DNA of 34,278 nucleotides from Thauera sp. GTDB taxonomy: Bacteria; Pseudomonadota; Gammaproteobacteria; Burkholderiales; Rhodocyclaceae. Location: the NCBI GenBank assembly GCA_017302295.1, contig JAFLDS010000030.1, forward strand, positions 1 through 34,278. The letters are read 5' to 3'. Shown here piece by piece: positions 1 through 34,278 of this stretch. Position numbers and translations under genes: made by a program. Below the pieces are notes generated by a model. That model ran no database searches, was not told the DNA's origin, and saw only the letters and a program-made list of their open reading frames with translations. The first letter of the stretch is position 1. Each line of letters starts with the position of its first letter.

Positions 1-980
<980 letters not shown>

Positions 981-1034
981 ACCCTCCCACAGACGGCCTT
1001 ATTGCCGCAATCCACCCTCAACAGGAGTCAAACC

Positions 1035-1793
1035 GTGAGCAAATTCCCTGAACTCAAGGACAAGGTCATCATCGTCACCGGCGGCGGCAGCGGCATGGGC
1101 CGCGACGCCTGCATGGCGCTGGCTGCCGAAGGCGCGCGCGTCGTGCTCGGCAACCGCAACCGCGACCAGGGCGAGGCGGTCGTCGGCGCAATCATCGCCG
1201 CCGGCGGCCAGGCGGTGTTCCAGCCCACCGACGTGTCGAAGGCGTCCGACTGCGCCGCCCTGGTGCAGCGCGCGATCGACGTCTATGGCCGTCTCGACGG
1301 CGCCTTCAACAACGCCGGCCTGCAGCGCGAGTTCTGCGACATCCATGAGACGCCCGACGCCGACATTTCCGACGTCATCGACATCAACCTCAAGGGCATG
1401 ATGTACATGATGAAGTACGAGGCCGCGGCGATGCTCAAGACCGGCGGCGGCGCCATCGTCAACAACAGCTCGATCTTCGGCCTCAAGGCCATGCCGCGGC
1501 TGGCCTACTACGTCGCCGCCAAGCACGGCATCATCGGCGCCACCCGCGCCGCCGCGCTCGACTACGCGCAGAAGGGCATCCGCGTAAATGCCGTCTGCCC
1601 CGGCCCGATCAAGACCGCCAGCTACGACCGCGTCACCGGCGGCGACGACCACATGTACGACGATGGCGTGCCCATGCACCGCATTGGTCAGCCCCAGGAA
1701 GTGAGCAACGCGGTGCTGTGGCTGCTGTCCGACCAGTCGTCCTACGTCACCGGCGGCTTCATCTCGACCGACGGCGGCATGTCCGCCGGCTGA
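1035..1793 (+). CDS. Short-chain dehydrogenase/reductase (classical SDR)
   Basis: This is a 252-residue classical SDR, the normal length for the family. The GTG start at 1035 is chosen because an AGGAG ribosome-binding site lies just upstream and the protein then begins right before the first Rossmann strand. Visible motifs are the cofactor loop TGGGSGMG (residues 15-22), NNAG (92-95), the catalytic serine region NNSS (143-146), the YxxxK pair Y159/K163 and the PG motif (189-190). The protein ends with the usual SSYVTGG and GGMSAG tail. It should oxidise or reduce an alcohol/carbonyl pair with NAD(P)(H) in the cytoplasm. It lies between the amidase and the racemase-like gene (41 nt downstream), suggesting that it acts on the same substrate or its product. 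The substrate is unknown. Confidence 0.95.
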   Translation: MSKFPELKDKVIIVTGGGSGMGRDACMALAAEGARVVLGNRNRDQGEAVVGAIIAAGGQAVFQPTDVSKASDCAALVQRAIDVYGRLDGAFNNAGLQREFCDIHETPDADISDVIDINLKGMMYMMKYEAAAMLKTGGGAIVNNSSIFGLKAMPRLAYYVAAKHGIIGATRAAALDYAQKGIRVNAVCPGPIKTASYDRVTGGDDHMYDDGVPMHRIGQPQEVSNAVLWLLSDQSSYVTGGFISTDGGMSAG

Positions 1794-1834
1794 TCCACGC
1801 GCAACCCGCAACCACCCAACAAGGAGGAAGCCCC

Positions 1835-2572
1835 ATGGGCAAGCGCGTCAAGATGATCTTCCCGGTGCCGATGAGCGAGGCCACCCGTCCGATGGTCGAG
1901 TCGCAGCTGCCGCCGGAGTTCCGGCGCAGCGACATCGACATCAGCTTCGTCGGCGCCGGCAACACGATCACGCTGGCCGACAGCTACTACGACATGGCGA
2001 TCATGGAACTGGCCGTGATCCAGGCCGGCATCCAGGCGCAGGAGGACGGCTTCGATGCGGTGTGCATCAACACCGTCAGCGACTCCGGCCTCGCCGCCCT
2101 GCGCTCGCGGCTCAGCATCCCGGTGCTGTCGCCGGGCCAGAGCGCCTTCCACGTGGCATCGATGCTGGGCCACAAGTTCAGCATCCTGACCATGTGGGAG
2201 CGCTGGTTCCCGCTCTACCGCAAGACGCTCAAGGAATACGGGCTGGAGTCGCGCGTCGCGTCGATCCGCGCCATCGAGGTGCGGCCCGACACGGTGGAGC
2301 TGCTCAGCGGCAAGGAGGACATCGTCTTCGCCAAGCTCGAGGAAACCGCGCTGAAGGCGATCAAGGAGGACGGCGCCGAGGTCATCGTGCTCGGCTCCAC
2401 CACCATGCACCAGTCGCACGCCTACCTGGCGTCGAAGCTGCCGGTGCCGGTGCTCAACCCCGGCGTCATCGCCTACAAGCTGTGCGAGATGTTCCTCGAC
2501 CTCGGCCTGTGCCACAGCAAGAAGGCCTACCCGTCGCCGGAAACGCTGAAGGACGCGGCTTTCGGGGTCTGA
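1835..2572 (+). CDS. Asp/Glu/hydantoin racemase superfamily protein lacking both catalytic Cys
   Basis: This is a 245-residue protein. Its ATG follows a strong AAGGAGGAAG ribosome-binding site. The fold family is recognisable from the N-terminal strand, the DAVCINTVSDSGL segment (residues 74-86) and the GAEVIVLGSTTM segment (180-191). These align without gaps to the two cysteine motifs of hydantoin racemases (CxxDPG and GCxxM). Here the first catalytic Cys position is Thr80 and the second is Ser188; Cys77 lies three residues away. A standard two-base cysteine racemisation is therefore unlikely. Relatives in the superfamily include arylmalonate decarboxylases and maleate isomerases, so a lyase, an isomerase or a divergent racemase are all possible. 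The gene is last in the amidase-SDR group. Superfamily is confident; activity is open. Confidence 0.85.
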   Translation: MGKRVKMIFPVPMSEATRPMVESQLPPEFRRSDIDISFVGAGNTITLADSYYDMAIMELAVIQAGIQAQEDGFDAVCINTVSDSGLAALRSRLSIPVLSPGQSAFHVASMLGHKFSILTMWERWFPLYRKTLKEYGLESRVASIRAIEVRPDTVELLSGKEDIVFAKLEETALKAIKEDGAEVIVLGSTTMHQSHAYLASKLPVPVLNPGVIAYKLCEMFLDLGLCHSKKAYPSPETLKDAAFGV

Positions 2573-2578
2573 AACCAA

Positions 2579-2597
2579 GCCGCGCATAAAGCGCGGC
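2579..2597 (+). terminator. Hairpin after the racemase-like gene, terminator candidate without T-tract
   Basis: A perfect 7-bp stem, GCCGCGC paired with GCGCGGC around an ATAAA loop, starts 6 nt after the stop codon at 2572. It could end or protect the amidase-SDR-racemase transcript. No run of T follows, so it is not a canonical intrinsic terminator and may act as a 3' stabilising hairpin. Confidence 0.45.
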
Positions 2598-2999
2598 AAG
2601 CTGACGCCCCACTATCAAATTCGATGCGGAAAGCACTGAATGGTGTGCAGGCGTGGGGCTGGGGCGAGATCGGGTGGGAGCGTCTGGCGCATTACCATTC
2701 ACGCTCCCACTTTCCCTGAGCAGCCTGATCCGGGGCAATACGGTGCCGGCAGCCCCAGCACCGAAGCGACGCCCCATCGCCGGATGGCTGTCGTGCTCCC
2801 TCTTCGCCCTTTCTTGGGCCTACAGTGTCGGAAAAATTGACAGGTGCGATGCGCAGCAGTGGGCAGACGGCATGGAAATCCGCCTTTTTTCAATTACTTG
2901 TAAGCTGAAGGCGTGAATCTTGCTTTATCTGAGAATTGCACTTCGCTCGACGCCTCATCCGCTCGTCACCCTATTGGCGCCCAAGCGCAGGAGAAGACG
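2598..2999. other. Intergenic region upstream of the PEP-CTERM gene, no supported gene
   Basis: About 400 nt separate the hairpin from the PEP-CTERM start. Short open frames here show no domain, conserved motif or ribosome-binding site. Base composition drops towards AT-rich near 2880-2940 (a T6 run and CAATTACTTG), which is where a promoter would be expected. A TTGACA hexamer lies at 2837-2842, but no convincing -10 follows it at 17 nt, so no promoter is called. Confidence 0.6.
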
Positions 3000-3758
3000 A
3001 TGAAACGATCTGTGCTCTCGGCAGTCCTGGCCATCGGTCTGCTGACACTGGACTCTGGAAGCGTGGCCCATGCGGCGCCGCTGCGCTTGCGGCTGGACAA
3101 CATCAGCACCTCGCAGGGCGTGGTACTGACCGACAACGGGCTGAATGACCTCAGCCCCCTGGATGGTCTCATCACTTATTCGGGGAGCCTGGGCGGAAGT
3201 TTCGCAGTCAACGTGACGACGGGAACCTCAGACCCGCCACTCGTCACCACCCTTCCCAACTCCCTCGACCTGAGCAGCATCACGATCAACTCGTCGGGCA
3301 GCGGACTTCTCCGCATCACGCTGTTGCAGGATGACTATTCCGCGAACGGTGGTCTCAACCTTGTCGCCAGTCTGGGTGGCGTTCTCTCGGCGCCTGCAGG
3401 TTCGACGATCACGCTGCAGAGCTACGCAAATGGCGACAACCTGTTGCCTGACCCCGGACCCGATCAAGGTCTGGGGCTGATTGCCGCCATGCCACCACTT
3501 CCCCCGGGCAGCATCGCCGCGTTCAGCGGAGCCGGAGCCGTCTTCGGGCCGGGCGCATTTTCGGCGAGCGATTCGGCGGACTTCGCGAGCAGCGCCCAGT
3601 TCTCCCTGTTCAGCCATGTGCTCGTCAGCTTCACCGGAGCCGGCTCCATTTCCTTCGACCTGTCGCAACAGGCATCACCCGTCCCCGAACCCGCCACGCT
3701 CGCCCTTCTCGGCCTCGGCCTGGCCGGCCTGGCAGCGCCGCTGCGGCGCAAGCGTTAA
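3000..3758 (+). CDS. PEP-CTERM sorting-domain protein, exported
   Basis: This is a 252-residue protein. The ATG at 3000 is chosen because an AGGAG site precedes it and it begins a clean signal peptide (basic MKRS, a hydrophobic run, then AHAAP at about residues 22-26). The body is low-complexity and rich in Ser, Gly, Leu and Asp, as in many PEP-CTERM proteins. The C-terminus has the full tripartite sorting signal: VPEPATLALLGLG, a hydrophobic helix and a terminal RRKR cluster. Such proteins are exported, then cut or anchored by an exosortase (EpsH/XrtA type) and are associated with exopolysaccharide or floc formation in betaproteobacteria. No exosortase gene is in the window. The gene stands alone and ends 10 nt from the stop of a convergent LysR gene. 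The specific role of the body is unknown. Confidence 0.92.
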   Translation: MKRSVLSAVLAIGLLTLDSGSVAHAAPLRLRLDNISTSQGVVLTDNGLNDLSPLDGLITYSGSLGGSFAVNVTTGTSDPPLVTTLPNSLDLSSITINSSGSGLLRITLLQDDYSANGGLNLVASLGGVLSAPAGSTITLQSYANGDNLLPDPGPDQGLGLIAAMPPLPPGSIAAFSGAGAVFGPGAFSASDSADFASSAQFSLFSHVLVSFTGAGSISFDLSQQASPVPEPATLALLGLGLAGLAAPLRRKR

Positions 3759-3768
3759 GGCGCAGCGA

Positions 3769-4665
3769 CTAGCGTACCGCCTCCGTCGCCCCCGCCAGCA
3801 GGCGCTCCAAGCGCTCGATTCGATGGTGGTGCAGGGTGGTGATGGCGTAGAAGCGCTCCTGCAACTGGGCGGTCTGACCGACCCTGCAGAGGCCCCCCGA
3901 GCGCAACTCGTCCTGGACCACGACCTCGGGCAGCACGGTCAGCCAGCCGCTGTCCCTCGCGATCAGCCGGAGCATTGCCATGTCATCCACTTCGGCGCGC
4001 AGGCGCGGCTTCACGCCGGCGGTCATGCACAGGGCGTCGAACTGGGCACGCAGCACGTTGCGCCGCCCTGGCAGAGCGAGGTCCACACCATCGAGATCCT
4101 CGGGGATACGGAGCGTGCGCCCTTTCCAGACGTCCGCCGGGCCGACCAGCGAGATCGCCTGACTGCCGAGAAAGCGGCTGAGCAGGGGGCGATCCTGGTC
4201 GGCGGGCGCCGGTTCGTTGGCCAGCACGACGTCGAGCTTGTGCTGCACCAGGCGCTCCAGCAGACCTTCGAGCGGACCGGACTCCAAGGTCAGCGTGACG
4301 CCGGGGTCCAACAGCAGCGGGCGGATCCAGTTTTCCTGGTAGTTGCGCGACAGGGTTGCGACACTGCCCACGCGCACCCGGACCATGCCCTCGCTGCGTC
4401 CTTCCAGCCGTCCGAGCATCTCCTGGCTCAGGCCAAAGATGTTCTCCGCGTATGAGAACACCAGCTGGCCGGCTTCGGTCATCACCAGGCGCCGCCCTTC
4501 GCGCGCGAACAGTGCCTCGCCAAGACGCTCCTCCAATTGCTTGATCTGCGCCGATAGCGCGGACTGCGAGGTGTGCAGCTCCTGCGCGGCGCGCGTCATG
4601 TGGCCCGCCCTGGAGACACGCCAGAAGTAGAACAGGTGATGGAAGTTGAGCTGCTCCAGGTTCAT
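3769..4665 (-). CDS. LysR-family regulator of the first DAB locus
   Basis: This is a 298-residue LysR-type protein with an N-terminal winged helix-turn-helix at about residues 5-62 (MTRAAQELHTSQSALSAQIKQ spans the recognition helix), a linker helix and a C-terminal effector-binding domain. The opening FHHLFYFWRV resembles the NhaR branch. The gene is divergent from dabB with a 97-nt shared promoter region. A paralogue of exactly the same length sits in the same position beside the second dabBA pair (13586-14482). LysR genes adjacent to DAB genes are known in autotrophs. The expected role is control of dabBA in response to inorganic-carbon supply, and of its own transcription. The effector is unknown. 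The start is fixed by the paralogue. Confidence 0.93.
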   Translation of the reverse strand: MNLEQLNFHHLFYFWRVSRAGHMTRAAQELHTSQSALSAQIKQLEERLGEALFAREGRRLVMTEAGQLVFSYAENIFGLSQEMLGRLEGRSEGMVRVRVGSVATLSRNYQENWIRPLLLDPGVTLTLESGPLEGLLERLVQHKLDVVLANEPAPADQDRPLLSRFLGSQAISLVGPADVWKGRTLRIPEDLDGVDLALPGRRNVLRAQFDALCMTAGVKPRLRAEVDDMAMLRLIARDSGWLTVLPEVVVQDELRSGGLCRVGQTAQLQERFYAITTLHHHRIERLERLLAGATEAVR

Positions 4666-4762
4666 CGTTCTGTTTTCTGTATTAATTCTTTCTTATCAAT
4701 GAATTTTACAGAACGCATCAGGATCCGCACCATAGGGGCAGTCAATTTCGAACCGGCTCACC
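4666..4762. promoter_or_regulatory. Divergent LysR/dabB promoter with inverted repeat operator (copy 1)
   Basis: The 97-nt region holds an inverted repeat GTTCTGT (4667-4673) and ACAGAAC (4708-4714), 34 nt apart. Between the arms lies an AT-rich stretch containing TCAATGAATTTT. The same arms, spacing and inner stretch recur at 14484-14531 before the second dabB. A CGCACCATA block at 4727-4734 is also shared. This is the expected location for LysR binding. The operator call is inference from conservation. Confidence 0.7.
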
Positions 4763-6346
4763 ATGGATACGCTCAACTCCCTGATGCTGGCCGGCGCTCT
4801 GGCGCCGGTCGCCCTGCTGACTTTGGCCGCGCTCGCGTCGCTGGCCGGAAGCCCCCCTGCGGCGCGGCTGTGGAGGCGCTTCGGCCTGCTGTCGTGGAGC
4901 GCGCTCGGTTGTGTGCTGGCAACGCTCGTCCTGACGGCGACCTCGTCCGCGGCCAGCCCCGCTCAACCCTCGGCCTGGATCTCCGTCAGCCCCTTCGGCG
5001 CCTGGATGGCTGCCCTGGTGCAACTGCTGGGGACGGTGATCGGCGTGTTCTCGTCACGCTACCTGCAGGGCGAGCAGGGGCAGGCGCGCTATGTCGCCGC
5101 CTTCGCCGGAGTGCTGGTGTCGGTTCATGTGCTGTTGCTCGCCAACCACTGGCTGGCGCTGATCGCCGCCTGGGCGATGATCGGCGCGGCGCTGCGGCAC
5201 CTGCTCTGCTTCTATGTGGACCGCCCCTTCGCCCTGCTCGCCGCGCACAAGAAGCGTCTTGCCGACCGGCTGGCGGACGCCTTGCTCGTGTGTGCCGCCG
5301 CCCTGGCGTGGCGGGAAGTGGGCAGCGGCACGCTCTCCGATCTGTGGCAGCACCTCGCCCAGGTTGGCGCCACGCTCCCGCTGCAGCTCAGCGCGGTGTG
5401 CCTCGTCCTCGCGGTGATCCTGCGCACTGCGCTGTTCCCCGCACATGGCTGGCTGATTCAGGTGATGGAAGCACCGACCCCGGTTTCCGCCCTGCTGCAC
5501 GCCGGCGTGGTCAACCTCGGCGGCTACGTGCTGATCCGCTTCGCCCCGTTGCTCGATGCGGCGAGTGCGGCGCGCTGGCTGCTCGTGGCGTTCGGCCTGG
5601 CCACCGCGCTGCTGGCCGGCCTGGTAATGCTGACGCGGGTCAGCGTCAAGGTGCAGCTGGCCTGGTCCACCGTGGCGCAAATGGGCTTCATGGCGCTCGA
5701 GTGCGCGATGGGGCTCTACACCCTGGCCGCGCTGCACCTGATCGGCCATTCGCTGTACAAGGCGCACGCCTTCCTGTCGGCCTCGTCCGTGGTGCAGCAC
5801 AGCAAGCTGCAGATGATGCGCGGCGGTGCCGTGTACGCGCCCGCCAGCCTGCTGATGGCGCCGGCAGCGGCCCTCGCCTGCGTCGCGCTGATTCAGTCTT
5901 TCGCCACCGGCGCGACCTGGCCCGGGTGGTGGAACGGCGTGCTGGCGCTCGCCTGGGCGCCCCTGCTGTGGCTGCCTGCTGCGCGTGGTGGCGATGCTCG
6001 CAGGGCGTGGTCGGGCGCGGCGACGGGCTTGGCGCTGGTCGCCGGGCTCACGCTGGCGGCCTCCCTGGGGCATGGGCTGCCGTTCGGGGTGAAGGACGCG
6101 CCGGACCATATGGCGGGCATCGCCAGCCTGTGCGGCATGGCCGCGATGTACCTCTTCCTGATCACCCTGCAACTACGCCCGCAAGGCCTGGCCGCATGGC
6201 GGCGCTGGAGTTACGCAGGTTTCTACATCGATGAGTTCTACACCCGGCTGACGCTGCGGCTGTGGCCGACGCGCTGGACCCCGGCTGACGCGCCGCCGCA
6301 GCGTCAGACGATGGTCGGCGCCATTGCTCAAACCGCTGCCAAGTGA
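4763..6346 (+). CDS. dabB: DabB, NuoL-like membrane subunit of DAB inorganic-carbon pump (copy 1)
   Basis: This is a 527-residue polytopic membrane protein with about 13 hydrophobic segments, related to the proton-channel subunits NuoL/MrpA. It keeps the family core: HGWLIQVMEAPTPVSALLHAG (His228 and His246) followed by NLGGYVLIR, and further on LHLIGHSLYKAH (His325, Lys333). DabB is the cation-conducting partner of DabA. Together they form an energy-coupled pump that accumulates bicarbonate in the cytoplasm. It differs from complex I subunits by its stand-alone pairing with a DUF2309 gene, here 22 nt downstream. The paralogue at 14580-16163 has exactly the same length. The ATG at 4763 matches the paralogue's start. 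Transcription probably starts in the divergent region shared with LysR. Confidence 0.95.
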   Translation: MDTLNSLMLAGALAPVALLTLAALASLAGSPPAARLWRRFGLLSWSALGCVLATLVLTATSSAASPAQPSAWISVSPFGAWMAALVQLLGTVIGVFSSRYLQGEQGQARYVAAFAGVLVSVHVLLLANHWLALIAAWAMIGAALRHLLCFYVDRPFALLAAHKKRLADRLADALLVCAAALAWREVGSGTLSDLWQHLAQVGATLPLQLSAVCLVLAVILRTALFPAHGWLIQVMEAPTPVSALLHAGVVNLGGYVLIRFAPLLDAASAARWLLVAFGLATALLAGLVMLTRVSVKVQLAWSTVAQMGFMALECAMGLYTLAALHLIGHSLYKAHAFLSASSVVQHSKLQMMRGGAVYAPASLLMAPAAALACVALIQSFATGATWPGWWNGVLALAWAPLLWLPAARGGDARRAWSGAATGLALVAGLTLAASLGHGLPFGVKDAPDHMAGIASLCGMAAMYLFLITLQLRPQGLAAWRRWSYAGFYIDEFYTRLTLRLWPTRWTPADAPPQRQTMVGAIAQTAAK

Positions 6347-6368
6347 ATCGAAAACTCCGGAGCCTCAA

Positions 6369-8972
6369 ATGACGACAGTTCTTGCCGCTACCCAGGACCC
6401 AGGCCCCGCCCACGCCCCCAAGCCGGCCGCGCCCGATACCGCCGGGCGACTGACGGTGCTGATCGATGCCGCCTGCGAGCAGGCCTGCCAGGCGATCGCG
6501 CCGGCCTGGCCGCTCGACCGCGCGATCGCGGTCAATCCGCACTGGGGACGGATCGACCGGCCGGTGCGCGAGGTCGCCGCGCGCATGGCGGTGCTCGGCG
6601 ACATCCGCGTGTTCCCGTCCCGCGACGACCTGAGAGAGGCGTGGGACGCCGGACGCATCGGCCCGGCCGATCTCGCCCATGCCCTGGCGAAACTGCCAGC
6701 GGCGCAGGCGGCGGCCCTGAGCGAAGCGCAGTGCATCGATGCCCTGCGCGCGGCGCCCGTACTGCCGCGGCTGCCCCTGCTGATCGACGTGCTCGACGAT
6801 GATCCGCAACGCCATGCCCGCCTGTCGTGGCGCCAGGCGATCACCCATCAGGTGAGCCAGACCTGCGCGGCCTATTTCGACGAACACCAGGCCGACTGGC
6901 AGCCCGAGCGCAGCCAGGGGCTGTATGCGTTCTGGCGCGACACCCTCACCCATGATCACGGCATTGCAGCGCTGATGGGCCTGCCCGCGCTCGGCAGCGC
7001 ACTGCAGGCGCTGCCGCCCACGCGCGCGGATACCGAGCGCTGGGTGCTGCAGCGCCTGGGCCTGCCCGAGGCGGTGTGGGCGGATTACCTGGAAGCGGTG
7101 CTCCTCACCGTCAATGGCTGGGCCTCGTGGTGCGCCTACCTGGGTTGGGAGGCCCGCCTCGCCGGCAGCAGCGACACGCACCTGCGCGACCTGCTGGCCA
7201 TCCGCCTCGCCTGGGGTGCGATCCTGCTCGAATGCAAGGACGACGCCGCCACCCGCCTGGCCTTTGCCGCCCTGCTCGCCGAATGGATCCACGCGCCGGC
7301 CGTGCTGCGCCGGGCGGAAGACCTGCTCCTGGTCGACGAGGTCTGGCAGCTTGCGCTGGAGGCGGGCTACCAGCGGCAGCTGGCGCACAAGCTCGGCCAG
7401 GCAGCCGGCGCCCGGGCGCCCGACTCGCCGCCCAGGGCCGAGGTCCAGGCCGCGTTCTGCATCGACGTGCGCAGCGAGCCGATGCGCCGGGCGCTCGAAG
7501 CCGCCTCGCCGGCCCTCCGGACGATCGGCTTTGCCGGCTTCTTCGGCCTTCCGCTGGCCTACACGCCGCTCGCAACCACGGCACGCCGGCCGCAGCTGCC
7601 GGGACTGCTCGCCCCGGCGCTCGAGGTGACCGACCACATCGGGCTGCCTGCCGACGCGCACGGCGGGTCCCTGCAGAGCCTGAACGACGCTGCCAGCCTG
7701 GCGCGGCAGCGCCACTTCGCCCGTTCGGGGCAGGCGCTGGCCGGCAGCCGCTGGCCCAGCGCAGCCTTCTCCTTCGTCGAAGCTGCAGGGGTGGCCTACC
7801 TCGGCAAGCTCGCGCGCTGGCTGAAGCCGTCCGCCGGGGGGCGCGCGCGCGAGAACCTGGCCGGCCTGCCCGCGCGCTATCGCGCAGTGTGCCGCCCCAG
7901 CTTCAACGGTCTCGACATGGATGCCAAGGTCGCACTGGCGGCGCGCGTCCTGCACGCAATGGGGCTCGATCGCGACCTGGCGCCGCTGGTGCTGCTGGTT
8001 GGGCACGGCAGCCAGAGCAGCAACAACGCTCACGCCTCCGCGCTGGATTGCGGCGCCTGCTGCGGCCAGACGGGCGAGGTGAACGCGCGCGTGCTGGCGC
8101 AACTGCTGAACGAGCCGGACGTGCGCGCCGGCTTACGGGCCAAGGGCGTCGTCATCCCGCAACAGACGGCATTCGTCGCCGCCCTGCACAACACCACCAC
8201 CGACGAGATCGAGGGATTCGACCTCGACCTGCTGCCGCCGGATGCGCGAGCGCGGTGGGAGCGCCTGCAGACCGTGTTCGCCGCCGCCGGCGCTCAGGTC
8301 CGCCGCGAGCGCGCACCGCGTCTTGGCCTCGACCCGCGCGCGGGGAAAGACGCTCTGCTCGCGCAGTTGCGTCGCCGCGCCAACGACGGCGCGCAGACGC
8401 GTCCCGAATGGGGACTGGCCGGCAATGCGGCCTTCCTCATCGCGCCGCGCCACCGCAGCCAGGGCGTGGCGCTCGAAGGCCGCTGCTTCCTGCACGACTA
8501 CGACGCCGGCCAGGATGCCGACGGCAGCCTGCTGGAGCTGCTGATGACCGCGCCCATGCTCGTCACGCACTGGATCAACTGGCAGTACCACGCCTCCACC
8601 TGCGCCCCCGCACGCCTGGGCAGCGGCAACAAGCTGCTGCACAACGTCGTCGGCGGCCGCATCGGCGTGTTCGAAGGCAACGGCGGCGACCTGCGCATCG
8701 GGCTGGCCCGGCAGTCCGTGCACGACGGCGCGCGCTGGGTGCACGAGCCGCTGCGCCTGACCGTCGTCGTCGATGCGCCGCAACAGGCGATCGACCGCGT
8801 GATTGGGCAGCATGCGGTCGTGCGGCAACTGCTCGACCATGGCTGGCTGCACCTGTGGCGCTTCGAGGGCGCGAGCCTGGTCTGCTACCGCGATGGCAGC
8901 TGGCAGACGCTGGGGCTGGACGCTGCGGATCGGCCGGCGCCGGCATCGACGACCGCGGCGCCCGCGGCCTGA
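6369..8972 (+). CDS. dabA: DabA, DUF2309/UPF0753 beta-carbonic-anhydrase-like subunit (copy 1)
   Basis: This is an 867-residue DUF2309 protein. An in-frame ATG at 6324 overlaps dabB, but 6369 is preferred: the CCGGAGCCTCAA leader just before it matches the CCGGAGCTCAAC before the paralogue's ATG at 16198. The zinc-site residues known from characterised DabA are visible: Cys364 and Asp366 in AFCIDVRSEP, His546 in LLVGHGSQSSNN, and Cys561 in ALDCGACCGQTG. The His-to-Cys spacing of 15 matches the Halothiobacillus protein. DabA is thought to hydrate CO2 to bicarbonate one-way, coupled to cation flow through DabB. It is a peripheral subunit on the cytoplasmic face. It diverges from the paralogue mostly at the N-terminus, near residues 350-360 and around 425-450. 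Confidence 0.96.
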   Translation: MTTVLAATQDPGPAHAPKPAAPDTAGRLTVLIDAACEQACQAIAPAWPLDRAIAVNPHWGRIDRPVREVAARMAVLGDIRVFPSRDDLREAWDAGRIGPADLAHALAKLPAAQAAALSEAQCIDALRAAPVLPRLPLLIDVLDDDPQRHARLSWRQAITHQVSQTCAAYFDEHQADWQPERSQGLYAFWRDTLTHDHGIAALMGLPALGSALQALPPTRADTERWVLQRLGLPEAVWADYLEAVLLTVNGWASWCAYLGWEARLAGSSDTHLRDLLAIRLAWGAILLECKDDAATRLAFAALLAEWIHAPAVLRRAEDLLLVDEVWQLALEAGYQRQLAHKLGQAAGARAPDSPPRAEVQAAFCIDVRSEPMRRALEAASPALRTIGFAGFFGLPLAYTPLATTARRPQLPGLLAPALEVTDHIGLPADAHGGSLQSLNDAASLARQRHFARSGQALAGSRWPSAAFSFVEAAGVAYLGKLARWLKPSAGGRARENLAGLPARYRAVCRPSFNGLDMDAKVALAARVLHAMGLDRDLAPLVLLVGHGSQSSNNAHASALDCGACCGQTGEVNARVLAQLLNEPDVRAGLRAKGVVIPQQTAFVAALHNTTTDEIEGFDLDLLPPDARARWERLQTVFAAAGAQVRRERAPRLGLDPRAGKDALLAQLRRRANDGAQTRPEWGLAGNAAFLIAPRHRSQGVALEGRCFLHDYDAGQDADGSLLELLMTAPMLVTHWINWQYHASTCAPARLGSGNKLLHNVVGGRIGVFEGNGGDLRIGLARQSVHDGARWVHEPLRLTVVVDAPQQAIDRVIGQHAVVRQLLDHGWLHLWRFEGASLVCYRDGSWQTLGLDAADRPAPASTTAAPAA

Positions 8973-9060
8973 AGCCCGGCTGCGGGATCGACGAAGGGCT
9001 GCTCGCCACGGCCGATGAGGGCGCTTGGCGAGGCGGGCCTGTTCTTGCTCGCGGTCCTTC

Positions 9061-9071
9061 TGGCCTACAAT
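9061..9071 (+). promoter_or_regulatory. Promoter -10 candidate for leader RNA 1
   Basis: TGGCCTACAAT, with TACAAT as a near-consensus -10, lies 90 nt after dabA. The same 11-mer occurs at 11525-11535 before the second leader, whereas most of the sequence around it differs. A weak TTGCTC lies 15 nt upstream, so the -35 is poor. The site would give a transcript with a leader of roughly 415 nt. Confidence 0.5.
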
Positions 9072-9163
9072 GGCGCCCTCTCATCGAACCGAGCCCCCAC
9101 GTGTTCATGCCGCTTCGCCGTCGCTTCGCCCGTTCCCGCGCCCCGCTGCGTGCCGGCGGGCGG

Positions 9164-9354
9164 GTGTGCGCGCGCTGCATGATCTCGCCAATTCGCGAAC
9201 TCGCGACCCAGCTCGCATTCAAGGTCACAGGGTCTCCCGCCGTGCTTTCCCAGGCCGTGCGGGGCCACCACCGGAGCTGACGCTCCACCCCCGCACGGCA
9301 CCTTGCCCCGGACGCGCTCGGCGCGCCTCCGGTTCAATGTGCAGCTGCGCGGGG
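9164..9354 (+). ncRNA. Structured 5' leader RNA of the hexad-repeat gene (copy 1)
   Basis: This is an ungapped block shared with 11641-11831. From 9174 to 9354 there are 12 mismatches in 181 nt by hand count. Predicted structure: GACCC (9205-9209) with GGGTC (9230-9234); a perfect 11-bp stem GCCGTGCGGGG (9254-9264) with CCCCGCACGGC (9289-9299), enclosing a 5-bp GGAGC/GCTCC hairpin with loop TGAC; then CCGGA (9308-9312) with TCCGG (9328-9332) around an inner CGCGC/GCGCG stem. Between the copies the second pair of that last stem changes C-G to G-C. Mismatches in the one open frame spanning both copies fall mostly on codon positions 1 and 2, arguing against coding. Function is unknown: riboswitch-like control, a processed RNA or translation control are all possible. 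I recognise no named RNA family. Confidence 0.65.
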
Positions 9355-9493
9355 ACACGTTCCGACTCCCGCTGATAGCCCCCTTCGGCGGTACGGCCCC
9401 AGTCCATCCGGAGCCCCCCGGCATTTCCCCGCAAGGCTGCCTAACGAACGCCGCGCTGCATGCGCCGGCGCTGTGTCGCACGAGGAAGATGCA

Positions 9494-10366
9494 ATGGTTC
9501 TCACAAGAAGTTTCGTCAGGGCGAAGCGGCCCTGTACCGATGGATTCCGCTGGTTCGTCCGCCAGTTCGGCGAAGGCGGCAACTACCAGCGCATGATCGA
9601 CGAGATGGTGGCCGCGGGCCGGGTCGGCGATGCCTGCTGGCTGCTCGATCAATTCGGCCCCACCGACGAGGTGCGCAGGGTCGACGCCATCGACGACGAT
9701 GCGATGGTCTTCGCCGGCACGCTGGAGGTACGCGGCAATGTGGACGTGGAGGGCATCGTTCGCGTCGGCCGCTCGCTGCATGTCGGCGGCGGCCTGCGCG
9801 TGGGTGGCGATCTGAATGTCAACGCCGATCTGCGCGTGGAAGGCGGCGTGCGCGCCGAATCACGCCTGCAGGTGGGCGGCGATCTGCGCGCCGGCTGGGG
9901 TGTCGATTGCGCGGGTGAGCTGCGATGCGACGGCGAGTTGCGCACCGGCTGGGAGCTGCATTGCGCAGGCCCGCTGCGCATCGCCGGCAACGCCTTCGTC
10001 GGCCTCGATCTGCACGCCGACGAAGGGATACGCTGCGGCAAGGGCCTGCACGCGGGCGGCGACATCGTGGTCGCGACCAGCCTGCACGCCCGGCACGGCA
10101 TCCTTGCCGGCGGATCGATCCGGGCGGGCCTGCACCTGGAGGCCGGCTGGGGGATCAAGGCGGGCACCGACATCACGGCGGCAGGCGCCATTCGGGCGGG
10201 TGAGAGCCTCATCGCCGGCGAGACCATCCGGGCAGGCGACGGCTACGGCGTGTTTGCCGGCCTCTCCGTGCCGGTGGCGGCATGGGAGAGCAGCGCCCGG
10301 GTGAGCGCCAGCGCGCAGCCCGACGGCCTGATGAGCGGCCACTGGGCCAGCGCTGCAGCGTGCTGA
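9494..10366 (+). CDS. Hexad-repeat solenoid protein, bactofilin-like, unknown function (copy 1)
   Basis: This is a 290-residue protein. The ATG at 9494 follows GAGGA and gives exactly the same length as the paralogue at 11975-12847; a GTG at 9473 is less likely. Residues 1-60 form a conserved head (RAKRPCTDGFRWFVRQFGEG, then GRVGDACWLLDQFGPTDE) that I do not recognise. From about residue 81 to 254 the chain is roughly 29 consecutive six-residue repeats in perfect register, of the form Gx[LIV]x[VAC]G. This predicts a regular beta-solenoid as in bactofilins and other polymer-forming proteins. There is no signal peptide or membrane helix, so a cytoplasmic scaffold or filament is plausible. A short C-terminal tail follows. 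It is preceded by the structured leader and followed 13 nt later by a GNAT remnant. Confidence 0.75.
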   Translation: MVLTRSFVRAKRPCTDGFRWFVRQFGEGGNYQRMIDEMVAAGRVGDACWLLDQFGPTDEVRRVDAIDDDAMVFAGTLEVRGNVDVEGIVRVGRSLHVGGGLRVGGDLNVNADLRVEGGVRAESRLQVGGDLRAGWGVDCAGELRCDGELRTGWELHCAGPLRIAGNAFVGLDLHADEGIRCGKGLHAGGDIVVATSLHARHGILAGGSIRAGLHLEAGWGIKAGTDITAAGAIRAGESLIAGETIRAGDGYGVFAGLSVPVAAWESSARVSASAQPDGLMSGHWASAAAC

Positions 10367-10379
10367 AGGAGGAACGGAC

Positions 10380-10550
10380 ATGACCGCGACCACCCTCTGC
10401 CCACGTGCCGCGGTCTCCTTCCCGCAGCCGCCTCCGCTGGGCCTGCTGCGCGCCGTCCTCGGCACCCGCACGGTGCTGCTCGGCCAAGGATGGAGCGTCG
10501 CGGAACTGCAGCGGCGTGGCGTGTTCCATGAGCCAAGAGCGATTGCCTGA
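10380..10550 (+). pseudogene. GNAT-like gene remnant with large in-frame internal deletion
   Basis: A 56-codon frame starts after AAGGAGGAACGGAC, nearly the same leader as that of the intact GNAT gene at 12861. Its first codons (MTATTLCPRAAVSFP) match the start of the intact protein (MTATLLHPSAAFALP). Its second half (TRTVLLGQGWSVAELQRRGV) matches the end (TRMLLAGRGWTFAALHKRGL, about residues 215-234). About 185 central residues, including the acetyl-CoA motif, are missing, but the frame is intact. It is either a decayed copy left by duplication of the solenoid-GNAT unit or a retained micro-protein. It cannot be an active acetyltransferase. Confidence 0.82.
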
Positions 10551-10614
10551 AACCATGGTCTCGCTCCATTCTTGCAGCCCCCCTCCCCCCTCCCACCTGT
10601 AACGAGGCCCTCGC

Positions 10615-11502
10615 ATGTCCGACCTTACGTCCTGCAACTCGCCCTACATCCCGCCCCGCACCTGGACCTGGAACAAGGCCAGCGGCGGACGTTTCGCCAC
10701 CATCAACCGTCCGGTGGCCGGCGCCACGCACGACAAGGCGCTGCCGCGCGGCCGACATCCGCTGCAGCTGTATTCGCTGGCGACGCCCAACGGCGTGAAA
10801 GTCGGCGTGATGCTGGAAGAACTGCTCGCGCTCGGCCATGCCGGCGCCGAGTACGACGCCTGGCTGATCCGCATCAACGAAGGCGACCAGTTCGGCAGCG
10901 GCTTCGTCGCGGTGAATCCCAACTCCAAGATCCCCGCGCTGCTCGACTGCAGCGGCGAGACGCCGGTGCGGGTGTTCGAGTCGGGCGCGATCCTGCTGTA
11001 CCTGGCGGAGAAGTTCGGCGCCTTCGTGCCGACCGAGCCGGCGCGGCGCGCGGAATGCCTGTCGTGGCTGTTCTGGCAGATGGGCAGCGCGCCCTACCTG
11101 GGCGGCGGCTTCGGCCACTTCTATGCCTACGCGCCGACGAAGATCGAATACGCCATCGACCGCTTCGCGATGGAAGCGAAGCGCCAGATGGATGTGCTCG
11201 ACCGCCGGCTGGCCGAGAGCCGCTACATTGCCGGCGACGACTACACGATCGCCGACATGGCGATCTGGCCGTGGTACGGCGCGCTGGCGAAAGGCCTGCT
11301 GTACGACGCCGGCGAGTTCCTGCAGGTGGGCGAATACCGGCACGTGCTCCGCTGGGCCGACGAGATCGGCGCGCGCCCGGCGGTGCAGCGCGGGCGCATG
11401 GTGAACCGCGTGTTCGGGCCGCTGGAGGAGCAGTTGCACGAGCGCCACGATGCGACCGACTTCGCGACGCGCACCGCCGACAAGCTGCAGGCTCCGGACT
11501 GA
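10615..11502 (+). CDS. yghU: YghU-type glutathione transferase / disulfide-bond reductase
   Basis: This is a 295-residue protein, slightly longer than E. coli YghU (about 288), and recognisable along its whole length. It has the long YghU N-terminal extension with TWTWNKASGG and INRPVAG, the thioredoxin-fold segment LYSLATPNGVKV (active-site region near residues 57-60), the cis-proline segment NPNSKIPAL (101-109), ESGAILLYLAEKFG, the all-helical domain with FLGGGFGHFY-like YLGGGFGHFY, and the C-terminal QLHERHDATDF. YghU proteins bind two glutathiones and reduce disulfides or organic hydroperoxides. It interrupts the two leader-solenoid-GNAT modules and has no obvious functional link to them. 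A probable ribosome-binding site, ACGAGG, lies upstream. It is the last gene before the promoter of leader 2. Confidence 0.95.
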   Translation: MSDLTSCNSPYIPPRTWTWNKASGGRFATINRPVAGATHDKALPRGRHPLQLYSLATPNGVKVGVMLEELLALGHAGAEYDAWLIRINEGDQFGSGFVAVNPNSKIPALLDCSGETPVRVFESGAILLYLAEKFGAFVPTEPARRAECLSWLFWQMGSAPYLGGGFGHFYAYAPTKIEYAIDRFAMEAKRQMDVLDRRLAESRYIAGDDYTIADMAIWPWYGALAKGLLYDAGEFLQVGEYRHVLRWADEIGARPAVQRGRMVNRVFGPLEEQLHERHDATDFATRTADKLQAPD

Positions 11503-11524
11503 TCGCGTGCCAGATCCTCGCATC

Positions 11525-11535
11525 CTGGCCTACAA
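11525..11535 (+). promoter_or_regulatory. Promoter -10 candidate for leader RNA 2
   Basis: This is the same TGGCCTACAAT 11-mer as at 9061-9071, here 22 nt after the yghU stop and 106 nt before the conserved RNA block (copy 1: 93 nt). Conservation of this word outside the conserved RNA block supports a promoter role. The -35 is not clear. Confidence 0.5.
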
Positions 11536-11640
11536 TACGGGCCAACTGTCTGATTCGCCGACTGATTCGATTAGCTCATGCCCATGCCAGCCCGCCGCCG
11601 CTTTGTCCACCTTCGCGCTCCCTCGCGCGCCGGTGGCTGC

Positions 11641-11831
11641 GTGCGTGCGCGCTGCATGATCTCGCCACTGCGCGATCTCGCGACCCAGCTCGCGTTCAAG
11701 GTCACAGGGTCTCCCGCCGTGCTTTCCCAAGCCGTGCGGGGCCACCACCGGAGCTAAAGCTCCACCCCCGCACGGCACCTTGCCCGGGACGCGCGCGCCG
11801 CGCCTCCCGTTCAATGTGCAGCCGCGCGGGG
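11641..11831 (+). ncRNA. Structured 5' leader RNA of the hexad-repeat gene (copy 2)
   Basis: This is the counterpart of 9164-9354 at a constant offset of 2477 nt. The 11-bp stem (11731-11741 with 11766-11776) and the inner GGAGC/GCTCC hairpin (11750-11754 with 11759-11763) are identical in paired bases. Only the tetraloop changes, to TAAA. The last stem is CGGGA (11785-11789) with TCCCG (11805-11809), a compensated C-G to G-C swap relative to copy 1. The inner part of that stem is one base pair shorter. The block ends about 144 nt before the start codon of the second solenoid gene, and the remaining leader retains shared patches such as CCCGCAAGGCTGCCT. Confidence 0.65.
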
Positions 11832-11974
11832 CTCCATCCAGACGCCCGCTCATCGACCGCTTCGGCGGCACGGCACCGGTCCAACCGGAGCGAGCGTCCC
11901 AAGTCATCTCCCGCAAGGCTGCCTTCCAGGCGCCGCGCTGCATGCGCGGCAATGCGAAGCACGAGGGTGATGCA

Positions 11975-12847
11975 ATGGTTCTCACAAGAAGTTTCGTCAG
12001 GGCGAAGCGGCCCTGCACCGATGGATATCGCTGGTTCGTCCGCCAGTTCGGCGAAGGCGACAACTACCAGGACATGCTCGACGCCATGGTGGCGGCAGGC
12101 CGCGTGGGCGATGCCTGCTGGCTGCTCGAACAGTTCGGCCCCACCGACGAGTTGCGGGTGGTTGACGCCATCGAGGCCGATGCGGTCGTGTTCGCCGGCA
12201 CATTGGAAGTGCGCGGCGGCGTGGACGTCGACGGCATCGTGCGCGTCGGGCGTTCGCTGCATGTCGGCGCGGGCGTGCGCGCGAGCGGCGAGATGCGGAT
12301 CGGCGCCGATCTGCGGGTGGAGGGTGGCGTGCGCGCCGAGGGCAAGCTGCTGGTCGGCGGCGACCTGCGCGCGGGCTGGGGCGTGGACTGCGCGGACGAA
12401 CTGCGCTGCGAGGGCGAGTTGCGCGTGGGCTGGGAGCTGCACTGCGTCGGCCCGCTGCGTGTCGCCGGCAATGCCTTCGTCGGCCTCGACGTCCAGGCCG
12501 ATGAAGGCGTGCGCTGCGGGAAAGGCCTGCAGGCAGGCGGCAGCATCCAGGTCGCAACCAGCCTGCACGCCAGACACGGCATCCTTGCCGCCGGCTCGAT
12601 CGAAGTCGGACTGCATCTCGAAGCGGGCTGGGGGGCGAAGGCCGGAGGGACGATCGGCGCACGGGGCGCGATCCGTGCCGGCGAAAGCCTGACGGCCGGC
12701 GAAGCCATCCGTGCGGGCAACGGCTACGGCGTATTCGCCGGTCTGGCCGTACCGATGGAAGCGTGGGAGAACAGCGCCCGCGTCAGCGCCTCTGCGCCAC
12801 CGGATGGGCTGATGAGCGGCTGGTGGGCCGGCCCCGAGCCGTGTTGA
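11975..12847 (+). CDS. Hexad-repeat solenoid protein, bactofilin-like, unknown function (copy 2)
   Basis: This is the 290-residue paralogue of the protein at 9494-10366, equal in length, with a nearly identical head (MVLTRSFVRAKRPCTDG) and the same ungapped series of about 29 hexads (for example LRVEGG, LLVGGD, LRAGWG, IRAGES). It ends in a matching tail with SARVSASAPPDGLMSG. The ATG at 11975 follows GAGGGTGATGCA, aligned with the site of copy 1. Substitutions between the copies keep the inward-facing aliphatic positions, which argues that both proteins are under selection to fold. There is no export signal. The intact GNAT gene begins 13 nt downstream, so this copy probably shows the full module. 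Confidence 0.75.
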   Translation: MVLTRSFVRAKRPCTDGYRWFVRQFGEGDNYQDMLDAMVAAGRVGDACWLLEQFGPTDELRVVDAIEADAVVFAGTLEVRGGVDVDGIVRVGRSLHVGAGVRASGEMRIGADLRVEGGVRAEGKLLVGGDLRAGWGVDCADELRCEGELRVGWELHCVGPLRVAGNAFVGLDVQADEGVRCGKGLQAGGSIQVATSLHARHGILAAGSIEVGLHLEAGWGAKAGGTIGARGAIRAGESLTAGEAIRAGNGYGVFAGLAVPMEAWENSARVSASAPPDGLMSGWWAGPEPC

Positions 12848-12860
12848 GGAGGAAACGGAC

Positions 12861-13589
12861 GTGACCGCAACCCTGCTTCACCCCTCAGCCGCCTTTGCGC
12901 TTCCCCTTGCCTTCGACCTGTCCCTGCCCAAGCCGCCGCGCCTGGACCTGCTGCCTGCCGCGCTCGTCAATCGCATCCGCGAGCGGGTGCAGGCCACGCG
13001 GCTGGAACTGCGCATCGACGTCAATCGCCCTGAAGAGGACATCGAGACCGAGCTCGATACCCTCCATCGCCGGCTCCACACCCCGGCGGACGCGATGCAC
13101 GCCTGCGCCCTGCTGCCGACGCTGCAGCCCGGACTGGCCTTCCATCACCGCGAGGCGGACGGCGAGCACTACATCTACGTCGAGGACGTGGCGTGCGGCC
13201 GCCTCGCCGGCTACACCGTGTTCAACCGCCTGATCGAAGTCGACCGCCGCACCGACCGCCATGTGCGCTCACCGCACTCCAAGTACGCCCCCGCCTACCA
13301 GGGGCGCGGCATCGCCAGCGCGGTGTATGAGTGGGCGCTGGGCCGCGGCCTTTGCCTGGTTAGCGGCGCGCGGCAGTCCGACGGCGCGCATGCCCTGTGG
13401 CACGCGCTGGCCCGCCGGCATCCGCTGCGCTGGGTTGCGCTTCGCACCCGGCGCATGCAAGACCTCGGCGACGACATCCCCGCAGCAGCCCGCGACGCGC
13501 TCGACACGCGGATGCTGCTCGCCGGACGGGGATGGACCTTCGCGGCGCTGCACAAGCGTGGCTTGCTGCAGCCGACGGCGAGCGCCTAG
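12861..13589 (+). CDS. GNAT-like N-acetyltransferase linked to the solenoid gene
   Basis: This is a 242-residue protein starting at a GTG after AGGAGGAAACG, 13 nt behind the solenoid gene, so the two are almost certainly co-transcribed. The GNAT signature is KYAPAYQGRGIASAVYEWAL (residues 141-160), with the acetyl-CoA-binding QGRGIA at 147-152. The preceding beta strands (EHYIYVEDV, GRLAGYTVFNRLIEV) fit the fold. The N-terminal 80 residues are a charged helical extension. It should transfer an acyl group to an amine; the target is unknown, and the adjacent solenoid protein is a reasonable guess but only inference. The stop overlaps by 4 nt the stop of the convergent LysR gene. A deleted copy of this gene sits at 10380-10550. 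Confidence 0.75.
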   Translation: MTATLLHPSAAFALPLAFDLSLPKPPRLDLLPAALVNRIRERVQATRLELRIDVNRPEEDIETELDTLHRRLHTPADAMHACALLPTLQPGLAFHHREADGEHYIYVEDVACGRLAGYTVFNRLIEVDRRTDRHVRSPHSKYAPAYQGRGIASAVYEWALGRGLCLVSGARQSDGAHALWHALARRHPLRWVALRTRRMQDLGDDIPAAARDALDTRMLLAGRGWTFAALHKRGLLQPTASA

Positions 13590-14482
13590 CGGGCCGCTTC
13601 GGACGAGTCGGCCAGAAGGCGTTCCAGCCGCTCGACTCGATGACGGTGCGGCGTGGTGATGGCGTAGAAGCGCTCCTGCAGCTGGGCGGACTGCCCGACC
13701 CTGACGAGGCTGCCCGCCCGCAGTTCGTCCTGCACCACGACCTCCGGCAGCACCGTCAGCCAGCCGCTGTCGCGTGCGATCAGGCGGAGCATCGCCATGT
13801 CGTCGACTTCGGCGCGCAGTCGCGGCTTCACGCCGGCGGTAATGCACAGCGCATCGAATTGAGGGCGCAATACATTGCGCGGCCCGGGCAGTGCGAGGTC
13901 AGCCCCGTCGAGATCCTCGGGGATCCTCAGCGTGCGACCTCGCCACACCTCCGCCGGGCCGACCAGCGAGATCGCCTGGCTGCCGAGGAAGCGGCTGAGC
14001 AGCGGGCGGTCCGGGTCGGCAGGCACCGGCTCGTTGGCCAGCACGACGTCGAGCTTGTGCTGCAGCAGGCGTTCTAGCAACCCTTCCAGCGGGCCGGATT
14101 CCAGCGTCAGCGTCACGCCCGGGTCCTGCAGCAGCGGGCGGATCCAGTTCTCCTGGTAGTTGCGCGACAGCGTGGCCACGCTGCCGACTCGCACCCGGAC
14201 CATGCCTTCGCTGTGCCCGTCCAGCCGCCCGAGCATTTCCTGCCCCAGCCCGAAGATGTCCTCCGAGTAGGAAAACACCAGCTGGCCGGTCTCGGTCATC
14301 ACCAACCGCCGCCCCTCGCGCTCGAACAGCGCCTCGCCGATCCGTTCCTCCAGCTGCTTGATCTGAGCCGACAGCGCCGACTGCGAGGTGTGCAGTTCCT
14401 GCGCAGCGCGCGTCATGTGCCCCGTACGGGCGACACGCCAGAAGTAGAACAGGTGATGAAAGTTGAGTTGCTCGAGATTCAT
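13586..14482 (-). CDS. LysR-family regulator of the second DAB locus
   Basis: This is a 298-residue LysR-type protein, the same length as the regulator at 3769-4665 and near-identical in the N-terminal DNA-binding half (TRAAQELHTSQSALSAQIKQ). An upstream ATG at 14503 would add seven residues; 14482 is preferred because it matches the paralogue and puts the start at the edge of the shared inverted repeat. It is divergent from dabB2. Because the helix-turn-helix regions and operators of the two loci are so alike, each regulator may bind both promoters. Differences concentrate in the effector domain and C-terminus, so the signals sensed or their affinities may differ. Confidence 0.93.
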   Translation of the reverse strand: MNLEQLNFHHLFYFWRVARTGHMTRAAQELHTSQSALSAQIKQLEERIGEALFEREGRRLVMTETGQLVFSYSEDIFGLGQEMLGRLDGHSEGMVRVRVGSVATLSRNYQENWIRPLLQDPGVTLTLESGPLEGLLERLLQHKLDVVLANEPVPADPDRPLLSRFLGSQAISLVGPAEVWRGRTLRIPEDLDGADLALPGPRNVLRPQFDALCITAGVKPRLRAEVDDMAMLRLIARDSGWLTVLPEVVVQDELRAGSLVRVGQSAQLQERFYAITTPHRHRVERLERLLADSSEAAR

Positions 14483-14579
14483 TGTTCTGTTTTTTATATC
14501 CATTTATTCATTTCAATGAATTTTACAGAACATCTACGGACGCGCACCATAAAGGCACTTGATTTTTAAGGGTCCCGAC
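14483..14579. promoter_or_regulatory. Divergent LysR/dabB promoter with inverted repeat operator (copy 2)
   Basis: GTTCTGT (14484-14490) and ACAGAAC (14525-14531) are again 34 nt apart, as in copy 1. Between them is a second dyad, ATTCATT-TC-AATGAAT (14506-14521), which contains a TTC-N8-GAA form fitting LysR-type T-N11-A sites; copy 1 keeps only its right half. The shared CGCACCATA block is at 14541-14551. The region is 97 nt long, the same as copy 1. Confidence 0.7.
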
Positions 14580-16163
14580 ATGGATCTGCACACCCTCTTT
14601 CCCCTGGCCGGCGCCCTGCTGCCGGTCGCCCTGATGTCCATCGCCCTGCTGATTTCCCTCGCGGGCGGTGCCCGCGCTGAGTCGTTGTGGAAACGGTTCA
14701 GCCTTCTTTCATGGGGAGCGCTCATTTGCACGCTCGCGACGCTGGCGTGGCCGGCGTTCTACCCGGCGGCGAACGCCGCGCCGCTATCGGCCTGGCTGGC
14801 GGTCAGCCCCTTCGGCGCCTGGATGGCTGCGCTGGTACAACTGCTGGGGACGGTGATCGCCGGCTTCTCATCGCGCTACTTGCAGGGTGAGCGCGGACAG
14901 GCGCGCTATGTCGCCGCCTTTGCCGGCGTGCTCGCGTCGGTTCATCTGCTGCTGCTCGCCAACCACTGGCTGGTGCTGATCGCCGCCTGGGCGACGATCG
15001 GCGCGGCGCTGCGGCATCTGCTGTGCTTCTATGCGGATCGGCCCTTCGCCCTGCTCGCTGCGCACAAGAAGCGCCTTGCCGACCGGCTGGCGGACGCCTT
15101 TCTGCTGGTCGCCGCCGCCCTGGCCTGGCGGGAAGTGGGCAGCGGCACGCTTTCCGATCTGTGGCAGCACCTCGCCCAGGTCGGCGCCACGCTCCCGCTG
15201 CAGCTCAGCGCGGTGTGCCTCGTCCTCGCGGTAATCCTGCGCACGGCCCTGTTTCCGGCGCACGGCTGGCTGATCCAGGTGATGGAAGCGCCGACGCCGG
15301 TTTCTGCGCTGCTGCACGCGGGCGTGGTCAACCTCGGCGGCTACGTGCTGATCCGCTTCGCCCCGCTGCTCGAAGCGGCAAGCCCGGCGCGCTGGCTGCT
15401 GGTCGCCTTCGGCCTGGCCACCGCGCTGCTGGCCGGCCTGGTGATGCTGACGCGGATCAGCATCAAAGTGCGGCTGGCCTGGTCCACCGTGGCGCAGATG
15501 GGCTTCATGGCGCTCGAATGCGCGCTGGGGCTCTACTCCCTGGCCGCGCTGCACCTGATCGGCCATTCGCTGTACAAGGCGCACACTTTCCTCGCGGCCT
15601 CGACGGTGGTGCAGCACAACAAGCTGCAGATGATGCGCGGCCACGTTGCGCCTTCGCCGGCCAGCCTGCTGCTCGCACCGGCAGCAGCCTTCGCCTGCGT
15701 CGCGCTGATCCAGCTTGTCGCCACGGGCACGAGCTGGCCGTGGTGGTGGCAGGGTGTGCTGGCCTTCGCCTGGGCGCCCTTGCTGTGGCTGCCGCTTGCG
15801 CAAGGTGGCGGGCTGCGCGCGGCCGCATCGGGCGCGATGGCAGGCCTGGCCATGGTGGCGGGCCTCACGGCTGCGGCAACGCTGGCGCACGCCCTGCCGT
15901 TCGGCGTCACTGACGCGCCGGAACACCTCGCGGGCATCGCCACCCTGGTCGGCATGGCGGCGATGTACCTCTTCCTCGTCACCCTGCAACTGCGCCCGCA
16001 AGGCCTGGCCGCATGGCGGCGCTGGAGTTACGCCGGGTTCTACATCGACGAGTTCTACACCCGCCTCGCCTTGCGGCTGTGGCCCACGCGGTGGACTGCG
16101 ACTGCGCCGTCCGCGCCTCTAACGCCGATGGTCGGCGCCCTGCCTCAAACCGCCGCGAAGTAA
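14580..16163 (+). CDS. dabB: DabB, NuoL-like membrane subunit of DAB inorganic-carbon pump (copy 2)
   Basis: This is a 527-residue paralogue of the protein at 4763-6346, with identical length and the same polytopic layout. The ATG at 14580 follows AAGGG and is aligned with the copy-1 start; a TTG at 14559 is in frame but less likely. The ion-channel core is kept: HGWLIQVMEAPTPVSALLHAG, NLGGYVLIR and LHLIGHSLYKAHTF. Divergence from copy 1 is strongest in the first 65 residues and in the helices of the last 150 residues, while the central region has long identical runs. It should pair with DabA2, 34 nt downstream. Cross-pairing with DabA1 is possible given the conservation, but cannot be read from sequence. 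Confidence 0.95.
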   Translation: MDLHTLFPLAGALLPVALMSIALLISLAGGARAESLWKRFSLLSWGALICTLATLAWPAFYPAANAAPLSAWLAVSPFGAWMAALVQLLGTVIAGFSSRYLQGERGQARYVAAFAGVLASVHLLLLANHWLVLIAAWATIGAALRHLLCFYADRPFALLAAHKKRLADRLADAFLLVAAALAWREVGSGTLSDLWQHLAQVGATLPLQLSAVCLVLAVILRTALFPAHGWLIQVMEAPTPVSALLHAGVVNLGGYVLIRFAPLLEAASPARWLLVAFGLATALLAGLVMLTRISIKVRLAWSTVAQMGFMALECALGLYSLAALHLIGHSLYKAHTFLAASTVVQHNKLQMMRGHVAPSPASLLLAPAAAFACVALIQLVATGTSWPWWWQGVLAFAWAPLLWLPLAQGGGLRAAASGAMAGLAMVAGLTAAATLAHALPFGVTDAPEHLAGIATLVGMAAMYLFLVTLQLRPQGLAAWRRWSYAGFYIDEFYTRLALRLWPTRWTATAPSAPLTPMVGALPQTAAK

Positions 16164-16197
16164 GTATCGAGCGCAATCCCCTGCCCCGGAGCTCAAC

Positions 16198-18747
16198 ATG
16201 GACACGACCCTTGCCCCTACCCTCGACGCGACGCTTCCCGGCCACACCAGACCCTTGGCGCCAGACGTCGAGGAACGGCTGATGACACGTATCGATGCCG
16301 CCTGCGAACAGGCCTGCCAGGCGATCGCGCCGGCCTGGCCGCTCGACCGCGCGATTGCGGTGAATCCGCACTGGGGTCGCATCGACCGGCCGCTGCGCCA
16401 GGTCGCGGCACGCATGGCGGCGCTCGGCGACATCCGCGTGTTCCCATCGCGCGATTATCTGAAAGCAGCGTGGGACGCCGGCCGCATCACCCGCGCCGAT
16501 CTCGCCCATGCGCTCATGACCCTGCAGGCGGCGCAGGCAGCGGGCCTGACCGACACGCAGTGCATCGACGCCTTGCACAAGGCAGCGAGCCTGCCCCATC
16601 TGCCGCTGCTGATCGACGTGCTCGATGACGATCCGCAACGCCACGCCCGCCTGTCGTGGCGGCAGGCGATCACTCACCAGGTGAGCCAGACCTGCGCCGC
16701 CTACTTCGACGAACACCAGGCCGACTGGCAGCCGTCGCGCGCCGAGGGGCTGTATGCCTTCTGGCGCGACACCCTCACCCACGACCACGGCATCGCCGTG
16801 CTGATGGGCCTGCCCGACCTCGGCCGCGCACTGAAGGCGCTGCCGCCCACCCGCGCGGATGCGGAGCGCTGGGTGCTGCAGCGCCTGGGCCTGCACGAGG
16901 CGGTGTGGGCGGACTACCTGGAGGCGGTACTGCTCACCGTCAATGGCTGGGCTTCCTGGTGCGCCTGGCTGGGCTGGGAGGCGCGACTGGCCGGCCGCAC
17001 GGACACCCACCTGCGCGACCTGCTGGCCATCCGCCTGGCGTGGGGCGCAATCCTGCTTGAATGCAAAGACGACGTCGTCACCCGCAAGGCCTTTGCCGCG
17101 CTGCTGGCCGAGTGGGTCCATGCGCCCGAGCGGCTGCGGCAGGCAGAAGACAGGCTCGTGATCGACGAAGTCTGGCAGCTCGCGCTCGAAGCGGGTTACC
17201 AGCGCGAGCTGGCGCGCAAGCTCGCCGAGGTGCCCAGCGTGCAGGCGACGACGAGCGCGGAAACCGGCATCGAAGTCCAGGCCGCGTTCTGCATCGACGT
17301 GCGCAGCGAACCCATGCGCCGCGCGCTCGAAGCCGCGTGCCCGGCCATGCAGACGATCGGCTTTGCCGGCTTCTTCGGCCTTCCGGTCGCCTACACGCCG
17401 CTCGCGACCGCGGCGCGCCGGCCGCAGCTGCCGGGGCTGCTCGCCGCCGCGCTGGAAGCGACCGACCGCATCACGCCCGCAGCCGATGACGGCAGCGGAG
17501 AGGCGCAGAAACTGGACGACGCCGCGCGCCAGGCCCGCCAACGCCGCTTCGCCTGGTCGGCGCAGGGACAGGCCGCCAGTCGCTGGCCGGGCGCGGCGTT
17601 TTCCTATGTGGAAGCGGCTGGCGTGGGCTACCTCGGCAAGCTCGCGCGCTGGCTGAAGCCGTCCGCCGCTGCGCGTGCGCGCGACGACCTCGCCGGCCTG
17701 CCCGCGCGCTACCGCGCCCTGTGCCGGCCGACCTTCAGCGGCCTGGACACGGATGCCAAGGTCGCGCTGGCGGCGCGCGTTCTCCATGCGATGGGGCTCG
17801 ACCACACCCTTGCGCCGCTGGTGCTGCTGGTGGGGCACGGCAGCCAGACCAACAACAACGCCCATGCCGCCGCGCTGGACTGCGGCGCCTGCTGCGGCCA
17901 GACGGGCGAAATCAACGCCCGCCTGCTGGCGCAAATGCTGAATGAAGCGGAAGTTCGCGCCAGCCTGCGGCTCCAGGGCATCGCCATCCCGGAGCAGACG
18001 GTGTTCGTCGCCGCCCTGCACAACACCACCACCGACGAGATCGAGGGCTTCGACCTCGACCTGCTGCCGCCCGCCGCTCGTGCGAGATGGGCGCGGCTGC
18101 AGCAGGTCTGCGCCGAGGCCGGCGACCGGGTACGTCGCGAGCGCGCACCGCGCCTGGGCATCGATCCGCGCGCCGGACACGACGCGCTCCTCGCCCAGCT
18201 TCGCCGCCGCGCCAACGATGGCGCCCAGACTCGCCCCGAGTGGGGGCTGGCCGGCAACGCCGCCTTCCTCATCGCACCGCGCCGCCGCAGCCAGGGTGTG
18301 GCGCTCGACGGACGCTGCTTCCTGCATGACTACGACCCCGGGCAGGACGCGGACGGCAGCCTGCTGGAACAGCTGATGACCGCGCCCATGCTGGTGACGC
18401 ACTGGATCAACTGGCAATACCACGCCTCGACCTGCGACCCGGCAAGGCTGGGCAGCGGCAACAAGCTGCTGCACAACGTCGTCGGCGGCCACATCGGCGT
18501 CTTCGAAGGCAACGGCGGTGACCTGCGCATCGGGCTCGCCCGCCAGTCGGTGCATGACGGCACACGCTGGATGCACGAGCCGCTGCGCCTCACCGTCGTC
18601 ATCGATGCGCCCGAGCACGCGATCGAGCGGGTGATCGGGAAACATGCCGTCGTGCGCCAGCTGCTCGACAACGGCTGGCTGCACCTGTGGCGTTTCGATG
18701 GCTCGGGCCTGGTCCGGTATGTCGATGGCCGCTGGCGGGCGCTGTGA
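16198..18747 (+). CDS. dabA: DabA, DUF2309/UPF0753 beta-carbonic-anhydrase-like subunit (copy 2)
   Basis: This is an 849-residue paralogue of DabA1. Metal-site residues are intact: Cys365 and Asp367 (AFCIDVRSEP), His547 (LLVGHGSQTNNN) and Cys562 (ALDCGACCGQTG), again with 15 residues between His and Cys. The start is supported by CCCCGGAGCTCAAC immediately before the ATG. It differs from copy 1 by a different N-terminal 25 residues, an altered linker just before the CID motif (SAETGIEV) and a C-terminus about 15 residues shorter. Both copies look functional, so the organism seems to keep two pumps, perhaps with different affinity or induction. The 110 nt after this gene contain no supported feature before the molybdo-enzyme genes. 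Confidence 0.96.
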   Translation: MDTTLAPTLDATLPGHTRPLAPDVEERLMTRIDAACEQACQAIAPAWPLDRAIAVNPHWGRIDRPLRQVAARMAALGDIRVFPSRDYLKAAWDAGRITRADLAHALMTLQAAQAAGLTDTQCIDALHKAASLPHLPLLIDVLDDDPQRHARLSWRQAITHQVSQTCAAYFDEHQADWQPSRAEGLYAFWRDTLTHDHGIAVLMGLPDLGRALKALPPTRADAERWVLQRLGLHEAVWADYLEAVLLTVNGWASWCAWLGWEARLAGRTDTHLRDLLAIRLAWGAILLECKDDVVTRKAFAALLAEWVHAPERLRQAEDRLVIDEVWQLALEAGYQRELARKLAEVPSVQATTSAETGIEVQAAFCIDVRSEPMRRALEAACPAMQTIGFAGFFGLPVAYTPLATAARRPQLPGLLAAALEATDRITPAADDGSGEAQKLDDAARQARQRRFAWSAQGQAASRWPGAAFSYVEAAGVGYLGKLARWLKPSAAARARDDLAGLPARYRALCRPTFSGLDTDAKVALAARVLHAMGLDHTLAPLVLLVGHGSQTNNNAHAAALDCGACCGQTGEINARLLAQMLNEAEVRASLRLQGIAIPEQTVFVAALHNTTTDEIEGFDLDLLPPAARARWARLQQVCAEAGDRVRRERAPRLGIDPRAGHDALLAQLRRRANDGAQTRPEWGLAGNAAFLIAPRRRSQGVALDGRCFLHDYDPGQDADGSLLEQLMTAPMLVTHWINWQYHASTCDPARLGSGNKLLHNVVGGHIGVFEGNGGDLRIGLARQSVHDGTRWMHEPLRLTVVIDAPEHAIERVIGKHAVVRQLLDNGWLHLWRFDGSGLVRYVDGRWRAL

Positions 18748-18857
18748 CTGGATGGGAAAGGCAATCGCGCAAGCCGGCCGGGCTGCGTCTATGATCCCGG
18801 TGCAGCGCGAAGAAACGCCGCCCCGACCCCGAGAGACACACGGAGCTCCGACACGCC

Positions 18858-19331
18858 ATGACGACCCTGCAAGTGAACGGCCGTACGCACTCGGTCGATG
18901 CCGACCCTGGCACCCCCATCCTGTGGGCCCTGCGCGACACACTCGGGCTGACCGGCACCAAGTTCGGCTGCGGTGCCGCGCTGTGCGGCGCCTGTACCGT
19001 CTTGATGGACGGCCAGCCGATCCGTTCGTGCGTGACGCCGATCTCGGCGGCGGAAGGCAAGCGGATCACCACCATCGAGGCCACCGCCGATGGCAGCGAC
19101 CCGGTCGGCAGCGCGGTGCATGCGGCCTGGGTGAAGCATGACGTGGCGCAGTGCGGCTACTGCCAGAGCGGCCAGATCATGAGCGCCACCGCCTTCCTGA
19201 AGTCGCTGCCGCGCGGCGCGCAGCCAACGGTGGCCGACATCGACGCCGCCATGGCTGGCAACCTGTGCCGCTGCGGCACCTACGCGCGCATCCGCGCCGC
19301 GGTGGCCGACGCAGCCCGCGCCCTCGCCTGA
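18858..19331 (+). CDS. 2Fe-2S subunit of a xanthine-dehydrogenase-family molybdo-enzyme (IorA-like)
   Basis: This is a 157-residue protein, the usual length for the small electron-transfer subunit of isoquinoline 1-oxidoreductase, aldehyde oxidase and related enzymes. The first plant-ferredoxin-type cluster is bound by Cys38, 43, 46 and 58 ([16 protein letters not shown]). The second, helical, cluster is bound by Cys99, 102, 137 and 139 ([11 protein letters not shown] and NLCRCGTY). It passes electrons from the molybdenum centre to an external acceptor such as a cytochrome. There is no FAD subunit gene nearby, consistent with the two-subunit IorAB type. The Mo-subunit gene begins 11 nt downstream, so the two are co-translated. 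The substrate (an aldehyde or N-heterocycle) is undetermined. Confidence 0.95.
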
Positions 19332-19342
19332 AGGAGACCGAC

Positions 19343-21583
19343 ATGCTCCCTGAAGCCTTCAGCGTCGAACTTCCGCGCGCCCTGCAACACCTGATCGAGC
19401 GCGACGCGCCGGCCCCCGCCACGCTGATGTCCCGCCGCAGCTTCCTCAAGCTGGCCGGTGCCGGCGGCCTGGCGCTGGGCGTCTTTCCACTGAACGCCAT
19501 CGCACAGGACGGCGCGGCAAAGCCTGCCGCTCTCAAGCCCACGCAACAACCGAGCGCCTTCCTCCACATCGCGCCGGACGGCGTCGTCACCGTGGCGGTC
19601 AATCGCCTCGAGTTCGGCCAGGGCATACTCACCGCGCTGCCGATGATCCTCGCGGAGGAGCTCGACGCCGACTGGAGCAAGGTGCGCAGCCGCCATGGCA
19701 GCAACGACCCGGCCTATGCCGACCCGCTGTTCGGCGTGCATCTGACGGGCGGCTCGAACTCGATCAAGAACAGCTTCACCCAGTACCGCGAGCTGGGCGC
19801 CCGCGCCCGCCAGATGCTGCTGTCGGCCGCCGCCGCGCGCTGGAACGTGGACGCGGCCACGCTGCAGACACGCTCCGGCCAGGTGGTGGCCGCCGACGGC
19901 CGCACGCTGGGCTATGGCGAACTCGCCGAGGCGGCGATGGCGGTGCCGGTGCCGGACAAGGTCGCGCTGAAGGATGCGAAGGATTTCCGCCTCATCGGCC
20001 AGCCCACCTCGCGCCTCGATGCGCGGGCCAAGAGCAGCGGCCGGCAGGATTTCGGCCTCGACGTGCGCCTGCCCGGCCAGCTCACCGCCCTGGTGGCGCA
20101 TCCGCCGGTGTTCGGCGCCAGGCTGCGTTCGGTCGATGACGGCGCCGCGCGCGCCATCAAGGGCGTGAAGACGGTGCTGCGCGTGCCGGTCGACCGCGGC
20201 GGCGAAGGCGTCGCGGTGCTGGCCGACGGCTACTGGGCTGCCAAGCTGGGACGCGACGCGCTGCGGCTGGACTGGGACACCACGGCCGTCGACAAGGTCG
20301 ACAGCGCGCGCCAACTCGCGCAATACCGCCAGCTCGCCGGCGAGCCGGGCGCGCGCCACTTCGACGCCGACATGGCGCCGCTGGCGAAGGCGCCGCGGCA
20401 CATCGACGCCGAGTTCGTCTTCCCTTACCTCGCGCACACGCCGATGGAGCCGCTCAACTGCACGGTGCGCATGGCGGCCGGCGGCGCCGAGCTGTGGGTC
20501 GGCTCGCAGCTGCCCGGCCTCGACGGCGCCGCCGCCGCGCGCGTGCTGGGGCTGAAGCCGGAACAGGTGAAGGTCCATGTCCAGATGGCCGGCGGCGGCT
20601 TCGGCCGCCGCGGGGTGCCGAGCAGCGACTATGTGGTGGAGGCCTGCGAAGTGGCGAAAGCCGCGCGCGCCGCCGGGCTCGACGCCCCGGTGCAGCTCGT
20701 CTGGAGCCGCGAGGACGACGTGCGCGGCGGCTACTACCGGCCGATGCACCTGCACCGCGCGCGCATCGGCTTCGACAGCAAGGGCAAGGTGCTGGCCTGG
20801 GACCACGTCATCGTCGGCCAGTCCATCACCGCCGGCACGCTGTTCGAAGGCAGCATGATCAAGAACGGCGTCGACACGACCGCAGTGGAGGGTATGCGCG
20901 ACCCTTATGCGCTGCCGATGCGCCTCACCGTGCACCACCCGAAACTGAACGTGCCGGTGCTGTGGTGGCGCAGCGTGGGCTCGACCCACACCGCCTTCGT
21001 CATGGAGACGCTGATCGACGACATCGCCCGCAACACCCGACAGGATCCCGTCGCCTACCGCCTGCAGCTGTTCGGCGACCGGGCCCCGCGCCATCGCGCC
21101 GCGCTGCAGCTCGCGGTGGACAAGAGCGGCTACGGCAAGCGAGCCCTCGCCGCCGGGCGAGCCTGGGGCGTGGCGGTGCATGAATCCTTCGAGTCGGTGG
21201 TGGCCTATGTCGTGGAAGCCTCGATCCGGAACGGCCAGCCGGTGCTGCACCGCGCGACCGCCGGCGTGCACTGCAACCTCGCGGTGAATCCGCGCACGAT
21301 CGAAGCCCAGGTGGAAGGGGGTGCGCTGATGGGGCTGTCGATGTGCCTGCCGGGCGCAGCGATCACGCTGAAGGACGGCGAAGTCGAGCAGCGCAACTTC
21401 GACGGCTTCGCCCTGCCCCGCATCGGCGACATGCCGGAGGTCGCGGTTCACATCGTGCCCAGCGCCGACCCGCCCACCGGCATGGGCGAGCCCGGCCTGC
21501 CACCGCTGGCGCCCGCCTTCGCCAACGCGCTGGCGCGGCTGACCGGCAAGCCGCTGCGCGAGATGCCGTTTAAGCTGGCTTGA
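19343..21583 (+). CDS. Tat-targeted molybdopterin subunit of a xanthine-dehydrogenase-family enzyme (IorB-like)
   Basis: This is a 746-residue protein starting at an ATG after AAGGAGACC. A twin-arginine signal, [10 protein letters not shown], sits at residues 30-39, preceded by a 28-residue N-terminal stretch, as in many IorB-type subunits. The complex is therefore exported folded to the periplasm, and the signal-less small subunit travels with it. Cofactor-binding segments are visible: [21 protein letters not shown], and near the C-terminus [12 protein letters not shown], whose glutamate is the conserved catalytic base. The family hydroxylates aldehydes or aromatic N-heterocycles using water. 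The following XdhC and MobA/MocA-like genes fit a need for sulfurated, cytidylylated cofactor (MCD) specific to this enzyme type. Confidence 0.95.
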
Positions 21584-21615
21584 GGCCGGCACCGGGCAAC
21601 AAGGCAGAAGGCTGC

Positions 21616-22653
21616 ATGGAAGACCTCGACACCGCCGTGCTGCGCACCGCCCAGTCATGGCAGGCCGCCGGGCAGCCGGCGGTGCTGGTCACGGTGACGC
21701 GCACCTGGGGTTCGTCGCCGCGCCCGCCGGGCTCGCTGATGGCCATCAACGGCCGTGGCGAGACCGTGGGCTCGGTGTCGGGCGGCTGCATCGAAGACGA
21801 TCTGATCGAGCGCATCCGCAAGGGCGGCGTGCCGGCCGCCTGCGCCGGGCTGCTGCCGGTGGTCGAGCGCTACGGCATCACCGCCGACCAGGCGCGCCGC
21901 TTCGGCCTGCCCTGCGGCGGCACGGTGGAACTGGTGCTGGAGCCGCTGTCGGCACGCAGCCGGGTGGACGAAGTGCTGGAGGCCTGCCGCCAGCGCCGCA
22001 GCATCGCGCGCGTGCTGAACCTGCGCACCGGCGAGGTGGAGCTTCGCCCCGGGCGGCGCGGCGGCGTGCCCCAGCTCGACGGCGAGCGGCTGCTCACCTG
22101 GTTCGGCCCGCAGGCCCGCATCATCGTCATCGGCGCGGGCGACCTGTCCCGTTTCCTGTGCGAGATCGCGCTCGGCCTCGGCTTCGAGGTCATCGTCTGC
22201 GATCCGAGGGTCGAATACCACGCCGGCTGGTCCCTGCCGGGCGTGACGGTCAGCCGCGAGATGCCCGACGACCTGATCCTGCGCCTCGCGCCCGACGCGC
22301 GCACCGCGGTGGTAGCGCTGACCCACGACCCCAAGCTCGACGACCTCGCGCTGATCGACGCGCTGCAGTCCGAGGCCTTCTACGTCGGCGCCATCGGCTC
22401 GCGGCGGAACAGCGCGCTGCGCCGCGAGCGGCTGGGCGCGCACTTCGGCCTGTCCGAATCCGCCCTGCAGTTCCTGCGCAGCCCGGCGGGCCTGTACATC
22501 GGCAGCAAGACGCCAGCCGAAATCGCCTTGTCGATCATGGCCGAGGTGGTTGCGGCGAAGAACGGCATCGAGCTGCCGCCGCAAGTTCGGGTCGGCGCGG
22601 CGAAATCGCACGACGAAGACGCGCGCCCGGAAGCCTCCGGCTGTGCGAGCTGA
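21616..22653 (+). CDS. XdhC-family molybdenum-cofactor insertion protein
   Basis: This is a 345-residue XdhC/CoxI protein. The N-terminal XdhC domain has SSPRPPGSLMAINGRGETVGSVSGGC and the FGLPCGGTVEL segment. The C-terminal Rossmann domain has VIGAGDLSRFLCE, a binding motif modified from GxGxxG, and YVGAIGSRRN. These proteins bind the sulfurated Mo cofactor and load it into xanthine-dehydrogenase-family enzymes. The ATG at 21616 gives a start right at the domain; an earlier in-frame start at 21580 would overlap the Mo-subunit gene by 4 nt. The gene lies directly behind that Mo-subunit gene and overlaps the next gene by 11 nt, so this is a dedicated maturation gene. Confidence 0.94.
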   Translation: MEDLDTAVLRTAQSWQAAGQPAVLVTVTRTWGSSPRPPGSLMAINGRGETVGSVSGGCIEDDLIERIRKGGVPAACAGLLPVVERYGITADQARRFGLPCGGTVELVLEPLSARSRVDEVLEACRQRRSIARVLNLRTGEVELRPGRRGGVPQLDGERLLTWFGPQARIIVIGAGDLSRFLCEIALGLGFEVIVCDPRVEYHAGWSLPGVTVSREMPDDLILRLAPDARTAVVALTHDPKLDDLALIDALQSEAFYVGAIGSRRNSALRRERLGAHFGLSESALQFLRSPAGLYIGSKTPAEIALSIMAEVVAAKNGIELPPQVRVGAAKSHDEDARPEASGCAS

Positions 22654-23266
22654 TCCGCCGATTGCCGCCACCCTCCTCGCCGCCGGTCTGGGCCGGCGCA
22701 TGGGCGGGGTGGCGAAGGCGGCGCTTCAGTTCGGCGGCCGCAGCCTGCTCGAACGCCTCGCCGCCGCGCTGCGCGGCGCCGGCGTCACCGAGGTCAGCAT
22801 CGTCATCGGCCCCTACCGCGACCAGCTGCTGCCGCTGGCGGCGCGCTGCAATCTGCATGTCGTGGAGCATGGCCAAGCGGACGCGGACCTGATCGAATCG
22901 CAGCGCCTCGCGCTGGACGCGCACCGGGCGCGCTGGCCCGGCGCCGATCTGCTGCTATCGGTGGCCGACCTGCCGCTGCTGACCGCCGCCCACGTGCAGC
23001 CGCTGCTGCAGGCCTGGCGCCAGCGCGCGGACGGCATCCATGCGCAGATGCCCGTCGTGGATGGCGTGCGCGGGCACCCGGTGCTGCTGTCGTGGCACGC
23101 GGTGCAGGCAATCGCCGCCACCGAACGCCACCACGGCATCCGCGCCTGGCTGGCCGCCAACGCTGACACCGTCAGCCCGGTGAGCACGCACGAGGGGGCA
23201 TATGTCACCGATGTCGATACACCGGAGGATCTGGTCGCGCTGACGACGCACCGCGCCCTGGATTGA
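22643..23266 (+). CDS. MobA/MocA-like molybdenum-cofactor nucleotidyltransferase
   Basis: This is a 207-residue NTP-transferase with LLAAGLGRRMGG (nucleotide-binding loop), AKAALQFGG as the usual lysine region, and VADLPLLTAAHV holding the metal-binding aspartate. It ends with VTDVDTPEDL, standard for MobA-like proteins. The GTG at 22643 overlaps the XdhC gene by 11 nt, indicating translational coupling, and places the start just before the first beta strand. By context it most likely makes the cytosine dinucleotide form (MCD) used by Tat-exported IorAB-type enzymes, as MocA does. It could instead use GTP; the sequence alone does not decide. It is the last gene of the molybdo-enzyme operon. 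Confidence 0.92.
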   Translation: MRADPPIAATLLAAGLGRRMGGVAKAALQFGGRSLLERLAAALRGAGVTEVSIVIGPYRDQLLPLAARCNLHVVEHGQADADLIESQRLALDAHRARWPGADLLLSVADLPLLTAAHVQPLLQAWRQRADGIHAQMPVVDGVRGHPVLLSWHAVQAIAATERHHGIRAWLAANADTVSPVSTHEGAYVTDVDTPEDLVALTTHRALD

Positions 23267-23329
23267 TGCGGAGCACGCGAGTCTGATGGGCTGCCCGCCG
23301 ACTCGCGCGCTGGAGCAAAGCTCGGCCGT

Positions 23330-23851
23330 TCAGCCCTTCTTACGCATCGCGCCGAGGAAGTCGAGCTTGCCGAGCGGCAGACCCTGGTTGCGCAGCACGT
23401 CGTAGGCGGTGGCGGCGTGGAAGTAGAAGTTGGGCACCGAGAACGACATCAGGAAGTTCTCCGCGGTGAAGTCGATCCGCTTCTCGCCGATCTGGAAACA
23501 CATGTCCTGACCGATGAAGCCGTTGATCTCGTCGGCCTTGACCTCGGCCAGCTCCTGCTGCGCTTCGCTCACCAGCGCCTTCAGGCCGGCCAGGGTGTCG
23601 GGCCAGGGCGAACGGTCGGGCGAGAACACGCCCTTGCGCACGCCCAGCACCGCGCCCATGGAGTGGGTGACGCAGGACTTGACCTGGAAGCCGAGCGGCA
23701 GCATGTCGGGCGCCAGCCGGGCCTCGATCAGGTCGGTGTCGCTCATCTTGCGGTCGGCGGCGTAGGCCTGGGCCTTGTCCAGCAGGGCCGACACGGCGCC
23801 GAGGGTTTGCTGCCAGTTGGGAACGACGGCGTCGTACAGATTGAAGCTCAT
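23330..23851 (-). CDS. DUF1993 family protein
   Basis: This is a 173-residue protein recognisable as DUF1993 by the opening SFNLYDAVVPNWQQTLG, the ARLAPDMLPLGFQVKSC segment and the PNFYFHAATAYDVLRNQG segment near the C-terminus. The family has a DinB-like four-helix-bundle look and no established activity. There is no signal peptide or membrane helix. An AGGAAA ribosome-binding site precedes the ATG at 23851. It is convergent with the molybdo-enzyme operon (63-nt gap) and lies 162 nt downstream of a GlcG/HbpS-like gene on the same strand; that gap shows no gene. No function is proposed. Confidence 0.85.
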   Translation of the reverse strand: MSFNLYDAVVPNWQQTLGAVSALLDKAQAYAADRKMSDTDLIEARLAPDMLPLGFQVKSCVTHSMGAVLGVRKGVFSPDRSPWPDTLAGLKALVSEAQQELAEVKADEINGFIGQDMCFQIGEKRIDFTAENFLMSFSVPNFYFHAATAYDVLRNQGLPLGKLDFLGAMRKKG

Positions 23852-24013
23852 GGTCAGTTTCCTATTCTTGAGCGGCGCAAGGCCGCCGATCGGGGAGCGT
23901 CTTGCCGCCGCGCGATCGGCGCGCGGCAGCGCGTTACGGTAGCAGAATCGAGCAGCCTGTCGTGCGTCGCTCGGCGAGGTCGGGGTGTGTCTGCTGCACG
24001 TGCCACAGCAGGG

Positions 24014-24475
24014 TCATTCGCTGCCGTGCAAAGCAGCGGCGCCTGCCGCCGCGCAGTGCTCGTCCTGCTCCACGCTTCCGCCCGACACGCCGATGGCGCC
24101 GATCACTTCGCCCTCGACCTCGAGCGGAATGCCGCCGCCGAAGATCACCAGGCGCGGGCGCTGCAGGATGTTCTGCTGCACCACCGGCGGGAAGCTGGCG
24201 AGCGCATCGGCCCACTGCGAGGTGGGAAAGCGGAAGCTGGCCGCGGTATAGGCCTTGTCCATGGCGGTTTCGGCCGAATGCAGCGAAGCCTCGGGCATGC
24301 GCAGAAAGGCCATCAGCGTGCCGGCGCGGTCGACCACGGCGGCATTCACGCTGATGCCGAGGCGCTCGGCCTCGTCCAGCGCGGCGCTGGCGACGCGTTG
24401 CGCGGTGTGGCGGCTGATGTTGCGCTGCAGGTGCGCCACCGCGTCGGTCCGGGCGACAGGTTCGTTCAGTTTCAT
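24014..24475 (-). CDS. GlcG/HbpS family protein (DUF336)
   Basis: This is a 153-residue protein with the GlcG/HbpS fold markers: AAVVDRAGTLMAFLRMPEA, a SAETAMDKAYTAASF helix and the C-terminal GIPLEVEGEVIGAIGVSGG followed by SVEQDEHCA. The ATG at 24475 is chosen because GAGGGAAG precedes it; an upstream start at 24523 would run into the terminator of the preceding operon. The family includes haem-binding and corrinoid-related proteins and often sits in aromatic or alcohol catabolic clusters. There is no export signal, so it is cytoplasmic here. An intrinsic terminator at 24509-24542 separates it from the DUF1329 operon, so it probably has its own promoter or depends on read-through. Confidence 0.9.
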   Translation of the reverse strand: MKLNEPVARTDAVAHLQRNISRHTAQRVASAALDEAERLGISVNAAVVDRAGTLMAFLRMPEASLHSAETAMDKAYTAASFRFPTSQWADALASFPPVVQQNILQRPRLVIFGGGIPLEVEGEVIGAIGVSGGSVEQDEHCAAAGAAALHGSE

Positions 24476-24508
24476 TGCGTCTTCCCTCGTGCGGCGCATC
24501 GCGCTCGC

Positions 24509-24542
24509 AAAAAAAGGGGGCATGCCCGTGAGCGACGCCCCC
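24509..24542 (-). terminator. Intrinsic terminator of the Ycf48-MMPL-DUF1302-DUF1329 operon
   Basis: Read on the - strand, GGGGGC (24542-24537) pairs with GCCCCC (24521-24516), the stem ends in a 15-nt loop that can pair further, and seven T residues follow directly (24515-24509). It lies 30 nt after the DUF1329 stop and before the GlcG-like start, so it closes the large - strand operon. Confidence 0.85.
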
Positions 24543-24571
24543 TAACCCCAATGCAGATGGAGGAGGAGTCG

Positions 24572-25846
24572 TTAGCGACCGCCGGCCTGCAGCGTCTGCA
24601 GCGAGACGTCCGTTTCCTTCACGCCGGCCGGGTTGGTTTTCCACGACGAGGTGTCGATCAGCGACACCGTGGCGTGGTTGCGCTGGAAGTCGATCACCGC
24701 GCCACCTGCGGTGCGGATGTCGAGGAAGCCGTCCTCACCCTTGCCCGGGTAGGAATGCCATTCCATGAACTTCCAGAACTCGCCCTTGCGGTTGTAAGCC
24801 TCGCCGTAGTGGATGCGCGGGAATTTGGTATCCACGTAGATGATCTTCTTGCTGTACGGGTGCTCGGACGGCGTGGTCGCCTCGACCACATACACCTCGC
24901 GCGGCTCGAAGTTGTTGTTGTTCATGTTCCAGTACGGGGGCTTGTTCTCCAGCACCGGATACTTCTCGTCACCCGACTTGCCCTTGTTGTTCCACAGCGG
25001 GTACTTGCTGTGCATGACGGCGAGCACATGGCGCTTGCCGAGCAGCTTGTAGCCGGTGTACCAGCACGGACGAGCATTGAAGATGTCGAGATCGTCCTGC
25101 AGCTGATCGGACGAGCCCACCGGGTCCATCCAGGCGCCGCCCGACAGACGGCGCACGCGGCGCACCGCCGGCACATAGGCCCACACGTCATTCACCTTGG
25201 CCGAGTCGTACTGGATGGTGAAGGTGCCCAGCCCCTTCATGTCCGACGGCGACTTGAAGTACAGCAGCTGGCGGCCGCGCTCGGTGCCGTCGCCCTGCGT
25301 GTGCTCGCCGTTCAGACGCCCCTTCATCGAGTAGCGGCTGAACTCGGCGATCGGCTCGGCGTGGATGCCCTTCTCGCCGTCGATCAGCACCTGGGTGTAG
25401 AAGGGGACGATGGCGACATCGCCCAGCAGCTGGCCGAGGTGCCAGTTCCACACGATCTTCTCGGCGGCCTGCGGATCTTTCATGTCGATGTTGGGGAAGG
25501 GCTGCCCGGCCGTCCAGCCGTCGATCTGACAGGTTTCCGAGTTGATCTTTGTCTTGCCGGCGTTGGCCTGCGAAGCCTTCAGCCAGCTCGGGTCGAGCGG
25601 CACTTCCTTCGATTTGGCGAGCGGCAGCTTCCAGCCGTTGTTGCGGATGCGCCATTCCATCTTCTCGGTCAGCAGGCTGCTGATCTTGTGACCTTCGAAG
25701 GTGTCGTCCTTGATCTTGTCGATGTTCTCAGCCGAGATCACGGTGCCGGCCGGCAGCTCGGCCGCGTGTGCGGTGAAGGGGGCGAAGACGGACAGCGCGA
25801 GCGCGGCAGCGATGGTGCCGAGCAGGGGTTTGCGGATTTTTGCCAT
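24572..25846 (-). CDS. DUF1329 exported protein
   Basis: This is a 424-residue protein with a clear signal peptide (KIRKPLLGTIAAALALSV, ending AHAAELP at about residue 30) and no lipobox cysteine, so it is likely periplasmic. DUF1329 is recognised by the PAGTVISAENIDKIKDD start, the EYDSA-like IQYDSAKVNDVWAYVPAVRR segment, RRLSGGAWMDP and the C-terminal ...SYPGKGEDGF region. The fold is related to LolA/LolB-type hydrophobic-ligand carriers. It lies 19 nt after the DUF1302 gene, and the pair is found together across many proteobacteria that degrade hydrophobic compounds, with MMPL and Ycf48-like genes as here. A role in moving a lipid or hydrophobic substrate through the envelope is inference. 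Confidence 0.9.
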   Translation of the reverse strand: MAKIRKPLLGTIAAALALSVFAPFTAHAAELPAGTVISAENIDKIKDDTFEGHKISSLLTEKMEWRIRNNGWKLPLAKSKEVPLDPSWLKASQANAGKTKINSETCQIDGWTAGQPFPNIDMKDPQAAEKIVWNWHLGQLLGDVAIVPFYTQVLIDGEKGIHAEPIAEFSRYSMKGRLNGEHTQGDGTERGRQLLYFKSPSDMKGLGTFTIQYDSAKVNDVWAYVPAVRRVRRLSGGAWMDPVGSSDQLQDDLDIFNARPCWYTGYKLLGKRHVLAVMHSKYPLWNNKGKSGDEKYPVLENKPPYWNMNNNNFEPREVYVVEATTPSEHPYSKKIIYVDTKFPRIHYGEAYNRKGEFWKFMEWHSYPGKGEDGFLDIRTAGGAVIDFQRNHATVSLIDTSSWKTNPAGVKETDVSLQTLQAGGR

Positions 25847-25865
25847 GTCATGAACTCCGGAGGGG

Positions 25866-27500
25866 TCAGAAGAGGTAGGTCAGGCTGGTGTACAGCTGGT
25901 CACGCTTGTGGAAGTAGCCGAACAGGCTCTGGCTGTCACAGGAGGCAGCCTTGCCGATCATGCCGTTGCAGTTCTTGCTCTCGCGCACGTCGTCGTTCCA
26001 GAACTTGTCGTACTCGACCTTCCAGCGCCAGTTCTTGGCCAGCTCGAAGGTCACCGACGGCACGATGAAGCCGCCGCCGTAGCTCAGGTCGGCGCCCACC
26101 ACCAGGTTGGGCTTGATACGGCCGTTGTCGTAGCTCAGGTCGAAGATGCCGGTGAGCAGGAAGGAGTGCTCGTTGGTGCGCTGGCCGGAGCCCACGGCGT
26201 TGAGCAGGCGCTCGTCCTTGTCGTAGTCCTGCACCCATTTGTCGAACAGCTGCACCGAGAAGAACATCGGCTTTTCCGTGCCCAGCCATTGCTGGGTGGC
26301 GGCGATGTTCTTGTCCATGCGCAGCATCCACGCCAGGATGTCCTTCTTCTTGATGCCGTCGAAGCCCGGCGCGACCGCGGCGCTGAGCGGGCCGCCTCCA
26401 CCCGGAAGGATGAACTGATAGGGCGCGTCCTTGATGTAGGCCACCTCGGCGCTGAACACCGCGTCGGCCAGGCCGGAATAACCGCTCGCCGTGGCACCGA
26501 AGATGTCCACCGTGGGGTAGATCAGTTCGCCCGCGGCGCCGATGCTGTCCGCGCGGCCCAGCGTCTTCACGCCCGACGGCACGCCCGGCAGGCCGAACAG
26601 CTTCAGGTTGCTCGAGGCGTTGAGCATCGGGCTGGTCCAGTAGCTCTTCAGGTAGGACACCGAGTAGTTGATGTCCTTGGCGAGGCCGGTCCAGCGGATG
26701 CCGCCGGTCACGTCGCGCGCGTCGCCTTCGCTGTTGCGGAAGTTGTACGGGTCGATGTTGCGGAAGTCGATGCCGGCGGTCGATTGCGTGGACCAGCGGC
26801 TGCCGTAGATGTCGAACTCGGTGCCGATGTCCGACTTGCGATCCCAGCCCGGGCGCACGAACATTTCCACGCCGCCGTCGAGCTCGGGCACGTCGATGTT
26901 CAACTTGGCCATGATATTGGCCTTGCGCAGTTCCTCGTTCGCCGGCTCGAGGAAGGAGCGCCAGGTGTAGTCGAAGCCGTGCACCAGGTCGTTGGCGGCG
27001 AAGAAGTCGGTCTCGCCCCACACGATCTGCTGCTTGCCCAGGCGCAGGCGGGCACGCTCGCCGACGGGGAAGTCGACGTACAGCTCGCGGATCACGTCGC
27101 TGATGTCGTTCTTGTTGTAGAGATCCATGAGGTCGCCACGGCCGTCCGCCTCGCCGTAGTTGTTCGCGCCCATCTTCTCGAGGTGCTTCAGGAAGGCGGT
27201 CTTGGGCTCGCCGACCAGGCGCAGCTTGGCCACCACCGAGACGTCGCTGGTAGGTGCCCAGTCGAGGTTCACACGCGCGGTGGTGCGCGCCATCGACAGC
27301 TTGCCGCGGTCGTTGTAGTCGGGCGTGTCCTGCCAGTTCATGGTGTTGAACGACAGCTCCTGCTTCAGGAAGCCGTCCACCTTGAGCTCGCCGACGCCCT
27401 CGGCCTGCACGCTGTGGCCAGCCGCCACCCACATCGCCGCGACGGCGATCCGGGTCAGCCGGGGTGAGAGATGCAGACCCTTCGTTCTTCCGCTTGTCAT
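25866..27500 (-). CDS. DUF1302 outer-membrane beta-barrel-like protein
   Basis: This is a 544-residue protein starting at 27500 after AGGAGC. The signal peptide covers about residues 1-33 (PRLTRIAVAAMWVAAG then VQAEG). The mature part is rich in aromatic and polar alternating strands (for example LRLGKQQIVWGETDFFAANDLV and WRWKVEYDKFWND), typical of an outer-membrane barrel, and ends in LYTSLTYLF with the C-terminal phenylalanine expected for BAM-inserted barrels. DUF1302 proteins are always seen with DUF1329 partners. The proposed role is an outer-membrane port for a hydrophobic substrate, working with the periplasmic DUF1329 carrier and the inner-membrane MMPL protein encoded upstream. The substrate is unknown. 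Confidence 0.9.
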   Translation of the reverse strand: MTSGRTKGLHLSPRLTRIAVAAMWVAAGHSVQAEGVGELKVDGFLKQELSFNTMNWQDTPDYNDRGKLSMARTTARVNLDWAPTSDVSVVAKLRLVGEPKTAFLKHLEKMGANNYGEADGRGDLMDLYNKNDISDVIRELYVDFPVGERARLRLGKQQIVWGETDFFAANDLVHGFDYTWRSFLEPANEELRKANIMAKLNIDVPELDGGVEMFVRPGWDRKSDIGTEFDIYGSRWSTQSTAGIDFRNIDPYNFRNSEGDARDVTGGIRWTGLAKDINYSVSYLKSYWTSPMLNASSNLKLFGLPGVPSGVKTLGRADSIGAAGELIYPTVDIFGATASGYSGLADAVFSAEVAYIKDAPYQFILPGGGGPLSAAVAPGFDGIKKKDILAWMLRMDKNIAATQQWLGTEKPMFFSVQLFDKWVQDYDKDERLLNAVGSGQRTNEHSFLLTGIFDLSYDNGRIKPNLVVGADLSYGGGFIVPSVTFELAKNWRWKVEYDKFWNDDVRESKNCNGMIGKAASCDSQSLFGYFHKRDQLYTSLTYLF

Positions 27501-27591
27501 TGTTTGCTCCTGGGTTGCTGGGGATGGCGCCGGATTTCCGGCTGATTGAAGAATCGGTGGCTGGCGGACGCCCCCGCGCCCGCCACACCGG

Positions 27592-29964
27592 TCAGGCTTG
27601 CTGCAGACGGGGGGCGATGGCGCCGAGCACGGCGGCATCCTTGCGACCGAAGATGAAGTCGGGCCGGAACACGTAGATCACCGAGGGCATCACGAACAGC
27701 GCCGAAGCCGCCGAGACGCCGAGCCAGATCGACATCAGCAGGCCCATTTCGGCCTGGAAGCGCAGCGACGACGCCCACCACAGCAGGGTGCTGAGGATCA
27801 GCACGCTGGCGGTGACGAGCACGCCCATGCCGGCCGAGTGCATGGCGGTGCGGATCGCGCCTTCGGGCGTGTTGCCGATGGCGATCTCTTCCTTGATGCG
27901 GTCGGCGACGTAGAAGGCGTAGTCGACGCCGAGGCCGATGCCGAGCGCGGCCACCGGCACGGTGTTGATGCTCATGCCGATGCCTTTCCACGCCATGAAG
28001 GCGAAGGTGAGCGTGTTGGAGATGATCACCGGCACCATGAACAGCATCCCGGCCACGGTGGAGCGATAGACGAGGGTGCAGATGATCATCAGCACCAGCA
28101 GCGCGAGCGCCACGCCCTCGATCTGGCTGGCGAGGATGACCTCGTTCATCGCCGCGGTGATGCCGATCAGGCCGCCGGCGAGCTGCCACTGGCCTTCGGC
28201 CAACGGGTTGGCGGCGATGAACTCCTTGACGCGCGACATCGCGGTGCGGATGGTCTCGCCCTGGCGGTCGCGGAACATCAGCGTGATCGAGCCATTGGCG
28301 GCCTGGCCGTCGACGAAGCGGTCCATGTCGCCCGGCTCGGACACCGATTCCAGGATCGCCATCAGGCTGCCATTGACGGCGGCGGTGGCGCCCAGCTCCT
28401 CGTAGCGCGGATTGCCCTCGCGCAGCGTACGGTTGAGCACCGGCACCACGTCGGCGATGGACATCGAACCGCCGATCTCGGGCTGCACCTCCATGAAACG
28501 CTGGAAGCGGTTCATCGCCTGCAGCGTGTCGTTGCTCTTGACCAGGCCTTCCTTGCCGTCCTCGCCCACCACCACGAACATGCGGTCGACGCCGTCGAAG
28601 CGGTTGTTGATCGCGGTGGAGTCGCGGTTGTAGGTCGCTTCCGGCCACAGGATGGGCGAGCCCGGGTTGGCGTCGCCCACCTTCAGCTTGAAGGCGTACC
28701 AGCCCGAACCGGACAGCACCAGCACGCTGCACACGATGACGACGTAGCGGAAGCGCGACAGCGCCATCCACAGACCGAAGTCGAGCACCTTGCGCAGGAG
28801 CGGCGTGAAGTCGAGTCCGTGCGCGTAGCCATGCGGATTGCGGATCCACGACAGCATCACCGGGGTCAGGATCACCGCGCTGATGGTCAGCGTCATCACC
28901 CACACCACCGCGAGCAGGGTGAGCTTCTGCAGCATCGGGATCGGGCTCAGCGCGACCACCGCCATGCACGCCGCGTCGGCGACAACGCCCACCATGCCGG
29001 GACGGAACAGGTCGGCGAGCGCGATGCGCGCGGCCTGGCGCGAGGTCTCCATGCCGTCGGCGATATGGCCCAGCTCGTCGTCGAAGCGGTTGACGATCTG
29101 CACCGAGTGCGACACCGCCCGCGAAGTGATCAGCATCGCCACCACGATCACCAGCGGCTCGAAATGGATGCCGAGGAGGTTGCAGATGCCCAGCGCCCAG
29201 ATCGCGCTAACGACGCCGGCGAGCAGCGGCAACACGACGCCGCGGGCGGTGCGCAGGAGCATGAACAGCATCACCAACGTCAGCGCCAGCGCGATCGCCA
29301 CCAGCTTCAGCGTCTCGGGCAGGTAGTGCTCGACCCAGCCATAGAGAATGGGCGCACCGACCACGCGCACGCCCACGCGCTCGTCCTCGACCTTGGCGAC
29401 CAGCGCGTTGATCTCGTCGAACACCTTGGTGTAGTCCACCTCGCGGTCGATGAAGTCGACCGTGATCAGCGTCGCCTGCAGGTCCTTCGACACATAGGGG
29501 CCATATACCAGCGGGTTGCGCAGCACCGCCTGCTTGAGCTCGGCGAGCTCCTCGGCGTTGGCGGGCAGGTCGGGCCACATCAGCGGCCGCGTCTCGATGC
29601 CGTCGGTCGAGGCGCGCACTTCCTTCAGCTTCTTCGACGCGAGCGAGATGATCTGGAAGGGATTGACCGCCGAAACTTCACGCAGCCCGAGGGTGAGGGT
29701 CCTGACCTTCTCCAGCACCACGGGATCGAAGATGTCGCCCTTGTCGACCTCGAGCATGATGGTGACCATGTTCGAGCCGCCGAAGGTGTCCTTGAACTTC
29801 TGGTGGGTTTTCACGTACTCGTGGCGCGAGGGCAGCATGTCCTCGAACACGGTGCGCACCTCGATGTGCAGCGCGAACCAGCTCAGCAGCACGGTCAGCA
29901 GGGCGATGACGCCCGCCACCGGCCCGCGCCGGCGAATGCAGAAGGCGGCGATTCTTTCGATCAT
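27592..29964 (-). CDS. MMPL/RND-family inner-membrane transporter
   Basis: This is a 790-residue RND-superfamily protein of the MMPL type. One membrane helix lies near residues 15-33, followed by a large periplasmic domain (to about 205), a five-to-six-helix bundle (about 210-390), a second helix near 400-425, a second periplasmic domain (about 430-620) and a final bundle (620-780) with GLGVDYAFYVADR. Two-fold internal repetition is the family hallmark. MMPL proteins move lipids and other hydrophobic molecules using the proton gradient. The gene lies 68 nt after the Ycf48-like gene and 91 nt before DUF1302, all on one strand. The combined set suggests trans-envelope transport; direction and cargo are not known. 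Confidence 0.92.
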   Translation of the reverse strand: MIERIAAFCIRRRGPVAGVIALLTVLLSWFALHIEVRTVFEDMLPSRHEYVKTHQKFKDTFGGSNMVTIMLEVDKGDIFDPVVLEKVRTLTLGLREVSAVNPFQIISLASKKLKEVRASTDGIETRPLMWPDLPANAEELAELKQAVLRNPLVYGPYVSKDLQATLITVDFIDREVDYTKVFDEINALVAKVEDERVGVRVVGAPILYGWVEHYLPETLKLVAIALALTLVMLFMLLRTARGVVLPLLAGVVSAIWALGICNLLGIHFEPLVIVVAMLITSRAVSHSVQIVNRFDDELGHIADGMETSRQAARIALADLFRPGMVGVVADAACMAVVALSPIPMLQKLTLLAVVWVMTLTISAVILTPVMLSWIRNPHGYAHGLDFTPLLRKVLDFGLWMALSRFRYVVIVCSVLVLSGSGWYAFKLKVGDANPGSPILWPEATYNRDSTAINNRFDGVDRMFVVVGEDGKEGLVKSNDTLQAMNRFQRFMEVQPEIGGSMSIADVVPVLNRTLREGNPRYEELGATAAVNGSLMAILESVSEPGDMDRFVDGQAANGSITLMFRDRQGETIRTAMSRVKEFIAANPLAEGQWQLAGGLIGITAAMNEVILASQIEGVALALLVLMIICTLVYRSTVAGMLFMVPVIISNTLTFAFMAWKGIGMSINTVPVAALGIGLGVDYAFYVADRIKEEIAIGNTPEGAIRTAMHSAGMGVLVTASVLILSTLLWWASSLRFQAEMGLLMSIWLGVSAASALFVMPSVIYVFRPDFIFGRKDAAVLGAIAPRLQQA

Positions 29965-30033
29965 GGTGTGGAATCTCTGAAGGGGAATGGATTGCCGATG
30001 CTTGCGCGGTCGTGGTCAGCGGCCCGCCGAGGC

Positions 30034-31104
30034 TCAGTGGCCCGCCAGGGCGGCCCAGCGCTGGCCGTCCCAGCGGCCGATGTTGGCGCCGGCGAACCAG
30101 GCGTCCTTGCCGGCGGGCAGCACGCGGGTGTGCCAGGCGAGGTCGCGCTCATCGACGCGGCCGGCACGCCAGCCGGCGGCATCGGCCGCCGCCGTGACCC
30201 AGCTGCCGAGCGCGCCCGCACCCAGCCAGCGCTGGTTGGCCTCGTCCCAGGCAATGTCGAAGAGGTGGGCCTGGGCGCCGGACTCGGCGCGCTGCCAGCT
30301 CGCGCCGCCATCGCGCGACACCAGCACCACCCCCTCGAGGCCGACGGCGACGCCCTCGTTCGCATTGCGGAAGGCCACCGCCATCAGCGAGCTTTCGACG
30401 CCTGAAGCAGGCTCCTGCCAGCTGGCGCCACCATCGGTGCTGCGCAGGATGCGGCCGAACTCGCCCACCGCCACCACCTGTCCCTCCGCCAGCAGGGCCG
30501 CGTCGTTCCAGGCCACGTCTTCCTCGTCGCGCAGGCGCGACCAGGTGGCGCCGAAGTCAGTGCTCTGCAGCAGCGCGCCCATCTCGCCGGTGGCGACCGC
30601 ACGGCCGCCAGTGGCGACGCGAACCCGGGTCAGCTTGTTGGCCACCTCCGAACGCGGAATGCCGTCGACCTTCGTCCAGCGCTTGCCGCCGTCGGCGGTG
30701 GTGAGGACGACGCCGTCATTGCCGACGGCGACCGCGCGCTGCGCATCCCACACCGCGATGTCCTGCAGCGTCTGATCGGTCGGCGTGCTCATGCGCTCGA
30801 TGCGGCCGTCGGCGCCGATCGACACGATCTTGCCGCTGGAGCCGGCCACCCAGATGCCGCCCGCCGGTGCCGCAGCCAGCCCGAAGAAGTGATCGCGGCG
30901 CTCGATCACCGGCGGCTGCACGGTGCCGCCGACGGGCTGCGGCTTGATGAATAGGCCGGCCCACAGCAGGCCGCCGATGATGAGCCAGGGCACGCAGGAG
31001 ACGGCGACCTTGATCAGCTTGTGCAGCGGGCCCGTCGCGGGCGCCGCGGCAAGGGCCACCTGGGGCGCAAGCGCCTGCTCGGCGGCGGAGGAAATGCGAT
31101 CCAT
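30034..31104 (-). CDS. Ycf48-like beta-propeller protein, membrane-anchored
   Basis: This is a 356-residue protein with one N-terminal membrane anchor (about residues 31-53, VAVSCVPWLIIGGLLWAG) and a beta-propeller of BNR/Asp-box repeats: TADGGKRWTKV, STDFGATWSRL, STDGGASWQEP and SRDGGASWQRA. This resembles the photosystem II assembly factor Ycf48, but the organism shows no sign of photosynthesis. In non-phototrophs such proteins commonly accompany MMPL, DUF1302 and DUF1329 genes, as here, and probably act as an assembly or docking partner for the transporter. It is the first gene of the - strand operon and divergent from the StyA-like gene. The 299-nt gap between them carries an FNR-type box. 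Confidence 0.88.
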   Translation of the reverse strand: MDRISSAAEQALAPQVALAAAPATGPLHKLIKVAVSCVPWLIIGGLLWAGLFIKPQPVGGTVQPPVIERRDHFFGLAAAPAGGIWVAGSSGKIVSIGADGRIERMSTPTDQTLQDIAVWDAQRAVAVGNDGVVLTTADGGKRWTKVDGIPRSEVANKLTRVRVATGGRAVATGEMGALLQSTDFGATWSRLRDEEDVAWNDAALLAEGQVVAVGEFGRILRSTDGGASWQEPASGVESSLMAVAFRNANEGVAVGLEGVVLVSRDGGASWQRAESGAQAHLFDIAWDEANQRWLGAGALGSWVTAAADAAGWRAGRVDERDLAWHTRVLPAGKDAWFAGANIGRWDGQRWAALAGH

Positions 31105-31152
31105 ATCTCGACTGTCCGGTTGGGTGACGGAGACCCGCTGCTACGGGTCGCC

Positions 31153-31166
31153 TTGACATGGATCAA
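31153..31166. promoter_or_regulatory. FNR/ANR/DNR-type box candidate
   Basis: TTGACATGGATCAA matches the FNR-family consensus TTGAT-N4-ATCAA in 9 of 10 defined bases. It lies 48 nt before the Ycf48-like start and about 240 nt before the StyA-like start, so the envelope operon is the likelier target. It suggests oxygen- or nitrogen-oxide-responsive control. The TTGACA within it could instead be a -35, but no -10 fits at 17 nt. Confidence 0.55.
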
Positions 31167-31403
31167 AGCTACGGACCGGACGAAAGTGCGGCTATCCGGC
31201 GAGCGCACCCTCTGTCCTGTGGATGCAGGGGATTGCGCGGCACCGCGCGGCGGGCGAAAGCGCAGCGCGCCCGCGGTCGAAACGCGCGCTGACGGGATAG
31301 CTTTTGCAGTCGCCGCATAGTCGTCCGCTTGCGGCTGCCTGAAATTGAATGCGCCGTCGATGCGGCAAATCGACTCGACCTTCAACAGAGGAGCTTCACC
31401 ACC

Positions 31404-32633
31404 ATGCGCAAGATCACGATCGTCGGCGCCGGCCAGGCGGGCCTGCAACTGGGCATCGGCCTGCTCGCCAAGGGCCAACGGGTGACCATCGTCTCCAACC
31501 GGACCGGGGCGGAAATCGCCGCCGGGAAGGTGCTGTCCAGCCAGTCGATGTACGACATGGCGTTGAGCTGCGAGCGCGAACTCGGCCTGTCCTTCTGGGA
31601 CGACAGCTGCCCGCCGATCGAGGGCGTGCACGTGCGCGTCGGTAAGCCCGAGGCCGGGGTGATGCTCGACTTCCTTTCGCGCATGTCGGCCAACGGCCAG
31701 TCGGTCGACCAGCGCGTGAAGATTCCGCGCTGGATGGACGAGTTCGAGCGGCGCGGCGGCACGCTGGCGATCTCCGATGCCGGCATCGCGGAGGTGGAGG
31801 CCTATGCCGAGACCAGCGACCTGGTGATCCTCGCCACCGGCAAGGGCGAGCTGGGCAAGATGTTCGCCCGCGACGACGCGCGCTGCCAGTTCGACCGCCC
31901 GCAGCGCACCATCGCGCTGACCTACGTGCATGGCATGCAGCCGCGCGAAGACTTCACCGCGCTCAACATCAACCTCAATCCGGGCATCGGCGAGCTCGTC
32001 CACTTCCCCGCGATCACCCACAGCGGCGCCTGCGACATCATCAACCTGGAGGCGATCTGCGACGGCCCGATGGACCGCTGGGCCGAGGTCAGGACGCCGG
32101 CAGAGCACCTGGCGATGACGAAGGCGCTGATCGAGGAATACTTCCCCTGGGATGCGCCGCGCTTCCGGGACATCCGCCTCACCGACGACAACGGCATCCT
32201 CGTCGGCCGCGTCACCCCCACCGTGCGCAAGGGCGTGGGCGCCCTGCCCTCCGGCCGTCCGGTGCTGGGCATGGCCGACGTGATGATCCTCAACGACCCG
32301 ATGACCGGCCAGGGCTCGAACAACGCCAGCAAGGGCGCGAACCTCTACCTGCACGCGATCGAGGCGCGCGGCGACGCCGCCTTTGACAAGGCCTGGATGA
32401 CCGACCTCACCGAGGCCTACTGGGACTATGCGCAGTGGTCGGCGCGCTTCACCAACTGCATGCTCCTTCCGCCGCCGCCGCACGTGCTCAAGCTGCTCGG
32501 CACCTGCCAGCAGCACGTCGGCCTCGCGCACCGCTTCGCCGATGCGTTCAACGATCCGAAGAGCCTGGCCACCTGGTTCTACGATCCGGCCGACGCGGAA
32601 CGGGCGATCGAGGCGTGCATGGCCCCCGCCTGA
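31404..32633 (+). CDS. StyA-like FAD-dependent monooxygenase (group E, styrene/indole type)
   Basis: This is a 409-residue protein starting at an ATG after AGAGGAG. The FAD Rossmann motif is IVGAGQAGLQLGIGL (GAGQAG at residues 8-13). Family-specific stretches recall styrene monooxygenase StyA: LVILATGKGELGKMF, the FAD-phosphate segment NDPMTGQGSNNASKG and the C-terminal ARFTNCMLLPPPPHVLKLL. Group E enzymes epoxidise styrene or oxidise indole and sulfides using FADH2 delivered by a separate reductase (StyB). No reductase gene is in the window, so one must come from elsewhere. Neighbours are an AraC regulator 127 nt downstream and the divergent hydrophobic-transport operon. The actual substrate is open, so the symbol styA is not assigned. 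Confidence 0.88.
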   Translation: MRKITIVGAGQAGLQLGIGLLAKGQRVTIVSNRTGAEIAAGKVLSSQSMYDMALSCERELGLSFWDDSCPPIEGVHVRVGKPEAGVMLDFLSRMSANGQSVDQRVKIPRWMDEFERRGGTLAISDAGIAEVEAYAETSDLVILATGKGELGKMFARDDARCQFDRPQRTIALTYVHGMQPREDFTALNINLNPGIGELVHFPAITHSGACDIINLEAICDGPMDRWAEVRTPAEHLAMTKALIEEYFPWDAPRFRDIRLTDDNGILVGRVTPTVRKGVGALPSGRPVLGMADVMILNDPMTGQGSNNASKGANLYLHAIEARGDAAFDKAWMTDLTEAYWDYAQWSARFTNCMLLPPPPHVLKLLGTCQQHVGLAHRFADAFNDPKSLATWFYDPADAERAIEACMAPA

Positions 32634-32682
32634 CGAAACCCGCCTGACGAAACCCGCCTGACGAAACCCGCCTGACGAAACC
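32627..32682 (+). repeat. Four exact tandem copies of a 14-bp unit spanning a stop codon
   Basis: The unit CGCCTGACGAAACC occurs four times without error at 32627, 32641, 32655 and 32669. The first copy carries the last codons and TGA stop of the StyA-like gene. Because 14 is not a multiple of 3, the copies place TGA in different frames. Replication slippage is the likely origin. Confidence 0.95.
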
Positions 32683-32760
32683 CTGGACAGCGCGCGCAGG
32701 TCCGGCCGATCATCACGACGGCCGGCGCCCTGCGCGTGCCCGGCTTCAGGAGACCGGACC

Positions 32761-33741
32761 ATGTCGGGGCGACGCCTCGAAAACTTCGAACTGCTGCAGT
32801 CCAGCGATCTCGACGAGACGCGACACCTGGTCGCCACCAAGTTCTGCGAGCACCGCCTGGCGTTGCTGCAGACGAGCGGCGCGCTCGCCTATTCCCACCG
32901 CCACGCGCGGCTTGGCGACATCAGTTTCAGCATCATGCGCTACGGCGCCGAGGTCCGGATCGAACCCCGGGAGCTCGGTTCCTTCTATCTGGTGCAGCTC
33001 TCGCTATCAGGCTCGGATCGCCTCGAAGTGGGCGGCCTTGCGCTGCACTGCACCGAAGAGCGCGCCTCGGTCATCTGCCCCGACCAGCCATTCCGCATGC
33101 AGTGGAGCGCGGACTGCTCGAAAGTGGCGCTGCGCATCGAGCGCGAAGCGCTCGAGCGCCATGCCCGCAGCCTGGTGGGCGACGCGCGCTGCCCGCCGCT
33201 GCGTTTCGAGGCCGCCATGGATACCCGCTGCGGCGGCGCGTCCACCTGGGTGAGGACCGTGCATCAGGTGCTGGGCTGCCTGCAGGGCGACCTGGACCTG
33301 CTCGACTCGCCGCTCATCCAGGCGCAGTTCGAACAGCTCATCATGTCGGGCCTGCTCGTGTGGCAGCCCAACTCCTTGAGCGAACTGCTCGGCCGCCCCG
33401 CGCCCGAACCGCTGCCGCGCCCCGTGCGGCTGGCCGAGGACTACATGCAGGCCAACCCCGGCGCCCCGATCACGGTGGAGAGCCTGGCCCAGTTGGCGGG
33501 CGTCAGCGTGCGCACGCTGTACGGCGGCTTTCGCAAGCATCGCGGCGTCACGCCCATGGCCTACCTGCGCAGCCTGCGCATGGAACGGGTGCGCCAAGCC
33601 CTGCTCGACCCGGCGCAGGCTCGCAGCGTCACCGTGCTGGCGACGCGCTGGGGTTTTCTCGAACTCGGGCGATTCGCCGCCGACTACCGCAAGCGCTACG
33701 GCGAGCTGCCGAGCGAGACGTTGAGCCGCGCGCCGCGCTAG
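32761..33741 (+). CDS. AraC-family transcriptional regulator
   Basis: This is a 326-residue protein with an N-terminal cupin-like sensor domain of the AraC-binding type ([20 protein letters not shown], residues about 46-65, and [17 protein letters not shown]) and a C-terminal double helix-turn-helix from about residue 225. The first helix-turn-helix is [21 protein letters not shown], and the second lies around [23 protein letters not shown]. Proteins of this build often control aromatic-compound pathways (XylS/FeaR-like). It follows the StyA-like gene on the same strand after 127 nt including the 14-bp repeats, so that gene and possibly the divergent operon are the likely targets. Its stop overlaps by 4 nt with the convergent M23 peptidase gene. 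Confidence 0.92.
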
Positions 33742-34278
33742 GGCTTGCGAACCGGATCGTCGGCGGCCAGAAAGAGCGCCGGGTCGACCATCGCCCGGTT
33801 GAGACTCACCGACCAGTGCAGATGCGGGCCGGTGGCCCTTCCGGTGGCGCCGACCGTGCCGATGCGCTGCCCGGCGGCAACGGCCTCGCCAGGCTTCACG
33901 GTCATCGTATCGAGGTGGCAGTACATCGACAGAAAGCCGCTGCCGTGGTCCAGCCACACCGTGTTGCCATTGAAGAAGTAATCGCCGCTGTCGATCACCC
34001 GCCCGGCCGCCGCGGCAGCGACCGGTGCGCCTCTGGCCGCGGCGATGTCCATGCCGCTGTGCGGATTGCGCGGCTGGTCGTTGAAGATGCGGCGCAGGCC
34101 GAACGAACTCGAGCGCCGGCCCGCCGTCGGCTGCTGCAGGCGCAGCGTGGCCGGCGCCGCCTCGCTGCGAGTGGCCGCCACCTCGGCCAGGTTCGCTCCC
34201 GCAGATGCTCCGCCGCTATACCGACTGGGAACAAATTCTAAAATCCTGGTACCTCTTCGGATTTCAACTCCCAAAGTT
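33738..34278 (-). CDS. M23-family peptidase (LytM domain), 5' end cut by window edge
   Basis: The frame is open to the right edge, so the N-terminus lies outside the window; an internal TTG at 34274 is not taken as the start. About 178 residues are seen. The zinc-metallopeptidase motifs are complete: HSGMD ([10 protein letters not shown], the first His and Asp ligands) and the catalytic GPHLHW, with [20 protein letters not shown] between them. These enzymes cut peptidoglycan peptide bonds in the periplasm or, where a ligand is lost, act as amidase activators; here ligands are intact. Upstream residues include [12 protein letters not shown], which is usual just before the domain. It converges on the AraC gene with a 4-nt stop overlap. 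Confidence 0.92.

Follow-up and report, generated by a model that had tools for sequence, protein, structure and literature searches.

Upstream of two copies of a solenoid (hexad-repeat) gene in Thauera sp. lies a recurring block of DNA that has the appearance of a structured leader RNA, and the question is what such a leader is and how it might work. The original prediction, made from the letters of the window (the whole 34,278-nt stretch of contig JAFLDS010000030.1 analysed here), was an undescribed cis-regulatory RNA. A structured, duplicated and covarying leader without an Rfam class indeed stands, but its solely non-coding character does not, as a conserved upstream open reading frame (uORF) traverses the block and ends in the loop of one of its hairpins (Table 1).

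A small reading frame that ends in a hairpin loop

The two blocks (9174-9354 and 11651-11831) align without gaps and with exactly the 12 mismatches in 181 nt that had been counted before. Their likeness reaches further, with 84% identity over 9106-9405 and 86% over 9466-9765, and both are part of a larger duplication in the window. The 11-bp stem (9254-9264/9289-9299) and its inner 5-bp hairpin (9273-9277/9282-9286) proposed at the outset are borne out, and the alignment of both copies contains the compensatory exchange from C9309-G9331 to G11786-C11808; in 42 homologues this column pair (109/142 of alignment A5) is G-C in 19, A-U in 16, G-U in 5, C-G in 1 and unpaired in 1. The distance of about 240 nt to the solenoid ATG is correct if counted from the 5' stem arm (9254 to 9494; 11731 to 11975). 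The claim that the mismatches ignore codon positions was mistaken: it had been made in the frame 9025-9375, which is not the conserved frame and was rejected. In the frame 9101-9280 the six mismatching bases within the uORF are those of ATT/CTG (I/L, two bases), GAA/GAT (E/D), the silent GCA/GCG and CAG/CAA, and TGA/TAA, which keeps the stop. The two tetraloop mismatches described earlier (TGAC against TAAA) are an exchange of stop codons, TGA/TAA, and of the base that follows; the uORF peptide ends in ..LAFKVTGSPAVLSQAVRGHHRS, and its stop codon forms the first three bases of the tetraloop.

Table 1. Features of the two leader copies and of the genes behind them (positions in the window).
Feature	Positions	Strand	Remark
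-10-like box TACAAT, copy 1	9066..9071	+	pattern only; context TGGCCTACAAT
uORF 1, leader peptide, 59 codons from GTG, stop TGA	9101..9280	+	in-frame ATG at 9107 possible
uORF segment matching P0 5' side (anti-Shine-Dalgarno arm) of Burkholderiaceae	9242..9252	+	by correspondence; P0 here putative
P1 5' arm, codes for A-V-R-G	9254..9264	+	11-bp stem
P1b inner hairpin, uORF stop TGA (9278-9280) in loop	9273..9286	+	both copies
P1 3' arm	9289..9299	+	11-bp stem
P2 stem-loop, 9298-9312 with 9328-9342	9298..9342	+	conserved non-pairing x.x position
P3 long-range helix, GCAGCT 9341-9346 with GGCTGC 9435-9440	9341..9440	+	
P4 hairpin preceding solenoid start, imperfect in copy 1	9449..9470	+	
Solenoid gene 1, 290 aa	9494..10366	+	YdhT-like N-terminus, FapA/bactofilin-like repeats, all below curated cut-offs
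GNAT gene 1 remnant, 56 codons	10380..10550	+	pairwise alignment with copy 2
-10-like box TACAAT, copy 2	11531..11536	+	pattern
uORF 2, leader peptide, 59 codons from ATG, stop TAA	11578..11757	+	conserved frame in homologues
P1 of copy 2, 11731-11741 with 11766-11776	11731..11776	+	copy comparison
P1b of copy 2, stop TAA 11755-11757 in loop	11750..11763	+	copy comparison
P2 of copy 2	11775..11819	+	homologue alignment
P3 of copy 2, 11818-11823 with 11917-11922	11818..11922	+	
Solenoid gene 2, 290 aa	11975..12847	+	second copy
GNAT-like acetyltransferase gene, 242 aa, intact	12861..13589	+	gene type also in Cupriavidus operons

That the frame is coding can be judged from 64 leaders (61 leaders without L066, plus L123, L124 and L126; L146-L162 lie outside this set, and some of them repeat loci already in it, e.g. 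L158 and L063). These had been selected by peptide, by models built from such matches and by a DNA pattern, of which the peptide selection alone is frame-aware. Read in the uORF frame, 64 of 64 leaders have their first stop codon after A-V-L in the P1 loop, which is true of 2 and 0 leaders in the other two frames, and the 36 upstream codons are open in all 64, compared with 34 and 54. This holds over spacings of 36, 39, 48, 51 or 54 nt between A-V-L and the stop, which is TGA in 56 leaders, TAA in 5 and TAG in 3. Within the 51-nt core of the Rhodocyclaceae type, third positions vary in V, S, P, A and V codons; 21 distinct single-base variants are synonymous and 19 are not, where 12.0 synonymous ones are expected (P = 0.0024, kinship ignored), and the same test gives P = 0.62 and 0.92 in the other frames. 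The excess is not significant over a wider 99-nt block (P = 0.074) and absent from 16 Cupriavidus leaders (P = 0.72), and the coding claim therefore rests mainly on the conservation of frame and stop together with the core. Judged by its sequence, the leader thus has the conserved coding uORF that a uORF-dependent translational attenuator requires in front of the gene it regulates.

Two Burkholderiaceae leaders, L161 and L162, both with solenoid and GNAT genes downstream, have uORFs that end early, in ..RHFLLARLS and ..RHFLLAVLS respectively, with the stop directly 5' of the P1 5' arm. Their common peptide end R-H-F-L-L-A-x-L-S is further support for a coding uORF. Since they stop after L-S, not every leader places its stop in the loop, and A-V-R is not necessarily a signal in the peptide; the core conserved in the peptide may extend no further than A-V-L-x, with A-V-R kept for stem P1. 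This early-stop form is a possible second layout of the same leader. A variant core, A-G-L-F-Q-A-V-R, occurs in the true leader L157.

Pattern matching located a -10-like box similar to that of the window in 39 of the 64 leaders, 26 of which have their first in-frame start codon 33-42 nt further on. The box of copy 1 is absent from the promoters listed by a promoter/terminator scan of the region, and the uORF start codon has no strong Shine-Dalgarno sequence. The conserved peptide core contains a cluster of rare codons (9227-9247 and 11704-11724): in 22 genes of the window, ACA makes up 2.8% of Thr codons, GGG 11% of Gly, TCT 1.0% of Ser and CTT 3.8% of Leu. No replacement of CTT was found in the leaders read.

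Distribution, structure and downstream genes

A search with the peptide matched 20 of 199 family genomes at E ≤ 0.01, and 17 of them, the genome of the window included, carry the leader (L024, L025, L027 and an extra match, L028, were read as chance and dropped before the counts). A covariance model built from 18 leaders gave matches in 42 of 395 genomes of the family, spread over 12 of the 68 genera sampled and including 21 of the 22 genomes listed as the window's own genus; one match (L127 in genome G310) is false, and 41 genomes were kept. A member of the own genus, G103, shares its leader with Thauera aminoaromatica S2, in agreement with a reading of that genus as Thauera. Among 369 genomes of the class the same model matched the genome of the window alone, and the single further match of a broader model, R2 (L163), was read as false and dropped. 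Applied to 200 genomes of the Cupriavidus family, R2 matched 17, of which 15 carry the leader on reading (L159 and L160 were dropped), some with divergent uORF ends such as ..IPAVLLSAVRGVRD. A DNA pattern run over GTDB contigs returned 57 stretches with 49 true leaders (L060, L066, L067, L072, L090, L095, L112 and L115 were dropped), from Thauera, Zoogloea, Azoarcus, Pseudothauera, Parazoarcus, Rhodocyclus, Azonexus, Azospira, Oryzomicrobium, Accumulibacter (two), several odd bins, one Burkholderiales bin and 16 Cupriavidus. L063 is absent from alignment A3 and present in A4, and was grouped with the Rhodocyclaceae-type core blocks. In Candidatus Accumulibacter 66-26, two leaders (L076, L083) occur in one genome, and no solenoid match was found behind L076.

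That no named RNA class had been recognised in the block agrees with an Rfam search of the whole window, which returned nothing at gathering score; 9000-9500 has zero matches even at E ≤ 10. Seven leader loci likewise gave no gathering-score match, except for a SECIS element distant from the leader of L122. This selenocysteine signal (SECIS_3, L122:832-890, minus strand, 84 bits, above the gathering score) lies on the leader-bearing stretch of a related genome. We found no description of the leader in Rfam 15 or in the open-access literature searched.

Covariation among homologues, on which the original prediction had proposed to judge the structure, is present as compensatory changes in the stems of 42 homologues. 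Placed on 42 full-length Rhodocyclaceae leaders, P1, P2, P3 and P4 together leave 96.3% of cells paired, and both sides have changed in 9 pairs and 60 cells, where shuffles give 4.3 and 14.8 (kinship ignored) and slid controls at most 7 pairs and 19 cells. P2 supplies 41 of these 60 cells, with 4 of its 12 pairs changed on both sides, and contains an x.x position without a standard pair in 42 of 42 rows (CC 32, CT 4, AC 3, and CA, TC and TT 1 each; two rows carry a gap beside it). One of four tested P3 pairs goes from C-G to U-A in 4 of 42 leaders, and three of five tested P4 pairs are changed on both sides in homologues. P1 is almost invariant, and covariation therefore says little about it. 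The first GCCGTGC copy, inside A-V-L, was rejected as partner of the P1 3' arm: it mutates to GCAGTGC or GCCGTAC in some genomes with the arm unchanged. A scan of 8950-12000 detected no intrinsic terminator (G+C-rich stem plus T run) in 9101-9494 or 11578-11975; its single terminator-like site, 9023-9038, lies upstream of the uORF, and 1.3 are expected by chance.

All 44 true leaders with at least 2 kb of downstream sequence (L066 left out) precede a solenoid gene, a GNAT-like gene or both, the GNAT-like gene within 2.6 kb in 36 and the solenoid gene within 0.8 kb in 29. Within the family of the window most loci have the solenoid gene behind the leader, as do three loci outside this family (L097, L161, L162). 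A tie to hexad-repeat genes as such, as first supposed, is not supported, because the leader precedes a GNAT-like gene and no solenoid gene in those Cupriavidus loci that were read as well as in Azoarcus taiwanensis. In the latter species (L013 / L106) the GNAT-like gene comes directly after the leader. Most Cupriavidus loci read have, immediately behind the leader, a membrane-type micro-ORF of 24 codons that is preceded by a good Shine-Dalgarno sequence, and after it the GNAT-like gene. In L070, L071, L078, L113 and other Cupriavidus loci the 24-codon ORF has a hydrophobic stretch (e.g. MPSIYRRTLCAMAALVILYLALNA), and it likely encodes a small membrane protein. A literature search on ydhT returned nothing useful.

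The downstream gene is GNAT-like as judged from weak Pfam matches and a predicted structure. Acetyltransf_1 matches 15 of 23 homologues weakly at E ≤ 0.1, with the window copy below the cut-off, and a sequence search of the PDB gave no match at E ≤ 0.1. The structure predicted for the protein has a mean pLDDT of 83.3, and the best Foldseek matches listed for it in the PDB are GNAT enzymes, the first with E 1.4e-4, probability 1.00 and TM 0.33 (query) and 0.42 (target). Relative to the intact gene at 12861-13589, GNAT gene 1 has retained N- and C-terminal parts and lost the middle.

Genes for a LysR regulator, a DabB-like protein and DabA, of the inorganic carbon uptake type, occur twice around the leader-solenoid units (3769-8972 and 13586-18747); among L060-L116, DabB/DabA genes stand beside the leader only in L086 (DabB, where the contig ends) and L110. 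The protein encoded at 2913-3758 ends in VPEPATLALLGLGLAGLAAPLRRKR, which resembles a PEP-CTERM sorting signal.

Predicted pairing of the uORF with a downstream Shine-Dalgarno sequence

In unconstrained folds of Burkholderiaceae leaders, the uORF segment GCTTTTCCTGG pairs with CCAGGAGAAAGCC, the Shine-Dalgarno sequence of the micro-ORF, and this predicted helix, P0, closes a junction over P1 and P2. At least 6 expected P0 pairs form in 14 of 16 Burkholderiaceae and in 18 of 42 Rhodocyclaceae leaders. Compared with shuffled Shine-Dalgarno regions, the P0 energy is no better in Rhodocyclaceae (mean z -0.3, against -1.1 in Burkholderiaceae). All P0 tests cover leaders other than L157, L161 and L162.

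Where the uORF arm varies in Burkholderiaceae (CTTTTCCTGG, CTTTTCCAGG, CTTTCCCTCG, CTTCTCTCAG, CTTCTCCCCG), the Shine-Dalgarno arm tends to change alongside. Over 14 arm pairs, cognate arms give -14.6 kcal/mol and swapped arms -12.8, and 10 of 20,000 permutations are as good; the corresponding test in Rhodocyclaceae gives 1 of 5,000 (kinship ignored in both). In a scan of 23 windows the two strongest co-variation signals in Burkholderiaceae fall on the P0 segment (z -3.5 and -4.0; next -2.1). The strongest signal in Rhodocyclaceae falls there as well (z -3.1; next -2.1), with an unremarkable pairing energy. Covariation of P0 by columns is thin: a single sequence of 15 has one pair changed on both sides, and two of the slid controls outscore the proposed pairing.

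A ribosome modelled on A-V-L raises the accessibility of the Shine-Dalgarno/start region from 0.31 to 0.42 in 21 Burkholderiaceae leaders, compared with 0.32 for a control site, and the gain exceeds 0.1 in 11 of 21 leaders, in 8 with a ribosome at the stop codon and in 1 at the control site. The stop-codon ribosome opens the site as much (0.424 versus 0.419 on A-V-L), and the folding model thus does not single out a pause at A-V-L. In 42 Rhodocyclaceae leaders the ribosome on A-V-L leaves accessibility unchanged (0.347 to 0.353; control 0.360), and P0 is missing from the minimum-energy fold of both window copies with 100 nt of extra upstream sequence. The switch step is accordingly likely in Burkholderiaceae, which these results support, and support in the lineage of the window is weak or negative.

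A probable attenuator and its alternatives

We consider it probable that the leader is a conserved uORF fused to a structured 5' leader, and that it acts as a translational attenuator of an operon of solenoid gene and/or micro-ORF followed by the GNAT gene. Leaders of this type commonly serve as switches that respond to the movement of ribosomes. Transcription would start just upstream of the uORF, a few bases behind 9071 and 11536 to judge from the -10-like boxes. Unhindered passage of a ribosome over the uORF would let P2 refold together with P1, whose loop contains the stop codon; in Burkholderiaceae, the V-L-x codons of the uORF would pair with the Shine-Dalgarno sequence of the next ORF and close it. 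A ribosome paused on A-V-L-x would cover this segment, and the Shine-Dalgarno sequence would be opened. Support at the level of the sequence consists of the coding frame, the stop in the loop throughout the main set, the covariation of P2, P3 and P4, and the co-variation of the P0 arms in Burkholderiaceae. From these we infer that the uORF is translated, that ribosomes pause on it and that an inducer exists. The leader with its uORF and structure is well supported and the attenuator step likely in Burkholderiaceae. For the Thauera type we infer the final step by homology; folding of Rhodocyclaceae leaders does not support sequestration of the solenoid start.

Drug-inducible attenuators such as those of ermC and cat combine a leader peptide with sequestration of a Shine-Dalgarno sequence and its release by a stalled ribosome. 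The leader described here is similar in its peptide and in the sequestration and release proposed for it; unlike in those systems, nothing points to an antibiotic as the signal or to the GNAT gene as a resistance gene. The proposed kind of attenuator is that of the toiL uORF of topAI-yjhQ-yjhP in Escherichia coli, whose coding sequence base-pairs with the Shine-Dalgarno sequence of the gene downstream, a pairing that stalled ribosomes open (PMC12121999). The likeness is one of proposed mechanism, a uORF segment predicted in Burkholderiaceae to pair with a Shine-Dalgarno sequence. In contrast to toiL, the Thauera uORF ends inside a conserved hairpin, as do those of the main set, precedes other genes, and would stall ribosomes by analogy. 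Among 'RNA motifs' that are uORFs, the nearest precedent is the ilvB-II motif of Corynebacterium: first found as a structured RNA, it turned out to contain a conserved uORF whose peptides have many branched-chain residues, and the mechanism proposed for it is transcription attenuation (PMC10272879). Unlike the ilvB-II leaders, the Thauera peptide has no run of branched-chain codons and its leader no terminator.

Other readings of the locus differ in how much they explain. That upstream DNA was simply carried along in a recent duplication and has no function of its own would fit two copies lying within a larger duplication, but it is refuted by the homologues, as leaders with structure and frame kept occur in 12 of 68 sampled family genera and in Cupriavidus; we give this reading next to no credence. 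A ligand-binding riboswitch or a protein-binding leader RNA, traversed by an incidental ORF, is a rather unlikely alternative, which would account for the covarying P2, P3 and P4, for the nearly invariant bases of P2 with a non-standard mismatch in every one of the 42 rows, and for a P1 that hardly varies even where it is non-coding (L161, L162). It leaves unexplained that all 64 stops fall in the P1 loop in one frame only, that the core has a synonymous excess and that TGA, TAA and TAG exchange at one site, and the lack of any Rfam match over 9000-9500 speaks against it too.

Rho-dependent control, in which uORF translation and the stems would gate access of Rho to the long stretch before the solenoid gene, appears similarly improbable. 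In copy 1 the solenoid start lies 213 nt beyond the uORF stop, which would offer such a stretch, and toiL/topAI couples a uORF with Rho termination (PMC12121999), but in Cupriavidus the micro-ORF comes almost immediately after P2. Less likely still is attenuation in response to a shortage of amino acids, sensed through the rare codon CTT and the likewise rare ACA and TCT. CTT is present in 42 of 42 unique core blocks (41 of the window's family and L063) and in further matches read, and the usage of CTT, ACA and TCT in the window's genes is as low as given above; however, the two window peptides have no run of codons for one amino acid, the leader has no intrinsic terminator, conserved rare codons may be retained for the RNA sequence, and many loci were found by a pattern that itself contains CTT.

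With the translational attenuator as the preferred reading, the leader would be of the toiL/topAI kind, and we found no previous description of it in Rfam or the open-access literature searched. It is an example of a convincing, covarying 'non-coding RNA' that doubles as the 3' end of a very small conserved gene whose stop codon lies at the tip of a hairpin. Because the parts of the switch are laid out, the signal and the role of the acetyltransferase operon in Thauera, Zoogloea, Azoarcus, Accumulibacter and Cupriavidus are directly testable by reporters. More tentatively, the peptide core ending in A-V-L-[S/F/L] might be a new nascent-chain sensing or arrest motif of Betaproteobacteria, which would hold the ribosome on a metabolite or stress cue and thereby open an acetyltransferase operon in two families. 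If so, the A-V-R that follows would be kept for stem P1, as L161 and L162 suggest by stopping after L-S, and an arrest motif would have been kept across two families that swapped the gene between leader and acetyltransferase.
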